Source of the DNA: Chitinivibrionales bacterium
GTDB lineage: Bacteria; Fibrobacterota; Chitinivibrionia; Chitinivibrionales; WJKA01
Reading direction: 5' to 3'
Assembly (NCBI GenBank): GCA_014728215.1
Contig: WJLZ01000200.1
Span: 1-64,000, forward strand
DNA: 64,000 nt
The number at the start of each line of letters is the position of its first letter. The first letter of the stretch is position 1. The notes beneath the pieces are model-generated. The model was given only the letters and a program-made list of their open reading frames with translations, had not been told where the DNA came from and did not search any database. Position numbers and translations under genes: made by a program. Below are positions 1 through 64,000 of this stretch, in pieces.

Positions 1-1
1 C

Positions 2-142
2 GTCTCGCCTCAATCGATTAATTCTCCCCATGTTGCTTTGACCTGTCTTTTTCTTGCCGGAGCGAGTTTTGGTATTGCAGCGCTTATAGAAAAGACAATA
101 CAGGTACTGCGGCCTGCGGTCCTGGTTGATCAAGTAAACTAG
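2..142 (+). CDS. C-terminal end of an unidentified protein (partial)
   Basis: An open frame enters from the left edge of the window and ends at a TAG at 140-142, leaving 46 codons. The visible tail contains a hydrophobic stretch (LTCLFLAGASFGIAALIE) that could be a membrane segment, then a short end VLVDQVN. It lies 30 nt upstream of the TPR gene on the same strand, so the two may be co-transcribed. I do not recognise a family from this fragment. Confidence 0.5.
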   Translation, partial: VSPQSINSPHVALTCLFLAGASFGIAALIEKTIQVLRPAVLVDQVN

Positions 143-172
143 GCTTCAACCAGGAATGTGATAAAGAACTTT

Positions 173-1624
173 ATGGAAGAATGGCTCGACCTTCCGGATC
201 TTGTAGACAAGGCGCATGAACTCATTGAACTGAACCTTCTTGATCAGGCTCAGGAGCTTCTCGATAAGTATGAGCCGGTCTTTGGCAATGAAATCGATAT
301 AACTATATTATATTCCCGCCTCTATTCTGAAAAGGAAGAACCACAAAAAGCCCTCAACTGGCTTTACAAAGGAATAGGCATCGAAAAGGAGAATGTCGAA
401 TGCCTGCTTGGTCTTTTTTATGCTTACACTCAACTCAACCAGCCGGATAAAGCGACGCCATTTCTTCTGGAGGCTGAAAAGTATCATCCGGAAAACGAAT
501 TAGTCCTTAATGCACTGATCTGGATTTATAACGAAAAGAATGCCCCAGGTAAGGCACTGGAATATTTCAGCAAAGCCCTCACACTCGGTATCGATAATCC
601 CGAAACATTTCAGCATGCCGGACTCTCGTATCAACGTCTGGGGCGGTATGATGAAGCAATGGAATGCTTTGAATCGGCACTCAAGATTAATTCACATTAT
701 CACGAAGTTCGTGATTTTCTTGCCGACCTTTTTATTTTGCAGGGGAAAACGGATCAAAGCGTACAGTTATACCGGGATTACCTTAAGGAATCACCCAATG
801 ACCTTCGTGCCCTTTCAAGACTCGTATTTTGCCTTTGTCAAAATGACTCATATGATGAGGCTTTAAAAGAAGCTCAGAAAACAATTCTCTATTATCCCAA
901 TTCTCCGGTCGGCTACGTCGATCTCGCCTATGTGTATTTAAATATGAGTAAGTTCGATGAGGCTCTTGCAACAACCCAAAAAGCTCTCGATGTTGCGCCA
1001 CTTGATACAGAAGCACTTCGGGTTATGGCTATCATTCATTCAGAAACGGGAAAAATGACTGACGCCGACAGTATTTTTCAAAAAGCCCTCCGCATAGAAA
1101 CAAATAATCCGGAAATACTGAGAGACTATTATCACCATCTGAAAATGAGTGGTAATTTTTCCAAGATGGTGAAAGTTGTCCATAAAGTTATCCGAATGGA
1201 ATACCCTTATTGCATGGAAGATTTCTGGTTTCTGGCAGATTACTATCGCGAGCGGGGCAAAAGCCTCAAGGCATTTACCAGTCTCAGAAAAGCATATAAA
1301 CTCATGCCCGGTGAAATAGATTTAATTCCCCCGATGGTGGATATTCTCATCGAAAGAAAACATTTTTCCTATGCGATTCCTTTTCTCATGAAATATGTGG
1401 AAAGAAATGGATGGAACGATGTTATGAATCATCTCTATAAAAGCAAAGGTTTTCGAAATAAATGGGGACAGGAAAGCATGCGGCTACTAAGATTTTACGG
1501 ACAAAAACCGGCAGAGTTCAGAGATTTCATATTTAAATATCATATGCAGCATACGCTTTATCTGGCAGTTCCTGTGGTGCTTTTGGTTATTGTTTCTATT
1601 GTCCTCTTTTTAAGGTTGCCATGA
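173..1624 (+). CDS. Tail-anchored TPR repeat protein
   Basis: This protein of about 483 residues is built almost wholly of tetratricopeptide repeats; 34-residue helix pairs with the typical G/A/Y/A/P spacing (for example GLSYQRLGRYDEAMECFESALKI) run from about residue 30 to 400. TPR arrays are protein-docking scaffolds. The last 24 residues form one hydrophobic segment (AVPVVLLVIVSIVLFL) followed by RLP, which suggests a C-terminal membrane anchor with the repeats in the cytoplasm; no N-terminal signal peptide is visible. The start is uncertain: ATG at 173 or an in-frame GTG at 158, whose AGGA is only 2 nt away. The stop overlaps the queH start by 4 nt (ATGA), so the two are translationally coupled. 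The partner is unknown. Confidence 0.85.
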   Translation: MEEWLDLPDLVDKAHELIELNLLDQAQELLDKYEPVFGNEIDITILYSRLYSEKEEPQKALNWLYKGIGIEKENVECLLGLFYAYTQLNQPDKATPFLLEAEKYHPENELVLNALIWIYNEKNAPGKALEYFSKALTLGIDNPETFQHAGLSYQRLGRYDEAMECFESALKINSHYHEVRDFLADLFILQGKTDQSVQLYRDYLKESPNDLRALSRLVFCLCQNDSYDEALKEAQKTILYYPNSPVGYVDLAYVYLNMSKFDEALATTQKALDVAPLDTEALRVMAIIHSETGKMTDADSIFQKALRIETNNPEILRDYYHHLKMSGNFSKMVKVVHKVIRMEYPYCMEDFWFLADYYRERGKSLKAFTSLRKAYKLMPGEIDLIPPMVDILIERKHFSYAIPFLMKYVERNGWNDVMNHLYKSKGFRNKWGQESMRLLRFYGQKPAEFRDFIFKYHMQHTLYLAVPVVLLVIVSIVLFLRLP

Positions 1625-2175
1625 CATCCAAACTTGTACTACATATTTGTTGTGCTCCCGATGAAGCATGGGTTGTGCAGTCGTTGCATGATTCATATGA
1701 ACTCTATTGTTATTTCAGCAATCCGAACATTCAACCCGAATCCGAATACACCAGACGACTTACTGAGGCTTCGCATATTGCAAAGCATTATAACGTACCA
1801 TTCAGTTCAGAACCCTATAATTCATCTATATGGACAACAGCCACCAGGCAGTATTATGACACTCCGGAAGGTGGAGAGCGTTGTTTTCAGTGTTTTCTCC
1901 TCCGTTTTCGGGATACTGCGCGATTTTGCAGAAAAATAGGATGGCCCGCTTTTACTACGGTCATGAGTATCAGCCCTCACAAAAAAATCGATATGCTCAA
2001 CAAGGCAGGAAAAATTGCCGCGGAGGAATTCGACATTGCTTATGTGCCGTTTAATTTCAAGAAAAAGGACGGTTTTAAAAAGAGCATAATTCTCAGTCAG
2101 GAATTGGGATTATACCGGCAGGATTATTGTGGATGTATATTAAGCAAAAGAGAAAGAGATCTGCGTCGGAGCTAA
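1621..2175 (+). CDS. queH: Epoxyqueuosine reductase QueH
   Basis: This 184-residue protein matches the QueH (DUF208) family, which carries out the last step of queuosine biosynthesis, reducing epoxyqueuosine to queuosine in the tRNA wobble position. Seen in the sequence: an N-terminal HICCAPD motif (C10, C11, D14), NPNIQPESEY at 34-43, ERCFQC (C88, C91), and a C-terminal pair C170/C172. The family binds an iron-sulfur cluster and an extra iron through such cysteines and an aspartate. QueH is the non-homologous alternative to QueG; no other queuosine gene is in this window. It overlaps the TPR gene upstream by 4 nt. The length is normal for the family. Confidence 0.9.
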   Translation: MTSKLVLHICCAPDEAWVVQSLHDSYELYCYFSNPNIQPESEYTRRLTEASHIAKHYNVPFSSEPYNSSIWTTATRQYYDTPEGGERCFQCFLLRFRDTARFCRKIGWPAFTTVMSISPHKKIDMLNKAGKIAAEEFDIAYVPFNFKKKDGFKKSIILSQELGLYRQDYCGCILSKRERDLRRS

Positions 2176-2248
2176 ATCCCCGACATGGATGTCAATTCTG
2201 CCGGAAACATATGTAACAGACAGCCGTATCTTTTATTCTCAGTTGCTT

Positions 2249-2341
2249 TTACAGCCGTATTGCAGCAAAAACAAAAGCCGCAATCATAAAGGCAAGCATG
2301 GCTCCTGCAACTATTATATCGACATTCTCCCAGAAATGCAT
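2249..2341 (-). CDS. Possible 30-residue single-pass membrane microprotein
   Basis: A short frame of 30 codons plus TAA starts with ATG at 2341 and has a perfect AAGGAG six bases upstream. The peptide begins MHFWENVD and continues as one hydrophobic helix (IIVAGAMLAFMIAAFVFAAI) ending in RL, so it would be a small inner-membrane peptide with a short acidic N-terminus. It lies 28 nt downstream of a second 30-codon frame with its own ribosome binding site, and both sit behind a sigma-54-like promoter. I know of no named family that fits. The gene is an inference from the ribosome binding site, membrane pattern and arrangement; too short for statistical coding evidence. Confidence 0.5.
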   Translation of the reverse strand: MHFWENVDIIVAGAMLAFMIAAFVFAAIRL

Positions 2342-2369
2342 ATTTTTCTCCTTAATATTAATAAAGCCG

Positions 2370-2462
2370 TCATGATGCGATTCTTTCTTCTATCTTATCG
2401 ATTAATCTGTATCCCTGCTTATTCAATCTTTTAATGCATTTAACCATTTTATCAACATCCAT
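2370..2462 (-). CDS. Possible 30-residue soluble microprotein
   Basis: A 30-codon frame starts with ATG at 2462 and ends with TGA at 2370. A purine-rich AGGGAG lies directly upstream with short spacing. The peptide (begins MDVDKMVKCIKRLNKQGYRL, ends EERIAS) is charged, mostly helical in character and has one cysteine; no membrane segment is seen. It is the first gene of a probable two-gene unit with the membrane microprotein at 2249-2341. Function is unknown. A sigma-54-like promoter about 50 nt upstream strengthens the case that this is a real transcription unit. Confidence 0.45.
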   Translation of the reverse strand: MDVDKMVKCIKRLNKQGYRLIDKIEERIAS

Positions 2463-2510
2463 ACTCCCTACTCAAGCGGGTCTATCGTATATGCTTTTAA
2501 TGTTTTAAAG

Positions 2511-2527
2511 AAGCGAAAAGTGTGCCA
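2511..2527 (-). promoter_or_regulatory. Candidate sigma-54 promoter for the two microprotein genes
   Basis: Read on the minus strand, the site is TGGCACACTTTTCGCTT. The GG at 2526-2525 and GC at 2514-2513 are separated by exactly 10 bases, the spacing required at -24/-12, and TGGCAC is the consensus -24 block; the -12 block is TCGCT instead of TTGCA. The predicted start of transcription would lie near 2501, about 40 nt before the first ATG. No rpoN or enhancer-binding protein gene is in the window. Confidence 0.35.
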
Positions 2528-2642
2528 CTTGCAGAGGATTTTGGCAAAGCGTTTTTACAAATAAGACGGTTTGAAAAGAAATGCCGGTTCCAGGGCAGGA
2601 ATCGTTGATTTTGAAAGGCAAAGGAATTTATATTTAAAGATT

Positions 2643-2716
<74 letters not shown>

Positions 2717-2718
2717 TT

Positions 2719-2756
2719 AAGAAAAGTCGTCTGCTTTCAGTCAGGCGGCTTTTCTT
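2719..2756. terminator. Bidirectional hairpin terminator after tRNA-Pro
   Basis: The arms AAGAAAAGTCGTCTG and CAGGCGGCTTTTCTT pair over 15 bp (with some G-T pairs) around an 8-nt loop. The A-rich and T-rich outer ends let it work in both directions, ending the tRNA transcript (+) and the PilZ gene (-), whose stop codon begins at 2761. Confidence 0.8.
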
Positions 2757-2758
2757 AT

Positions 2759-3115
2759 TTAATCATATTTATCCATCGAAAGTATATAACAAATCGGGTC
2801 CAGTTCGTTTGTAACCATAGGGCTGAATTCCACTCCCCACTTACAGAGATTGTCAACCTTGTTGATCCATTTGATCTCCCCATTCACCATTGTTTCTCCA
2901 ATGGGCGTTTTAATTGTTATGTTGAGTGAGTTCCCGGTCTTGAAATCGGCATTTTCGGCTACATTGATCATTTGAAACTGGGCTCCTGTTCTGGACACAT
3001 TTGTCATAATTGCATAGAAATCCAGTCCCTTGTAATTAAATGTTGTTAAACAATATTCGGAAACACGTCTCGCCCCTCGAGACTTGAATTTTGGTGCTTG
3101 AAAACCGCTTCCCAT
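2759..3115 (-). CDS. PilZ domain protein (c-di-GMP receptor type)
   Basis: This 118-residue protein consists of a single PilZ domain. The two ligand motifs are visible: a basic RGARR at residues 13-17 and NVSRTG at 39-44 (the D/N-x-S-x-x-G motif). PilZ domains bind cyclic di-GMP and pass the signal to motility, adhesion or polysaccharide machinery. A TGAGG ribosome binding site lies 5-6 nt before the ATG. It stands alone, back to back with the tRNA terminator, so its target cannot be read from context. The window also holds a second PilZ protein (15037-15366) and a GGDEF protein (4362-5210). Confidence 0.85.
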   Translation of the reverse strand: MGSGFQAPKFKSRGARRVSEYCLTTFNYKGLDFYAIMTNVSRTGAQFQMINVAENADFKTGNSLNITIKTPIGETMVNGEIKWINKVDNLCKWGVEFSPMVTNELDPICYILSMDKYD

Positions 3116-3364
3116 AAAAGCCTCACCCGATAATGTTGTTTCGTTTCTTTATTATATCTTTATAAAAAGCAAATTATATACCAGAGGTTACGGTATTATT
3201 ACATGAGCGTTATTCATTAATTATATATACCTGGACTGTGATGGTTGCGGCTGAGAACTAATTTCGATTGAACCGGGTGACAGTATTGAAGGTGCCCTCT
3301 ATAAACCATTTCCATCGCATTGAAATGGGTTACTGAAGCATACCGAACCTTATGCCGTTGACTT

Positions 3365-4246
3365 TCAACCGATAAAAGCTGCTCCGATTACACCAGCAGA
3401 ATCACCGAGCTGATTTTTAACAATTGGAGTATCCATGCTGTCACTGAAAACAAATTTGTTTGTCTGTTCAACACCGATTGTATAGAGCTCATCAAAATTC
3501 GAAACCCCACCGCCAAGAACTATAATATCGGGATCCAGAATATTAATAACATTAGCTAATGCTCTTCCAAAATGCAAAAAGAATTCCCGCATAAAACTGT
3601 TCACTTCAGGCACATTATCATGATATTTTTTTATTATGTCCTTGAAATCAAGCCTGGTGCCGAATCTCGCTTTATACCGCCTTTCCACTCCGCCGCCGCT
3701 GATAAGAGTTTCTACACAGCCTCGTGATCCACACCAGCATTCGGGCCCATCCGGATCAATAGCCATATGCCCCCATTCTCCGGAGATGGCTTGTAAGCCG
3801 GTAATGAGATTCCCGTGATGGACAATTCCACCACCACATCCAGTCCCCATAATGACACCAAACACGAGCTCATTGCCGATTACAGCGCCCATCCTCGCTT
3901 CTGCAAGAGCAAAGCAATTGGCATCATTTTGTACCTTTACATTAATCCCCAGAAGCTCTTTAAGATCTTCCTTGATCGGCTTACCGTTCAGGCAGGCGGT
4001 ATTGGAATTTTTCAGGAGTCCGCTTTTCCTGGAGATCGCACCGGGTGTTCCGATGCCAAGGGTATGTTCCCTGTTATCGATCCGGGAACACATAAGCTCA
4101 TAGAGGTGCCGGATATTGGTGAGAATATGATTGTAGCCATACTCCTGTTCGGTCGGGATACGCTTTCGAAACAGGGCGTTATCCCTCTCGTCAAGTATGA
4201 TTCCTTCTATTTTCGTACCGCCCAGGTCTATTCCCAGTTTGTACAC
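3365..4246 (-). CDS. ROK family sugar kinase (fructokinase/NagK-like)
   Basis: This is a 293-residue ROK kinase, phosphorylating a hexose or N-acetylhexosamine with ATP in the cytoplasm. The phosphate loop DLGGTKIEG is at residues 6-14; IMGTGCGGGIV lies mid-protein. The ROK signature carries the zinc site: GEWGHMAIDP followed by CWCGSRGC, as in E. coli Mak and NagK. Near the C-terminus VLGGGVSN is the second nucleotide motif. The start codon is GTG at 4246, fixed by AAGGAGG seven bases upstream. The exact sugar cannot be told from sequence. It is a single gene with 100 bp or more free on both sides. Confidence 0.88.
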   Translation of the reverse strand: MYKLGIDLGGTKIEGIILDERDNALFRKRIPTEQEYGYNHILTNIRHLYELMCSRIDNREHTLGIGTPGAISRKSGLLKNSNTACLNGKPIKEDLKELLGINVKVQNDANCFALAEARMGAVIGNELVFGVIMGTGCGGGIVHHGNLITGLQAISGEWGHMAIDPDGPECWCGSRGCVETLISGGGVERRYKARFGTRLDFKDIIKKYHDNVPEVNSFMREFFLHFGRALANVINILDPDIIVLGGGVSNFDELYTIGVEQTNKFVFSDSMDTPIVKNQLGDSAGVIGAAFIG

Positions 4247-4361
4247 CGGAAACCTCCTTTTAATTCGGGCAATGTGAAGTATCGAAACAATGAATCATAA
4301 ATTTAATTTTTAGCAGCGGGAAACTCAGTACAAATACCGGGTCGAATCGATACAGAGGATA

Positions 4362-5210
4362 TCAATCTGAAATCCGGTATTTTATTACATTAGGGCCTTG
4401 GTCTTTTGCTGTATACATAAGACCGTCCGCCGCTCTTATCATTTCATCAATAGTCGTAGGCGCCGAAAAAAAGGTCACCACTCCTATAGAAAAAGTAATC
4501 GGCCATTTTTCGAGTTTAACTGTATTAACACAGCTTTTCTGCAATTTGGATACCGCAGCTTCAGCCTGTTCGGGCCCTGTTTGTGGAAGCAGAATCGCAA
4601 ACTCATCACCAGCGATCCGTGAGACCGTATCAAAGGACCGGCAATTCCTTAAGAGCGCCTGAGCAACTCTTCTCAAAACGGCATTGCCGATGCTGTGCCC
4701 AAGCTCTTCATTGACTTTCTTGAGATTATTTACTCCCATATATGCAATACTCAATGGATTTTTAAATCGCCGGGACCGGTTGATTTCCTCGGCGGCCTGC
4801 TCAGAAAAACCTACCCCATTCATTATCCCGGTAAGTGCATCGATACGGGAAAGCTCCTCTTCCTTTACAAGAGAATGACGAACTCCGGAAAGGAAAAGAC
4901 TCGTCAGCGAAAAAAAGAGCAGACGGGTAATCATGTTCCAGAATGGATAAAAGGCCCCTCCATAATCATGCCCCGCGGTTTTATCTGCAATAAGCCAAAT
5001 GATCGCACTGAATGCTGCAAGAGTGAATCCCTGCCAACGCCCGATAAACCATGCTACAAGCAATACCGGTATAAGATAGATAAGAGAAAAATCAAATCTA
5101 TATCCGGTCAAATAATCCACGAATCCCAGAACCACGACTAGAATAAAAGCCGAAAAGGTCATGAGAATTCCGGATGTTGTATGACGCTTTTCTTCATGAA
5201 TAGTATTCAT
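4362..5210 (-). CDS. Membrane GGDEF protein with degenerate active site
   Basis: The 282-residue protein has an N-terminal membrane domain of about four helices (residues 12-110) and a C-terminal GGDEF domain (from the DALTG motif near 124). Diguanylate cyclases make cyclic di-GMP. Here the signature is AGDEF (200-204), which can be active. However, the metal-binding aspartate before the KKVNEELGH helix is replaced by glycine (sequence YMGVNNLKK), and the guanine-binding aspartate after GHSIG is asparagine. It may be inactive or a c-di-GMP/GTP-sensing relic. I chose the ATG at 5210 because AAGGGGG precedes it by six bases; the upstream in-frame ATG at 5231 lacks a ribosome binding site. Confidence 0.85.
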   Translation of the reverse strand: MNTIHEEKRHTTSGILMTFSAFILVVVLGFVDYLTGYRFDFSLIYLIPVLLVAWFIGRWQGFTLAAFSAIIWLIADKTAGHDYGGAFYPFWNMITRLLFFSLTSLFLSGVRHSLVKEEELSRIDALTGIMNGVGFSEQAAEEINRSRRFKNPLSIAYMGVNNLKKVNEELGHSIGNAVLRRVAQALLRNCRSFDTVSRIAGDEFAILLPQTGPEQAEAAVSKLQKSCVNTVKLEKWPITFSIGVVTFFSAPTTIDEMIRAADGLMYTAKDQGPNVIKYRISD

Positions 5211-5481
5211 GAAAATCCCCCTTGGATTCATCTTCAGCTTTTCAGGATTAATGACTCCCCATGAAATTTATACCCATTCTGTGTTAACCATAAAATATTA
5301 ATTATGCACATCTGAATAAATAGTGTCTACCGACTTAAACATTTAAATATATGATTTGCACCATTACACATGGGCCATTAATGCTATTTACTCACTAAAA
5401 TGCTCACATCGTTGCTTTTACCTGAACTGTTCCCATAGGGTAATTAATTTCGGCGTTTTTATTATCTGTGTTTCACCATGC

Positions 5482-5510
5482 TGGATTTTTTAGTATAACA
5501 ATACTATAAT
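5482..5510 (+). promoter_or_regulatory. Candidate sigma-70 promoter of the CLC gene
   Basis: In the 328-bp AT-rich gap between the divergent GGDEF and CLC genes, a perfect TATAAT is at 5505-5510. A weak -35 element (TGGATT, 3 of 6 matches) begins 17 nt upstream of it. The CLC start codon follows 28 nt later. Nothing else, no hairpin or short gene, was recognised in 5211-5538. Confidence 0.4.
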
Positions 5511-5538
5511 TAAATACAGAATTGTGAAATAATGCCTG

Positions 5539-6873
5539 ATGTCACAAAATAACCCATGTAAATATTTTCCTTTCGATTCCCAGGTCGGACTTTCTTACCT
5601 TTACCTTATTAAGTGGTTCTTTTTATCTGTTTCGGCGGGTATTGTCGGCTCATGCGTTGTACGTTCCTTTATTTTTCTTTCCAGGTTAATTTCATCATTT
5701 CTTCTTTCCTATCCAGTCCCTCTTCCCCTCTGGACAGTAATCGGAGCATTGGTTGCAGGAGGGGTTATATATAAATTGCAGCCCCATGCGGCCGGGGAAG
5801 GCATTCCCAGTTATATCAGAGGCATCCGTACCCACAAAGGCGATCTTCTTTTTTCGGTAACTTTTTTTAAATACTGGGCTGCCTTGGCGACACTCTCCAC
5901 ATTCGGCAATGGAGGAGTTATCGGGCCTCTCGGACGGACAACAGCGGGAATCATGTCGATTCTCACACGGGGGATGAAAAAACTGAATGTCGGATTCTCG
6001 AGTGATGATCTGCGAACGGCATCAATCTGCGGACTGGCCGCAACAGTGGGAGCGGTCTTTCATTCTTCAATCGGGGGCGGTATCTTTGCAGTCGAAATAA
6101 TCCAGAAAGCCAAAATGGGATACAAAGATCTTTTTCCCGCCATACTTACCAGCGCGACCTCCACATTTTTCTGCAAAGCAGTGGGCTGGAATTCCTTTTA
6201 TCAAATCAACGCTGTGGATTCATTTATGGAAATTGACAAGGTCGGCTGGCTCCTTGCCCTTACTATACTCCTAGGAATTTCGGGTGGTCTGTATCCCTCA
6301 TTGTATGCTTTAATTGTCAGAATTTTCAAACGAAAAGAAGGGAACGTTGTTTTCAAGGTAATTGTCGGATCCCTTGTTGCATCACTGATAGCCTGGTCGA
6401 TCAATCCGGAACTTCTTGGAACAAGCAACCAATTTATAGCCGCCATTTTTTCGGGTGATATGAATACACTTACCGGCCGACTCCATGGAATAGAATCGAT
6501 CGGCTTACTGCTCCTGATAATGCTTATGTTCAAAGCTTTCTGTAATTGCATAACGGTAGGCTGCGGGATGAGTGCCGGATTTACCGGTCCTGCAGCAATT
6601 ATCGGCATGCTCCTCGGGGCCTCTGCAGCCTGTTTCCTCGGTATCCCTATAGGATCTCCAACCTACTTTGCCTTTACAGCAGCAGGATTCTCGGGTATGC
6701 TCGCCAGTAGTATGAATGTACCAATTTCTTCAGCGGTAATGGCAGCAGAAATATTCGGTCTGCAATACAGTTTTCCGGGAGGGCTGGCTGCAATCGTGGG
6801 ATTTCAGGTAACCCGTCATCAGACAATCTACGATTACGCGCTTGCCGGTGCAGGACTTCGACCGGACGAGTGA
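5539..6873 (+). CDS. CLC family chloride channel/transporter, gating Glu absent
   Basis: This 444-residue integral membrane protein has the CLC fold, with about ten hydrophobic segments and the three ion-path motifs: GEGIP (86-90, usually GSGIP), GNGGVIGPLGR (123-133) and GMSAGFTGP (343-351). CLC proteins move chloride, either as channels or in exchange for protons. At the position of the external gate glutamate (GREGP in E. coli ClcA) this protein has leucine 131, and the following proline is arginine-shifted, so proton coupling and gating are expected to differ. There is no C-terminal CBS pair. The ATG at 5539 has no clear ribosome binding site. It is a single gene, convergent with the PpiD-like gene. 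Confidence 0.85.
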   Translation: MSQNNPCKYFPFDSQVGLSYLYLIKWFFLSVSAGIVGSCVVRSFIFLSRLISSFLLSYPVPLPLWTVIGALVAGGVIYKLQPHAAGEGIPSYIRGIRTHKGDLLFSVTFFKYWAALATLSTFGNGGVIGPLGRTTAGIMSILTRGMKKLNVGFSSDDLRTASICGLAATVGAVFHSSIGGGIFAVEIIQKAKMGYKDLFPAILTSATSTFFCKAVGWNSFYQINAVDSFMEIDKVGWLLALTILLGISGGLYPSLYALIVRIFKRKEGNVVFKVIVGSLVASLIAWSINPELLGTSNQFIAAIFSGDMNTLTGRLHGIESIGLLLLIMLMFKAFCNCITVGCGMSAGFTGPAAIIGMLLGASAACFLGIPIGSPTYFAFTAAGFSGMLASSMNVPISSAVMAAEIFGLQYSFPGGLAAIVGFQVTRHQTIYDYALAGAGLRPDE

Positions 6874-6902
6874 TTTTTTGTAAACACTTTCTCTTCGGGG
6901 AG

Positions 6903-6930
6903 AAAAAGGTGCAGCGGAACTCTGCACCTT
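6903..6930 (-). terminator. Rho-independent terminator of the long minus-strand operon
   Basis: On the minus strand a 9-bp stem (AAGGTGCAG pairing with CTGCACCTT around a 7-nt loop) overlaps the stop codon of the PpiD-like gene and is followed by a run of five T. It closes the transcript running from about 19.6 kb. In the plus direction the T run is poor, so termination of the CLC transcript there is less sure. Confidence 0.8.
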
Positions 6931-8752
6931 AATTGTAGTAATAATCGCTTACGTTGTTTTCGATATCTGCGTTTTCTTTTACCTGCAGATACCAATCGTA
7001 ATAGAGTTTCTGATAATTACTCGCCAGGATCTGTCGGGCAATCGAATTGATCTGTGGACTGTCCCATGGAATAGATTCGACCTGATCATGGTGAAGCGGT
7101 TTGACAACAAAGAATGTACCGTTATCTTCAACTACCGAAGACCGGGTGCCTTTTTCGAGTGCAAATGCAGCGGCAACAACTTTATTATCCTTACCGACCC
7201 CTTGAATATATTCATTGCGTGATACCGTATCGGTAATGCCTGATGATACCAGAGAATCGATATCAGACAAGGAGGCAATACTGATGGAATCCGGTTTTTT
7301 CGCGATAAGATTTTCGAGATACTCCCGAGCTTTCTTTTCCTGTATCCGGCGCTTGAGCTTTGTGGAGATTTCATCACGAACCAGTTCAAGCGGCATACGT
7401 CCTGCAGGAATTTTGCGCGCAATTTTGACAATGTAAAAAGCGTCTTGGTTTTCGTAAGGAACTTCAGCAATTTCGCCCACAGTACCGTTAAACACGAAGT
7501 AGGTCATACCGGGAATGTATCCAATACCCGTTGCAACTTCACCTTTTTTAAACGGCCCGGCCGAATCGGCGCTTAACCCCGGATATTCTTCAAGGACTCC
7601 GGCAAAACCTTTTTTATCCATCTGGATTCTCAGGGTATCGGCGAGCTCCTGAAGGCTGTCGAGGGTTTCTGCCGAAGGCTGAATTTTCCTGAGTATGTGA
7701 CGAGCCCTGACTCGAGCGATACTGTCACCGTCCATCTCTCGTTCTTCAACCAGTAGAAGATGATAACCAAACTTTGTTTTTACCGGATCGGATATTTCAC
7801 CAGTGTCGAGTGAAAAAGCAACACTGTCGAATTCCTTTACCATCATACCCCTTTTAAACCAGCCAAGGTCGCCACCGTTTCGTGCCGAACCTTCATCATC
7901 GGATGCAATCCTGGCTTCCTCGGTAAATGTGGCTTCACCGCTTTCAATGCGGCTTTTTATTTCAAGTAATTCGTTATAGTACTCCCGTTCATCCTCTGCA
8001 GTTGTAGTTTTGGGCATTTTGACATAATCCACAACAGCCTGTTCTTTTTCAACAAATGAATCGGGATGAGCCTCATAGTAATCGAGAATCATATTATCGG
8101 TAATCTCGGAAGAATCGAACTTGAACGAAGAAGAACTGACTTTCGCGTATTCAAAAATGCCCTTTTCGTTTTTTAATTTATATTCCCGGGCAATCTCTGC
8201 CTTTGTAACCATGTTTCCGGCATTGATCATTGTTTGAAGCTTTTCCATGGGAACCATAAAATCTCTGACATGGGCTTCCAGAAACTGCATCCCCTGCTGG
8301 CCAACCTGCTGGGGATTATTAAGAAACGCTTCAAATTTTGTCGTATCGAATACACTATCGGTCATAAAATTGGGGTTATTGGCAATTCCCGGAGGAGGAT
8401 TATTGCGTATGTGTCTGTATATTTCCTCGGCAGAAGCCCCAACTTTCATCTCTTTGAATTTTTCAATGAGCAAATGACGACTTACCTTTGTTTCCCACAC
8501 CTGCTGAGGAATCATACGTGCCTGATAAGGCTGAAGTTCACCGCCAGCCATTTCACGCTGACGCTCACGTTCGATATTTACTTCCTTATCGAATGTTTCC
8601 CAGGTGATTTCTTTACCTTCAATCTTGCCGACAACATGCTTCCGGTCTTTACCGGAAATGTCCATTCCCCAGGAAAAGAAAATGGTGGCGACAAAACCAA
8701 TCAGTGCGATAAGAATTACCGTTGGTGCAATTTCTCGCATTTTCGAAATCAT
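6929..8752 (-). CDS. PpiD/SurA-like periplasmic peptidyl-prolyl isomerase
   Basis: The 607-residue protein has a short cytoplasmic start, one membrane helix (about residues 9-29, IAPTVILIALIGFVATIFF) and a large periplasmic part. A SurA-type N-terminal chaperone region (35-200) is followed by two parvulin (PPIC) domains, about 225-345 (with the typical ARNGGDLGWFKRG motif) and 350-455 (from RARHIL). This layout is that of PpiD, which assists proteins leaving the Sec channel; finding it in the same run as secA fits. GGAG lies 6 nt before ATG. It is the last gene of the run and has its own terminator. Call by architecture; strict orthology to ppiD is not proven. Confidence 0.85.
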   Translation of the reverse strand: MISKMREIAPTVILIALIGFVATIFFSWGMDISGKDRKHVVGKIEGKEITWETFDKEVNIERERQREMAGGELQPYQARMIPQQVWETKVSRHLLIEKFKEMKVGASAEEIYRHIRNNPPPGIANNPNFMTDSVFDTTKFEAFLNNPQQVGQQGMQFLEAHVRDFMVPMEKLQTMINAGNMVTKAEIAREYKLKNEKGIFEYAKVSSSSFKFDSSEITDNMILDYYEAHPDSFVEKEQAVVDYVKMPKTTTAEDEREYYNELLEIKSRIESGEATFTEEARIASDDEGSARNGGDLGWFKRGMMVKEFDSVAFSLDTGEISDPVKTKFGYHLLLVEEREMDGDSIARVRARHILRKIQPSAETLDSLQELADTLRIQMDKKGFAGVLEEYPGLSADSAGPFKKGEVATGIGYIPGMTYFVFNGTVGEIAEVPYENQDAFYIVKIARKIPAGRMPLELVRDEISTKLKRRIQEKKAREYLENLIAKKPDSISIASLSDIDSLVSSGITDTVSRNEYIQGVGKDNKVVAAAFALEKGTRSSVVEDNGTFFVVKPLHHDQVESIPWDSPQINSIARQILASNYQKLYYDWYLQVKENADIENNVSDYYYN

Positions 8753-8854
8753 TAATTACTCCAATCAAAAATTAATAAGCTGACTAAAATAACGTTAGTC
8801 CACGCGCCGCAACAAGAGATGTAGCAAAAATCAGGGCTGTTTTTTTTAATCCTG

Positions 8855-10678
8855 CTATTCCTTTTCCTGTACCTGCGGCTGTAAAAGGGTTTTGTAGGGA
8901 TCAGGATTGGATAAAAGCTGCATAGCGGTTTGCAGTTGCTCGTCATCGGCGAGCTTATGCCGGTATACAATCTCATGATCCTGTCCGTATTCTCGAATAA
9001 GAAACGCCTCGGTTATATGTTTCTTTATCTCATCTTCCTGATTACTGAATTCTTCTTTTCGCTGCCGTTTGAGTACATCGTTAATAATGTGTGCAGCTTC
9101 CTGAAGCTTCTTTTTATCCTCTTTGGACAGCTCCATTTCTTCAACATTCCGTTCCACCGAATCACTGTCCGCCGTATCTTCAACAAGCCCGGTACGAACT
9201 TCAAAATCATCGAACGCCAGTCCGGCAACTGTTTTATATTCAAAATCGATTGAATCAATAAAAGTATAAAAATCGTTCATTATTTTTTTGTTCAGATTAA
9301 ATGAGCTGTCTATTTGCATGTCATCCATTTTGACTTTGGGATGCTCCCTGTTTGCAAACTTAAAGAAAACATCGTTCCGAAAGAGAACCCGGACAAGAAG
9401 CTTCGGTATTTCCGGGATAACCACGGTGTCGGGAATAATTCCGCCTCCGCCATATACCAGCCGGCCATTCTTGGTTTTGTAAGTAGCCGTATCCCTGGGG
9501 GTCTCCGATTTCTCATCTGTATCGCCGTTCTCTTCTTGAATCCCCTCTTCGTGATTGAATTCCGATTCGACATCCTTATCTCCCTGAATATCATTTTCGG
9601 GCTTATTAATACACCTTCCCGAGGGGGTATAATAGAAGGCTGTGGTCAGTTTAATATGATGACTCTGGTCTTCGAGGGGCAGAATACTTTGCACCGATCC
9701 CTTACCAAATGTTGTATCTCCAAGGATAACACCCCGGTCCCAGTCCTGAATGGCTCCGGCGACAATTTCCGAGGCTGATGCACTTGCATAATTTACCAGA
9801 ATTGCCAGTTTCATGTCTTCGGGAAGAACAGGATTTGATGGTGCTTCAAACTCTTTATTCTGTCCCGGCGAACGTCCTCTGGTCGAGACAACAAGTGATT
9901 TCCGGGGTAAAAACTTTGATGCCACCTCAATGGCCTGGGGAAGCAATCCACCGGGATTATGGCGCAGATCAAGGACCAATCCGTTAATGCCTTTTTTTAA
10001 TAAAAGCTTTATCGCTTTTTCAATCTCCTTACCGGCTTCCTGCGAAAAGGTATTGAGCCTGATGTACCCGATACTGTCGTTAAAAACACCATAGTAGGGC
10101 ACCGATTTTATCTGAATAATTTCTCTTGTAATTGTATATTCGAGAGGCTTTGGTTCACCTTTTCTACGAATCTTAATTGCTACATCGGTGTTCGGTTCTC
10201 CCCGTAACTTATTTACAGCTTCATCAAGTTTTATCCCCTTGGTGGACTCACCTTCAATTTCGATGATCTGATCACCGGACTGGATACCAGCCCGGGAGGC
10301 CGGTGTTCCGCTTATAGGAGTCATAACCGTCAAAACATTATCTCTGATTGAAATCTGAATGCCGAGACCGCCGAATTTGCCCTCGGTATGGATGCGAAGC
10401 TCATCATACTGCTTCTTCTCGAAATAGGTCGTATGAGGATCGAGGATCGTCAGCATGCCCTCTATTGCCTCATTGACCAGCCGCTTTGAATCGACCTCTT
10501 CAACATAACCCTGATGAATCTTGGTGGCAACATCATCGAGACGAATAATGTCGGAATAAAAATTATCGCTGTCGGCCTTAATGTTGTCGATTAAAAGACC
10601 TGATATTACCACCGTTAAAATGACGGTGCCGATAATTCGTGGTTTGGTGAACAAGGAGGTTGTTGTTTCGCTGTTCAT
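8855..10678 (-). CDS. S41 C-terminal processing protease with PDZ domain
   Basis: This 607-residue protease has an N-terminal membrane helix or uncleaved signal (15-32), a PDZ domain (about 95-175, with GFGGLGI-like GGLGIQIS) and the S41 catalytic domain. The serine-lysine dyad is visible as S301 in NYASASASE and K326 in TFGKGSVQ, 25 residues apart as in E. coli Prc. Such enzymes cut substrates at the C-terminus in the periplasm. A charged, probably disordered insert (about 370-400) precedes the conserved YGGGGIIPD motif. GGAG lies five bases before the ATG. It sits 30 nt after tmk in the same operon; about 100 nt separate it from the PpiD-like gene. Confidence 0.9.
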   Translation of the reverse strand: MNSETTTSLFTKPRIIGTVILTVVISGLLIDNIKADSDNFYSDIIRLDDVATKIHQGYVEEVDSKRLVNEAIEGMLTILDPHTTYFEKKQYDELRIHTEGKFGGLGIQISIRDNVLTVMTPISGTPASRAGIQSGDQIIEIEGESTKGIKLDEAVNKLRGEPNTDVAIKIRRKGEPKPLEYTITREIIQIKSVPYYGVFNDSIGYIRLNTFSQEAGKEIEKAIKLLLKKGINGLVLDLRHNPGGLLPQAIEVASKFLPRKSLVVSTRGRSPGQNKEFEAPSNPVLPEDMKLAILVNYASASASEIVAGAIQDWDRGVILGDTTFGKGSVQSILPLEDQSHHIKLTTAFYYTPSGRCINKPENDIQGDKDVESEFNHEEGIQEENGDTDEKSETPRDTATYKTKNGRLVYGGGGIIPDTVVIPEIPKLLVRVLFRNDVFFKFANREHPKVKMDDMQIDSSFNLNKKIMNDFYTFIDSIDFEYKTVAGLAFDDFEVRTGLVEDTADSDSVERNVEEMELSKEDKKKLQEAAHIINDVLKRQRKEEFSNQEDEIKKHITEAFLIREYGQDHEIVYRHKLADDEQLQTAMQLLSNPDPYKTLLQPQVQEKE

Positions 10679-10708
10679 TTTTACTCCAATCGGTTAATCT
10701 TCATCTAT

Positions 10709-11347
10709 CTAAGAGTTTATTTCGTTGATAAGCTGCTGAATTCTTTCGTACACTTTCCAGGACAACGTTTCAACAGATTCGTCTCCGGAAAAAATAATAC
10801 ACCGTTTTGGATTCTGCTCTGCCAGGGCCAGATAACCGTTTCTGATTCGCTCATGGAAATCTCTGGAATTTCCTTCAAGTCGATCCGGCGCTTTATTACT
10901 CTTTTTCAGTCTTTCAGCCGCTTCGTCAACCGTACAATCGAAAATAAAGGTTAAATCGGGCGCCCGATTTCGGGTGGAAAATTCGTTCAACTGCTGCAAT
11001 TGACTAATTGACAACCCTCTACCATATCCCTGATAGGCAAATGTAGCATCCTGAAATCGATCACAGAGAACGATTTTTCCGCTTTCCACCGCCGGTAATA
11101 TTTTTTCGAAAACATGCTGGGCCCGTGATGCAAGGTACAGAAGTAGTTCACATTCGGCGCCCATCTCGACATTATCATTTGACAATATAATCTCACGTAT
11201 TTTCTCACCGATCGGTGTACCGCCCGGCTCCCTTGTAACAAGACAGGGAATAGAATCTTTTTCCAGACGCTTTGCGGCTTCGCCCACCTGCGTGCTCTTA
11301 CCGCATCCATCAATACCTTCAAATGTTATAAAAAGACCCTTTCTCAT
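10709..11347 (-). CDS. tmk: Thymidylate kinase
   Basis: Tmk phosphorylates dTMP to dTDP. The 212-residue protein shows the P-loop FEGIDGCGKSTQ near the start, REPGGTPIGEKIR, the DRFQDATFAYQGYGR region that binds dTMP, and a C-terminal lid with charged residues. I placed the start at the ATG at 11347, which overlaps the secA stop by 4 nt (ATGA); an in-frame extension to 11362 would put extra residues before the usual beginning MRKGLFITFEG. Translation is thus coupled to secA. Confidence 0.95.
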   Translation of the reverse strand: MRKGLFITFEGIDGCGKSTQVGEAAKRLEKDSIPCLVTREPGGTPIGEKIREIILSNDNVEMGAECELLLYLASRAQHVFEKILPAVESGKIVLCDRFQDATFAYQGYGRGLSISQLQQLNEFSTRNRAPDLTFIFDCTVDEAAERLKKSNKAPDRLEGNSRDFHERIRNGYLALAEQNPKRCIIFSGDESVETLSWKVYERIQQLINEINS

Positions 11348-14300
11348 GCTTTGCCACAGCACTTCTTATATTTTTTCCCACTTCCGCAGGGACAGGGTTC
11401 GTTTCTCCCAACATGTTTTTCCACACGTACCGGAGCGGGTTTTCCGTCTCCTCCCGCTCTGTTGGTTATCAGCTGCGGCTGCCGGGCCTTTGCTCCCCCA
11501 GCCGCCTGTTCCGGTTGCCCTGCCTGTACATTAGAAAATACATCAAATTCAGCATGGACGGTACGGGAATGGTCCAACCCCATCCGGTCTTCTTCCTGTT
11601 TTACTGCCTCAAGGCGGAAAATGAAGGATGAAACCTCCCGTGAAATGGCGCTTCGTAACTCATCAAAGGCCTTCAATGCCTCACGCTGATATTCATACAG
11701 AGGATTCTTCTGACCGAATGCCCTGAACTGTACACCCTGCTTAAGATGGTCCATCTCATAAAGATGGTCTTTCCAGAGATTGTCAATGACCATAAGAAAG
11801 ACGCCCCGCTCAAACTGCCGCATCTGATCGGCTCCGAAACGGGATTCCTTTTCTTCGTACCGATCCTTGACCTCTTTCCAGATCTCATCAAACATATTTT
11901 CATGGGTAATACTCGAAAGCTTCTCATCGGGGACATGATAGGTTAGCCCGAAAGCCATCTGTAATTCTTCGTAGAGCGATTTCAAATCCCAATCTTCCGC
12001 ATACTTGCTCTTGGAAGAATACTTGTAGATTATCTCCTCGACATATGCAGCCAGTTGCTCGAGTATTTCTTCCTTAATATCTTCACCCTTCAGCATTCTC
12101 TGACGGAGGCCATAGATTTCCGTTCGCTGAAGGTTCATAACATCATCGTACTCTTTGAGGTGTTTTCGCTGATCGAAGTTTCTTCCCTCAACCCGTTTCT
12201 GTGCGCTGCTTATTGAACGGCTAACAAGCGGATGAGAAATAACTTCACCATCTTCAGCACCCAGCCTGTCCATAATCGATGCAATTCTGCCGGAACCGAA
12301 TATCCGCATCAGATCATCATCAAGAGAGAGGAAAAATTTTGACGATCCCGGGTCTCCCTGACGGCCGGCCCGGCCCCTCAACTGATTATCGATACGCCGG
12401 GCTTCGTGACGTTCGGTGCCGATTATGCACAAGCCCCCCATTTCAACGACCTTATCATGCTCCTCTTTGAGCTGCTCATAGAGCTTTTTATGTTTTTCCC
12501 GAATCTCGGTAATCGTCAAATCATCCGGATCAATACCCTCTTTAATGAGTTCATTGGCCGCCATAGCCTCGAAATTACCGCCTAAAACAATATCAGTTCC
12601 ACGACCAGCCATATTCGTAGCGATCATGACCGCATGCAAACGTCCAGCCTGAGCGACAATCGATGCCTCACGAGCATGCTGCTTGGCATTGAGAACCTCA
12701 TGTTTAATCCCTTCCCGGGCCATCATCTTGCTTAAATGTTCCGACTTTTCGATTGATGTTGTTCCCACAAGAATAGGATTACCTTTTTCATTAATCCTTT
12801 TGATCTCATCTAAAATTGCATTGTACTTTTCTTTTTGAGTTTTATAGATCTCATCGTCATGATCGACTCTTACCATGGGACGGTTTGTGGGAATCGAAAC
12901 CACATCGAGTTTATAAATCTCCTGGAATTCGGCAGCCTCTGTTGCAGCAGTTCCGGTCATTCCGGCGATTTTTTTATAAAGCTTGAAGTAGTTCTGAAAG
13001 GTGATTGTCGAGAGTGTCTGGTTCTCACCTGCAACCCGTACCCCTTCCTTGGCTTCTACTGCCTGGTGAAGCCCTTCACTCCATCGGCGACCGTGAAGTA
13101 TTCGTCCGGTAAACTCATCAACAATTAATATCTGACCTTCCTGTACCACATAGTCGACATCCTTTTCAAAGAGCGAGTATGCACGAATTAATTGAGAAAT
13201 ACAATGTATTCGTTCGGTACGCTCTGCATACTCACGATGTGCTTTGTCTCTGGCCTCGGCCTTAGCCTCAAAATCCAAGCTCTCATCATTATCGATCCTC
13301 CCAAGCTCTTCTGCAAGATCGGGTACGACAAAGAATTCGGGATTGGATTCACTTATTAATTGCCGTCCCTTCTCGGTCAGTTCGGCACTGTGTCCCGATT
13401 CATCGATGGCATAAAAAAGCTCTTCGTCGATCTCGTGAAGTTTCCGTTCTCTGAGATAATCGGTTTCCACCATTTTCATGATTTTTGCCACACCAGGCTC
13501 TTTGAGAAAAGTGGAGAGCGTTTTACTTCTTGGCGCCCCTTTCTGCGCAACAAGCAGCTTGAATCCTGCCTCATACTCCTTTTCGGGATCCTGAAGGAGT
13601 TTTTCAACATCGGATAGGACCTTTTTAATCAGCACATTCTGGGCACTAACAACTTTGGTAACCCTTGGTTTCAGCTCTTCATATTCTTTATTTGACCGGG
13701 TAACCGGTCCGGAAATAATAAGCGGCGTCCGTGCCTCATCGATGAGAATATTGTCGACCTCGTCGATAATGGCATAATTAAGCTCCCGCTGAACGCATCC
13801 TTCAGGTGATGACGCCATATTGTCTCGAAGATAATCAAAACCGAATTCGTTATTTGTTCCATAGGTAATATCGCAATTATATGCCTCCCGCCGTTCGGAG
13901 CTTCCCGGCTCGGTGGTATCGAGACATGCAACACTTAAGCCCATGAAATTGAATATCTTACCCATCCATTCACTATCGCGCTTTGCCAGATAATCATTAA
14001 CAGTTATGACATGAACGCCTTTACCCTCCAGGGCATTAAGATAAGCGGCAAGCGCAGCAACCTGAGTTTTTCCTTCACCGGTTTTCATCTCCGCTGCTTT
14101 CCCCTGATGCAACACAACTCCACCCATTATCTGGACATCAAAGTGGGCCATGAAAGGGATTTCCTGTTTTGTAACCGGATCGATAACCATCCGCCCTTCA
14201 CCAAGTACGCGGTGCGTCACCTCCCGAATCACAGCAAAGGCATCGGGCAAAATATCATCAAGGGTCTGGCCCTGCTTAAGTTTTGAGCGGAATTCATCAG

Positions 14301-14439
14301 TTTTATTTTGAAGATCCTGGTCGGTTAGTGCACGATAGGTATCGGCCAGACTGTTAACCCTGTCGAGAATCGGATTAAGCTTTCTTACATCCCGTTCCGA
14401 TTTTGAACCGAAAACTTTCCCCATTATTTTAAGTAACAT
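11344..14439 (-). CDS. secA: Preprotein translocase ATPase SecA
   Basis: SecA is the ATPase motor that pushes proteins through SecYEG. Seen in the 1031 residues: Walker A MKTGEGKT, the DEVDNILIDEARTPL motif, TGTA(A)TE before the second nucleotide domain, NMAGRGTDI, ERHEARRIDNQLRGRAGRQGD, and a C-terminal zinc-binding tail (NEPCPCGSGKKYKKCC) that docks SecB and lipids. It is longer than E. coli SecA (901) because of an inserted charged helical block between the first nucleotide domain motif and the DYVV segment, as known in Bacteroidetes-type SecA. It starts 2 nt after the FliL-like gene. Coupling with the neighbours on both sides suggests one transcript. Confidence 0.98.
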   Translation of the reverse strand: MLLKIMGKVFGSKSERDVRKLNPILDRVNSLADTYRALTDQDLQNKTDEFRSKLKQGQTLDDILPDAFAVIREVTHRVLGEGRMVIDPVTKQEIPFMAHFDVQIMGGVVLHQGKAAEMKTGEGKTQVAALAAYLNALEGKGVHVITVNDYLAKRDSEWMGKIFNFMGLSVACLDTTEPGSSERREAYNCDITYGTNNEFGFDYLRDNMASSPEGCVQRELNYAIIDEVDNILIDEARTPLIISGPVTRSNKEYEELKPRVTKVVSAQNVLIKKVLSDVEKLLQDPEKEYEAGFKLLVAQKGAPRSKTLSTFLKEPGVAKIMKMVETDYLRERKLHEIDEELFYAIDESGHSAELTEKGRQLISESNPEFFVVPDLAEELGRIDNDESLDFEAKAEARDKAHREYAERTERIHCISQLIRAYSLFEKDVDYVVQEGQILIVDEFTGRILHGRRWSEGLHQAVEAKEGVRVAGENQTLSTITFQNYFKLYKKIAGMTGTAATEAAEFQEIYKLDVVSIPTNRPMVRVDHDDEIYKTQKEKYNAILDEIKRINEKGNPILVGTTSIEKSEHLSKMMAREGIKHEVLNAKQHAREASIVAQAGRLHAVMIATNMAGRGTDIVLGGNFEAMAANELIKEGIDPDDLTITEIREKHKKLYEQLKEEHDKVVEMGGLCIIGTERHEARRIDNQLRGRAGRQGDPGSSKFFLSLDDDLMRIFGSGRIASIMDRLGAEDGEVISHPLVSRSISSAQKRVEGRNFDQRKHLKEYDDVMNLQRTEIYGLRQRMLKGEDIKEEILEQLAAYVEEIIYKYSSKSKYAEDWDLKSLYEELQMAFGLTYHVPDEKLSSITHENMFDEIWKEVKDRYEEKESRFGADQMRQFERGVFLMVIDNLWKDHLYEMDHLKQGVQFRAFGQKNPLYEYQREALKAFDELRSAISREVSSFIFRLEAVKQEEDRMGLDHSRTVHAEFDVFSNVQAGQPEQAAGGAKARQPQLITNRAGGDGKPAPVRVEKHVGRNEPCPCGSGKKYKKCCGKA

Positions 14440-14441
14440 AA

Positions 14442-15026
14442 TTAATCAAATACCTTCTCTATCCGAAAGTCAGTAAAAATCACGTCTGTAATCTTGCCTT
14501 TTTTTAAGACGCTGTTGACCTCACGAATAATTTCCGGTCTGATTTTTTCCACAAGAATTTCGGACAGTTTTTTATCCGCCAGCGCCTTATAGATCATTAC
14601 CCTCAAATCTTCACGTTTAAAGAGTATTTCGTCCTCTACCTGGCTATTATTATATACTAGTTTAATTGAAATAATAACGGCGAGGCCGGGACGGTCTGCA
14701 ATTTTGCATTTTACATTATTCAGCTCAACAGTCCTCTCCGGGCTGCTCTCTGTCCGCATATCGGGTTGCCCTTGGCCAGAAGACGGTTTGCCAACCTTGG
14801 ACGCGATTGCCTCTCTGATACTGTCGTGAGAAAACTCAAGAGATTCGGAATCTTCTTCTGTGTCCGAATATTCCGTATCTTCCTCGACCTTTGTCGAAGT
14901 CTCCCAGAACAAATCGCTGTTATTTTGGATGAAAATCCCCACAATAATTGCTACACCAGCAACTGTCAGGAGTATCCAGAGGGGGCGACGTTTATTTCTG
15001 CTCTTTTCCCATGATGACGGATTCAT
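14442..15026 (-). CDS. FliL-like single-pass membrane protein
   Basis: This 194-residue protein has a basic cytoplasmic start, one membrane helix (15-33), an acidic linker (43-95) and a C-terminal domain whose last 60 residues follow the FliL pattern: a LRVMIYKAL helix, the IRPEIIREVNSVL helix and a final strand ITDVIFTDFRIE. FliL proteins surround flagellar stators (MotAB) and modulate torque. No flagellar gene is present here; instead it follows ExbB/ExbD-type stator genes and a PilZ gene. AAGG lies 4-5 nt before the ATG. The match rests on the shape and the C-terminal motif, so the assignment is fair rather than certain. Confidence 0.7.
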   Translation of the reverse strand: MNPSSWEKSRNKRRPLWILLTVAGVAIIVGIFIQNNSDLFWETSTKVEEDTEYSDTEEDSESLEFSHDSIREAIASKVGKPSSGQGQPDMRTESSPERTVELNNVKCKIADRPGLAVIISIKLVYNNSQVEDEILFKREDLRVMIYKALADKKLSEILVEKIRPEIIREVNSVLKKGKITDVIFTDFRIEKVFD

Positions 15027-15036
15027 ATGGCCTTAA

Positions 15037-15366
15037 TCATTGATTACTGTCTTCAATTATTGCACAGGAAACCGGAATGCCCCTTGAAAAACCTTCTACC
15101 AGCGTGTTCAGCTCTTTCTGTATTTCGGGGCTGGTATCGATAAATTGCAGCCCTGTCCGTGCACCATCTTTCCTGTCGATTGCATAAATCACCCGGGCCT
15201 TAAGCTGCAAATCATTTATTTTCACCGAAACCACAGCCCCCTTTTCAAGCTTTTTCTTATAAAGGCAGCACACACCGGTTTTACTTAAATCGAAAAAAGT
15301 AACCCTGTCCGGATCTACATTGAGAGATTCAATGCGTTCGCTTGATCGTTCTTTCATCGGAGGCAT
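15037..15366 (-). CDS. PilZ domain protein
   Basis: The 109-residue protein is a single PilZ domain. RSSER at residues 7-11 and DLSKTG at 26-31 correspond to the RxxxR and D-x-S-x-x-G motifs that grip cyclic di-GMP. It has no membrane segment. AGGAG precedes the ATG by 5 nt. It lies between the TonB-like gene (70 nt upstream) and the FliL-like gene (10 nt downstream), so it may regulate the envelope machine encoded by this block. Confidence 0.8.
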   Translation of the reverse strand: MPPMKERSSERIESLNVDPDRVTFFDLSKTGVCCLYKKKLEKGAVVSVKINDLQLKARVIYAIDRKDGARTGLQFIDTSPEIQKELNTLVEGFSRGIPVSCAIIEDSNQ

Positions 15367-15436
15367 TACAACTCCTATTGAATAATAATAAGAGGATTAA
15401 AGATACAATGTGACCCGACATCACGTCACCATTTTA

Positions 15437-16486
15437 TTAAGACATCCCGGTAAAGGCAAAGGGATATATTACTTCAATGGGTTCTGCAACGGAGCATGAT
15501 GAAAAGCTCCATCGTTTGACATACCGGATAATATTCTGGTCAAAACTGGTATTATTGGTCGAGGATTTTGCCACCGAAACATTGGTGACCCCCCCTGAGG
15601 GCAAAATTGTAAATTTCACTTTGAGTTGCCCCGAAAGGCTCGGGTCCCGTTTCAACCAGTTTTCGTAGACACGTTTAAGCCGTTTGCTTTCTCGATTAAC
15701 AATCTTCTGGATACAGGACTTGCTTGTTACAGTGGCTCCGGATTCTGCTTTTACCTCGGGTGGTGAAGAAGTCATCGCTACTTTTCCGGCTGAAGCAATC
15801 TGTGAACCCGAAGTTTTACCGATAGCATCTTTTTTGATACTTACTCCCGATGTCCGTTCACCTTTTCGTGAGGCCAACGCTGCCGGATCAACTTTTTTTG
15901 TAGCAAATGTACCTTTCGAGATATCAATATCGGATAAATCACCGATTCCTTCCGATGTTGCACCGAGAAGATCGGATACAGCGGCGCTGCCGGCATCGTT
16001 TTCATCGCCCGAGGACGTAATCGCTGCGAAAATACCAGTCGACTGAATCTCCTGTTGCACTTCTTCCCGACGGGCCTTTCGTTCTTCCCGAGTAGCCTCT
16101 TTTCGTTGCTGCCGCTCTACAAATGTCTCTTTTTCGCGGTCGATTGCCTCCTTTTTCTTCTCCTGAGGCTCGGCGACTTCCTGCTCGCTGATTTGTTCTT
16201 GAATTTCCTTTTCCTTGAGTTTTGGCTTGGGTTGATCGAGTACCAAACGGGCATAGCGTTCCTGTATCTGCAATATTTCCTCTTCTGTAACCTCCTCGGG
16301 CATATCACGGAGGGAAAGAAGAAGGGTAATGCTTATAAGGATAACCGCAGTGGAGACCAGAAATAACAGGAACCGCCCCTCCAGCCGGGCAAACAGATGG
16401 CGCTGCAATTCTTTGGGAAATTCAACAGGCTTTGCCGCCGCTGCCGAAGCTCCCGCGTAAAATATTCCTGTTTCTTTGATTTCCAT
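15437..16486 (-). CDS. TonB-like energy transducer
   Basis: The 349-residue protein has a cytoplasmic N-terminus (1-38), one membrane helix (39-58), a long Lys/Glu-rich coiled segment (75-150), a low-complexity Ser/Gly/Lys region, and a C-terminal domain (255-349) with the AgmX/TonB-type pattern: a helix with KRLKRVYENWLKRDP, strands LKVKFTILPSGGVTNVSV, and WSFSSCSV near the end. Two cysteines (in SKSCIQKI and SSCS) could form the disulfide found in AgmX/PglI-type domains. TonB and TolA proteins carry proton-motive energy from ExbBD/TolQR to the outer membrane. It starts directly after the ExbD stop (TAGATG), with AGGAAAG as ribosome binding site. Confidence 0.8.
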   Translation of the reverse strand: MEIKETGIFYAGASAAAAKPVEFPKELQRHLFARLEGRFLLFLVSTAVILISITLLLSLRDMPEEVTEEEILQIQERYARLVLDQPKPKLKEKEIQEQISEQEVAEPQEKKKEAIDREKETFVERQQRKEATREERKARREEVQQEIQSTGIFAAITSSGDENDAGSAAVSDLLGATSEGIGDLSDIDISKGTFATKKVDPAALASRKGERTSGVSIKKDAIGKTSGSQIASAGKVAMTSSPPEVKAESGATVTSKSCIQKIVNRESKRLKRVYENWLKRDPSLSGQLKVKFTILPSGGVTNVSVAKSSTNNTSFDQNIIRYVKRWSFSSCSVAEPIEVIYPFAFTGMS

Positions 16487-16990
16487 CTATTCTTTCCTGT
16501 ATACCACCAGATTCATGACAGGATATCCGGCCTGACCACAGGTATACATGACCCGGGTCAGCACATTATAGGGAATCTCAACATCTCCCTGGATGGTGAT
16601 TTCACCGGAAAACTCATCGCCGGTCGCCTCTGCCAAACGCTTTGCTTCTTCTGCAAACTTTATGAGTACATCATACAGCGGCTCAATCAGAAAATCCTTT
16701 TGTGCAAGCAGTTCTTCATACCCGGTTTCATCAACAGCCTGGACATCTTCAACCGCAATTGAATTTTCGGAAATTTTGATTGTTTGAGCCTGACGGGCGG
16801 TTCGTTCGATTGACGATGCCGGAAGGAGCAGGCCCTTTGCAGGGGTTACCAGCTGTCCCTGAGTTGAAAAACTTTTAAGAAGAAATACCAGGATAATGGT
16901 AAACATATCCATCATCGAAGTAATGTTCAGTTTTACCTGTGTATTGCTCCGTGATTTTCTTGCTTGTCGCGCCAGTCGGGCATTAGGCAT
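16487..16990 (-). CDS. ExbD/TolR-type stator subunit
   Basis: This 167-residue protein has one N-terminal membrane helix with the channel aspartate (D28 in NITSMMDMF) and a periplasmic domain ending in a region like EITIQGDVEIPYNVLTRVM, typical for ExbD/TolR. These subunits form the proton path with the ExbB/TolQ pentamer. Its start overlaps the stop of the upstream ExbB-ExbD fusion (TAATG). Since the fusion lacks the aspartate, this protein is the likely proton-binding partner of the pair. Confidence 0.88.
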   Translation of the reverse strand: MPNARLARQARKSRSNTQVKLNITSMMDMFTIILVFLLKSFSTQGQLVTPAKGLLLPASSIERTARQAQTIKISENSIAVEDVQAVDETGYEELLAQKDFLIEPLYDVLIKFAEEAKRLAEATGDEFSGEITIQGDVEIPYNVLTRVMYTCGQAGYPVMNLVVYRKE

Positions 16991-18297
16991 TACTGGATAA
17001 TACCTCCTGCAAGTGAAACAGTTGGAAACATGGTAACTTTTCCTTCAGGGTACGCAATCCCCCGTGCAGCATCCATAACCGAAACAACCGTCTGATATTT
17101 GATTTTGTCTTCGGCTACAATTTTTATATTTTCAAGATCATTGAACATCGGAGTATCAGAGAAATCATTCTTAGTGTACACAGTATAGAGCTGGAGCAAT
17201 GTTGCGTTCCTATTTACTTGAGGATGATAGGATTGGATTATTTCAAAAAGAGCCTTTTGTTTTATCTTTGCCAGTTCCCGGTTCAGGGTTTCAAAATCGT
17301 ATGAATCACGAAGGAGCGGGATATCCGGTTTTTTTCCACTGCCGGCGGCAACAGTGGAAGAGTCTTCTTCCTTGAAATAATGGAACAAATTAAAGCCTTT
17401 TTTTGTAACAACAACGCCGAGATCGAGCTTTACCTGCTTTTGGGGCTGATTACTGTCACCCTGTCCTCCACTACCGCCTTTTGCCGTTGCAGGAAGTTTG
17501 AGTTCGATCGCACCAATTTTCACAAACTCCGCGGAGGTTAAAAGCAATGGAATCAGGATGACCATAAGGTTCATCATCGGCGCAATATTCGGCTCGGTAT
17601 CGACATCTTCTTTAATCCGCTTAGATGAGATCTTGTAAGATTTCTGGACCTTTTGTGACGGAACCAGTGCCTTGAGAATGGAAACGGCAAACCGGTCTAT
17701 CTCTTTGGTTGCAAGATCGATTTTCGAACGTAATAAAGAATAGACCAGTATGCAGGGCACACTGATAAAAAGTCCCATCAATGTAGTATTCATAGCAGCG
17801 GATATGCCGGCAGCAAGAAGCGACGACTTTTCAACAGCAGAGACTTCAGGGCGTGCTACGGCGGCAAAGGAAAGGATAAGCCCGTAAATAGTTCCCATAA
17901 GTCCTAAAAGTGTCGATACATTGCCCAGCATCATAAGCAGATCCACCCGTTTTTCAAGAAGAGGGATCATATGAAGGCTCTCTTCTTCCATAGCGGTTCT
18001 GATCATTTCAGGGATTTCCTTTGCTTTCCGCACTCCTGCCCCGATAATTCTCGGCAACGCCCGCCGTCCTCCAGCATTACAGATCCGGTCGGCTTCATCA
18101 AGCTTATTTTCCTCAATTAACTTTTTTATCTTCCCGGTAAATGCTTCAGCATCCACATCCGTACGACGCCCGAGATCCCACCACCGGTCAATAACCAGAA
18201 TAAGGGCAAGCACAGCCACCGCCGCAAGTATCCACATGAAAATAAACCCGCTCTGTCCGGGCGAAAACGATGCAAGTATTTCGGCTAAAATATTCAT
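16990..18297 (-). CDS. ExbB/TolQ-ExbD/TolR fusion protein
   Basis: Residues 1-215 are a full MotA/TolQ/ExbB module: membrane helix 18-36, cytoplasmic segment, then two helices at about 122-147 (GNVSTLLGLMGTIYGLIL) and 165-190. A linker (215-235) leads to an ExbD-type part (236-435) with membrane helix 240-258 and a periplasmic domain with its final MFPTVSLAGGI. At the place of the conserved ExbD channel aspartate there is asparagine N243 (NIAPMMNLM, against NITSMMDMF in the next gene). The fused form fixes a 1:1 ratio within one chain, which differs from the usual 5:2. It is not a frameshift artefact: the linker is continuous. No strong ribosome binding site was seen. Confidence 0.88.
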   Translation of the reverse strand: MNILAEILASFSPGQSGFIFMWILAAVAVLALILVIDRWWDLGRRTDVDAEAFTGKIKKLIEENKLDEADRICNAGGRRALPRIIGAGVRKAKEIPEMIRTAMEEESLHMIPLLEKRVDLLMMLGNVSTLLGLMGTIYGLILSFAAVARPEVSAVEKSSLLAAGISAAMNTTLMGLFISVPCILVYSLLRSKIDLATKEIDRFAVSILKALVPSQKVQKSYKISSKRIKEDVDTEPNIAPMMNLMVILIPLLLTSAEFVKIGAIELKLPATAKGGSGGQGDSNQPQKQVKLDLGVVVTKKGFNLFHYFKEEDSSTVAAGSGKKPDIPLLRDSYDFETLNRELAKIKQKALFEIIQSYHPQVNRNATLLQLYTVYTKNDFSDTPMFNDLENIKIVAEDKIKYQTVVSVMDAARGIAYPEGKVTMFPTVSLAGGIIQ

Positions 18298-18330
18298 AAC
18301 GTAAGGAGTACCTATGCAATACCGACAGGA

Positions 18331-19098
18331 TTACGTATTGATTTCTTTGATCAGTTTATTATCAGTAAAAAGCTTTATATTATTATGTGTCACATGGACC
18401 CCGACTCCCTCTTTGAGTTGGGAAGCACTGATATGATATTTATGGGTTCTGTATGACTTTTCTACGAGTGCATTAACCAGTCGTAATGAGTGCTCGTCGA
18501 TTTCGTCGATAATTTTCTGGGTTTTTGATCGGAAAATTGCATAGAGAATGATTGCCGGGATGGCAACCATCAGACCGGTAAAGGTGGTATTCATGGCCGC
18601 GGCAATACCCGAGGCAAGAAGAGTTGATTTCTCAGCGGCGTCAATGCCTGGCTTTCCAACGGCGGCAAAAGAGAGAATCAGTCCGTAAATTGTTCCCATG
18701 AGCCCGAGCAGTGTAGCAACGTTTCCGACCGTAGCAAGATAATTTGTCCTCTTCTCAAGTTGAGGCACTACTTTCAGTATGGCTTCATCAACGCTGTTGC
18801 GGATTCGATCGGCCCCGCGATTCGCTTCATCAAGACCGGCCTTGACCACCGATGCCAGTGCCATCTTGCCGGCCTTTGCACACATACGCTGCGCAGCAGG
18901 TATATCATCTTTTTTAATATTGGTCAATATTTCTTTAACAAACAACTCCGCTTTGAAACCGGACCGGCTCATCAAATAAAAAAAGCGTTCCAGTACAATA
19001 GCGATACAGAAAATACCAACCACAAGCAAAATCCACATAAAGAGAAATCCGGGTTCGGAGGGATTGAATGAGTGGAAAAATTTTGCGAAGAAGTTCAT
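18331..19098 (-). CDS. MotA/TolQ/ExbB proton channel family protein
   Basis: This 255-residue protein has three membrane helices (about 18-37, 125-147, 165-188) and the family core GNVATLLGLMGTIYGLILSF. It is closely similar to the N-terminal half of the fusion encoded next (shared ATLLGLMGTIYGLILSFAAV and AAMNTT), so the two probably arose by duplication. TolQ/ExbB pentamers hold the ExbD/TolR dimer and couple proton flow to movement. AAGGAG precedes the ATG by 5 nt. Confidence 0.9.
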   Translation of the reverse strand: MNFFAKFFHSFNPSEPGFLFMWILLVVGIFCIAIVLERFFYLMSRSGFKAELFVKEILTNIKKDDIPAAQRMCAKAGKMALASVVKAGLDEANRGADRIRNSVDEAILKVVPQLEKRTNYLATVGNVATLLGLMGTIYGLILSFAAVGKPGIDAAEKSTLLASGIAAAMNTTFTGLMVAIPAIILYAIFRSKTQKIIDEIDEHSLRLVNALVEKSYRTHKYHISASQLKEGVGVHVTHNNIKLFTDNKLIKEINT

Positions 19099-19273
19099 AC
19101 GAGCTCCTTGGAAATAGTTTTCGGATAAGATACTGCTTCAACAGCTTTAATCCCCGCTCCTCCGTATGTAACAAACAGCAAAGGAACCGAAGAACAATGA
19201 TTAAAGATAAATGATTTACTTATACAATGCATAGGATAAGAAAATAATAAGCAGAGAGAGGTACTTTTTTTCT

Positions 19274-19603
19274 TTAGGGTACATAATTTTTGATTTCTTT
19301 ACCGGAAAATTCAAAAGCCTCCTCATAAGGAGAGTTTTCGATAACCGATTCATCGACCAGATCGGTAACATTAGTATTTTTTCCCAGGCTCTGGATTACC
19401 ATAGGAGCGAAATCCGGTCTTTGATCGGCCTTGATAAGCACCAGTTGAGGACGTCTGATTTTTCCTTCAATTCGCTGTTCTTCAAATATGAGCTGCTTTA
19501 CACTTTTATCTCCGGATGAAGCGGAAATAAAAGAGGAAATTCCGGCAAATACAATGAAAACTACAGCAGTTTTTAATCGTAACATCACTTTTCTGTTTTT
19601 CAT
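19274..19603 (-). CDS. Small exported protein of unknown function
   Basis: The 109-residue protein starts with a basic stretch and a hydrophobic core (about 11-30, LKTAVVFIVFAGISSFISAS), i.e. a signal peptide, leaving about 80 periplasmic residues. The mature part carries KIRRPQLVLIKADQRPDF and a charged end. I recognise no family. It is the first gene of the minus-strand run, 175 nt before the ExbB homologue, and may be a periplasmic partner of that complex. No good ribosome binding site precedes the first ATG; an in-frame ATG six codons later is an alternative. Confidence 0.65.
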   Translation of the reverse strand: MKNRKVMLRLKTAVVFIVFAGISSFISASSGDKSVKQLIFEEQRIEGKIRRPQLVLIKADQRPDFAPMVIQSLGKNTNVTDLVDESVIENSPYEEAFEFSGKEIKNYVP

Positions 19604-19959
19604 CAGAAATATTTTAATTAATGATAAACAATTTTACTTTAACAATAATAAATTATGGCGCAGGGGTTATACCAGTTGATTCCTATTATGTAGTATACTG
19701 TATTACCTCAGCAAAATCAATATATTAGATATGGTAATAAACGGTTTTTTATCTTGCTATCCGTACCGGCCGGACAGAATTATTTTCCAGCCCTCTTTTC
19801 CGCTGTTTTGCGCTGTCAAATTACCGATCAATCCGGGAGATTTGTGGTGAAAATCCGCTGCGAGCGGGTTATTTGATGTATATTATCATAGTTTAAACGC
19901 GTGCTTTGTGAGTCTGATATCCGGCTCCTTTTATTAAAAGTTCTATTCAGGAAAAACAT
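19604..19959. other. Divergent intergenic region, 356 bp
   Basis: The gap lies between the divergent small exported protein gene (-) and the arabinose-5-phosphate isomerase gene (+), so it should hold promoters for both. It is AT-rich on the left and mixed on the right. I could not pick a convincing promoter pair, hairpin or short gene in it. Confidence 0.5.
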
Positions 19960-20556
19960 ATGGATAATGATCTGAAACGGGCGAGGGAGATTCTCGATGC
20001 TGAAGCTGCTGCAATTCGAAATATCCCCCTTGACTCCGATTTTGCAGAAGCTGTATCCGAGCTTCTCAGATGTCCGGGTAAAGTCATTACAACCGGTATG
20101 GGAAAAGCAGGAAAGATTGCCCAGAAAATGGCCGGGACCCTCTGTTCAACCGGTACTCCTGCATGTTATCTGCACCCTGGCGAAGCTGCTCACGGTGATC
20201 TGGGGGTTATGAGTGAAGGCGATGCGATCCTTGCCTACTCCACCAGTGGAAAAACACGCGAGGTTCTCGAAATGCTGGAGTTGGCACGCCACCTCGGCGT
20301 AACATCAATGATAGGTATTACTTCCCATCCAGACTCATCCATACGGGAATTATGTCCGGTTGTGCTGAATATGGGTGAAATCACCGAGCCATGCTCTTTA
20401 GGACTGACTCCTACGTCAAGTACAATTGTCATGCTTGCAATCAGTGATGCACTTGCGCTTGTGCTTATGGAACGGAAAAATATCACACAAAAAGAATTCG
20501 GTCTGCGACATCACGGAGGATATCTCGGAACAAAGGCAAAAAATGCATGTTCATGA
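19960..20556 (+). CDS. SIS-domain arabinose-5-phosphate isomerase, no CBS domains
   Basis: The 198-residue protein is a single sugar isomerase (SIS) domain of the KdsD/GutQ/KpsF type: TTGMGKAGKIAQKMAGTL at about 47-64, the LHPGEAAHGDLG motif with the conserved His, YSTSGKTREVLEML, and LTPTSSTIVML. The enzyme turns ribulose-5-phosphate into arabinose-5-phosphate, the first step towards Kdo of lipopolysaccharide. Typical KdsD has two C-terminal CBS domains (about 330 residues); this one lacks them, a form known from other bacteria. AGGAA lies 8-10 nt before ATG. It is followed 37 nt later by nadB. Confidence 0.85.
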   Translation: MDNDLKRAREILDAEAAAIRNIPLDSDFAEAVSELLRCPGKVITTGMGKAGKIAQKMAGTLCSTGTPACYLHPGEAAHGDLGVMSEGDAILAYSTSGKTREVLEMLELARHLGVTSMIGITSHPDSSIRELCPVVLNMGEITEPCSLGLTPTSSTIVMLAISDALALVLMERKNITQKEFGLRHHGGYLGTKAKNACS

Positions 20557-20593
20557 CATGTACACTTCAAAACATTAATGGTTATCAACATCA

Positions 20594-22213
20594 ATGAATA
20601 TTGAAAAAACAGATTTTCTGGTTATCGGCAGCGGGATTGCAGGGCTAAATTTTGCGATCCATGCATCACAGTATGGAAATGTCGTTATTATCACAAAAAA
20701 GAGCAATACCGATTCAAACAGCAATCGTGCACAGGGGGGTATTGCATGTGTGCTGGATCCCGACGATGATTTCAGCCGTCATATTGATGACACACTCGAA
20801 ACCGGTAAAGGTCTCAGTAATACGGATGCTGTCGAAATCCTTGTTAATGAAGGCCCCGAAAGGATAAAGGAACTGCTGAGCTGGGGGGTCCAATTTTCCC
20901 GTTCCACCGATTCGAAAGCCTATGCCAGTCTCGACCTTGGAAGGGAAGGCGGCCATACGGCAAATCGAATAGTTCATGCAAAAGATCTTACCGGCCAGGA
21001 GGTTGAAGCTACCTTATTGAATTTAGTGAACCGCCTGCCAAATGTCACACTATTTCAAAACCACTATGCCATCGAGCTGATTACCAATCACCACGTTAAA
21101 AACCCACCACAAAAAAACCGGTGCTACGGAGCATATATTCTCGATACCGAAAAAAACAGAATATTTTCTCTTCAAGCGAAAGTCACCTGCCTGGCAACTG
21201 GTGGCGTTGGAAAAACCTATCTCCATACGACAAATCCGGAGATCGCTACCGGCGATGGTATAGCCATGTCGTTCAGGGCAGGTGCGGAAATACGAAACAT
21301 GGAATTTATCCAGTTTCATCCGACAATGCTCTACCATAAAAACAGCGATTCCTTTCTTATCTCAGAAGCCGTACGGGGATTTGGTGCAGTGCTGAAAAAC
21401 CATGACGGTGAAAAGTTTATGGATTCATATCATCCAATGAAGTCTCTTGCCCCCCGGGATGCTGTAGCGCAGGCAATCGACAAGGAGATGAAAAAATCAG
21501 GAAAACCCTGCGTGTACCTGGATATCACGCATATTTCCGGTTCAAAAACAAAACAACGATTTCCGAACATATATTCCCGTTGCAAAGAGCTGGGCCTCGA
21601 TATTACCAAAGACCTTATACCGGTGGTCCCTGCCGCCCACTATCTGTGCGGTGGTATATGGGTCAACAGTAACAGTCATTCAAGTATCGACACCCTGTAT
21701 GCATGCGGAGAAAACTCATGCACCGGTGTTCATGGTGCAAACCGTCTGGCTTCAAATTCGCTTTTGGAAGCACTGGTTTTTTCTTATCGGGCAGTTCATG
21801 ATGCCCGTAACCGGCTCTCATCAATTCCCTTTATTGACGAACGCCGAATCCCCCCATGGGATGACAGCGGAACGGTGGAAACGGAAGAATGGATACTGCT
21901 TTCGCATAACCTTCACGAGATTCAGACTACGATGTGGGATTATGTCGGCATTGTCCGTTCAACGCTTCGTCTTCAACGTGCTTACCGAAGAATAAATTTG
22001 CTGCAGAAAGAAATAGAAGATTTCTATAAAAGAACCAGGATAACTCCTCCGGTTCTCGATCTCCGGAATGTTGTCACTGTGGCGAAGTTAATCGTGACAT
22101 CAGCTCTGCGCCGTCATGAGAGCCGGGGGCTTCATTTTACCACCGATTTCCCCGGTGTTAATAGTCGCTACTGGAAAAAAGATTCTGTTGTTCCCCTACA
22201 ATTGCGCGTATGA
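20594..22213 (+). CDS. nadB: L-aspartate oxidase NadB
   Basis: NadB oxidises L-aspartate to iminoaspartate, the first step of NAD synthesis, with FAD. Seen: FAD-binding VIGSGIAGLNFAIHA at residues 10-24, NRAQGGIAC, the REGGHTANRIVHAKDLTG segment, EFIQFHPT, and the GVHGANRLASNSLLEALVF signature near 385-400. 539 residues is normal. No nadA or nadC was found in the window. Its stop overlaps the start of the next gene (ATGA). Confidence 0.95.
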   Translation: MNIEKTDFLVIGSGIAGLNFAIHASQYGNVVIITKKSNTDSNSNRAQGGIACVLDPDDDFSRHIDDTLETGKGLSNTDAVEILVNEGPERIKELLSWGVQFSRSTDSKAYASLDLGREGGHTANRIVHAKDLTGQEVEATLLNLVNRLPNVTLFQNHYAIELITNHHVKNPPQKNRCYGAYILDTEKNRIFSLQAKVTCLATGGVGKTYLHTTNPEIATGDGIAMSFRAGAEIRNMEFIQFHPTMLYHKNSDSFLISEAVRGFGAVLKNHDGEKFMDSYHPMKSLAPRDAVAQAIDKEMKKSGKPCVYLDITHISGSKTKQRFPNIYSRCKELGLDITKDLIPVVPAAHYLCGGIWVNSNSHSSIDTLYACGENSCTGVHGANRLASNSLLEALVFSYRAVHDARNRLSSIPFIDERRIPPWDDSGTVETEEWILLSHNLHEIQTTMWDYVGIVRSTLRLQRAYRRINLLQKEIEDFYKRTRITPPVLDLRNVVTVAKLIVTSALRRHESRGLHFTTDFPGVNSRYWKKDSVVPLQLRV

Positions 22214-24180
22214 TACCGCTCTGGCTGACAGTTGCATTTTTTGTTGTTGTCTATCTATTGCTGATAATCGTTTATGTTTATCGCATGCCGAATAAGAAAT
22301 GGCTGCGATTTATTCTCATAGTCCTCAGGACAGCTATTCCGGTTTTTCTTCTCGTCGCCCTCTTTCAGCCATCCATTACTTTCAGGTACTTTGCGCAGAA
22401 AACTCCCTCAACAGCCCTTCTTATCGATAATTCTGCCAGCATGGCCCTTTTCAATCCGGACTCTGCGGTACGCCCTTTTATAAAGGCATTTTTCAGTAAA
22501 ACAAAAAGCAAGGGTACAAAGCTTTTTCCGGTTTATACATTTGGCGATACGCTGGAACTCTGTTTGGATATTTCGGAAGTATCCTTTACCGGGAATTCGA
22601 GCAATTTCCCTAATACATCTGTCAACCAGGATCTCCGCAATGCATCCACAATAATTATTGTTTCGGACGGCAACTGGACTAATGCCCAATTCGCCGGAAA
22701 TGCACTGGAAGAAAAAAATGTCTATTACTATCAACTTCCTCAAATCGCCCCCAAACCCTATATCCACATTGAAGCCCACCCGGATAAAAAGGATGTGCCT
22801 CGAGATTCACTTTCCCAGGCGCTGATACATATATATGGCTACAAAAGCCACTCATTGCCATTGAATCTCTCGATGAACGAGCGGTCAACGACATTGGCCG
22901 AAAGAAAGGTGGCGGCCGATTCCGGTTTCTTTCGGGATACGGTAAAACTGCCACTCCCAACATCGCACACCGGAAGGCACCTCTACACCATTTCAGCAAT
23001 CAACAATACCGATACCGTGCAATCATCATGCAGGCTCATCCAGACAGTTGTTCCCAGCCGGTTTTTTGCAGGCTTTTACAGCACCTCACCGAAACTCGAC
23101 AGGCGTTTTATTTCACTCGCCTGCACATGGCTGGAAGACTGGATGGCCACGGAAACTACCTCAAAATCATCGGTCCTTTTCATCTTTGACTGGAACATCG
23201 AGACCGAAAAAATCATAAAGGCACTACCAAAAAACAGTGTCGTTGTATTCATGGGTTGCTCACCGTTCGAAAAAAGCCGGGTTATCAGGCCGTCACGACT
23301 GACAGTGATTGCCCATTCCGATTTTTCTGACAATCCGCTACCATCTCTGCCCGAAAATATGCCCGCTCCATCGAGCCTGCGGTCTTTCGATATCGAAACT
23401 CTCCCTTGGAAATCAGTACGACTTAGTGTTGTTGCAGATTATTCCGTTTCCACGTCCTCCCATCAGGATACGCTTCCACTCCTTGTTGTCGGCAGATACA
23501 AGAAACGCACATCTTTTTTTCTGACTGCAGAGGGGATATGGCGATGGGATTTCCAGACACAGGCATTTGACCGGCCGGTGAGTAGCTTTCCCTTCTCTCA
23601 GTATCTCTTATCGCTTATCCGGGAACAGCTTCTTATCAATGCGGTTGATGAATTTTACCTCTTTCCCGATAAGGAAGAATTACACGAAAGGGATTCACTC
23701 TTTTTCCGCGCCGTGCTTCCCGCAGAATGCCTGCAATCTTCAAAGGTTCATGCCAGGCTTCTCATCGTTTCCAACCAAGACACGGTTCAGGATACCACCT
23801 TGTCATTCATTCCCCCTCTTTCCGGAACCATGCGGCTCAGTCTGGCACCTGTTCCCGCCGACTCCTATATCTACACGGCATATCTCACTGCACAGGGACA
23901 ACATTATTCTTTCCGGGATTCTCTGCATGTCACAGTCGACAATTCGGAACGGGAGGTACGGGAACAGAACACGCTTTTTCTCAAGCAGTGGGCTCAGCCC
24001 GTTTCACCGGAGGAATCAGAAGATTTTCTGGAGCAACTCGAGCAGAGTATGACAGAGAGGGAACGGGAAACCCAAACCGGGACCTTTCGCATCAATCAAA
24101 CTTGGCCCCTGTTGATTATCATTCTGCTCCTCTTCGGTACAGAATGGTTTATCAGGAAAAGGGCTAGATTGGATGACTAA
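22210..24180 (+). CDS. Membrane protein with von Willebrand A-like domain
   Basis: The 656-residue protein has two N-terminal membrane helices (about 5-24 and 32-52), a vWA-like domain starting at LLIDNSASM with the metal (MIDAS) residues D73, S75 and S77 and a later strand IIIVSDGNWTN, a large beta-rich periplasmic part, and a C-terminal helix (WPLLIIILLLFGTEWFI) with a basic tail. The form recalls BatA-like or related membrane vWA proteins, usually paired with MoxR ATPases; no MoxR gene is here. It is translationally coupled to nadB by a 4-nt overlap, although no functional link is evident. The function is not known. Confidence 0.75.
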   Translation: MIPLWLTVAFFVVVYLLLIIVYVYRMPNKKWLRFILIVLRTAIPVFLLVALFQPSITFRYFAQKTPSTALLIDNSASMALFNPDSAVRPFIKAFFSKTKSKGTKLFPVYTFGDTLELCLDISEVSFTGNSSNFPNTSVNQDLRNASTIIIVSDGNWTNAQFAGNALEEKNVYYYQLPQIAPKPYIHIEAHPDKKDVPRDSLSQALIHIYGYKSHSLPLNLSMNERSTTLAERKVAADSGFFRDTVKLPLPTSHTGRHLYTISAINNTDTVQSSCRLIQTVVPSRFFAGFYSTSPKLDRRFISLACTWLEDWMATETTSKSSVLFIFDWNIETEKIIKALPKNSVVVFMGCSPFEKSRVIRPSRLTVIAHSDFSDNPLPSLPENMPAPSSLRSFDIETLPWKSVRLSVVADYSVSTSSHQDTLPLLVVGRYKKRTSFFLTAEGIWRWDFQTQAFDRPVSSFPFSQYLLSLIREQLLINAVDEFYLFPDKEELHERDSLFFRAVLPAECLQSSKVHARLLIVSNQDTVQDTTLSFIPPLSGTMRLSLAPVPADSYIYTAYLTAQGQHYSFRDSLHVTVDNSEREVREQNTLFLKQWAQPVSPEESEDFLEQLEQSMTERERETQTGTFRINQTWPLLIIILLLFGTEWFIRKRARLDD

Positions 24181-24220
24181 CCCTTTTCCCTTCACCATTG
24201 TAATATTGTAAGCCGGCAGA

Positions 24221-27200
24221 TTATTTCCAGCCGATACTTGCTTCTTTGATTATAACCGGATTTTTAGGATCGAGAGATTTTGCCTTATTCAGATGTTTTG
24301 TGTACAGGGCTTTGTTCTTCTCTTTTTTGGCGACTTTCGCAAGCCCGAATTCCGAAAGTGCATGATCCGGTTTAACCCCCAGCGCTTTCTCGTAATATTT
24401 TTTCGCCCGGGTGAAATCATTTTTCTGAAGGTATACTTCAGCCCGTTCAAAGAGCGCGGGAAAATGCTTGTCGTTGATAAAGAGTATCGATTTGTAGGTT
24501 TCTATGGCCTCAACCAGCTTATTTTCGGCTCTCTGAACTGTAGCAAGCAACATCAAGCCCTCGATATTTCCCGGTTCGGAGTTCCTGATCTCCTCGATAT
24601 ATTTTGCCGCATCGCTGTAGCGTTTCCGTTCGATAAGATCCTTTGCATACTGAGCACGGTATTTGTTATCGTTGGTCAGCTCGATGAGCCCCAGCATTTC
24701 ACCGCCGGCTTTCTCCTGTTTACCGGCCTGCTTATACAGTTTATAGAGTTCCATGCGAATTTCGATATCCTTTGTTTTGATGGCCTTCGCCTTTTCGAGA
24801 AGGTCAATCGCCTGAGTGGGCCGATTCGTTTTCATATACCCCTCGGCAAGAAGAAGAATTGTCTCGACATCTTTAGGTGCCATGGCATGAACAGTTTCGA
24901 GGTTTGCCAGGGCCTGAGTTGTCTGGTTCTTCTTCAGGAGTATGGCACCCACTCGCTTATTCGCCTCGACATTCTGCGGATCGAGTGTAAGCAGCTTTTT
25001 GAATGCAGAAAGCTCCTTGCCTTCATTTTTCAGTTCTCCATACACCTGCCCAAGGGTGAACCATACCTCTGCAATCGTATCTACCAGACTCGTTGTACGG
25101 GAGAGCATGGATGCCGCTTTTGAAAGAGATTTCTTATCCTCGGCCAGTATCATTCCGAGACGCAAAAAGTTCCTGTGATCTTTCGGATATTTTGACGTAT
25201 TGACCTGATACAGTTTCACTGCGCCCGCCTTATCGGATGCTTCCCTGAGATAAGCCATTTTATAAGCAGCATCACTGTCAACCACCCCAGGCAGTTTCGT
25301 ATACGCCTCATAGGTTTTCGCGGCATCAACAGGTTTATTAATTTTCTCATAGCATACGGCAAGCGGCTTGAGCATCCGCTTCAATTCGGAAGCCGAAGGC
25401 TTTTTTGCTCTTGCCTTGGCAAATGCTTCGGCAGCCTCCTTATACTGTTTGGTAGTATAATACGATTCACCCAGAACTATGAGGTACCGTGCGTCCTGTA
25501 ACGCTGCATCCTGAACTTTCTCCAGATAGGTGATAGCGCTTTTGAACTCTTTCTTTTGGTGTTCGTACAGCCCGATCTTTTTGGCAGCCTTCTGATCTTT
25601 CGGGGCCTTTACAAAGTATTTCTTGTAGGTTTCAATAGCAGCCCCTTGCTTACCGATTTTTTCCTGCAATTCGGCAAGCTCCTTGAACTCATTAACCGCC
25701 TTTGGATTAAGCATAACCACCTGTTCATAGGTGATAATTGCATTACTATTGTCGCCGATCTTTGCCTGACTTTCGGCAAGAGATGTAAGCACTTTGACGT
25801 TTTTAGTATCAGTCTTCAGAGCTTCCTGATACATTCCAATTGCGCTTTGGTACTTTTTCTGCTTCTTATAAATATCACCCAGTGCAATGTACATCGGCGC
25901 ATCCGCCTCTTTAGCCTTGATAGCACCGGTGATAACCGTCACTGCCTCGTCATCCAGTTTCTTTTTCAAAACAATATCGGCATATTTTTTATAAAAGCCT
26001 TTTATTGAAGAATCGTATTTAAGTGCCGAACGGTAGGCAGACAAAGCCTCGTCGAACTCTTTCAGCTCATAGAGCAGATTACCAAGACTTTTGTGGGCCT
26101 GAGCATTCTTTGGACCAAGTTCGATATACTTTTTAAGATGACCTACCGCAGCTTTCTTTTTGTTTTGTTTTGAAGAGATGTCATAGAGTTTTTTGAAGAC
26201 TTCTTTGCTCTTCGGCGTTAACACCGCAAGATCTTCATAGAGCGGATATGCGGTGTTGAAATTCTTTTTCTCCATGGAGTACTCGGCAAGCCGGACTCTG
26301 GATTCGATATTCTTTTTATCTTTGGAAACGATTTCCTTATCCAATTTTGCCAATTCAGCCCGTTCTTTTTCGACCATCTGCGTTTGATTCGTCTTATTCA
26401 AGGCATCGATAAGCGATAACCTGATCGCCACATCCTTTGGCAGCAACTTCTTAGTTTTTTGTAAAACATTGGCAGCTTCTTTTGGACGTTTTGTTTTCAT
26501 GTAAGCGTCCGCAAGCAGCAGCATCGTCTCGGAATCCTTTGGCGACATGGTCAAAACCATCTCGAGGTTGGTAATCGCTTTGCTGACCTGCCCTTTTTCA
26601 ATCAGAATAGCTCCTACACGCTTATTTGCCCGGAGATGCTGTGGTTCTTTTTCCAGGAGTTTGGAATAGGCTGAAAGCTCGGTATCAGTCATTTTCAGCT
26701 TACCGCTCACCTCGCCGAGTTTTTCCCACACAATCGCGGTATCGATAAGTGCTGAGGCTTTCTTGAGCGCGGTTTGCGCCTGGGGCAATTTCTCATTATC
26801 TTGAGAATATATCAGCCCCAGCTGGAGAAAATTTCGATAATCCTTTGGGAATTGCATCGTATTAGCTTTATAAGCTTCAATCGCTTTGGCCTTATCCGAT
26901 TTTTCTGTTAGCGATGCCATTTTATATGAAACATCAGCATTACTTATCCCGGGAATTTTGGCATAAGCTTCATAGGCCCGTGCCGCTTTGGCATCCTGAT
27001 CCAATATTTCATAACACTCACCAAGGGGCATGAGTATCTTTTTTAATTCATCGGCGGTTGGCTTGGCCTGCCAGGCCTGAACAAAAACATCGACCGCCTT
27101 TTTATGATCCTTTGTCTGGTAATACGACTCACCAAGAGCAATAAGATAGTCCTTGGTCTTTAAATTAACATCCGTGACCATCTCGAAAAAGGATATGGCA

Positions 27201-28696
27201 TTTTTGTAGTTTTTGTTTTTATGCTCATAAAATCCGATTGTCCGGGCAATTTTCTGATCATCGGATTTTTTCGCTATATACTTTTTGAATGCATCAATAG
27301 CATCCTTCTCTTTTTTCAGTTTCATATTTATCCGACCGAGGGCTTTATACTCCGATACTGCCTTGGTATTGAGCATGACCACCTGTTCGTACGTAACCAC
27401 TGCATTTTTCAGATCGCCGCTCCGGTCCTGACATTCTGCAAGCGAAGTGAGTACTTTGATGTTTTTCCCATCGGTTTTCAATGCATTCTGATACATTTCG
27501 ATTGCCTGGGCGTCTTTTTTATTTTTCTTATATATATTACCAAGTGCCGTGTACATCCCGGCATCGGCTTCACCCACTTCGATGGCTTTGGTGATAACCT
27601 TCACCGCTTCCTTTTCCAATTTTTTATCAAGCACAATGTCTGCATAGCGTTTATAGAACCCCTTTAGCTTTGGGTCCAGCTCCACCGCCTTACGATATGC
27701 AACAAGCGCATCATCCATTTCTTTCTGTTCGTATAACAAATTACCCAATGCTTTGTATGATTCGGCATGGCTGGAATCGAGCACCAGATAGTTTTTTAAA
27801 TAGAGTGTGGCATCCTTTTGTTTACCCTTTTTGCGGGTTATTTCATAGAGATGTTTAAAAACTTTCGGATCTTTGGGGGTAAGAATCGCCAGTTCTTTAA
27901 GAAGTGTATAGGCGGTTTCGATATCCTTGTTTGCCAGAGCATATTCCGACATCCGCTGGCGGGACTTTACGTCCTTTTTATCGAGCTTGATTATCTGGGG
28001 ATCGACTTTCGAGAGTTTTTCTCTTTCGTCCAGTTCTACATAACATTGAGCCAACTGCTTCCAATATTTAATTGCTTTGGGTTTTTTCTTAACAATTGAT
28101 TCGAGTTGCACTGCAGCTGATTTGTGGTTCTTGTTTTTCAGATAAATATCTGCGAGTATCAAGCGTGACTTGAGGAGATTTTTATCCAGAGAAACCGCCG
28201 ATTCGGCAGCATCCTGAGCCTTGTCCCATTGCTTGAGCTGAGCGGCACAAACAGCAATTCCCTCGGCAGCTTCGGCATTCCGCTCGAGGAGATAGCTCTT
28301 TTGATATTGTTTCATTGCTTCTTCATACTTTTTCTTATCGAAATTGATATGGCCATAAGCAAGATAGACCGCGGGATGGGAAGGATTAGCTTTCTGTGCT
28401 TCTTTATAGCCGGCCAGTGCTTTCTCTTTTTCTCCCAGTTCATTGTAGGCATCGGCAAGTGCTATCCAGATTTCAACCGTTCGTGAAGGAGGTGGAATCT
28501 GTTCTTCCGCATATTTTATTGCATCCTTATATTTGCCATTCTCGATGTAATACTGAAGTGCTTCAGCAAATTTGCCCTCATCAACCAAAGCGTCAAATTT
28601 TTTATCACCGTAGGCAATAACGGATAATCCCAGCAGTACAATAAGGCACCATTGTAACGACCGTACAGACCATGAATGAACAGCATTCGCTTTCAT
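24221..28696 (-). CDS. Giant secreted TPR protein, 1491 aa, with tandem superunits
   Basis: A signal peptide (about 13-30, LQWCLIVLLGLSVIAYG) is followed by about 1460 residues of TPR-like helix pairs. On top of the 34-residue period there is a larger one: residues about 240-793 and 794-1340 are two copies of one superunit, 554 residues apart. Marker pairs: GNLLYEQKEMDDALVAYR/GNLLYELKEFDEALSAYR, VTYEQVVMLN/ITYEQVVMLN, FPKDYRNFLQLG/YPKDHRNFLRLG, ANKRVGAIL/ANKRVGAIL. The protein encoded at 34533-38228 has one copy. TPR solenoids bind proteins; an exported one probably acts in the periplasm or at the outer membrane. AAGGAGG precedes the ATG. It lies 100 nt downstream of rdgB. The function is unknown. 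Confidence 0.88.
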   Translation of the reverse strand: MKANAVHSWSVRSLQWCLIVLLGLSVIAYGDKKFDALVDEGKFAEALQYYIENGKYKDAIKYAEEQIPPPSRTVEIWIALADAYNELGEKEKALAGYKEAQKANPSHPAVYLAYGHINFDKKKYEEAMKQYQKSYLLERNAEAAEGIAVCAAQLKQWDKAQDAAESAVSLDKNLLKSRLILADIYLKNKNHKSAAVQLESIVKKKPKAIKYWKQLAQCYVELDEREKLSKVDPQIIKLDKKDVKSRQRMSEYALANKDIETAYTLLKELAILTPKDPKVFKHLYEITRKKGKQKDATLYLKNYLVLDSSHAESYKALGNLLYEQKEMDDALVAYRKAVELDPKLKGFYKRYADIVLDKKLEKEAVKVITKAIEVGEADAGMYTALGNIYKKNKKDAQAIEMYQNALKTDGKNIKVLTSLAECQDRSGDLKNAVVTYEQVVMLNTKAVSEYKALGRINMKLKKEKDAIDAFKKYIAKKSDDQKIARTIGFYEHKNKNYKNAISFFEMVTDVNLKTKDYLIALGESYYQTKDHKKAVDVFVQAWQAKPTADELKKILMPLGECYEILDQDAKAARAYEAYAKIPGISNADVSYKMASLTEKSDKAKAIEAYKANTMQFPKDYRNFLQLGLIYSQDNEKLPQAQTALKKASALIDTAIVWEKLGEVSGKLKMTDTELSAYSKLLEKEPQHLRANKRVGAILIEKGQVSKAITNLEMVLTMSPKDSETMLLLADAYMKTKRPKEAANVLQKTKKLLPKDVAIRLSLIDALNKTNQTQMVEKERAELAKLDKEIVSKDKKNIESRVRLAEYSMEKKNFNTAYPLYEDLAVLTPKSKEVFKKLYDISSKQNKKKAAVGHLKKYIELGPKNAQAHKSLGNLLYELKEFDEALSAYRSALKYDSSIKGFYKKYADIVLKKKLDDEAVTVITGAIKAKEADAPMYIALGDIYKKQKKYQSAIGMYQEALKTDTKNVKVLTSLAESQAKIGDNSNAIITYEQVVMLNPKAVNEFKELAELQEKIGKQGAAIETYKKYFVKAPKDQKAAKKIGLYEHQKKEFKSAITYLEKVQDAALQDARYLIVLGESYYTTKQYKEAAEAFAKARAKKPSASELKRMLKPLAVCYEKINKPVDAAKTYEAYTKLPGVVDSDAAYKMAYLREASDKAGAVKLYQVNTSKYPKDHRNFLRLGMILAEDKKSLSKAASMLSRTTSLVDTIAEVWFTLGQVYGELKNEGKELSAFKKLLTLDPQNVEANKRVGAILLKKNQTTQALANLETVHAMAPKDVETILLLAEGYMKTNRPTQAIDLLEKAKAIKTKDIEIRMELYKLYKQAGKQEKAGGEMLGLIELTNDNKYRAQYAKDLIERKRYSDAAKYIEEIRNSEPGNIEGLMLLATVQRAENKLVEAIETYKSILFINDKHFPALFERAEVYLQKNDFTRAKKYYEKALGVKPDHALSEFGLAKVAKKEKNKALYTKHLNKAKSLDPKNPVIIKEASIGWK
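24677..26317 (-). repeat. TPR superunit, copy 2 (coding repeat)
   Basis: This encodes residues about 794-1340 of the same protein, beginning at KKNIESRVR. Marker motifs occur 554-555 residues after those of copy 1, for example ANKRVGAIL at 690-698 and 1245-1253. Confidence 0.75.
26318..27979 (-). repeat. TPR superunit, copy 1 (coding repeat)
   Basis: This encodes residues about 240-793 of the 1491-residue TPR protein. It begins at KKDVKSRQR and aligns along its full length, without large gaps, with copy 2 at 24677-26317 and with the copy in the 1231-residue paralogue at 35004-36638. The identity is clear at protein level, but I did not compute a percentage. Confidence 0.75.
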
Positions 28697-28797
28697 GGAT
28701 CCCCTCCTTCAAAGAATTAAAAATGAATAGTAGAAATTATTTGCCTAAATTAAATATACAATATAGGTTAGATAAAAAGAGAAAAGACATCTCTCAT

Positions 28798-29433
28798 TTA
28801 TTTTTTCAGAGATTTAATCAGTTTTTCTTTAAGTTTCGCCAGTGCTTTTCCCCGATGACTGATAGTATTTTTGGTTTCAGCATCCAATTCGGCAAATGTT
28901 TGATCGTATCCAAAGGGGATAAAAAGCGGGTCGTAACCGAATCCTCCATTTCCCCGTGGCTCATATCCGATTTTTCCCTCGCAGGTACCCTGAACCGCGA
29001 TGCTTTTTTCCCAGGACAGGATACAGACAATAACGCATCGAAACCGTGCTGTACGCCGGTCTTCGGGACAGAGTTCCATTTTCTTAAGCAGTTTTTCGTT
29101 ATTTAACCGGTCATCAGCCTTTTCACCGGCATACCGGGCGCTGCGAACACCAGGATCTCCTCCCAGAAAATCGACTTCCAGCCCCGAATCGTCAGCAAGC
29201 GTCATTATCCCTTTTCGGGAAAATACCCATTGGGCTTTCAAAAATGCATTCTCCAAAAAGGTATCCCCTGTCTCCGGTATCTCAGGTTTAGGGTCCCAAT
29301 GATCTCGAAGAGATGTAATTGTAAAGTTACACCCGGCAAGTATCTCTTGTATCTCCTCAACTTTGCCTCTGTTACCCGTAGCAATGAGCAATTCATCTGA
29401 GACTGAATTCCTGGTATCAACCATCTCTTTCAT
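28798..29433 (-). CDS. rdgB: XTP/dITP pyrophosphatase RdgB (Ham1 family)
   Basis: This enzyme removes deaminated purine nucleotides (ITP, dITP, XTP) by cutting them to monophosphates. The 211-residue protein shows the family start IATGNRGKVEEI (about 17-28), FLENAFLKAQ, the catalytic-site LADDSGLEVDFLGG, PGVRSARYAGEK, and the C-terminal GFGYDPLFIP ... TFAEL ... KNTISHRGKAL. It lies 52 nt downstream of leuS, probably in the same transcript. The start could also be an ATG three codons later. Confidence 0.95.
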   Translation of the reverse strand: MKEMVDTRNSVSDELLIATGNRGKVEEIQEILAGCNFTITSLRDHWDPKPEIPETGDTFLENAFLKAQWVFSRKGIMTLADDSGLEVDFLGGDPGVRSARYAGEKADDRLNNEKLLKKMELCPEDRRTARFRCVIVCILSWEKSIAVQGTCEGKIGYEPRGNGGFGYDPLFIPFGYDQTFAELDAETKNTISHRGKALAKLKEKLIKSLKK

Positions 29434-29485
29434 GGGTCGACGGCTTAGCCTTTCTTAGTCAATGATATCAAACCAATTCGATGAG

Positions 29486-31909
29486 TTATTTTGCAACGAT
29501 ATTTACTAATTTATTGGGAACCACGATAACCTTGCGTACGGTTTTACCTTCGATATGCTGCTTAATTTTAGAGTCATTGAGAGCAGACTTTTCGAGTTCC
29601 TGTTTTGATGCATCTGCCGGTGCATTGAATTTCGAACGCAGTTTGCCGTTAACCTGTATAACAATAGTCACGGTATCGACTTTAAGCTTATCCTCTTCCC
29701 ACGACGGCCATTCTTCATAGGCAAGTGTTGAATCATGCCCGAGCTTCTGCCACAATTCTTCGGAAATATGAGGGACAAAAGGTGAAAGAAGCAATACGAA
29801 ACGTTCCATATCCTCTTTCCTGACGGCATCCTGGCGGTTGAGGGTGTGGGAAAGAGTCATCAGCTGAGCAATCGCCGTATTGAATTTCATCGCCTCGATA
29901 TCTTCAGAAACTTTCTTAATTGTCTGATGCAAGAGAGTGGTGACATCATTGTTTTCCGGAGCTTCGGAACTGACTTTACCAATAAGCTCCCATACACGGT
30001 TTATGAAACGGTTCATACCAGTGAGTCCCTGAGTATTCCACGGAATAGGCTGATCGAAAGCCCCCATGAACATTTCATAAAGCCGAAAAGCATCTGCGCC
30101 GTATTTTTCGACCATTTCATCGGGATTGACCACATTTCCACGGGACTTGGACATTTTCTCTCCGTTTTGCCCCAGAATAAGGCCGTGAGAAGTTCGTTTT
30201 TTGTAGGGTTCGGGAGACGGCACGACACCGATATCATAGAGAAATTTATGCCAGAACCGGGAATACAGCAGATGAAGCGTCGTATGTTCCATACCACCAT
30301 TGTACCAGTCGATTGGTATCCAGTATGAGAGATTTTCCGGTGAAGCAAGGGCGGTATCGTTATGGGCGTCGGTAAAGCGCAGGAAATACCAGCTCGATCC
30401 CGCCCATTGGGGCATCGTATCCGTTTCACGCCGGGCCGGCCCATTGCATCGAGGACAGGATACCTCAACCCAGTCTTTAATAAGCGCCAGCGGCGATTCA
30501 CCGGTATCGGTTGTACGGTAACGCTCGACTTCGGGAAGAAGCAACGGAAGCTCCGATTCCGGTAAGGGCACCCATCCACATTGAGGACACTTCACCATGG
30601 GAATAGGCTCCCCCCAATACCGCTGTCTGCTGAACACCCAATCTCGTAAGCGATATTGGACCGATGCTTTCCCATACCCTTCAGATTCAACAATACGGAT
30701 CATTTCTTCAATCGCTTCATGAGGCGGCATCCCGTCAAGAGGACCTGAATTGACCAGTGTACCTTTGTCGATGTCAACAAAAGCTCCCTGCGATACATCA
30801 CCACCGGAGATGACTTCGACAACAGGCAATCCGTATTTTCCGGCGAATTTCCAGTCCCGTTCATCGTGCCCCGGAACAGCCATGATTGCACCGGTGCCAT
30901 AAGAAATGAGCACATAATCGGCAATCCATACAGGAACTTTGTTATGAGTAGCCGGATTGAGTGCGGTAATCCCTTTGAATTCCACCCCGCTTACTTCCTT
31001 AACGACCTCGGTCCGTTCAAAATCCGATTTGTTTGCGGCTTCCTCCACATACTTGCGCACTTCCTCTGCATTTTCGCACACCGGCAGCAATTCGTTGACC
31101 AGCGGATGCTCCGGCGCCAGAACCATATAGGTTACCCCGAAAAGTGTATCGGGACGGGTCGTGAATATGCGCATTGTGCGTTCTTTTTCATCTTTGGAGT
31201 GCACCGGAAAATCCACTTCCGCACCAACAGACCGGCCGATCCAGTTTGTCTGCTGCATTTTTATCTGTTCCAAAAAGTCTACCATTTCCAGATCTGCAAG
31301 AAGCCTCTCCGCATACTCGGTAATTTTAAGCATCCATTGGCTTTTAACTTTCCGTACCACTTCACCGCCACATCGCTCACAAACTCCTCCAACGACCTCT
31401 TCGTTGGCTAACCCGACATTACACGATGTACACCAGTTGATCGGCATTTCGGATTTGTAGGCCAGCCCCTTTTCCCACAGTTTCAAAAATATCCACTGAG
31501 TCCACTTGTAATAATGAGGATCGGTCGTGTCGATCTCGCGGGACCAGTCAAAAGAAAATCCGAGCCGTTTTAATTGAGAACGGAATCGCTGGATATTTTT
31601 TTGCGTTACTTCGCGTGGATGCTGCCCGGTTTTAATGGCAAAATTCTCGGCAGGAAGCCCGAATGCATCCCACCCCATAGGGAAAAGTACATTATATCCC
31701 TGCATCCGCCGTTTTCTCGAAACAACATCAAGGGCAGTATAACTGCGGGGATGGCCTACATGAAGCCCTTCCCCCGATGGATAGGGAAATTCTATAAGAA
31801 CATAATACTTCTTCTTTGACTTATCTTCATCAACATTGAAACATTTCTTTTTTTCCCAGTATTGTTGCCACTTAGGTTCAATACTATGCGGATCATATTC
31901 TTCAATCAA
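29486..31909 (-). CDS. leuS: Leucyl-tRNA synthetase
   Basis: Class I synthetase charging tRNA-Leu. In 807 residues: the HIGH-type motif PYPSGEGLHVGHPRSY at about 42-57, a zinc-like CTSCNVGL ... CERCGGEV segment, the editing domain (FTTRPDTLFGVTY, then GTGAIMAVPGHDERD), WYNGGMEHTTLHLLYSRFWHK, KMSKS in GEKMSKSRGN, and a C-terminal anticodon and LeuRS-specific end. The start codon is TTG at 31909, set by AAGGAGG four to five bases upstream; no closer ATG fits the usual beginning. The length is in the usual bacterial range. Confidence 0.97.
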   Translation of the reverse strand: MIEEYDPHSIEPKWQQYWEKKKCFNVDEDKSKKKYYVLIEFPYPSGEGLHVGHPRSYTALDVVSRKRRMQGYNVLFPMGWDAFGLPAENFAIKTGQHPREVTQKNIQRFRSQLKRLGFSFDWSREIDTTDPHYYKWTQWIFLKLWEKGLAYKSEMPINWCTSCNVGLANEEVVGGVCERCGGEVVRKVKSQWMLKITEYAERLLADLEMVDFLEQIKMQQTNWIGRSVGAEVDFPVHSKDEKERTMRIFTTRPDTLFGVTYMVLAPEHPLVNELLPVCENAEEVRKYVEEAANKSDFERTEVVKEVSGVEFKGITALNPATHNKVPVWIADYVLISYGTGAIMAVPGHDERDWKFAGKYGLPVVEVISGGDVSQGAFVDIDKGTLVNSGPLDGMPPHEAIEEMIRIVESEGYGKASVQYRLRDWVFSRQRYWGEPIPMVKCPQCGWVPLPESELPLLLPEVERYRTTDTGESPLALIKDWVEVSCPRCNGPARRETDTMPQWAGSSWYFLRFTDAHNDTALASPENLSYWIPIDWYNGGMEHTTLHLLYSRFWHKFLYDIGVVPSPEPYKKRTSHGLILGQNGEKMSKSRGNVVNPDEMVEKYGADAFRLYEMFMGAFDQPIPWNTQGLTGMNRFINRVWELIGKVSSEAPENNDVTTLLHQTIKKVSEDIEAMKFNTAIAQLMTLSHTLNRQDAVRKEDMERFVLLLSPFVPHISEELWQKLGHDSTLAYEEWPSWEEDKLKVDTVTIVIQVNGKLRSKFNAPADASKQELEKSALNDSKIKQHIEGKTVRKVIVVPNKLVNIVAK

Positions 31910-31980
31910 ACTGCCTCCTTATATTCCATTTGTCGTTATCGTTAAAATATATTTCTCTATGCCGGTTCTGCACTCCACGG

Positions 31981-32910
31981 TCAAACCGACTCGATACAGA
32001 TGTCTTTCATCAGCCGCTGTACATCCCCTTTATTAATTATTCCGGCTCCTTCATTCAATGCATTGGAGATACCACATGCAACAGCAAGCCTGCATGTCTC
32101 GACGAATGAAAGTTTTCGCTGCATTCCCACCAGAATTCCTGCAACGACCGAATCGCCACAGCCAATAGTATCGACCGGTGTTATGGGAGGAACACTGCAG
32201 AGCAGGCAATTGTTGTCATGAATCGCAATCATGCCGTCGGAACCCAGAGAAATAAAGGCATATCGGATTCCCATATCGCAGAATCGTTTCCCTTTCAATG
32301 CGATATGATGAATTCCCCGGATTTCTTCTCCAAAATATTCTTCGAGTTCTTCATGATTAGGTTTTACGGCATCGGGTCTGGCCAGGAGCCCCCTGCGGAA
32401 GGCATCCCCCCTGGAGTCAAGCAGGCAGAAAACGCTCTTCTTTTTCAACGCCGTAATTACTTTACGATAAGCATCCATATCGTGATCAGGTGGAAGGCTT
32501 CCACAGAGTGCCAGGCGGTTGTCTTTCCGAACTTTTTGCTCGATAAATTTAATAAAAGCGTTCTGGACCTCCGGCGGTGCCGCCGTTCCAAGGCTGTTGA
32601 TATGACTTGTCCTTCCCGCAGCCCTTTCACAAATAGTCGTATTAATTCGTACACTGCCGGGAAAGGTAAAATATTTTGCATCGATATCGCAGTCCTCAAA
32701 ATATTTTTTAAACCGTCCATGATTTTCTTCGGGCTGAAATATCACCACCCCGACATCTTCTCCCAGTTCTTTTATCGCTCGTGCGACATTGATTCCTTTT
32801 CCTGCAGGCCCACGTTTTGATATTGTATCGTTATAGGTATTTCCCACATGGAACTCATCCAGTGAATAAGTGACATCAAGACAGGGATTAAATACCGTGC
32901 AGGTGATCAA
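31981..32910 (-). CDS. PfkB family kinase (1-phosphofructokinase/tagatose-6-P kinase-like)
   Basis: The protein begins like FruK and LacC (ITCTVFNPCLDVTYSLDEF) and has GPAGKGINVARAIKELG (sugar-binding), CGSLPP, KPNHEELEEYFG, and the second PfkB signature as DTIGCGDSVVAGIL with catalytic Asp (usual GAGD is GCGD). It would phosphorylate a sugar phosphate such as fructose 1-phosphate with ATP. I placed the start at TTG 32910, where a purine-rich AAGGGGAAGG lies just upstream and the protein start matches the family; an alternative TTG is at 32937. No PTS or sugar transporter gene is next to it, so the substrate is open. Confidence 0.85.
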   Translation of the reverse strand: MITCTVFNPCLDVTYSLDEFHVGNTYNDTISKRGPAGKGINVARAIKELGEDVGVVIFQPEENHGRFKKYFEDCDIDAKYFTFPGSVRINTTICERAAGRTSHINSLGTAAPPEVQNAFIKFIEQKVRKDNRLALCGSLPPDHDMDAYRKVITALKKKSVFCLLDSRGDAFRRGLLARPDAVKPNHEELEEYFGEEIRGIHHIALKGKRFCDMGIRYAFISLGSDGMIAIHDNNCLLCSVPPITPVDTIGCGDSVVAGILVGMQRKLSFVETCRLAVACGISNALNEGAGIINKGDVQRLMKDICIESV

Positions 32911-33112
32911 AAGAGCCCTTCCCCTTTCATAGCACAATAAAGCAGTTTCATGGCCTTTATCATCATTGCAGTCAGAAAAATTACCGCAATAAATTGAGCA
33001 ACCTTTAATAGTGTGCTGATTTTTTTAAAATTTTTCATGGTGGATATCAGAATGCAAGGCAATAAAATATAATAATGCGACGACAAAGCGTAACCTGAAT
33101 AGGCACCAAAAA

Positions 33113-33136
33113 AAAAGCATTCCGAAGAATGCTTTT
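33113..33136 (-). terminator. Terminator of the sigma/anti-sigma operon
   Basis: A perfect 10-bp stem (AAAAGCATTC/GAATGCTTTT) with a CGAA tetraloop is followed on the minus strand by nine T. It lies 30 nt past the stop of the anti-sigma gene. Confidence 0.85.
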
Positions 33137-33165
33137 AAAATCAGCCAAAACTGTCCGTAGAAGGA

Positions 33166-33735
33166 TTATTGAGCGTTGAGATCAACGGTAGAAACGCCTT
33201 CGCGTTTCATATCACCTAATCTGTCGGAGAAGGGAATAGAATCATCATCGGAATTAATAGAATCGTTGAGCAGAGTATCACGACCATCGGCAAGAAGAAC
33301 CTCTTTTTCCGATGATGTGGTTACCGATTCTGCGGTACGAACCGACGACTCATCTGTTTTTTCATTTGCAAATTGAACGTCCTGGTTGGTATCCTGCATA
33401 ACATATACAAGATATCCCATCCCCAGAAATCCCATGAGCAGGAGACTTGTGGAAATTGCTGCTTTCCTCATGACTGTGGAGAAAACGTTAAATGAAGTCT
33501 TGAGCCGCGGAGGCTTGGAACAGACCCGGAGAATCTCCCGGTCGGTTTCCGGTGAAGGTGACTCACCCAGAATAGATTCGGAGAAAAATTCGCGTTTCTC
33601 CTTTTGATAGGATTTCAGTTCTTGTGAACAGAAGTTGCATTCGCTCAGGTGTTTTTCGAATTCGGATCGTTGCGTACCATCAAGTTCATTTGATGTATAC
33701 AGTAATCCTTCATCTTCCCACTTATTGCACTCCAT
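33166..33735 (-). CDS. Zinc-finger anti-sigma factor, membrane-anchored
   Basis: The 189-residue protein has an N-terminal zinc-binding anti-sigma domain with the HxxxCxxC motif (KHLSECNFC, about residues 28-36), a membrane helix (about 90-112, AISTSLLLMGFLGMGYLVYVM) and an acidic periplasmic tail of about 75 residues. Such proteins hold an ECF sigma factor at the membrane until a signal releases it. The gene overlaps the sigma factor gene by 14 nt, the normal arrangement for a cognate pair. Confidence 0.88.
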   Translation of the reverse strand: MECNKWEDEGLLYTSNELDGTQRSEFEKHLSECNFCSQELKSYQKEKREFFSESILGESPSPETDREILRVCSKPPRLKTSFNVFSTVMRKAAISTSLLLMGFLGMGYLVYVMQDTNQDVQFANEKTDESSVRTAESVTTSSEKEVLLADGRDTLLNDSINSDDDSIPFSDRLGDMKREGVSTVDLNAQ

Positions 33736-34285
33736 GAATACCCCTTTTCTGTAGTTCCTTACGGATATTCTTTAATGCCAGGCGCATACGTCCCAGCGCT
33801 GTGTTTATTGGACAATTCATGATTTCGGCAATATCCTTGAAAGGTACATCTCCAAGCTCACGCAAAAGAAAGACCTCTCGTTGTGAAGCCTCCAGGCACT
33901 GAACAGCTTCGTTTATTTTTTCACGCAACGATCTGTTGGACATGCTCCCTTCGGGAGTCTCGAATTTGCTCCCGATCGATGAAACCGCATCTTCTTCATG
34001 GTCGCTTTCGACTTTTGCATGACGGAAATAATCGATTGTCCGTTTATGCGCTATACCGAAAATCCAACTTAAAAAATTTCTGTTCTTATCAAACTGATTG
34101 ATATTCCTCAATGCAGCAATAAATGTATCCTGCATCAAGTCTTCCGCTTTGTTACGATCTCCGGTCATTCTCATCAGAAATCCGAAAACACGGTGCTTAT
34201 ATTTTTCATATAAACCCGAAAAACCTCTCGGATCACCTTTTTGCCAAAGATCGAACAAATCTTTGTCGTTGTCTGAATTATTCAT
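33722..34285 (-). CDS. ECF-type RNA polymerase sigma factor
   Basis: This 187-residue sigma-70 family protein has region 2 (FGFLMRMTGDRNKAEDLMQDTFIAALRNI, with the typical AEDLMQDTF) at about 34-62, WIFGIAHKRTIDYFRH, and region 4 (SQREVFLLRELGDVPFKDIAEIMNCPINTALGRMRLALKNI) at about 133-173. It directs polymerase to a small set of promoters, probably including its own. No ribosome binding site is visible before the ATG. I could not identify the target promoter motif with confidence. The giant TPR gene lies just upstream on the same strand, separated by a terminator. Confidence 0.92.
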   Translation of the reverse strand: MNNSDNDKDLFDLWQKGDPRGFSGLYEKYKHRVFGFLMRMTGDRNKAEDLMQDTFIAALRNINQFDKNRNFLSWIFGIAHKRTIDYFRHAKVESDHEEDAVSSIGSKFETPEGSMSNRSLREKINEAVQCLEASQREVFLLRELGDVPFKDIAEIMNCPINTALGRMRLALKNIRKELQKRGIHGVQ

Positions 34286-34436
34286 AGTGAATACGACTGG
34301 TCCGTTAGTTTTATTGTGAAATTTTTAGATTTTTCAACCCGGTTTTAAGACAAAAATATAATAAATCGCATTAATGAGATGATTTTACTGCCTATTTAAT
34401 CGATGTTTATGCGTGCTTTTTACTTCAATCAGAAAA

Positions 34437-34461
34437 AAAGGCCCCTCTCTGAAGGGCCTTT
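34437..34461 (-). terminator. Terminator of the 1231-aa TPR gene
   Basis: An 8-bp stem AAAGGCCC/GGGCCTTT with a 9-nt loop is followed on the minus strand by a T run of eight. It lies about 70 nt beyond the stop of the TPR gene and isolates it from the sigma factor gene downstream. Confidence 0.8.
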
Positions 34462-34532
34462 GTGAAGCGTATCGCGTAGAAACGATGATTTGTCGGAAAT
34501 GCGTATGAATACGCAGGAAATACCACTGTATG

Positions 34533-37500
34533 TTATCGAGCTTTTTTGAGTTCCTTCTGGATTTCATCGTTCGTTGGATCCAGCTCTTTGGCTCTCCGAA
34601 GATGCTTCCGGTAAAGGTCATCACGTTTCCAGAGTTTCTGCAGACGAGCCAGTCCGAGCTCTGCCAGCGCATAGGTCGAATCGGAACGCAAAGCTCTTTT
34701 ATAGAACGTTTCGGCCCATTTAGGACTCTTTCCCAATTCCTTTCCATAACTTCGGAATAATTCGGCTTTTTCGTACAGTGCAGGGGCATAATTTTCCATC
34801 GCAATGATTTCATCGTATGCAGTAAGAGCGTCCTTATATTTTTTCTGCGCGGTCTTTATCTTTCCAAGCAGCATAAGGACATCATTGCCCGGCGAAGTTG
34901 CCATGATATTTTCAACTTCGTTTTCGGCCTCTTTGTATTTCTTGTCCTGAAATAAAAGCTCGGCATAAACCATCCGGGATTCGACATCATTCGGATCGAT
35001 TGCAAGAAGCTGTTCGACCTCTTCACGAGCCTCTTTTTCCTTACCCACTTTCATATAGAGCTTGTATAAACGATTGCGAATCTTGGTATCTCTGGGTTTG
35101 AGCTCCTTTGCTTTTGTCAAAACACTGATCGCTTCATTAGGACGGTTGGTTTTTGCATAACTATGGGCAAGCGAATACATGATTTCAACATCTTTTGGAG
35201 CAAGCGTGCTTGCAGTTTCAAGATAGATCAAGCCTTCTTTGTACTTGCCTTTTTTAACCAGAAGAACTCCGATACGCTTGTTGGCCTTTGTATCCTGAGG
35301 CTCCTTTTTCACATAATTTTTATAGGCATTGAGTTCTTCATCCTCTTTACCCAGTTTACCATAAACATCACCAAGTTTTTCCCAGATAACCGGAAATGAA
35401 TCGGCCATGGCGGTAATCTTTTTAAACATGGCTATCGATTTATTGAGCGTCTCCTTTTTATCGGAGTACAAAAGACCAAGCTGCAGGTAATTTCGATAGT
35501 CCTTGGGATATTTGGCAATATTTATTTCATATTGTTTTATGGCCGCAGACGGATTGGTTTTTTCCTGAAGCAGTGCTACTTTATACGCAGCATCTTCATC
35601 ACGAACACCAGATATTTTTGTGTAGGCCAGGTATTCCTGAGCAGCCTTGGCATCTTCTCCCAGTTTTTCGTACGACTTTGCACTCAAGAGATTAATTGTT
35701 TTTAGTGCATCACGGCTGGGATTCCTTGGCTTGAGTGAGGACAGGATATCGATTGCCTTCTGATATTGTCCTGCATGGTAGCAGGCTTCACCATAGGCCA
35801 GTTTAAGACCAAATTCATCAGCCTCTTTCCCGCTTACCATTCCAAAATATTTTACCGCGTCTTTATAGTTTTTCTTGTTGAATTCGATCATGGCGATTTT
35901 TCGGGCAACAGCATTGTCCTTTGCTCCGCTATCAAGATATTTCTTATAGGCCTTAAGCGCCTGTTCATCCTGATTCTGCTTTGCATATAAATCACCGAGG
36001 GCCTTATACTCTTTCGAGGCCTTGGGATTCATCATGATAACCTGTTCGTAGGTAATAATCGCTTCCTTGATTTGTCCCATTGCGGCCTGGCATTCTCCAA
36101 GCGCAGTGAGAACATCAAGTTTCTGTGGATTCATCTGAAGAGCTTTCTGGTAATTTTCCACAGCATTTTTGTACGATTTCTTTTTCTGATAAATCATACC
36201 CAGGGTAGTATAGTCTTCAACCGTTGCATTTCCCGATTTGATTTTTCCTTTAATCGCCCGGATAGCCTCATCATGCTGTCCTTTGGCAATAACAATTTCG
36301 GCGTAACGATCGTAGAATCCACTGATCGTGGGATCGAGTTTCAAGGCTGTACGATAGGCGGCCAGGGCGCCGTCGAGATCTTTCTTTTCATACAGAAAAT
36401 TTCCTTTGTCTCTGTATGCCTCGGCATCTTTCGGATTAAGTTCGAGATACTTGTTTACATAGGTGAGAGACTTGTTTTTATCGCCCAGACGTTTGGTAAT
36501 AAGATACAGGTTCTTGAAAACCGCGGCATTTTTGGGAGCCAGTGTAGCGAGTTCCTGGTAAATTTTCAATGCTTTTTTATCTTCTTTTTTAGACAGAAGA
36601 TATTTCCCGTAACGCAAACGTGAAGGAACATCCTTTGAATCAAGCTTGATGATCTGCTTATCAGCGTTGGCGAGTTTTTCCCGGTTCTGTGTTTTTTCAT
36701 AGCAGATTGCCAGCGCTCTCCAGTACTCGATTTCTTTGGGATTTTTATTTGCCAGCTTTTCGTAATGCTGGATTGCGGCGGCATAATTACTTTCTTTCAT
36801 CAGGGCCTTTGCCAGAACTTTCCTTGCTTCCTGAAGATTCGGATCCATGCGGATTGCCGATTCGGCGGCATCGAGTGCACGATCCCATCGATCAGTTTTT
36901 GCCGATGAAATAGCAATTCCCTCCAGAGCCGCGCCGCTCTTTTGCAGCGTATTACTTTTCTGGAAAAGCTCCATGGCTTTGGTATAATTATCGGCTTTGA
37001 GATTATAGTTACCCAAAATGAGATAGACATTGGGATCATTAGGACTCAAACTGATCATTTTTTCGTATGTTTCTTTAGCCTTCGCATCATTACCGGCTCT
37101 CTTGTAAAGATCCGCCAGGCGTGCGTAAGCTTCGATATTTTTCTCATCCTTTTCGATCGCTTTTTTGAGACTCGTAATCGCATCGGATATTTTTTTCAAT
37201 CCTTCATAGGCATCGGCAAGAAGGAAATAGATATCGGGCGCAATTTTTCCTTCCTTATCGGCCATATTGATAAACTTCAAATGTCCGAGCGCCTCCTGAT
37301 ACTGTTTTTTATTCAACTGCGCCTTAGCTACTGTCAAGCGGCTGAGCAGAGCTTCTTTCGAACGATCGGCACCAAACGCCTTGATCGCATCATTATACGC
37401 TTTATAGGCACCCGCCGAATCGCCGGTTTTTTCTTTGGAAATGGCCAGATGATACTTATCTTTCGGCTCACTCTTTGCCTTGTCAATTGATTTTTCATAT

Positions 37501-38228
37501 TCATCAATTGCATCCTTATAGTTACCCATTTGATAATACGTCCGGGCCAGGTCGAGACGGGCCTGATGTAACCCGGGCTTCTCTTTAAGCGTCTTATTAA
37601 GGTAATCGATAGCAGATTGTGTGTTGCCGGTTTCAAGATAGGATTTTCCGATTTTATACGCCACATCAGCATTAGCCTTCTTCTCGTATGCCTTCTGAAG
37701 CAGCGGAATTGCTTTGCTGTATTCCTTATCATTGAAATAAATGTTCCCAAGCTCCCGATTTGCAACGATATTATCAGGATCGGTCTCAATAACCTTTTCC
37801 AACGCTTTCTTTGCTTCAGCAGAACGGTCGAGTTTAATGCACGCATTGGCATACTGCCAGCTTGCATCACCGGTAAAATTCAATTCCAGTGCTTTTTTGG
37901 CATTGGTTAAAGCATTCTCGTGCTGGCCCAGCTTATTGTAGATCCTCGCTGCGCCCAGGAATGATTCGTAATGTTTGGGATTTACCCGCGATGAAACCAG
38001 ATAACAGGCCAGTGCCTTTTCGGTGAGTCCCAGCTGTTCATTTGCCCTGGCGATCTGGACCCACTCATCCGCAGAACGGTTCGGCGGAGCAATGTTCTGA
38101 TCTGCATGCTCAATTGCTTCCTTGTACTTTTTTCCTTTGATAAGCTTATCAAGGGTTTCATCGCTCCATGAATTCATACTATATGCAATGATGCACCAGA
38201 GAATTGTTATAACATGGAACTTGCGCAT
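34533..38228 (-). CDS. Giant secreted TPR protein, 1231 aa, one superunit
   Basis: A short signal peptide (MRKFHVITILWCIIAYSMNS) is followed by TPR helix pairs over the whole length, with a Lys-rich composition. Residues about 430-530 correspond to residues 140-240 of the 1491-residue protein (ALEGIAISSAK/AAEGIAVCAAQ), residues 531-1075 to its superunit, and the last 115 residues to its C-terminus. The paralogues thus differ mainly by one superunit and by the N-terminal part (residues 30-430 are additional TPRs here). AAGGAGG precedes the ATG by seven bases. A single transcript with own terminator is likely. The function is unknown; an envelope scaffold is a guess. Confidence 0.88.
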   Translation of the reverse strand: MRKFHVITILWCIIAYSMNSWSDETLDKLIKGKKYKEAIEHADQNIAPPNRSADEWVQIARANEQLGLTEKALACYLVSSRVNPKHYESFLGAARIYNKLGQHENALTNAKKALELNFTGDASWQYANACIKLDRSAEAKKALEKVIETDPDNIVANRELGNIYFNDKEYSKAIPLLQKAYEKKANADVAYKIGKSYLETGNTQSAIDYLNKTLKEKPGLHQARLDLARTYYQMGNYKDAIDEYEKSIDKAKSEPKDKYHLAISKEKTGDSAGAYKAYNDAIKAFGADRSKEALLSRLTVAKAQLNKKQYQEALGHLKFINMADKEGKIAPDIYFLLADAYEGLKKISDAITSLKKAIEKDEKNIEAYARLADLYKRAGNDAKAKETYEKMISLSPNDPNVYLILGNYNLKADNYTKAMELFQKSNTLQKSGAALEGIAISSAKTDRWDRALDAAESAIRMDPNLQEARKVLAKALMKESNYAAAIQHYEKLANKNPKEIEYWRALAICYEKTQNREKLANADKQIIKLDSKDVPSRLRYGKYLLSKKEDKKALKIYQELATLAPKNAAVFKNLYLITKRLGDKNKSLTYVNKYLELNPKDAEAYRDKGNFLYEKKDLDGALAAYRTALKLDPTISGFYDRYAEIVIAKGQHDEAIRAIKGKIKSGNATVEDYTTLGMIYQKKKSYKNAVENYQKALQMNPQKLDVLTALGECQAAMGQIKEAIITYEQVIMMNPKASKEYKALGDLYAKQNQDEQALKAYKKYLDSGAKDNAVARKIAMIEFNKKNYKDAVKYFGMVSGKEADEFGLKLAYGEACYHAGQYQKAIDILSSLKPRNPSRDALKTINLLSAKSYEKLGEDAKAAQEYLAYTKISGVRDEDAAYKVALLQEKTNPSAAIKQYEINIAKYPKDYRNYLQLGLLYSDKKETLNKSIAMFKKITAMADSFPVIWEKLGDVYGKLGKEDEELNAYKNYVKKEPQDTKANKRIGVLLVKKGKYKEGLIYLETASTLAPKDVEIMYSLAHSYAKTNRPNEAISVLTKAKELKPRDTKIRNRLYKLYMKVGKEKEAREEVEQLLAIDPNDVESRMVYAELLFQDKKYKEAENEVENIMATSPGNDVLMLLGKIKTAQKKYKDALTAYDEIIAMENYAPALYEKAELFRSYGKELGKSPKWAETFYKRALRSDSTYALAELGLARLQKLWKRDDLYRKHLRRAKELDPTNDEIQKELKKAR
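35004..36638 (-). repeat. TPR superunit, third copy (coding repeat)
   Basis: This encodes residues about 531-1075 of the 1231-residue protein. Markers shared with the two copies in the other protein are TYEQVIMMNPKAS, YPKDYRNYLQLGL, WEKLGDVYGKL and ANKRIGVLL, all in the same order and spacing. Confidence 0.72.
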
Positions 38229-38389
38229 TGCCCGGCCTCCTTCAATTAAATGGTATGTTTGCCTGGTTAGAATAATTTATGCGGTTAATAATCACAAATT
38301 ATTTGAGTAATTTTGTTCAAAGAATGTAATAGGAAATTATAATATGTTTATTTGTGTAATGCAATTTCAAGACGTTTAAATTCAAGGTC

Positions 38390-39010
38390 TTATTTTCCAC
38401 TGATCCATATTTTACCATTATGGCCTTCAAAATGCGACTGGTGAAGCCTTTTCCAATCAAAAAAGGGGCCGGGATCGGGTTTTGCCATACTCCGGATCCC
38501 CATTTTTACTGCGCGCTCTCCTGCAACATCAGAATGCCCCAGAATTTTGAGCGCTCCCCCATACCGAGCTTCGATGTGGTCGAGAAGCTCCTGCAATGAA
38601 TGATACTGTTCATCGGTGAATTTATCACTTTCGGTACCGGCCAGTTCTATTCCCACCGAAAAATCGTTAACCTTTTGACGGTTATCCGGCTCCGGCATGA
38701 TACTTCCACCGCAATGCCATGCCTTGTACTCTTCGGGCACAAGCCGTAAAATATTCCCGGTTCTTTCGATCAAATAATGACTGCTGACATCATATTCACA
38801 GAAAATACCCAGAATCAGATCACGATTAAAAGGCTCCCCGGGCACTACCTTATTAGCACTAATATAATGGATTACAATCGTATCCACATTTCCATCGGTC
38901 CGATCTTCCCATAAGTGATCTTTGCCGTTTCTTCCGATTAACTCACCAATAGTGCTTTCCCCCAGGGGATAGTCGTTGTATTTTTGAAGAAGGCAGGATT
39001 TTATTTCCAT
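38390..39010 (-). CDS. N-acetylmuramoyl-L-alanine amidase, AmpD-like
   Basis: The protein is an amidase_2 domain that cuts the bond between muramic acid and the stem peptide. Seen: VDTIVIHYI with the first zinc histidine, SSHYLIERTGNILRLV, AWHCGGS, the DFSVGIELAG strand, LGHSDVAG with the second histidine and KPDPGPFFDW with the aspartate ligand. The start is uncertain: the ATG at 39010 begins the conserved part (206 residues), while an ATG at 39100 would add a hydrophobic 30 residues that do not look like a clean signal peptide; neither has a good ribosome binding site. So cytoplasmic recycling or periplasmic action cannot be told apart. Confidence 0.85.
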   Translation of the reverse strand: MEIKSCLLQKYNDYPLGESTIGELIGRNGKDHLWEDRTDGNVDTIVIHYISANKVVPGEPFNRDLILGIFCEYDVSSHYLIERTGNILRLVPEEYKAWHCGGSIMPEPDNRQKVNDFSVGIELAGTESDKFTDEQYHSLQELLDHIEARYGGALKILGHSDVAGERAVKMGIRSMAKPDPGPFFDWKRLHQSHFEGHNGKIWISGK

Positions 39011-39202
39011 AACACCGGTATGAAATATCACCGTTAGAGATAATTGTCTTATTAAAATATGGTTTAAGCGAATAATAAATGCCAAGAAAATAAGCGCCAT
39101 ACTTTCATTTTATTTGACGAATTATATTTTTATGTTACCTCAAACAGGAAAAATCGTTCTGTTTTGAAGTATGCCGTCACTTTTCCCCTCAAGGAATCGA
39201 TT

Positions 39203-39913
39203 ATGCCTCATACCGCACCAGCTATTCTCATTACCGCAGGGACACGACGTCTGGGCCTTGCCATGGCAAAAAAAAGCCTGGCCCTGGGCTACGAAGTAGT
39301 TCTTCACTACCGAAGCAGCAATCAGGAAGCGCAGGAATGGATAGAGCAAAATCCGCACCTCTCACCCAAGGTTCATTTTGTCGATGCAGATCTCCGTAAC
39401 AGTCCATCACAGCTGATCGAAGAATGGTGTGCACGATTTCCCTACATTGAAGGTCTTGTTAACAATGCTTCTGTTTTCAACAAAGGCGATCTCGCAAATT
39501 TCTCCCATCTCAAAGAAACGCTTCTTATCAATGCACTTATTCCAATGGAACTTGCGGCGGCATTCTCCCGCTCAGTGAAAGAGGGCTGGATTATCAATAT
39601 TACCGATGCCAATATATACCGCAGTAACCTTCCGTATCAGAACTATCGTATGTCAAAAAGACTTCTTGAGGATGCCACCCGGCAACTTGCTCTTGCCTTT
39701 GCCCCCCGAATCCGGGTCAATGCGATTGCTCCCGGCGCCATGCTCCCTGCTCCGGGACAAAGCCGGGAAGAATTTCTAAAGCTTAAACAAACCATACCCC
39801 TTAGAAAGACCGGCTCCATGGAATCGCTCCAGTCGGCCTACGAATACCTTATCAAAAATACCTATATAACGGGTCAGATCATGTATGTTGATGGCGGACG
39901 GCATATTGGGTAA
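39203..39913 (+). CDS. Short-chain dehydrogenase, pteridine reductase (FolM)-like
   Basis: The 236-residue SDR protein has TAGTRRLGLAMAKKSLALG (dinucleotide loop), HYRSS after strand 2 as in PTR1 and FolM (NADPH preference), VNNASVF, and the catalytic YRMSK with NITDAN two strands before; the end is YVDGGRHIG. These traits fit the pteridine reductase/dihydromonapterin reductase subgroup rather than fatty-acid FabG. I use ATG 39203, with AAGGA seven bases upstream; an ATG at 39164 in frame lacks such a site. It is a single gene divergent from the amidase. Confidence 0.8.
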   Translation: MPHTAPAILITAGTRRLGLAMAKKSLALGYEVVLHYRSSNQEAQEWIEQNPHLSPKVHFVDADLRNSPSQLIEEWCARFPYIEGLVNNASVFNKGDLANFSHLKETLLINALIPMELAAAFSRSVKEGWIINITDANIYRSNLPYQNYRMSKRLLEDATRQLALAFAPRIRVNAIAPGAMLPAPGQSREEFLKLKQTIPLRKTGSMESLQSAYEYLIKNTYITGQIMYVDGGRHIG

Positions 39914-39963
39914 AAACGCCGGGGGAAATAATGGATAAAGAATTTCAGGAAATGCCGTGCTTC

Positions 39964-40443
39964 TTACCGGTTTTCCGAAAACCGTTCTTTGAGGTAGGGA
40001 ACGATACGGTCGATGTGTTGGTCGATTATGTCGAATGTTTTACGGAACTTTTTAATCGAGCCTCCCATGGGATCCGGAATGTCCTTCTTTTTATTTTCGG
40101 GACCGTCCCATGCAGCGCTCAGCATAAAAACTTTATCCGAAATTGAAGGAAAAAAGAGGTTAAAGTACTCTTTTTGAATTTTTTCCATGGTGAAAATGAG
40201 ATCAGATGCGGTAAGCTCTTTGGGGTCTACGGAATGGGAACGGTGATTGGATAAATCAATGCCCTTTTCACCACAGACCTCCACAGCGAGTTTGGCAGCC
40301 GGCTGATTGTCGCGAGCATAGGTTCCTGTTGAAGAAACATAGAGATCATTGCGCCCCAGTTGATTCCATCGTTCCCGTAAAATCGCTTCCGCCATTGGGC
40401 TTCTACACATATTTCCCGTACAAATAAAAACAATTCGATTCAA
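39964..40443 (-). CDS. Low molecular weight phosphotyrosine/arginine phosphatase
   Basis: The 159-residue protein starts with the phosphate loop CTGNMCRS (C8, R14, S15) and has the DPMGG acid motif near the C-terminal third (DIPDPMGGS). It hydrolyses protein phosphates through a cysteine intermediate. The residue that decides between phospho-arginine (Thr, as in YwlE) and phospho-tyrosine (Ile/Leu) is methionine 12 here, so tyrosine is the more likely substrate. No tyrosine or arginine kinase gene is near. Confidence 0.88.
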   Translation of the reverse strand: MNRIVFICTGNMCRSPMAEAILRERWNQLGRNDLYVSSTGTYARDNQPAAKLAVEVCGEKGIDLSNHRSHSVDPKELTASDLIFTMEKIQKEYFNLFFPSISDKVFMLSAAWDGPENKKKDIPDPMGGSIKKFRKTFDIIDQHIDRIVPYLKERFSENR

Positions 40444-40579
40444 GCAATAGACCCCTGTTGTTTTCTAAATATTCAAGAGATAATAAAAAAGTGAATTTAA
40501 AAATATATTATTTTAGCAGTGATTGAAAAAAGCCGAATACTAATATTTCGTTAATAATTATTCTGAACAGGGGGAATGT

Positions 40580-40918
40580 ATGTCACTTACTACCGAAGAA
40601 AAATCACTTATATCCGAAGCTTTGCAGGTATATGTTCAGATTCTTGCCACCCGGATGCCCGGTAATCAGGTACAACAAGTTGCCAAAGTTGCTCAAACTA
40701 TCGTAGGAAAACTGGATAACCTTAATGCAGGCAGCGGCAAAAAAGGTAATAAGCCGGCCGGCATCACCGATGAATGGTATAAAAATGTCTGTCTCCAATG
40801 CGACAAACTCGGTCCTGCGGGATGCGAGGACAAAGTTACCGAAAAATTCCCGGGGAAATGCGACCCGATCCTTCACTACGAAAGCCGGAAATCTCAAAAG
40901 AAAAAAGGCTTTTTCTAA
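40580..40918 (+). CDS. Small cysteine-motif protein of unknown function
   Basis: The 112-residue protein is real by its ribosome binding site (AGGGGG seven bases before ATG). It has a helical N-terminal half (about 5-50), a Gly/Lys linker and a C-terminal stretch with four cysteines: VCLQC (CxxC), GCED and GKCDP, followed by a Lys-rich end. The four cysteines could bind zinc or an iron-sulfur cluster. No membrane segment or signal is seen. Its stop codon overlaps that of tyrS (convergent). I recognise no family. Confidence 0.7.
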
Positions 40919-42195
40919 GAAGCAATAATCAAATAATAGTTTTTCTTGCCCTTCTGAACAAGTATATAGCGGTTATTCAGTAAGACATCTGTTGAGATAA
41001 CGGTATCAATATCGGTAATTTTTTCTTTATTCACACTTACTCCTCCACCGGTGAGCATGCGACGAGCTTCACCCTTTGAAGAAAAAACCGATGCTTTTGT
41101 TGCCAGAAGTTCGATCAGGGGAATTCCCTGTTCAAGTTCTGTTCTGGATATCACATTCTGAGGGACACCTTCAAATACACTGAGAAGATCTTCTTCGGAA
41201 AGTTTTCTCAATGCCTCGGTTGTTCCTTTGCCGAAAAGAATTTCCGATGCTTCCACTGAAGCCCGATAATCTTCCTCGGAATGGACCCTGATGGTAATAT
41301 CCTTTGCCAGGGCTTTCTGTAAAGTCCGAAGGTGTGGAGCTCGGGCGTGTTCACTTTCGAGACTCTCGATTTCCTCTTTGGACTTAAGCGTGAATATGCG
41401 AATAAATCTCTTCGCATCTTCATCAGCAGCATTAAGCCAGAACTGGTAAAATTTGTAGGGTGATGTCATCGAGGGATCCAGCCAGATTCTTTCTCCCCCT
41501 TCGGTTTTCCCAAATTTGGTTCCATCGGCTTTGGTCAGCAACGGACACGTTGCGACATGGGCTTCTTTTCCAAGAATTCGTCTGACCAGTTCAGTCCCTG
41601 AGGTCATGTTTCCCCACTGGTCGGAACCGCCAACCTGAAATGTGCAGTGCTTATTCTTATACAGCCAGACAAAATCGTAGGCTTGAAGAAGCTGGTAGGA
41701 AAATTCGGTATAGGAAAGCCCTGTCTCCATCCGTTGTTTCACCGATTCTTTTGCGATCATGTAATTGATGGTCAGATGCTTTCCTACATCTCTGAGAAAA
41801 TCCAGAAACCTGAAATCTTTGAACCAGTCATAATTATTGACCACTTCGGCACTTGTATCACCACAATCAAAATCGAGAAATTTTTCAAGTTGCTTTTTAA
41901 ATCTTTCGAGATTGTTTTTCACCGTGTCGGGCGAAAGCAGGTTACGCTCAGCAGATTTTCCGGAAGGATCGCCGATCATACCGGTTGCCCCGCCCACGAG
42001 CGCCAGTGGCTTATGTCCGGCGCGCTGGAAATGAAGCAGCAGCATAATAGGAACCAGATTACCCAGCTGGAGCGAAGATGCAGTAGGATCAAAACCTCCG
42101 TACACAGTTTTCGCCCCCTGCTCCAGTTGTTCTTCCGCTCCGGGAGTAATATCCTGAATCATCCCCCGCCATCTCAACTCTTCAATCAATGTCAT
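40915..42195 (-). CDS. tyrS: Tyrosyl-tRNA synthetase
   Basis: Class I synthetase charging tRNA-Tyr, about 426 residues. Motifs: [20 protein letters not shown] (HIGH-like), the tyrosine pocket around [25 protein letters not shown], and [14 protein letters not shown] (KMSKS-like KFGKT). The C-terminal S4-like RNA-binding domain has [28 protein letters not shown] take ATG 42195, with AAGGA six bases upstream; the ATG at 42201 abuts that site. It is convergent with the cysteine protein gene and divergent from the DUF89 gene. Confidence 0.96.
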
Positions 42196-42372
42196 AACCA
42201 TTCCTTTACTAAAAAATCCAGATTACTGTTCAAAAATATATCTTTTCTCTCATTGCGCATGTTCAATCTTCTATTTTCTTATCTCATGATGGCCCAAATA
42301 ACCCTCTACAACGTGGGAATTAGGTATTTTTTTTGTTACCCGGAATTATTCACCTTTACTAGGACTCTCCAT

Positions 42373-43290
42373 ATGAAATTTTACCTCGATTGCTATCCCT
42401 GCCTTCTCCGTATGGCATTGAATACCGCTCAGGTTGCAGGACTCGGGACAATCGGATCAAAAGCAATAATCGATAAAGTAATGCGACTCCTGATTGATAG
42501 GGCACCTCACACAACTCCCCCCCATCTGGTTGCGCAGATGTATTCTTTTATTCAGGAAGAACTTCACGAGGGGAGCGAATGTTTTGACCCTTACAGGAAA
42601 ATAAAGGCTTCGACCAATTCAATTGCACTCAGCCACGAGCAGGCACTCTTTGATATTGTAAACAACTCTCAGGATAAACCGGCTGCGGCAATCAAGGTTG
42701 CCGCTGCAGGAAATATTATCGATTTTGGCGCAAAAGATCATGGTTCCGTGGATGTGGACCGTGAAATCGAAAACATTCCGAATCTCGAGTTTTCTATTTT
42801 CGACTATGAGTTATTCCTATCGAGACTCAACAATGCCCGACAGATTCTTTACATTGGTGACAATTCGGGTGAAACGGTATTCGACAAAGTACTCCTCGAC
42901 TACATAGCAAAGAGCTATCCGTCGGTATCTCTTACCTATGCGGTGCGTGAAAGACCGGTTATCAACGACGCGACCCGGGAGGATGCTCTTCTGGCAAAAA
43001 TCGATTCGATTGCCTGTGTCATATCGAGCGGCAGTATTTATCCGGGAACGGTTCTGGAAGAAGCCAGCAGCGAATTCAAAAAATTATTCTGGAATGCAGA
43101 TATTATTATCTCCAAAGGACAGGGCAATCTTGAAACCCTGCTGCAGGTTGACAATGAGAAGATATTTTTTATTTTGCGAATAAAATGCAAGTGCGTAGCC
43201 CGAGACCTGAACACCGATATCGGGTCTCTCATTCTCTGGAAAAAGCCCCTGCTGAAAAGCAGAGAGAATACTTCTAAGGTGAAAGAATAA
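42373..43290 (+). CDS. DUF89 family protein (ARMT1-like, damage-control phosphatase)
   Basis: The 305-residue protein begins MKFYLDCYPCLLRMAL, the CxxC start typical of the prokaryotic DUF89 group, and contains the metal-binding LYIGDNSGETVFDK (about 157-170), YAVRERPVINDATREDA and IISKGQGNLETLL. DUF89 proteins are metal-dependent phosphatases thought to clear damaged or surplus phosphometabolites. The longer open frame upstream runs antisense through tyrS and is not coding; the start is ATG 42373. The last 17 nt overlap the convergent GH55-like gene. Confidence 0.85.
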   Translation: MKFYLDCYPCLLRMALNTAQVAGLGTIGSKAIIDKVMRLLIDRAPHTTPPHLVAQMYSFIQEELHEGSECFDPYRKIKASTNSIALSHEQALFDIVNNSQDKPAAAIKVAAAGNIIDFGAKDHGSVDVDREIENIPNLEFSIFDYELFLSRLNNARQILYIGDNSGETVFDKVLLDYIAKSYPSVSLTYAVRERPVINDATREDALLAKIDSIACVISSGSIYPGTVLEEASSEFKKLFWNADIIISKGQGNLETLLQVDNEKIFFILRIKCKCVARDLNTDIGSLILWKKPLLKSRENTSKVKE

Positions 43291-45985
43291 TTTTTTGCTG
43301 CGTAGTAAATTCATGTGAATGCATGGTAACCACATACAGGCCGCTTCCTCCGGCTGTAACCGGAGATGAGCCGGCATTCAGAGGCACAGAATAGTATCCC
43401 GCCGCTACAGAACGGTCGAAAAGCTTTGCGACAAGCTTCCCCTTCATGTCAAACAGGCAGATACGAATTGACTGTCCGGAAACCGTGCTGTTTTTTTCAG
43501 TTCCCCTTATTGGAGGCACGGCAAAGTGTATCATCGTTTTGCCTGAAGCGAAACCTTCCGAACAAACATTTAATCCAAACGTGGTGGGTAGTTCGTTCCT
43601 GATTCTCCGTAATGTTGAAATCAAGCGGTTTTCCGCAACTCGAAGAGAAAAGGTCTGATAAGAAGATCCCTGCTGAGAATCGGTAACCCGGATAGTCACC
43701 GGATGAATACCGGTATCCTCAAGGGATGCCGAGTAGGCAATAAGTCCCGACACATCCTGAACGATCATTGATCCAATACCCGAATCGAGATGAAAGGTAA
43801 ATGAATGGCTATCCAAGTCGACGGCATCGACATTCCATCGAAAGGCATCGCCCACATAAATTATGGTATCTTCAGGCGGAGGATCCGAAGTAATAGTCGG
43901 AGGATGATTTATCGAAAGGGTGAATGTATCCTGAACTGCCAGATCAGTTACATCTTCAACCCGGATGATAACTGTTGCATCCTGCGCCTCAAGCGGTATC
44001 GGCCATCGAATTGTTTGCTGATCAATAATCTCCATATTCTGAGGGCCCTGTACAATGCTGTAGGTCAGGGTATCCCCTGGATTGAGGTCTTCGGCAAGTA
44101 AAGGAAGTTCGAGTGTGTCGCCGGCCATGACCGTAGTATCGGATAATTTGCCGCTGAAAAAAGGAGAGGTTTCATCACTTTCAAAGCCGATAAAGAGCGG
44201 AATAGCGCTGTCATATTCACGGGGAATAACATCACCCCTATCGAGTGTTTTTGTGGTATTGTCCCGTTTTTCGGCAACCAATGTTTCCCAGTTGTTAAGA
44301 ATAGTGCTCTTTGCACCATGCCCGGCAAGACAAAAATCCGATTCGTTATCGATAAACATCGACATGGTTTTCGGATCGCCGGTTGCATAGGAAAAAGAGC
44401 CGAGTATTTCGGTTTTGCCGCCATTGAAAGTGTTGCAGAGGGTCCCGTGCCGTTCAGTTTTATAGCCTAAAATCCAGAGAGTACCCCCGTTATTGAATAT
44501 TTTGGTGCTCGAACTTTCACAATTGAGCTGCCGCGCATAGACTGTTTGATTTTTGAACGTGAGTTCATTGATACAGTAATCATCGAGGAAAAGCGTTCCC
44601 ACATTACCATCACTCACATACTGCATTCCAAGGACTCCGCGGATTATCAGAGTTCTATTGCTCGAATGTTTGATTTCAATCCCGGCGCCTCCGCAGTCGA
44701 CACCCTGGACCATTACCGTATCGGGTCCGCTGTTTCCTACAACGAAGGTCCCGCTTCCCGACAAGCGCCCCTCCAGACCGATCAGGCGCTTAACATTGCC
44801 GCGAAGATAAACAGTCCCGTCAATACGAAATGTTTTCCCACCGTTGAAATAAACCAGACTCTTCCCCGCATCGATCGCATCCTGAACCGCTCGAGTATCA
44901 TCGGTGGTACCGTCTCCCTGTGCGCCGTGTTCAAGCGGACTCTCCCATTCAGAAAGCGGCGGCCAGACCATTTCCGGCGACTCTTCTACCGGAAGATTAA
45001 GAGAGTATCTCGACGATGGAAACAACGAATAGGGCTCATGGGAAACAAACTCGGTAACGTTTGAGCCCTTTTTAGAACGGGTTGTATCATTAAAGTTTTC
45101 GATGGCCTGATTGTATCCTGTTGTTTTAATATTTCTGGCAAACATCATTGAAGTATTACGCATTGCCGGAACTGATGTATCACCACCTGGGTTGATCAAC
45201 TCGGCATTGATGACGGTTGTAACCGCAGGACTGACATTATAAACCGCCGTAACCCGGTTAGTGCTTTTCAAATTCCGGATATTCATGACCTGATGCTTAT
45301 TATATATTCCCAGTTTTTTTTGATTTTCGAGCGTTATATTCTCCAGGGTCATACTATTCATGGGATTTTCGGTCAAAATGCCGTAATTGAAACCGACAAC
45401 GTGCAGATTCCTGATTAGACAGGGGCCAATCTCATTGGTATAGCGCATATCGAGACCGGCAGTTGCATCACTACCCTCGGAAACTATTTTCACATTAAAG
45501 ATGTGCCCCTGGTTACTTGAGTTATACTGGATCCCGCTGGCCCCGGGATTTCCTTTTCCTACACTAACAGTAAGGTTACGAATAGAGTTCCTGAATCGTT
45601 GCGCAGGCGCTTCGCCGGTCCAGATCACCCCGGCAGGATTTCGTATATCCTGAAAATCAGAGCAATTGTCATCAAGCCTGATTATCGTACCCTCGGTGCT
45701 CTGCCCCTGAAGAACCGTTCGTTTCTGAGCTCCGCCATATTGAAGAGTTTTTGAAACAAGATAGGTACCATTGGGGAAATAGATAATCCTGTTCCGGTCT
45801 GCGTAGGTATCAAGTATTTCCTGAAGTTTCTGAGTTACGTCGTAATTGCCGAATTTATCGACATCATACGGTGACTTGGTCACATCGATAACACCGGAAT
45901 TGGGAGGGTAAATTATATTTTCTGCAAAAAGTGAAAGATTTATATAAACAATAATACAGGCAAGAATTTTCATTTCGCTGAACAT
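43274..45985 (-). CDS. Exported double beta-helix protein (pectate lyase-3/GH55-like) with type IX-like sorting domain
   Basis: The 903-residue protein has a signal peptide (MKILACIIVYINLSLFAE) and two right-handed beta-helix modules. The first starts at YDVTQKLQEIL with IIYFPNGTYLVSKTL; the second at HGAQGDGTTDDTRAVQDAID with LVYFNGGKTFRI. Paired pectate_lyase_3 modules are the form of GH55 exo-beta-1,3-glucanases. Two Ig/cadherin-like domains follow (from DTTVMAGDTLELPL; from PPTITSDPP). The last 90 residues (RICLFDMKGKLVAKLFD ... SGLYVVTM ... QQKIILSP) look like a T9SS type A/FlgD-like sorting domain. GGGAGAGG lies upstream of the ATG at 45985. The substrate is not certain; beta-glucan or other polysaccharide is likely. 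Confidence 0.82.
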   Translation of the reverse strand: MFSEMKILACIIVYINLSLFAENIIYPPNSGVIDVTKSPYDVDKFGNYDVTQKLQEILDTYADRNRIIYFPNGTYLVSKTLQYGGAQKRTVLQGQSTEGTIIRLDDNCSDFQDIRNPAGVIWTGEAPAQRFRNSIRNLTVSVGKGNPGASGIQYNSSNQGHIFNVKIVSEGSDATAGLDMRYTNEIGPCLIRNLHVVGFNYGILTENPMNSMTLENITLENQKKLGIYNKHQVMNIRNLKSTNRVTAVYNVSPAVTTVINAELINPGGDTSVPAMRNTSMMFARNIKTTGYNQAIENFNDTTRSKKGSNVTEFVSHEPYSLFPSSRYSLNLPVEESPEMVWPPLSEWESPLEHGAQGDGTTDDTRAVQDAIDAGKSLVYFNGGKTFRIDGTVYLRGNVKRLIGLEGRLSGSGTFVVGNSGPDTVMVQGVDCGGAGIEIKHSSNRTLIIRGVLGMQYVSDGNVGTLFLDDYCINELTFKNQTVYARQLNCESSSTKIFNNGGTLWILGYKTERHGTLCNTFNGGKTEILGSFSYATGDPKTMSMFIDNESDFCLAGHGAKSTILNNWETLVAEKRDNTTKTLDRGDVIPREYDSAIPLFIGFESDETSPFFSGKLSDTTVMAGDTLELPLLAEDLNPGDTLTYSIVQGPQNMEIIDQQTIRWPIPLEAQDATVIIRVEDVTDLAVQDTFTLSINHPPTITSDPPPEDTIIYVGDAFRWNVDAVDLDSHSFTFHLDSGIGSMIVQDVSGLIAYSASLEDTGIHPVTIRVTDSQQGSSYQTFSLRVAENRLISTLRRIRNELPTTFGLNVCSEGFASGKTMIHFAVPPIRGTEKNSTVSGQSIRICLFDMKGKLVAKLFDRSVAAGYYSVPLNAGSSPVTAGGSGLYVVTMHSHEFTTQQKIILSP

Positions 45986-46205
45986 CAAACCTCTCCCCCA
46001 TGGCAATTCCCACAACTGCCACTCTTGCTAAAGAAATTACATTTTGCTGAATGATATTTACTTTTTTTGAATTTATCATCATATAATATACCAAAATTCG
46101 GAATAAAAGTTTTTTTTAATTCAACATATAAAAGGAAATTTGCTTTTTACAGCCTTTAAAGGGCAATCTGGGCACAAAATATGCCCATAAACTGAGGAAT
46201 GATGT

Positions 46206-46982
46206 TTATAGAATGCCGAAGATTTTCAGCCACACCTGAATAATGCTTAAGATGATTACGAGGAGAAGAAGATATTTGATAGTTTTCGGGGAGGCTATTT
46301 TGCTTATCCTGGCGCCTATTTGTGCCGCCATAATCGATCCCAGAATGACTGGCAGAACAAGAATAAAATCAACCTGAAATGTTATTATCTTTCCCAGGGC
46401 GCCAAAGAGCGCGCCGATAAAGACAACTCCCAGACTGGTTCCCACCGTTATTTTTACCGGGACTTTCAGAAGTGTAATCATTATGGGAACAAGAATAAAT
46501 CCTCCACCTGCACCAACAATACCCGAACAGGTGCCGACAAAAGCGCCCGCACCAAATGAAAGAAAAGGATTGAAATCGACCTGATCGAGGGATGCCCCGT
46601 TCTCTTGATCGTTTTTTTTAAATAGCAGAAGGAAAAAAGCGACCACAACCAGTATTCCAAAGAGTATCATTACCGGTCTGTTGGTCATATATTTTGATAA
46701 ATAAGATCCACCCAGGGCAAATATTCCCATCGGAATGCCGATATAGAGCAGTATTTTTGTATGAATGAACCGGTTTTTTCCATGCACCATGATTCCGGAC
46801 AATGATGCGGCAAGGACCTGTACCATGGAGAGGCCGGCAATGGTTTTCATGGTCAACTGCCCGGCACCAACTAAGGGTGGAACCGTCAGCATCAGAGGAA
46901 TCATCACCACCGCGCCACCAAGGCCAAGCAATCCCGATAAAAATCCGCCAATGATGCTGATAAAAAAGAGTGTCGCAATCAT
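46206..46982 (-). CDS. TauE/SafE family membrane transporter
   Basis: This 258-residue protein has about eight membrane helices and the two internal halves typical of TauE/SafE (DUF81) permeases: GFLSGLLGLGGAVVMIPLM near the start and FVGTCSGIVGAGGGFILVPIM in the second half. The family exports sulfite, sulfonates or other small organic anions. Neither sulfur metabolism genes nor regulators are adjacent, so the substrate is open. Confidence 0.88.
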   Translation of the reverse strand: MIATLFFISIIGGFLSGLLGLGGAVVMIPLMLTVPPLVGAGQLTMKTIAGLSMVQVLAASLSGIMVHGKNRFIHTKILLYIGIPMGIFALGGSYLSKYMTNRPVMILFGILVVVAFFLLLFKKNDQENGASLDQVDFNPFLSFGAGAFVGTCSGIVGAGGGFILVPIMITLLKVPVKITVGTSLGVVFIGALFGALGKIITFQVDFILVLPVILGSIMAAQIGARISKIASPKTIKYLLLLVIILSIIQVWLKIFGIL

Positions 46983-47044
46983 TAACCAGTGAATCTATAC
47001 TTTTTTTGCTTTGATAAGGAGAAGATTAAATAGTGGTTGCGCCG

Positions 47045-47431
47045 TCAATCTTCAGATTTCCAGGTACAATCGGTTATATCAAAATAATAAAAATACCTGT
47101 CTTCAGTATCGAGAATGCGGATTTCCACAATATCAAAAATTTTATTCCCTTCCTTGCTCATGCTCTGGGCCGTAACCTTCCAGTCCTTCCCCTTTTTCCC
47201 GTAGATCTCTGCGATAAAATCGTATTCCGCCGCCACGCCTTCCTTCTGATTCCGGGCGCCCTCAATAATGACCGCCTCTTCATACGATTCCCCATTTCCT
47301 CCGCCATACACGATTTCGGCCTTCTTCCGGGGCTGATCGCCTTCAATAATCTTGTATGTCTGACGGGAAGCACAGCTTGTGAGCAAAACAAATAAAACTA
47401 TTCCTGTTGGGGAAGAAAAGATTCTCATCAT
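47045..47431 (-). CDS. Putative lipoprotein of unknown function
   Basis: The 128-residue protein starts with a lipoprotein signal peptide: MMRIF, a hydrophobic core and the lipobox LLTSC with the cysteine at about residue 20. The mature part of about 108 residues is charged and beta-rich (KAEIVYGGGNGESYEEAVII). GGAGG lies seven bases before the ATG. No known domain was recognised. It is 62 nt upstream of the TauE gene and may share its transcript. Confidence 0.75.
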   Translation of the reverse strand: MMRIFSSPTGIVLFVLLTSCASRQTYKIIEGDQPRKKAEIVYGGGNGESYEEAVIIEGARNQKEGVAAEYDFIAEIYGKKGKDWKVTAQSMSKEGNKIFDIVEIRILDTEDRYFYYFDITDCTWKSED

Positions 47432-47696
47432 TTCACTTCCTCCTTCCGGTTTACAGAAATTAAGGATGGGTTAGCGATCCGAATCCGGTATGGTGAGGAC
47501 ACAGACCGATATCGACACTCTCTTTTCAAAATATACTTTGGATGAAGGAGGGGGAAGAAAAAGGAGATCTGAGACAACGATGTGAGAAGGAACAACGGAA
47601 AAAATATCACCAATCCATGGGTCGTTACTATCTTGACGAGGAAATAAGATTGTCATCGCGACTGTTCACCAGTACTCAGCATAGTATTGTAATGGA

Positions 47697-47729
47697 CCGG
47701 CATGCTGTTGCGATGCTGCCGGATTTTTT
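47697..47729 (+). terminator. Orphan rho-independent terminator (plus strand)
   Basis: Arms CCGGCA and TGCCGG enclose a 14-nt partly paired loop and are followed by ATTTTTT. No annotated plus-strand gene ends here: the nearest upstream genes are on the minus strand. It may end a short untranslated RNA from the 47.45-47.70 kb gap or be fortuitous. Confidence 0.45.
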
Positions 47730-47775
47730 GATTTGTAACATCAATTATATTTAATTTTGGTTGTATATATACTCA

Positions 47776-47933
47776 AAACCATCTCACAAATGCTCCTGCC
47801 AACTGATCGGGTTGGACGAGCCCATCTGCTTCGTTGCTCAATCGTTGCATACGCCCGGTATGCGCCGATCTCGCGCCTCACATATGGCCTCGTCGCGCTC
47901 CGAGATCCTCGGTCCGCATTTATGAGATGGTTT
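47776..47933. mobile_element. 158-bp element with 18-bp terminal inverted repeats (MITE/REP-like)
   Basis: The left end AAACCATCTCACAAATGC and right end GCATTTATGAGATGGTTT are inverted copies with one mismatch in 18. The inside is richer in GC than its AT-rich surroundings and is itself folded: GCATAC/GTATGC around a 5-nt loop at about 47850, and GATCTCG ... CGAGATC arms. It encodes no sizeable protein, and no clear target-site duplication was seen. This is the shape of a miniature, non-autonomous transposable element or a folded repeat family; a second copy is not present in the window. Confidence 0.65.
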
Positions 47934-47980
47934 CTAATTAGTGGATATGCGGTAACCGGAAATAAAACAAGGAGCATACC

Positions 47981-48325
47981 ATGGAAGATTGTATTTTCTG
48001 CAAAATAGCGAAAGGCGAGATACCTTCCGAAAAGGTTTACGATGACGAGCATTCGGTGATTTTCAAGGACCTCAATCCCAAAGCGCCGGTCCATCTGCTG
48101 GCTATCCCCAAAGAGCATTATGCCGGAGTTCATGAAATTCCTTCCGACAAAATCGATACCATGGGCACATTGTATGCAACGATCGGGAAAGTAGTCAAAC
48201 AGGAAAATCTCACCGAAAACGGCTACCGGTTAGTGATCAATTCGGGAAAGGATTCCGGACAGCTGGTGCCCCATATTCATGTCCACATTCTGAGCGGACG
48301 GAAATTGACCTGGCCCCCAGGATAG
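47981..48325 (+). CDS. hinT: HIT family purine nucleoside phosphoramidase (HinT-like)
   Basis: The 114-residue protein has the HinT start DCIFCKIAKGEIPSEKVYDD, NPKAPVHLLAIPKEHY, and the histidine triad near the C-terminus as PHIHVHILSG. These enzymes hydrolyse AMP-amide bonds. AAGGAG lies seven bases before ATG. The gene starts 47 nt after the inverted-repeat element, which may have brought or disturbed its promoter. Confidence 0.93.
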   Translation: MEDCIFCKIAKGEIPSEKVYDDEHSVIFKDLNPKAPVHLLAIPKEHYAGVHEIPSDKIDTMGTLYATIGKVVKQENLTENGYRLVINSGKDSGQLVPHIHVHILSGRKLTWPPG

Positions 48326-48406
48326 AAATAAATTCGAAATTCGATGCTCGGCATCGTAACTTGAAGCAAGAGACGGGATAAGAACGAAGGCTGCGTTGTT
48401 ATACTA

Positions 48407-48613
48407 TCAGGCGGGTATCTTTTCCTTTTTCTGAATGTCCTTTTTGTTAATAGTTATTATTTTTGTGGTTTTGTCATGAGTGTTAAACCAGAAAAGCATG
48501 GTATCCTCATGCTGTGTAAAGCATTCCTCAAGGCTTTTCTTATCTCCGCAGGGAAGAATTGTTTTGTGTTGTTTCAGCGCCATTTTAATCAATTTCTTCT
48601 GTAATCTGCTCAT
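48407..48613 (-). CDS. Small basic protein of unknown function downstream of ftsZ
   Basis: The 68-residue protein has a good ribosome binding site (AAAGGA six bases before ATG). It begins MSRLQKKLIKMALKQHKTI and has two cysteines (PCGDKKSLEEC), an aromatic strand MLFWFNTHD and a Lys-rich end. No membrane segment is present. It lies 107 nt after the ftsZ stop with only a hairpin in between, so it may be the last gene of the dcw transcript. No family was recognised. Confidence 0.65.
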   Translation of the reverse strand: MSRLQKKLIKMALKQHKTILPCGDKKSLEECFTQHEDTMLFWFNTHDKTTKIITINKKDIQKKEKIPA

Positions 48614-48645
48614 TGGCGTTCCTTTGACGGAGGTACTGAAAGTAA

Positions 48646-48670
48646 GGCCTCCCTCCCCGTGAGAGAGGCC
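48646..48670 (-). terminator. Hairpin after ftsZ, possible attenuator
   Basis: GGCCTC and GAGGCC arms with a 13-nt loop lie between ftsZ and the 68-residue gene. There is no T run on either side, so full termination is doubtful; it may slow polymerase or protect the 3' end of the ftsZ message. Confidence 0.3.
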
Positions 48671-48720
48671 CCGACCGGAATCACATCATCACAAATTGCA
48701 TATCCGTACAGAACATTATC

Positions 48721-50097
48721 TCACTGCATCTGTTTCCGTAAGAAAGTGGGTACGTCGATATCATCCTGATAATGGGTAATAACTTCACCTTTATGCACGA
48801 ATACCTGGGCCTCTTTCTTAATATTCTCTTTGTTAAGATAGGGCGCCGGAATGTCCAATGACGATACATTTTTCTGTTTCTCTTCAGGTTTTTCACTCCG
48901 GGGCTCCTGTTTGGATTCGATGTTTTCGGCTTTCATCACAGCGGGGTCTTTTTCTTCATGAAGTGACCCGGCCGGAAAAGCTTCTTCCTTGCTCCTCTCA
49001 GGCGTCTTCGCTTCCGGGCTCTTGAATTCAAAAGCCATCTGTTTTACCGATGATTCTTCCTTTTTTGCGGCAGGCTTTGACGAACCTTTGGGAATCGCCG
49101 CACCGGTCTTTTTCCTTACCACACCCTGATCATCATTAAACCCGGTTGCAATGACCGTCACTCTGATCTTGCCGTTCATTTCAGGATCGGTAACCGCGCC
49201 GAAGATAATATTGGCATCGGCATCCTCACCAACAGCATCATAGATCGTCTGTGTAGCATCACTGACATCATAGAGGGTCATGTCTTCACCACCGGTAATG
49301 TTGATAAGAATACCGCGCGCGCCGGTAATCGAAATATCATCAAGCAATGGGCTGTGAATTGCGTTATCCGCAGCAAGGACTGCCCGGTTTTCACCTTCAT
49401 CGGTGTGTCCGGTACCCATAAGAGCATCGCCCATTCCACGCATGACTGTTTTGACATCTGCAAAGTCAAGATTAACAAGGCCATGCACGGATATGAGATC
49501 CGAAATTCCTTTTGTAGCCTGATACAGAACATCATCAGCACTCTTGAAAGCATCGATTAATGATGTCGACCGATCTACGATTGAGAGCAGTTTCTGGTTG
49601 GGAATAACGATAATGGTATCGACACTTCTCCGGAGATTATCGATTCCCGCTTTAGCATTCCTATCCCGGATTTTTCCCTCGAAGAGAAAGGGACGGGTGA
49701 CGATGGCGACTGTGAGGATATCCATCTCTGCAGCCACTTCAGCAATAACCGGTGAACCGCCGGTTCCGGTACCGCCGCCCATACCTGCAGTAATAAAAAC
49801 CATATCGGCGCCTTCAAGCATACCGGCAATCCGTTCCCGGTCTTCTTCGACGGCAATTCGGCCGATCTCGGGATTCGCTCCTGCGCCAAGACCTTTGGTA
49901 ATGCGCTCACCGACCTGAACCCGGTGGGTTGCCTGGTTATTGTCAAGGGCCATCGCATCGGTATTGATTGCAATAAACTCGACCCCGCTCAAACCGTCGC
50001 TGATCATTCTGTTGACTGCGTTTCCGCCCGCGCCGCCAACGCCAACAACTTTCATCTTTGCGGTGGCGTTGAATTCATCATCCATGGTAAATACCAT
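48721..50097 (-). CDS. ftsZ: Cell division GTPase FtsZ
   Basis: FtsZ polymerises with GTP into the division ring. The 458 residues contain [13 protein letters not shown] (about 18-30), the tubulin signature [10 protein letters not shown] (usually GTGAAP), a T7-type loop region with [11 protein letters not shown], and a long, charged linker (about 330-440). The C-terminal peptide [13 protein letters not shown] is the conserved tail that binds FtsA and other partners. AAGGAGG lies four to five bases before the ATG. A 90-nt AT-rich gap to ftsA might hold an additional promoter, though I did not define one. Confidence 0.97.
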
Positions 50098-50187
50098 AGG
50101 GCCTCCTTTTTTGTTTGTTAATATTTCGTTTCATTATCAATTCCAGTTTTACTAAACAAATCTGGCGTTTTTATTCAGGTTTTCGGT

Positions 50188-51426
50188 TCAAAAAAATTCG
50201 CTCACCCAAGATTTCATCTTATCAAATATCTTTCTGAAGGTATCATCTCCTTTCCCTCCCTTTCCGGTCCTCTTCTTTGCTCTGCCCTGTTCTACGGCAT
50301 ACATACAGAGACCGACACCGGTAGCGTGAACCGGTGATTTTGCCGCTTCTGTCAAACCGCCGAAATTGGAGGGTATACCGATTTTCACCGGCATCTCAAA
50401 TACCTTTTCGGCGAGTTCCTGAATACCATCCATTTGCGCGCCGCCTCCGGTAAGCACAACTCCCGCACCGAGCATATCGGCATATTCGGTACGCTTGATT
50501 TCCCGAAGCGCGAGTGAAAGGATCTCCTCCAACCGAGGTTCTATTATCGATGTCAGGATCGCCTTGGAGACTTCACGTTGCTCCCGTCCCCCAACCCCGG
50601 GAACACTGACAAATTCATCGGTTTTGATCAAAGGAGAATAGGAACAGCCGTATTTCTTTTTTATTTCTTCTGCCTTGTCAACAGGTGTTCGTATCCCGAT
50701 GGCGATATCGCTGGTTACATTCTTTCCACCCAGCCCAACGACAGCGGTATGTCGAATGCTCTCATCCGAATAGATGGCGACATCGGTCGTTCCACCTCCC
50801 ATATCCAGGAGGGCAACTCCCAGCTCCTTTTCGTCTTTCTCCAGTACAGCATAACTCGATGCCAGAGGTTGCAGGACAAGATCTTCGACTTTAAACCCGG
50901 CTTTATCGACACTACGGTAGATATTCTGTGCGCTGGTAACCGCACCGGTACAGATATGAACCTGCGTTTCGAGCCGTACACCACACATACCGATCGGCTC
51001 TCTGATCCCCTTCTGATCGTCAACAATAAATTCCTGAGGAATGACATGAAGTATCTCCCGATCCATGGGTATTGAAACCGCCTGGGCCGCCTCGATTGCC
51101 CTCACAACATCGAGTTCGGTAATCTCATGATCTTCCCGTGAGATTGCCACCACTCCCTTACTGTTGATCGATCTGATATGATCACCGGCAATACCGACCC
51201 ACACTGAGTCGACATCCACCCCGGCCATTAATTCGGCCTCTTCAACAGCCTTTTGTATCGAACGGACCGTTTTATCAATGTTGACAACAACGCCCTTGCG
51301 CAATCCATCGGAAGGCGACACTCCTACGCCTACGATCTTCAGCATATCGGCACTGTCAAGCTCCGCTATTATACAGGCAATTTTTGTTGTTCCGATATCT
51401 AATCCAACATACAAATTTTCATCCAT
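50188..51426 (-). CDS. ftsA: Cell division protein FtsA
   Basis: FtsA is the actin-like ATPase that anchors FtsZ at the membrane. In 412 residues: GLDIGTTKIACIIAEL (phosphate 1), the 1C-type insertion around WVGIAGDHIRSINSKG, LLDMGGGTTDVAIY (phosphate 2), VLTGGGAQMDGIQELAE (adenosine motif) and a C-terminal amphipathic end DKMKSWVSEFF, the membrane-targeting helix. It lies 24 nt after ftsQ. Confidence 0.97.
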   Translation of the reverse strand: MDENLYVGLDIGTTKIACIIAELDSADMLKIVGVGVSPSDGLRKGVVVNIDKTVRSIQKAVEEAELMAGVDVDSVWVGIAGDHIRSINSKGVVAISREDHEITELDVVRAIEAAQAVSIPMDREILHVIPQEFIVDDQKGIREPIGMCGVRLETQVHICTGAVTSAQNIYRSVDKAGFKVEDLVLQPLASSYAVLEKDEKELGVALLDMGGGTTDVAIYSDESIRHTAVVGLGGKNVTSDIAIGIRTPVDKAEEIKKKYGCSYSPLIKTDEFVSVPGVGGREQREVSKAILTSIIEPRLEEILSLALREIKRTEYADMLGAGVVLTGGGAQMDGIQELAEKVFEMPVKIGIPSNFGGLTEAAKSPVHATGVGLCMYAVEQGRAKKRTGKGGKGDDTFRKIFDKMKSWVSEFF

Positions 51427-51450
51427 AACCAGCCTCCCATAGGATTAACG

Positions 51451-52284
51451 TCAATTCACATACGCAAAATTATTGCGACAAAGATTGATGTGTTTCGGCA
51501 TGCCTGTCGACTCATTCTTGAGAACATTCAGAAGCCTGCATAATTGCTCTATCTTCTTTGTCACTCCTTTTCTCTCTATTGTAATCACAGTATTATCGGG
51601 CGCCAGAGTAAATAGGATCTCCGAGGGGCCGGAAAAATCAACCTGACTTACTCTGCCGAGTAATGCCGGGTCCCGCCGTTCTACCTTTTTGAAAAAGCCT
51701 GTAATTGCCTCAACCGATTGTTTGCTCAGGCGCTTTCCTTTTGTCGAATCGGCGATCGTATCTCTGAGCCCGGTAATCAGCGGCACTTCGGAAAATGTTC
51801 CCGGCAAAAGCGACAACAAATTACCGTCTCTGTCCATATAGTAGACTTTTCCAAGCCCGACAAGAGCAACAGGTTTTCGCTCGACAATTGCGATTTTCAC
51901 TTTGCAGGGCAATCGCCGGTATACATGCGCTTTTTTAATCCATTCAAGCTCTTCCAGCTTTTTGCGGATTTTCTTCGGTTTGACATCAAGCATATGCATA
52001 CCTTCCCCGAGTCCCGAAAGCGCAACGACCATTTCTTTATCGACGATTCTGGTTTCACCAACCTCAATTTCACGCAAAGTAAATGCTTCGATTTTTCTTA
52101 CCCGCTCGGCGATTCCGGAACCATACCGAATCCAACCGAAGCCAAGGGCCCCTGCAACGCCTATGCCGGCAAAGACAAACCAGATCCATGAGGGTATCGA
52201 CAGTTTGCGTCCCTTCCGCGGGCCACGACGATTTTCGCTCATCTTTTTTTTCTGATTTGCACCGACTCTCTTCTTCTTAGGCAT
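51451..52284 (-). CDS. ftsQ: Cell division protein FtsQ (POTRA domain)
   Basis: The 277-residue protein has a very basic cytoplasmic start (MPKKKRVGANQKKK), one membrane helix (about 32-52, IWFVFAGIGVAGALGFGWI), a POTRA domain (LREIEVGETRIVDKEMVV ... GMHMLDVKPKKI) and the FtsQ beta-domain (KIAIVERKPVALVGLGKVYYMDRDG). It recruits FtsL and other division proteins. The gene overlaps the end of murC by 8 nt. Confidence 0.9.
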   Translation of the reverse strand: MPKKKRVGANQKKKMSENRRGPRKGRKLSIPSWIWFVFAGIGVAGALGFGWIRYGSGIAERVRKIEAFTLREIEVGETRIVDKEMVVALSGLGEGMHMLDVKPKKIRKKLEELEWIKKAHVYRRLPCKVKIAIVERKPVALVGLGKVYYMDRDGNLLSLLPGTFSEVPLITGLRDTIADSTKGKRLSKQSVEAITGFFKKVERRDPALLGRVSQVDFSGPSEILFTLAPDNTVITIERKGVTKKIEQLCRLLNVLKNESTGMPKHINLCRNNFAYVN

Positions 52285-53653
52285 GGCTCAACTCCTTGAT
52301 TATATCCGGAGCAAGGGCATTGATATTCCCTGCGCCCATGAGAATGACAACATCGCCATCCCGGGCTTTTTTTATAACCTCCTGCACAGCAGCTTCCTTT
52401 ACCGGAACAAAGACGACATCGGAATGACCACGGGAGCACAACGTTTCGACGATCTTTTCAGCACTCACGCCGGCAATCGGCTCTTCACGGGCCTTGTAAA
52501 TTTCGGTCACGATAACAACAGAGCATTCCAGCAATGCATCGGCAAATTCACCCATGAAATCCCGTGTTCTGGTATAGAGATGAGGTTGAAAAACGGCAAT
52601 AATGTTGTTGAACCCCTTTTCTTTTGCCGCCTCGATAGTGGCCCTCACTTCTCGGGGATGATGAGCGTAGTCGTCAATAACCGTTACGCCCCGCTCTTTG
52701 CCGACCGTCTCAAACCGACGTTTGACACCGGTAAAATCACCCAGACTCTTTTGGGCATCGGAAAAAGAGATATCCATTTCCATTGCCACGGCGAGGGCAG
52801 CCAGAGCATTGTATACATTGTGTTCGCCGGGAACACTGAGCTGCAGAGTGCCTAAATGTTCCCCACGACATTCGATTGCATGGATTTTTTCGTGCCCTTC
52901 AGTCTTCTTTATTGCCCGATAATCGGCACCCTCCTCGAACCCATAGGTAATGACCGTCCGGTCGAGACGGGAAAGAATGTCTTTTACATTGGGATCATCG
53001 ACACAAGCGATTACCGCGCCATAAAAAGGAACTTTTCCGGCAAACAGAGTAAAAGCATCTTTAATTTCCTCGAGGCCGGCATAACACTCAAGATGCTCGG
53101 CTTCGATATTGGTAATTACCGCCATAGCGGGTATCATGTCAAGAAACGAACAGTCGTATTCATCCGCCTCTGCAACCAGCAGAGGTCCTGCACCGGTACG
53201 GGCATTGGAATCTCCCTGAAGAGGAAATCCACCGATAATCAGCGTTGGATCACGCTGTACATCCACCAATATTTTTCCTATCATCGATGATGTCGTTGTT
53301 TTCCCATGAGTGCCTGCAACACAGATACTGAAACGGCACTGCATCAGTTCTCCTGCGATACGCGAGCGTTTATGCGCCGGTATCCCCGTCTTTAAAGCGT
53401 ATTCACGTTCGGGGTTATGTTCTTTTACCGCACTCGAATAGACCAGCATATCGGCGTCTTTCATTAACGAAGGAGTATGATCATACTGGACCCGGATACC
53501 CAATGATTCGAGCCGGCGGGTCACCGATGATTTCAGGTGATCGCTGCCGGTGACATCAAAGCCATGGGCGTGAAGTATCTCGGCGAGCGCACTCATACCG
53601 ACGCCGCCGATACCGGAAAAGTGAATTCTTCGTTTATACCTCAGCACGCTCAT
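52277..53653 (-). CDS. murC: UDP-N-acetylmuramate--L-alanine ligase
   Basis: MurC adds L-alanine to UDP-MurNAc. Motifs in 458 residues: HFSGIGGVGMSALAEILHAHG (UDP-binding), VAGTHGKTTTSSMIGKIL (P-loop), EADEYDCSFL, HLECY, and VIDDYAHHPREVRATIEAAK with the following FQPHLYTRT. It overlaps murG upstream by 20 nt and ftsQ downstream by 8 nt. Confidence 0.97.
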   Translation of the reverse strand: MSVLRYKRRIHFSGIGGVGMSALAEILHAHGFDVTGSDHLKSSVTRRLESLGIRVQYDHTPSLMKDADMLVYSSAVKEHNPEREYALKTGIPAHKRSRIAGELMQCRFSICVAGTHGKTTTSSMIGKILVDVQRDPTLIIGGFPLQGDSNARTGAGPLLVAEADEYDCSFLDMIPAMAVITNIEAEHLECYAGLEEIKDAFTLFAGKVPFYGAVIACVDDPNVKDILSRLDRTVITYGFEEGADYRAIKKTEGHEKIHAIECRGEHLGTLQLSVPGEHNVYNALAALAVAMEMDISFSDAQKSLGDFTGVKRRFETVGKERGVTVIDDYAHHPREVRATIEAAKEKGFNNIIAVFQPHLYTRTRDFMGEFADALLECSVVIVTEIYKAREEPIAGVSAEKIVETLCSRGHSDVVFVPVKEAAVQEVIKKARDGDVVILMGAGNINALAPDIIKELSHA

Positions 53654-54728
53654 TCCCCATCTGTGAAAGTACTTCCTTTGCGATTACCTTCGATGCATTT
53701 GTCAAACCATTATCCAATGCAGCCCTGCTCATCGTCTCAAAAACCGATTGATTGGTAAGAATTTGCATCACGGCTTCATCCACCTTTACGCCGGTATCGT
53801 CATCCTGCGCAACTCTGATTCCCCATCCCTGGGCTTCCACCAGTCCGGCATTCATCCACTGATGGTTCTCGGCCGACCACGGCAGAGGGATCATTACGCA
53901 GGGAAGCCCGAAAAAGGCCACCTCGGCAAGTGTCGATGCTCCGGATCGTCCGACCACAACTTTTGACATCGCATAATAGGGATAAAGATCTTCGATACTT
54001 TCAAATAGAAAGGCCTTTTTATGATTTCCAAGGGCCTCACAGATCTCTTTGTATCCTGCGGTTCCGGTCTGCCACACCACCTGGATATCGTTTTCGAGCC
54101 AGTGCCTGACCGCATCAATAAGAGTGAGATTCATTGACCGAGCCCCCTGACTTCCACCGCAAATGAGAACGCCTTTTTTTATTCTGTCGAGACCTTCGGG
54201 ATAGGGATAATCAAAGTAATCACCCTCAATATCCCGGACCGGGGTTCCAACAACCCGTAGTTCTCCGGCAAGTTTCCAGTTACCGACCAGAGGAAAGCCG
54301 AGAAAGGTAACCTTGGCAAATCGTGCAAAAATCCGATTGACAAAGCCAGGAATTGTATTCTGCTCGTGAAGAAAAAAGGGAATCCTTTTCAGGATGGCGG
54401 CGCCAAGCACCGGTGCGGACACATACCCGCCAAAAGCGATAACGGCGTCGGGTTCATGCGTGCTCAGTATCCGTTTTGCCTTGAAAACTTCACGGCCAAA
54501 CTGTATCAAAGCACCGACAATCCTGAAACTTATCCGTCGATGCGAACTTGACACCGACAAAAACTCGACAGGAATGTCATTGGCATCACAAAGCTCTTTT
54601 TCCCTGTTCCGTTTTGTACCGAACCATACCAGCGAAACCGAGGGGGACTGTTTTCTCAGGGCCAGGGCTATGGAGAGTGCGGGAAAGATATGTCCTCCGG
54701 TACCTCCTGCGGCAATCGCGATTTTCAT
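53634..54728 (-). CDS. murG: UDP-GlcNAc transferase MurG
   Basis: MurG joins GlcNAc to lipid I to give lipid II on the inner membrane face. The 364 residues begin MKIAIAAGGTGGHIFPALSI (glycine-rich loop) and show FGGYVSAPVLGAAIL, HEQNTIPG, ICGGSQGARSMN and GRSGASTLAEVAFFGLPCVMIPLP. Its start overlaps the ftsW stop by 4 nt (ATGA). Confidence 0.97.
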   Translation of the reverse strand: MKIAIAAGGTGGHIFPALSIALALRKQSPSVSLVWFGTKRNREKELCDANDIPVEFLSVSSSHRRISFRIVGALIQFGREVFKAKRILSTHEPDAVIAFGGYVSAPVLGAAILKRIPFFLHEQNTIPGFVNRIFARFAKVTFLGFPLVGNWKLAGELRVVGTPVRDIEGDYFDYPYPEGLDRIKKGVLICGGSQGARSMNLTLIDAVRHWLENDIQVVWQTGTAGYKEICEALGNHKKAFLFESIEDLYPYYAMSKVVVGRSGASTLAEVAFFGLPCVMIPLPWSAENHQWMNAGLVEAQGWGIRVAQDDDTGVKVDEAVMQILTNQSVFETMSRAALDNGLTNASKVIAKEVLSQMGNERAEV

Positions 54729-55939
54729 CGATTCCCCCTTCGTCGTTGGTTAACTCGTCGTGATTTCCACCGGCCGTTCGCCTTTCGTGATTCACTGGTC
54801 CGGAGAGCGAATTTCTCGTTCGTGCGATCTTTCCTTGCTTCCCGGGCAATGCATTGGCTCGATATGTTAAGAAGAATCCCCATACAGCACATCATGAATA
54901 TCAGGTTCACCCCTCCATAACTGAGGAATGGAAGCGGCACTCCGGTGGTGGGAACCAGTCCCGTATTGACACTGACATGCAGAACCACATAGACCGCCAG
55001 GGTCAGCGTAAAACCAAATGCGATCAGCTGGCCCGTAAGGTCCGGGGCCCGAAACGCAATTCTGAATCCCCGAAAAATCATGAACAGAAACAACGCAAGG
55101 ACAATAACCAGTCCGATAAACCCGATCTCTTCGCCGAGAATTGCAAAGGCGAAATCGGTATGTGGTTCGGGAAGGTAGAAATATTTTTGGTTGCCCTGTC
55201 CCAGTCCCCGTCCGAAAAGACCACCGTTTCCCAGCCCGACCAGCGATTGAAATGCCTGGTAGCCGATATCCTTTGAATGATCGGTCATGTTTATGAAACC
55301 GAGCCATCGTTTCAAACGATAAGGACTGCTGATCGAAAGCACCGCAATGCAGGGGATCGAGAGGGCACTGATCGCAAAAAGATGGGAAAACCGTGCCCCG
55401 GCGATAAAGAGGATTGCCAGTGCCACAACCGCAACCGCCAGTCCGGTACTGAAATCCGGTTCGATAACGATTAGCCCACAGATAATGCCAATCTTGACAA
55501 GTAGAACAACCACATTTTTCCATTCCTTCAGTGCATCACCCATCTTTCCGATCTGATGTGCGAGCATGAGGATAAGCACTGTCCGGGCGAATTCGGAGAC
55601 CTGGAACCGGATAAAACCGATTGAAATCCACCGCCGGGCGCCTTTGATAGCCTGTCCCTGCGGCAGCACAAGCACCATAATCAACAGTGCCACGGCAATA
55701 ATGAATGCGATATTACTGTTTTTTGTCCAGAAATGATAATCGATGTTGATAAAGATCATGAACCCTGCAATCGCCACCAGTGCACGTACCGCCTGACGGG
55801 CCAGGAAAAAATAGCCGTCACCATACTTTGCCGCTGCAAGGGCGAACGAAGAACTGTAGACCAGAACGATCCCGCAGGCCAGCATTAAAAGGGAAGCGAT
55901 AAAAATTCCCAGATCCATTTTTGTTATCCGCTCATTCAT
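54725..55939 (-). CDS. ftsW: Septal peptidoglycan glycosyltransferase FtsW (SEDS)
   Basis: The 404-residue polytopic protein (about ten helices) is FtsW: KGARRWISIGFIRFQVSEFAR (SEDS core with the catalytic-loop Asp region further on), LIVIEPDFSTG, LVGLGNGGLFGRGLGQGNQKYFYLPEPHTDFAFAILGEE, and PLPFLSYGG near the end. It has an unusually long, basic C-terminal tail of about 45 residues (ends RRVNQRRRGNR). It shares one base with the murD stop (TGATG). Confidence 0.96.
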   Translation of the reverse strand: MNERITKMDLGIFIASLLMLACGIVLVYSSSFALAAAKYGDGYFFLARQAVRALVAIAGFMIFINIDYHFWTKNSNIAFIIAVALLIMVLVLPQGQAIKGARRWISIGFIRFQVSEFARTVLILMLAHQIGKMGDALKEWKNVVVLLVKIGIICGLIVIEPDFSTGLAVAVVALAILFIAGARFSHLFAISALSIPCIAVLSISSPYRLKRWLGFINMTDHSKDIGYQAFQSLVGLGNGGLFGRGLGQGNQKYFYLPEPHTDFAFAILGEEIGFIGLVIVLALFLFMIFRGFRIAFRAPDLTGQLIAFGFTLTLAVYVVLHVSVNTGLVPTTGVPLPFLSYGGVNLIFMMCCMGILLNISSQCIAREARKDRTNEKFALRTSESRKANGRWKSRRVNQRRRGNR

Positions 55940-57327
55940 CAGGCGTCACGCTCTTTCTCTTCAATGGCAAAAACGATTTCTTTGAAGACATTGCCTCGAT
56001 GTTCGTAATTTTTGAACATATCGAAACTCGAACATCCGGGTGAAAGGACAACGACGTCTCCTTCCCGGGCAGTCCTCTGGGCGACACATACTGCATCCTG
56101 TAACGTGTCGCATTTGCGAATATCGGCGGCCTTGCGCCATGCCTGTTTAATCCGCCCAGCAGCTTCACCGATACAAAGGACATTTTTTACCTTATTGTTA
56201 ATGGTCTCTTTTATCGAATCGAAATCACATCCCTTATCTTTTCCGCCCACGATCAGATGCACCGGGACATCAAACGACGACACAGCACTCTGCACCGATT
56301 CGGCGGTTGTTGCTTTGGAATCATTGTAGTATTTAACCCCTTTAAATTCGGCGACAAATTCCAACCTGTGGGGAAGTCCGGTGAAACCCGTAATCCCTTC
56401 TTCTATCGCACCCGGACCGATTCCTGCACAGAATGCCATTACTGCTGCGGCACATGCATTCAGTTTATTGTGTGCACCGGTCAATTTCATCCTGCTCAGA
56501 TCGAGAGTTCCTTCTCCCGCCTCTTTCAGCCGGTAATGAATCGTGTTTTCATGAAACCAGATCCGCTCCCCGGCTCCATCCCGGTCACTGAAAAACAGGC
56601 ACCGGGTCTGTTTCGACAACTCTTCACCCCACGCTTTGAGTGCCGGATCATTCTCATTGAGCACGACAAAATCATCGTGAGTACAATTTTTCGCGATCTC
56701 CTTTTTTGCAGCAAAATATTCATCAATATCGGCATACCGGTCCAGATGATTTGCCAGGATATTGAGCACGCATGCTCCACGGGGCCTGAATTGATCGATA
56801 TTTTCGAGTTGAAAGCTGCTTACCTCGATAATGGCAAAATCAGCAGGGCCCAGAGGGGGTACGGCGTTTGTTGCCGGAAGTCCTATGTTGCCGATCACCG
56901 GCGCTGTAACACCTGCGCATTCGAAAATCTTTCCCATCAGACTCACGGTGGTGCTCTTTCCGGTGGCCCCGGTTACGGCAAGCACCGGCGCGCGGCAAAT
57001 GCGCCAGGCAAGTTCGATCTCGGCCCATACCGGTATACCTTTGCTTTTAGCCTGATCGATAATCGGCATGTCGGTGGGAACTCCCGGCGAAATAACAATC
57101 GTATCGTATTCCAGCACTTTCTCACTGTGGCCCTCAGCCTCATGAGGGACGGTCGCCAGCTCATTGACCGCAAGTTTGAAATCGAGCCGGTCCTGAGAAC
57201 AGGAATCACTGATAAACACTTTCACGCCATGCTCCACCAGATACCTGGCCGCGGCCATACCGCTCTTCCCGGCTCCGATAACCGCGACGCTTTGGGGAAG
57301 TTGATTTGTTTTGTTTTGCCTGTTCAT
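55939..57327 (-). CDS. murD: UDP-N-acetylmuramoylalanine--D-glutamate ligase
   Basis: MurD adds D-glutamate to UDP-MurNAc-L-Ala. In 462 residues: AVIGAGKSGMAAARYL, TGATGKSTTVSLMGKI (P-loop, unusual TGATG for TGTNG), EVSSFQLENID, NHLDRYADIDEYFAAK, and YNDSKATTAESVQSAV with VHLIVGGKDKGCDF. The 10-nt gap to murF leaves no room for mraY, which usually lies here. Confidence 0.96.
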   Translation of the reverse strand: MNRQNKTNQLPQSVAVIGAGKSGMAAARYLVEHGVKVFISDSCSQDRLDFKLAVNELATVPHEAEGHSEKVLEYDTIVISPGVPTDMPIIDQAKSKGIPVWAEIELAWRICRAPVLAVTGATGKSTTVSLMGKIFECAGVTAPVIGNIGLPATNAVPPLGPADFAIIEVSSFQLENIDQFRPRGACVLNILANHLDRYADIDEYFAAKKEIAKNCTHDDFVVLNENDPALKAWGEELSKQTRCLFFSDRDGAGERIWFHENTIHYRLKEAGEGTLDLSRMKLTGAHNKLNACAAAVMAFCAGIGPGAIEEGITGFTGLPHRLEFVAEFKGVKYYNDSKATTAESVQSAVSSFDVPVHLIVGGKDKGCDFDSIKETINNKVKNVLCIGEAAGRIKQAWRKAADIRKCDTLQDAVCVAQRTAREGDVVVLSPGCSSFDMFKNYEHRGNVFKEIVFAIEEKERDA

Positions 57328-57337
57328 TAGTAATTAC

Positions 57338-58717
57338 TTACAAGTTTTCAAATACTGTTTCCAGATGGACTCTCCGGCTTCCTTTAACTAAAACCGCGTT
57401 TCCCGGTTTGATAATTTTCCGGGCCCGATCAAGGGCCTCTTCCGCCGACCGGGCGGTCGCAATATTTTTCGCTTTCATGCCCGCCTTTACAGCGCCTTCG
57501 GCAATAGAATCGGCATACTCTCCAACGGCGAGCGCCCGTTTGACCCCACTGTCGTACACCAGCTTTCCCAATTGTTTATGCAATCGGTTCGATGCACTTC
57601 CCAGCTCGAGCATATCGCCGACGATTGCGACTTTCTCGCTCTTTGCAGCAATATCGTCGAGAAGCTGCAATCCGGCTTTCATTGATGACGGATTTGCGTT
57701 ATAGCAATCGAGCACAAAGGTGGCGTTTTTTTTCTTTCTGATTACCCCCCGCAAAGAAACCGGACTAATCTCCTGCAGTGCATCCACAACATCCGTACGG
57801 TCGATACCCAGCCGCCTGGCTAAAATGATCGCCGGCAACGCACTGTAGACAAAATGACGGCCCGGCATGGGGAGGGTAAAACGGTGTCCTTCCACCTCAA
57901 AGCGGGCCCGGTTTGCCGAAAGCAGTTCATATGACGTTGCCCGGACCGTGCAGCGGGATGAAAATCCGTAGGAGGTCGTTTGGATACCCAGCTCCTGGGC
58001 CCGTTTGAAAAGCCGGTGATCATCACCGTTAATCATCAAAAAACCGTTCCTTTTATTCAGGCCGTCCACAATTTCAAACTTGGCGGTGGTTGTATTTTCA
58101 AGGCTCTTGAACAAACCGACATGGGCATAACCGATATTGGTAATAAGTGCGATATCCGGTTTGACAATCATCGAAAGGGTATGAATCTCCCGGACATGAT
58201 TGGCGCCCATTTCGATAACGCCCAGCCATTCTTTTCCTGTAAAACTCAGGATACTGAGAGGAACGCCGATATGGTTATTGAAATTACCGGCCGTTGTACC
58301 CACCGGGTATCCTCGCTCGAGCACATGAGCGATAGCATTGCGGGTTGTGGTTTTTCCGTTTGATCCGGTCAGACCGATCATGAGAATCCCCAGTTCCTTC
58401 CTGTACGCCTGCGCCATACGCTGGAGCGCTTTGAGAGGATCGGGCACGGCGATAAGTTTTTTCTGGATCCGGGCAGGAAAGCTCTTTTTGTTTTTTGCTG
58501 CTACAACAGCAGCGGTTGCGCCGGCGGCAAAGGCGGATTCGACATACCGATGGCCGTCATCGTTCCTGGTTTTCAGAGCAATAAACAGATCACCGGAACC
58601 GACTTTCCGTGAATCGGTATGGATACCGCGCACGGGCCGTTTAGCAACGGCTGGCGAAAGGCCGGGTCTGCTTTTTCCCCAGACAGCGAGCTTTCCTATT
58701 GTTAACCTTTCAGGCAT
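57338..58717 (-). CDS. murF: UDP-MurNAc-tripeptide--D-Ala-D-Ala ligase
   Basis: MurF adds D-Ala-D-Ala to the tripeptide precursor. The 459 residues have GDLFIALKTRNDDGHRYV, LTGSNGKTTTRNAIAHVL (P-loop), EMGANHVREIHTL, NIGYAHVGLF, DCYNANPSSMKAGL and VLVKGSRRVHLE. I chose ATG 58717, which overlaps the murE stop by 8 nt; an in-frame TTG at 58756 would give 13 extra residues not typical for the family. Confidence 0.95.
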   Translation of the reverse strand: MPERLTIGKLAVWGKSRPGLSPAVAKRPVRGIHTDSRKVGSGDLFIALKTRNDDGHRYVESAFAAGATAAVVAAKNKKSFPARIQKKLIAVPDPLKALQRMAQAYRKELGILMIGLTGSNGKTTTRNAIAHVLERGYPVGTTAGNFNNHIGVPLSILSFTGKEWLGVIEMGANHVREIHTLSMIVKPDIALITNIGYAHVGLFKSLENTTTAKFEIVDGLNKRNGFLMINGDDHRLFKRAQELGIQTTSYGFSSRCTVRATSYELLSANRARFEVEGHRFTLPMPGRHFVYSALPAIILARRLGIDRTDVVDALQEISPVSLRGVIRKKKNATFVLDCYNANPSSMKAGLQLLDDIAAKSEKVAIVGDMLELGSASNRLHKQLGKLVYDSGVKRALAVGEYADSIAEGAVKAGMKAKNIATARSAEEALDRARKIIKPGNAVLVKGSRRVHLETVFENL

Positions 58718-60188
58718 GAGCACGAGTTTCCTGTCTTCCTTCGAATATTTCTCCAATTACCACTTTGTCGTCAAAAGGGTGACGAACACCGTAGATCTCC
58801 TGATAATTTTCATGCCCCTTTCCGGCAACCACAATACAATCTCCCGGCCGAGCGAGTTCGATTGCACAGGCGATCCCCTCTTTTCGGTCGGGTATTACCC
58901 AGTGTGGAAAATCCAGTGGTACACCGTCGAGAATATCATCGATAATATCCATCGGATTTTCGATGCGGGGATTGTCTGAAGTAATCACCGCTTCATCGGC
59001 GCCCGCAACAACCGCCTCAGCCATGAGCGGTCGTTTGGTTTTGTCACGGTCTCCCCCGCAGCCGAACACGCAGATAACCCGTCCCTTAGTCAGCTCCCTC
59101 GTGGTACTCAATACGTTTTCGAGGGCATCGGGCGTATGGGCATAATCGACTACGACCTGAAAATCGGCATCTACGGGAACCTGCTGCATCCGACCGGGAA
59201 CCGGGGTCAGCTTATCGAGCGCTTTCTGGACCCGGCGGGGAGAAACCGACATTGCAATGGCCCCGGCGGCGAGTGCGGCCATATTGTAAACATTGAAAAA
59301 ACCAACCAGACAGGAGCGAAAATGGATAATTTCACCTTTGGTGATTATATCAATCTCCGAACCCGACCAGTCGCATTTCCAATTGACAATCCTCACTGTG
59401 GCATCATGCGAGGTGCCAAAGGTAATCTGTTTTACTCCCTCCAGCTCCCGGGACAACATACGACCATATTCATCATCGATATTAATAATCGCCTTTCCCT
59501 TTGATTTGAGATAGGTGGTAAACAGCTTTTTCTTGGCTTCGTAATACTCGGTCATGTTGTGATGAAAATCCAGGTGGTCCTGTGTGAGATTAGTCCAGAC
59601 GCCGATATCATAGGAGAATCCTGCAACCCGGTTGAGGTGAAGTGCATGGGAAGAGACCTCCATCACTAACGCTGCCGGTTTTTCATCGGCCTTCCCGATC
59701 AATCGGAAGATGTCCGATGATTCCGGTGTTGTCCGGTGAGCATCCTGACCGGCTTTACCCATGCTGTATCCGACCGTACTGAACATCCATACATCCTTGT
59801 TCCGATTGAGTTCTTCGAGAAGTTTCCGGTAGAGATAGGCTACCGTTGTTTTGCCGTTTGTACCGGTGACACCGACGAGCATGGTATTATAGAGTTTCAT
59901 ATTCCACAGTTTCCGGGCCAGCTCCCCCAGGACGATTCGTGAATTTTCCACCTGAATCCAGGGAACCGTGCATGCGAGCTGAGGATTCTGAGAGATCACG
60001 GCGACTGCACCCTGTTCCATCGCCTGCGCTATGAATTGATCACCATGCACAACCATGCCTGGTATTGACACATAGACGCAGCCCGGCGTTACCTTACGCG
60101 AATCATAGACGATATCCGCAATGATCGGATCGGCTTTCCCGCCGCGGGCCTGCACTTTCAGTGACGATATCAGGTTATTCCATTTCAC
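58710..60188 (-). CDS. murE: UDP-MurNAc-L-Ala-D-Glu--meso-DAP ligase
   Basis: MurE adds the third residue of the stem peptide. The 492 residues show VTGTNGKTTVAYLYRKL (P-loop), MEVSSHAL, NLTQDHLDFHHNMTEYYEAK, YAHTPDALENVL, VFGCGGDRDKTKRP, and the substrate-choosing motif DNPR (SDNPRIENP), which indicates meso-diaminopimelate rather than lysine. The start codon is GTG at 60188, with GGAGG eight bases upstream. Confidence 0.97.
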   Translation of the reverse strand: MKWNNLISSLKVQARGGKADPIIADIVYDSRKVTPGCVYVSIPGMVVHGDQFIAQAMEQGAVAVISQNPQLACTVPWIQVENSRIVLGELARKLWNMKLYNTMLVGVTGTNGKTTVAYLYRKLLEELNRNKDVWMFSTVGYSMGKAGQDAHRTTPESSDIFRLIGKADEKPAALVMEVSSHALHLNRVAGFSYDIGVWTNLTQDHLDFHHNMTEYYEAKKKLFTTYLKSKGKAIINIDDEYGRMLSRELEGVKQITFGTSHDATVRIVNWKCDWSGSEIDIITKGEIIHFRSCLVGFFNVYNMAALAAGAIAMSVSPRRVQKALDKLTPVPGRMQQVPVDADFQVVVDYAHTPDALENVLSTTRELTKGRVICVFGCGGDRDKTKRPLMAEAVVAGADEAVITSDNPRIENPMDIIDDILDGVPLDFPHWVIPDRKEGIACAIELARPGDCIVVAGKGHENYQEIYGVRHPFDDKVVIGEIFEGRQETRAHA

Positions 60189-60248
60189 CGGGTATTCCTC
60201 CTCTGGTTCATGATACCCTGCATGTATTGTTAGTGTTTCATCAACACC

Positions 60249-60449
60249 TTATTGTGCTTTGATCTTTTTTGACACAGGAGATTTTTGTGATGTCGATTCC
60301 CAGTCTTTGCGAAATCTCGCTGCATTTTTTTCTATCCAGCCCAATGCTTTGGCCGTGCATCTGCAAGGATCGTGCCTCGCATCATCATCCATCGATGCTA
60401 AAATGGTATCAACTTCGGCCCTTAAAAAATTTTTAAATCCATCAGTCAT
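60249..60449 (-). CDS. Small unknown protein inserted between ftsI and murE
   Basis: The 66-residue protein (start MTDGFKNFLRAEVDTIL, end KSPVSKKIKAQ) is mostly helical and charged, with two cysteines in DPCRCTAK and a conserved-looking WIEKNAARFRKDWE. GGAG lies eight bases before ATG. It is 29 nt after the ftsI stop and 60 nt before murE, on the same strand. The standard dcw cluster has no gene here. No family was recognised; no membrane segment is present. Confidence 0.7.
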   Translation of the reverse strand: MTDGFKNFLRAEVDTILASMDDDARHDPCRCTAKALGWIEKNAARFRKDWESTSQKSPVSKKIKAQ

Positions 60450-60478
60450 TTAACACACTCCATATTTTTAAATTCTCT

Positions 60479-62380
60479 TCACCCTTCATAGGAACAGTAG
60501 AGAGTACATATTTCTGCTTTGTATACTGTTGCGCCCACCGAGGGCTTCTGTTCGGTGACCGCACCACTCCCGTAGATATAAGGTACCAGTCCCCGCCGGT
60601 TGATTTCATTGATCGCATCACGGGCATTTTTACCCATGCAGTCGGGTACCCGTACCATTGACGGTGTTGCGGCATCATCGCTTTTAATCGAACCGTTTTT
60701 ATTGTCTTCGAAAATGATCAATGCATCGCTGATTTTCCCCGAATTGTCGAGGGAAGGCACGGGATATACTGCTGCAGTTACCGGGGTAGTACTGTGCGGT
60801 GCGGCGTTTTTCTTCTTTTTTTTCGATTTGGGCAGCATTTTTTCGGCATAATCGAGTTGTGGATGACTGATAATCTGGCTGATAATTTTCCGGAACACCG
60901 GAGCGGCAGCCAGGCCACCGCTTTCTCCCTCAGCGGGTTCATCGATAAGCACTGCACAGAGGATTTCCGGACGGTCTACCGGTGCAAATCCGATAAACGA
61001 CGACCAATATTCCGATGATGAGTAGGCGCCGGTCTCCTTGTCGAGTTTCTGGCTGGTGCCGGTTTTGCCGCCAATGGCCAGATTATCGATTTCTGCACGT
61101 GATCCGGTCCCCTTCTCGACCACATCCTGAAGGATAGTCCTGAGATTCGCTGCTGTTTTCTCGGAAATGACCCGCCGTACCGGATGATAATTGCTTTTCC
61201 AGACAACGGCGTTATCGGGAGAAACAATTTTATCGACAATAGCCGGAGCAAAAAGGACCCCACCATTGGCAACACAGGAGAACGCAACCGCCATCTGCAG
61301 CAGGGTCACCGAGATCTCCTGCCCGATAGCCATGGTCACCCGCGTCCTTCCCGACCATTTCTCCACCGGATGAACAATCCCTTTTTCTTCACCGGAAAGC
61401 TGCACGCCGGTATGGGAACCGAACCCGAAATCCTTTGCATACTTATACAACCCTTCATTACCCACATCATTGGCAATCCGGGCAAAACAGACATTACTCG
61501 AAAAACTGAGTGCTTCGGTAAAACTCAGCATGCCGAAAGCCCGGTGGTCCCGTATTGCCTGATCATATACTTTATAAACCCCATTACCACCATCCACACT
61601 ATCATTGACATTTTTCACCTTTTCCTGGAGCGCGGCTGCGGCGGTTATTACTTTAAATGTCGAACCGGGCTCATAGTTATACTCAATGCACCTGTTTTTC
61701 CGCTGCGATGAACTGAAACTCAGGGGAATATTGGGATTGAATGTCGGTTCATTGGCCATGGCCAGGATTTTTCCGGTATGGGGTTCCATGACAACACACA
61801 TTCCTCCACGGGCATTGAGTTCTGCAACCCGCTGCTTGAGTGCATGTTCGGCGATTCCCTGGATATCGGCATCGATTGTCAGAATAACATCACAACCATC
61901 AACCGGTGGTTTCTGCGGAAGTCCGATTCTTTTATACCGGTTGTTCCGTCCGTCTCTCCGAAGAATGGCCCATCCATTTTCACCTTTGAGATATTTTTCA
62001 AAGGCGAATTCGATGCCGCTCAATCCGTAACCGTCCCTGCCGATATAGCCGATTACCGGTCCGGCGAGTTCACCGAAGGGGTAGACCCGTTTCACTGTGT
62101 GATATTTCTGCTTTTCCCCGCTTTCTTCGAGATTCACAAACACACCGAGAGGTGCGCGGAATTTGCTTTCCATGCTTTTTGCCAAAACCCGACCGTTGCA
62201 ATCACGTACCGCCCCCCGGTTTGCCGCAATGACCATCCGCTGCTGCGCCTGATCTTTGCTTCGTTCGGCAAAATCTCGTCCCTTTATAATTTGTATATAA
62301 AAAAGACGGGCAACCAGCACGCCGAATAGCGAAACGATCACCAGTGAAACAACGATCAATCGTCCGAGACGAATTCTCAT
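60479..62380 (-). CDS. ftsI: Septal transpeptidase FtsI (PBP3) with PASTA domain
   Basis: FtsI cross-links septal peptidoglycan with FtsW. The 633-residue class B penicillin-binding protein has an N-terminal membrane helix (9-29), the PBP dimer domain (RGAVRDCNGRVLAKS), and the three catalytic motifs: SxxK in EPGSTFKVI, SxN as SSN in SSNVCFARI, and KTG in IGGKTGTSQK. A lysine-rich linker (KKKKKNAA) leads to one C-terminal PASTA domain (VPDCMGKNARDAINEINRRG), which may sense muropeptide or lipid II. Its ATG directly follows the ftsL stop. Confidence 0.96.
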   Translation of the reverse strand: MRIRLGRLIVVSLVIVSLFGVLVARLFYIQIIKGRDFAERSKDQAQQRMVIAANRGAVRDCNGRVLAKSMESKFRAPLGVFVNLEESGEKQKYHTVKRVYPFGELAGPVIGYIGRDGYGLSGIEFAFEKYLKGENGWAILRRDGRNNRYKRIGLPQKPPVDGCDVILTIDADIQGIAEHALKQRVAELNARGGMCVVMEPHTGKILAMANEPTFNPNIPLSFSSSQRKNRCIEYNYEPGSTFKVITAAAALQEKVKNVNDSVDGGNGVYKVYDQAIRDHRAFGMLSFTEALSFSSNVCFARIANDVGNEGLYKYAKDFGFGSHTGVQLSGEEKGIVHPVEKWSGRTRVTMAIGQEISVTLLQMAVAFSCVANGGVLFAPAIVDKIVSPDNAVVWKSNYHPVRRVISEKTAANLRTILQDVVEKGTGSRAEIDNLAIGGKTGTSQKLDKETGAYSSSEYWSSFIGFAPVDRPEILCAVLIDEPAEGESGGLAAAPVFRKIISQIISHPQLDYAEKMLPKSKKKKKNAAPHSTTPVTAAVYPVPSLDNSGKISDALIIFEDNKNGSIKSDDAATPSMVRVPDCMGKNARDAINEINRRGLVPYIYGSGAVTEQKPSVGATVYKAEICTLYCSYEG

Positions 62381-62779
62381 TTATCCTTTATCCTGTGACA
62401 AAGATTTTCTGATCAACGCAAAAAATTCCCATCCTCCCATAAAACTCTTTTTAGGAGGGGTCCCTTCGGGCTCGATAATGGTAATCCTGTTTGATGGCGG
62501 ATAGTGAAGGTCGAGATGGTTGACCGCGATCTTCTCGATCCGCTCGGACTGAACCAGATTTTCGCAGGTGAGCCGGAGACGTTCGGTTTCCTGTTTGAGG
62601 ACAACCAGGCTGTCGGCATAGACCTTTGATTTCATGGAAGCTTCGGTGATATACACCTGTTTCCATACAATAAAGAGGGGCAACAGCACGCTTGCAGCGA
62701 CAAGGGTGATTGCGGCCAGGACATGCCTGAATCTGATGACTACTTCCTTTTTCTGTGTGTTTTGCTGTTTTTTCTTCAT
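62381..62779 (-). CDS. ftsL: FtsL-like division protein
   Basis: The 132-residue protein has a basic cytoplasmic start (MKKKQQNTQKKE), one membrane helix (about 21-41, VLAAITLVAASVLLPLFIVW) and a periplasmic coiled coil (VVLKQETERLRLTCENLVQSERIEKIAV) ending in HLDLHYPPSN, the FtsL layout. FtsL links FtsQ, FtsB and FtsWI. The gene's place between rsmH and ftsI supports the call since FtsL sequences vary. I use the ATG at 62779, with AGGA seven bases upstream and one base after the rsmH stop. Confidence 0.88.
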   Translation of the reverse strand: MKKKQQNTQKKEVVIRFRHVLAAITLVAASVLLPLFIVWKQVYITEASMKSKVYADSLVVLKQETERLRLTCENLVQSERIEKIAVNHLDLHYPPSNRITIIEPEGTPPKKSFMGGWEFFALIRKSLSQDKG

Positions 62780-62780
62780 A

Positions 62781-63719
62781 TCAATTTCCTGTTCTTGTTG
62801 CAGCTCTGAGTCGGGCCGGACGCGCACTGGGATTTGCAGCGATCTCCTGCTCGGAAGCTTTGATTGCCTTTCGATTTACTCGTTTAAATTTCGGCGTATT
62901 GCCGCAGGTACACATAATTGCACCCGGCGGACAGGTGCAGGACTTTTCCATATCACGCATAAAATTCTTAACAATCCTGTCCTCAAGAGAATGGTAGGCC
63001 ATCACCACAAGCCGTCCATCCTTATTGAGGTATTTGACCGATTTCCCCAAACAGGTTTTCAGTTCCCTGAGTTCATCATTGACCGCAATTCTGAGTGCCT
63101 GATAGAGCTTGGCGAGCATTTTGATTTTCAGGCGCGGGCCATATTCACGATGGAGGCATTCTTTCAGGTCATCGGTGGTATGCAATGTATTTTTATTGGT
63201 ATAATGAGCAATTGTACGGGCCATGCGCTGCGGATTCTGAATTTCTCCGTACTCACCGAAAATACGGGTCAGTTCGGCGGAATCGGAATTGTTGAGGATA
63301 TCCGCTGCAGTAAGGGGATTAGTGGGATCCATGCGCATGTCGAGAGGGGCGTTTTTCATATAGCTGAACCCCCGCTGCTCCTCGGTAATATGATGTTGCG
63401 AGAGTCCGAGATCCAGCAGCATGCCGTCGAGAAAGGAGATGTGATGCTTGTGAAGGACCCGGTCGAATTGGGAAAACCGTTCCTGTTCGATGATGACTGT
63501 GGGTGCGTAATCGTGAAACCGTTCCCGGTTCCATGCCACGGCGTCGGGATCACGGTCGATCCCCACTGCAACGCCGGTGCTGTCGAGCCCGTTAAGCAGT
63601 GAAAGAAAATGCCCTCCCCCGCCGAGGGTGCAATCGAGATAAATACCGTTGGGTTTGATTGCAAGTGCATCAGTGGTTTCTTTCAGAAGAACAGGGATAT
63701 GGTAGCGTTGAGTGTTCAT
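62781..63719 (-). CDS. rsmH: 16S rRNA (cytosine-1402-N4) methyltransferase
   Basis: RsmH (MraW) methylates C1402 of 16S rRNA. The 312 residues begin HIPVLLKETTDAL, followed by YLDCTLGGGGHFLSLL (SAM-binding), GIDRDPDAVAWN, DGMLLDLGLSQHHI, RGFSYMKNAPLDMRMDP, and near the end VVMAYHSLEDRIVKNFM with a CTCPPGAIMCTCG segment. The start overlaps the mraZ stop by 4 nt. Confidence 0.97.
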   Translation of the reverse strand: MNTQRYHIPVLLKETTDALAIKPNGIYLDCTLGGGGHFLSLLNGLDSTGVAVGIDRDPDAVAWNRERFHDYAPTVIIEQERFSQFDRVLHKHHISFLDGMLLDLGLSQHHITEEQRGFSYMKNAPLDMRMDPTNPLTAADILNNSDSAELTRIFGEYGEIQNPQRMARTIAHYTNKNTLHTTDDLKECLHREYGPRLKIKMLAKLYQALRIAVNDELRELKTCLGKSVKYLNKDGRLVVMAYHSLEDRIVKNFMRDMEKSCTCPPGAIMCTCGNTPKFKRVNRKAIKASEQEIAANPSARPARLRAATRTGN

Positions 63720-64000
63720 CGCGCCACCAATCCGGCTTCGACCGATTTGAAATACGTTTCATCGTAGTCCTGCATATTCAAGAAGTAGGATTCGTAGGCT
63801 TCTTTGGCCCACATTTCGATATATCCCATATGGCCGACAAGGATAATTTCTTTGGCGATGCCGGCGAGTTTTATCTGATTGGGAGCAATAAGGATTCTCC
63901 CCTGCTTATCGAGAGTGGAATCGGCCGCTGTATCATAGAGAAATCGCTTGAATCGGAGGGTATCGTGGGTTTCTGGCCTGGAGGCGAGTTCATCCTCGTA
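63716..64000 (-). CDS. mraZ: Transcriptional regulator MraZ (partial, C-terminal part)
   Basis: The frame runs off the right edge; 94 codons up to TGA at 63716 are seen. The second MraZ repeat is plain: LDKQGRILIAPNQIKLAGI followed by ILVGHMGYIEMW, the DxxGR motif being the mark of the family. MraZ binds direct repeats upstream of the dcw cluster and represses it; those sites would lie beyond the window. The stop overlaps the rsmH start (ATGA). Confidence 0.95.
   Translation of the reverse strand, partial: YEDELASRPETHDTLRFKRFLYDTAADSTLDKQGRILIAPNQIKLAGIAKEIILVGHMGYIEMWAKEAYESYFLNMQDYDETYFKSVEAGLVAR

Follow-up and report, generated by a model that had tools for sequence, protein, structure and literature searches.

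The present analysis points to a gene cluster in Chitinivibrionales (Fibrobacterota) whose core probably encodes an envelope motor driven by the proton motive force, with unlike shaft helices, a ring tethered to the shaft by a gene fusion, and gating by a PilZ protein, while the neighboring FliL-like protein would lie outside the machine.

Composition and conservation of the locus

In the window, i.e., the whole stretch of 64,000 nucleotides that was analyzed, the seven minus-strand open reading frames reported in a first-pass annotation are all present, and the profile searches agree with the families named there (Table 1). The span 15037–19603 given for the seven genes needs correction, as the FliL-like gene falls outside it. 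Two bases separate the stop of the FliL-like gene from the start of secA. Consensus promoters were no more numerous than expected from shuffled sequence, and the terminator-like sites (13 vs 5.8 expected) lie mostly within genes; both scans were therefore left out of the argument. A plasmid search with ExbD as the query gave zero matches.

Table 1. Features of the locus and the evidence for their assignment
Feature	Position	Strand	Evidence
Small exported protein, 109 aa	19274..19603	-	motif (I)EGKIRRPQLVLIKADQRPDF; aligned orthologues
ExbB/TolQ-like ring protein, 255 aa	18331..19098	-	PF01618 96.6 bits; tree
ExbB*-ExbD' fusion, 435 aa	16990..18297	-	PF01618 82.7 bits + PF02472 39.9 bits
Asn243 codon of fusion (PMMNLMV)	17569..17571	-	sequence; alignment of 20 fusions
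Separate ExbD, 167 aa, acidic residue kept	16487..16990	-	PF02472 49.4 bits
Asp28 codon of separate ExbD (TSMMDMF)	16907..16909	-	sequence; alignment of 18 block ExbD
TonB-like transducer, AgmX/PglI (GltG-like) type, 349 aa	15437..16486	-	NF033768 74.9 bits; PF03544 35.9 bits
PilZ protein, 109 aa	15037..15366	-	PF07238 33.1 bits; R7xxxR11 + D26LSKTG31
FliL-like protein, 194 aa, neighbor	14442..15026	-	PF03748 25.3 bits; structure-model match
secA, conserved downstream neighbor, outside motor	11344..14439	-	synteny

The conserved co-occurrence in relatives, proposed earlier as a check, is found: the gene order is kept in about 20 of the 61 genomes searched, the genes are not scattered, and such recurrence is far beyond chance. 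Synteny comparison places the block upstream of secA-tmk-ctpA in several families within the order and, in two more families of the phylum, beside secA. Five genes make up the core: those for the small exported protein, ExbB, the ExbB-ExbD' fusion, ExbD, and a TonB-like arm that falls into the AgmX/PglI (GltG-like) group. It is one member of a more widespread family whose clusters consist of small protein, ExbB, ExbD', ExbD, and GltG-like arm. This family is common in a second phylum (the KSB1 lineage) and is present in several copies in the Chitinivibrionales genome itself.

The small protein, which apparently carries a signal peptide, gives zero family matches in the profile searches. A motif like its own also occurs upstream of ExbB in paralogue clusters and KSB1-lineage loci; the protein recurs throughout the motor family.

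Ring protein and fusion

The ring protein belongs to the MotA_ExbB family (PF01618). Its weak ZorA matches are as expected for the superfamily, and Zorya defense was rejected, no other Zorya protein being found among the seven.

The fusion, as read from its profile matches (PF01618 at residues 82–200 and PF02472 at residues 233–414), is a diverged ExbB duplicate (about residues 1–215) joined to an ExbD-like half (about 225–435). It forms a single unbroken frame in 20 genomes and is thus not an assembly or frameshift artifact. In the tree, the block ExbB proteins and the ring halves of the fusions are sister clades (98/92), which together group with the unfused KSB1-lineage ExbB (98/92). Such topology indicates a single event in Fibrobacterota that duplicated the ring gene and joined the copy to ExbD'. 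In an AF2 model of moderate confidence (mean pLDDT 72, low near the ExbD' helix), the ring half resembles E. coli TolQ among the best matches listed (TMt 0.70–0.75), a predicted fold that the block would share with Tol-Pal.

Asymmetry of the two ExbD-type subunits

Residue 243 of the fusion occupies the position of the proton-carrying Asp in ExbD/TolR/MotB and is an Asn. In the alignment of 20 fusions, this position is Asn in 18 and Gly in 2, with no Asp, and the separate ExbD of the block carries Asp in 18/18. The paralogue clusters display the same pattern, with 19 Asn and one each of Cys, Gly, Ser, and Ala in ExbD' (n = 23 read) and Asp in all 25 ExbD, as do the KSB1-lineage loci readable by pattern (Asn in 28/28 ExbD', Asp in 31/31 ExbD). 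Judged from these alignments, a one-acid shaft is likely in this family.

The Asp of ExbD/TolR has been reported as absolutely required (PMC12905483), and the D28N variant of aglQ has been reported to abolish conductance (PMC3858216). According to a review, the Asp is present in both AglQ and AglS, whereas one subunit in the block family is always without it; whether AglQ and AglS form heterodimers at all is reported as unknown (PMC9389320). In the current stepping model, two aspartates swap protonation per 36-degree step (PMC12905483). An ExbD lacking the Asp may already be reported; the literature search covered open-licence text. The reading in the first-pass annotation did not include the Asp/Asn asymmetry.

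We have also considered that the fusion might be a regulatory or structural decoy. In that case, two Asp would be present in the active motor (ExbB5-ExbD2), and ExbB*-ExbD' would act as a brake or form a non-conducting complex of its own. The lack of the acidic residue in ExbD' and the self-contained protein formed by the two halves of the fusion fit such a role. However, the KSB1-lineage clusters conserve an unfused Asn-bearing ExbD', located between ExbB and ExbD, next to a single ExbB, so that ExbD' there presumably works with the same ring. Moreover, synteny comparison finds ExbD' in every genome with an otherwise intact core. We consider the decoy unlikely and retain a motor with unlike shaft helices.

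GltG-like arm and the outer-membrane side

The arm is built of one transmembrane helix, a periplasmic linker, and a C-terminal domain, the latter matching the AgmX/PglI C-terminal model NF033768 above its cut-off of 40 bits; the TonB_C model (PF03544) also matches. The GltG equivalog model gives 85 bits, far under its cut-off of 650. None of the 17 block sequences has a His in the transmembrane helix, so that the SxxxH motif of Ton-system arms is absent there; TonB, TolA, and the arms of some related clusters do have such a His, and the coupling between arm and ring may therefore differ.

The Ton system (ExbB-ExbD-TonB) resembles the block in its logic of ring, shaft, and arm and in the TonB-like C-terminal domain. 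The block could thus be an ordinary Ton-type energizer for one or more unlinked TonB-dependent receptors, with the extra subunits as neutral variation, and a related cluster of the same genome (L072) indeed adjoins a gene with TonB-receptor-like matches. On the other hand, the block has two unlike ExbD and no linked TonB-dependent receptor, and its arm is of the AgmX/PglI type without the transmembrane His. Other paralogue clusters of the genome adjoin a TPR protein and polysaccharide-export-like genes (L071) or a PopA-type porin (L073), and neither the Asp/Asn asymmetry nor the fusion has drifted, both being conserved. TonB-dependent receptors found elsewhere in the genome have their own ExbB (L077, L074). 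Such an energizer appears improbable.

The block lacks a linked outer-membrane partner. TPR proteins stand next to the outgroup L068, the KSB1-lineage clusters, and the paralogue clusters only, with none adjacent to the block; the 1491-aa TPR protein at 24221–28696 was rejected as the motor's TPR partner, being outside the conserved neighborhood in relatives.

A close likeness in overall composition is to the Agl-Glt/Nfs Group B core of Myxococcus xanthus (AglR, AglQ, AglS, GltG), whose homologues extend to Fibrobacteres and other groups (Luciano et al. 2011, PMC3169522). Both pair two tandem ExbD-type proteins with a ring protein of the ExbB type, and the GltG-like arm of the block may correspond to GltG. 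The block differs in that its ring gene is duplicated, the second ExbB being fused to one of the ExbD-type halves (ExbD'), and in the addition of PilZ. No homologues of GltC, GltD, or GltE were found among the block genes or their near neighbors. GltC and GltE are adjacent in Agl-Glt, as TPR proteins are beside clusters related to the block, and the polysaccharide-export-like genes beside one of these clusters recall Nfs/Exo. The gene set is less unlike that of Agl-Glt than proposed earlier, given the AgmX/PglI, GltG-like type of the arm and the small protein that recurs throughout the motor family. Two exbD genes in one cluster are also known from the exbD1-exbD2 tandem of Xanthomonas campestris and Flavobacterium psychrophilum, where exbD2 serves a function other than iron uptake (PMC3551730); no ExbB fusion is described there.

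PilZ protein and FliL-like neighbor

Both PilZ signatures, RxxxR and (D/N)xSxxG, are intact in the block protein and kept in every orthologue scored, although the R-to-D spacing of 12–16 residues is short. The gene is present in 14/16 motor-bearing and 0/16 motorless genomes, in line with its earlier inclusion in the block. Since the PilZ gene accompanies the core across genomes and its product keeps the binding signature, control of the motor by c-di-GMP is plausible.

The FliL-like protein, with a single transmembrane helix and a periplasmic SPFH-like FliL domain, scores just above the PF03748 cut-off of 24.6 bits. Its model resembles H. pylori FliL (7sgn; TMt 0.85, rmsd 1.5), which confirms the FliL fold proposed earlier. 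A MotA/ExbB-family protein with a FliL-fold neighbor is reminiscent of the flagellar MotAB and FliL; the OmpA-like peptidoglycan-binding domain of MotB is absent from the block proteins and present in the genome's own flagellar MotA-MotB-FliL set (L076).

The conserved adjacency and the true FliL fold would be consistent with a single machine that responds to c-di-GMP and has a FliL-like ring built into the ExbBD motor, as FliL partners MotAB. Among flagellated genomes, the FliL-like gene is indeed found in 13/14 with the motor vs 9/16 without it, a difference that shared ancestry may explain. However, it stays beside secA in nine motorless relatives, is missing from the motor-bearing genomes G010 and G030 and from the KSB1-lineage clusters, and occurs in 23/31 flagellated vs 0/6 non-flagellated genomes inspected. 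The non-flagellated G010 keeps the motor and PilZ but lacks matches to FliG, to an FlhA-type protein, and to FliL of any kind. The FliL-like gene is inherited independently of the motor, and its product is probably not part of it. On these patterns of gain and loss, FliL as a motor component, as proposed in the first-pass annotation, was rejected, and we regard the integral FliL-like ring as very unlikely.

A role of the block as the inner-membrane module of Tol-Pal in this organism is scarcely credible: TolQ is the best equivalog-type match of the ring protein, but far under cut-off, the block has no TolB or Pal, and a TolQ-TolR-TolA-TolB-Pal-type set on another contig (L078) refutes it, having its own TolQR, which the first-pass annotation had considered might be lacking. 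With Tol-Pal and MotAB-FliL sets elsewhere in the genome, the proton-driven, non-flagellar, non-Tol-Pal machine of the ExbBD type proposed there is supported as a prediction.

Proposed mechanism

The scheme that we infer for the 5:2 assembly, the heterodimer, the force output, and the gating is as follows. The motor would belong to the ExbBD/TolQR/AglRQS class, driven by the proton motive force, and by homology five ExbB-type subunits would ring two ExbD-type helices. These helices are most likely unlike, with Asp28 of ExbD carrying protons and Asn243 of ExbD' unable to do so in the usual way. As the fusion would covalently tie ExbD' to one ring subunit, the simplest assembly would combine one fusion and one ExbD with four ExbB. 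Protons passing the single acidic site would set ring and shaft in motion against each other, and the GltG-like arm would transmit a pull or push to a partner in the outer membrane, perhaps through the small exported protein. Gating of the machine according to c-di-GMP would probably fall to the PilZ protein.

We infer the heterodimer and the stoichiometry from the tandem and fused genes; ExbD could instead pair with itself as a D/D homodimer, and the fusion would then have its place of action elsewhere. It is thus only tentatively, and somewhat short of calling it probable, that we propose a natural 5:2 motor with one acidic site per shaft, in which the non-acidic helix is tethered to one ring subunit and the alternating two-aspartate step proposed for ExbBD, TolQR, and MotAB would not apply, the one-acid shaft being family-wide in at least two phyla.

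Conclusions

A shaft subunit without the Asp, fused to the ring in one lineage, represents a natural experiment on this motor class, which fixes which subunits sit together and asks whether a single proton site suffices. Such a natural design could be used to test how the whole class works. The PilZ link, if true, would mean direct control of a non-flagellar envelope motor by c-di-GMP.

Gene Block and Its Conservation

Every named domain of the block proteins is backed by Pfam. The fusion stop and the ExbD start overlap by one base, the ExbD gene abuts the TonB-like gene, and a gap of two bases separates the FliL-like gene from secA, after which tmk- and carboxy-terminal protease-like genes follow (names from sequence). 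The first-pass annotation had confined the block to 15037-19603, a span that leaves the FliL-like gene outside. NCBIfam identifies the AgmX/PglI C-terminal domain in the TonB-like protein (74.9 bits vs a cut-off of 40); against the NCBIfam GltG model the protein scores 85 bits, far under the cut-off of 650, so that it is GltG-like rather than a proven GltG. The ring protein gives only weak superfamily matches to ZorA in PADLOC.

Features of the block and of related clusters
Feature	Position	Strand	Description
Seven-gene run, window	19603 down to 14442	minus	small exported protein, ExbB, ExbB-ExbD' fusion, ExbD, TonB-like, PilZ, FliL-like
Divergent genes upstream of the block, window	19960-24180	plus	SIS-domain gene, nadB-like gene, 656-aa membrane protein that resembles vWA proteins but has no Pfam match; conserved in many relatives
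TPR protein, window	24221-28696	minus	1491 aa, exported, halves resembling each other; not conserved as block neighbour
Broken block L079 (G019:C62)	about 7453-7490		ExbB ends after about 181 codons, sequence picks up just upstream of PilZ; fusion, ExbD and TonB-like gene are missing, whereas PilZ and FliL-like are retained
ExbD' with Cys, Gly, Ser or Ala	L073:6382-7173, L118:2272-3162, L120:1132-1932, L129:1124-2080		related clusters, mostly PopA-linked
L071, related cluster in the window's genome			beside polysaccharide-export-like genes (neighbours judged by eye)
L072, related cluster in the window's genome			beside gene with TonB-receptor-like matches
L073, related cluster in the window's genome			beside PopA-type porin

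The co-occurrence of the block genes holds in relatives: among 61 genomes searched at E < 1e-100 (the window's own and 60 relatives), the fusion, full or contig-cut, is found in 20, with the block genes in the same order and secA downstream wherever the contig allows. Within the order, tmk and ctpA are also kept downstream, and the SIS, nadB-like, and vWA-like genes lie upstream in most fusion-bearing genomes. The block, including PilZ and FliL-like genes, is also present in two families outside the order (L068 and L069); a 1952-aa TPR protein is encoded directly upstream of the small gene in L068, and its end is also found in L069. The broken block of L079, which belongs to a relative, represents either a true deletion or a misassembly.

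Asymmetry of the ExbD Pair

The most interesting feature of the block, which went unnoticed in the first-pass annotation, concerns the position of the proton-carrying Asp. In the alignment, this position is occupied by Asn in 18 and by Gly in two of the 20 fusions, and by Asp in all 18 separate block ExbD proteins. The Fibrobacterota paralogues behave similarly, the 23 ExbD' read (two more were unreadable) having Asn in 19 cases and Cys, Gly, Ser, or Ala in a single case each, and the ExbD having Asp in 25 of 25. At those loci of the KSB1 lineage, a second phylum, that the pattern finder could read, the residue is Asn in 28/28 ExbD' and Asp in 31/31 ExbD. The exceptions to Asn show that the rule is "not acidic" rather than "Asn". 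The ordinary ExbD and TolR of the same genome retain the Asp.

This Asp is "absolutely required" according to a 2026 review, which also describes a step with two Asp exchanging protonation (PMC12905483), and the AglQ D28N substitution abolishes proton conductance (PMC3858216). Given this requirement, an Asn conserved in just one member of the pair is hard to square with symmetric homodimers and, on the sequence evidence, points to a D/N pair of ExbD and ExbD'. In contrast, Asp is reported for AglQ as well as AglS, their pairing being reported as unknown (PMC9389320).

Origin of the Fusion and the Wider Family

A tree built from 47 ring proteins places the block ExbB and the ring half of the fusion as sisters (98/92) and groups both with the KSB1-lineage ExbB, which is unfused (98/92). 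The ring gene was thus duplicated and one copy fused to ExbD' once, before the sampled Fibrobacterota families split. The topology of ExbB and ExbD puts both joined ends in the cytoplasm and therefore permits the fusion. In the fusion model, the ring half matches E. coli TolQ (TMt 0.70-0.75, best rows), and the ExbD' part has low confidence.

The KSB1-lineage loci encode a TPR protein, the small protein, ExbB, ExbD', ExbD, and a GltG-like protein, with ExbB and ExbD' unfused. Of 59 genomes drawn from that phylum, 54 match ExbD' at some level, and the match is strong, with an E of 2e-37 or better, in about four fifths. The window's genome (G000, contig C200; 5.0 Mb, 96% complete) holds at least three related clusters. 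A motif of the IxGxIxKPxV kind in the small protein is common to block, paralogue, and KSB1-lineage clusters, making this protein a standing part of the family.

Polysaccharide-export-like genes come after a related cluster (small-ExbB-ExbD'(N)-ExbD-GltG-like) in L071 and in several of the loci L110-L128, an arrangement reminiscent of the Agl-Nfs/Exo of Myxococcus. Seven of these polysaccharide-linked clusters (L111, L113, L114, L124, L125, L127, and L128) have between ExbD' and ExbD a small gene whose product, about 107-125 aa long, looks by eye like a STAS/anti-sigma-antagonist protein.

FliL-like Protein and Proposed Mechanism

The FliL-like protein had been taken as a component of the motor. 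Its likeness to FliL is borne out, the modelled domain (pLDDT about 95) matching H. pylori FliL at a TMt of 0.85 (rmsd 1.5). Its inheritance, however, differs from that of the motor. The gene lies directly upstream of secA in nine motorless genomes and is absent from two motor-bearing ones: the flagellated G030, and G010, which has PilZ and whose whole genome gave no match to FliG, FlhA-type, or FliL. G004, a congener of G010, has both flagellar genes and the FliL-like gene. Among the genomes inspected, the latter is found in 23/31 flagellated and 0/6 non-flagellated ones. This pattern makes flagellar or Sec-linked functions more likely, and the FliL-like gene is probably adjacent to the motor without being part of it.

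The block is neither Tol-Pal nor a flagellar stator, as the genome has separate sets for both: a TolQ-TolR-TolA-TolB-Pal-type set (L078), which also answers the earlier concern that the block might simply be Tol-Pal, and a flagellar MotA-MotB-FliL set (L076). PilZ is present in 14/16 motor-bearing and 0/16 motorless genomes inspected (raw counts, kinship ignored), and RxxxR and (D/N)xSxxG occur in all orthologues scored, at a short spacing of 12-16 residues. Two motor-bearing genomes (G026 and G028) are without it, and PilZ is thus a usual, not an obligatory, module. The original proposal of a non-flagellar proton motor under c-di-GMP control is reasonable. The motor would probably work as a proton-driven ring and shaft, with one acidic shaft helix and the other non-acidic and tethered; the GltG-like arm would pass force to an outer-membrane partner, and PilZ would provide the c-di-GMP input. 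Unlike TonB and TolA, the arm has no transmembrane His (17/17 block sequences) and may therefore contact the ring differently from them. The block is a real, conserved system and a new ExbBD/AglRQS-type variant.
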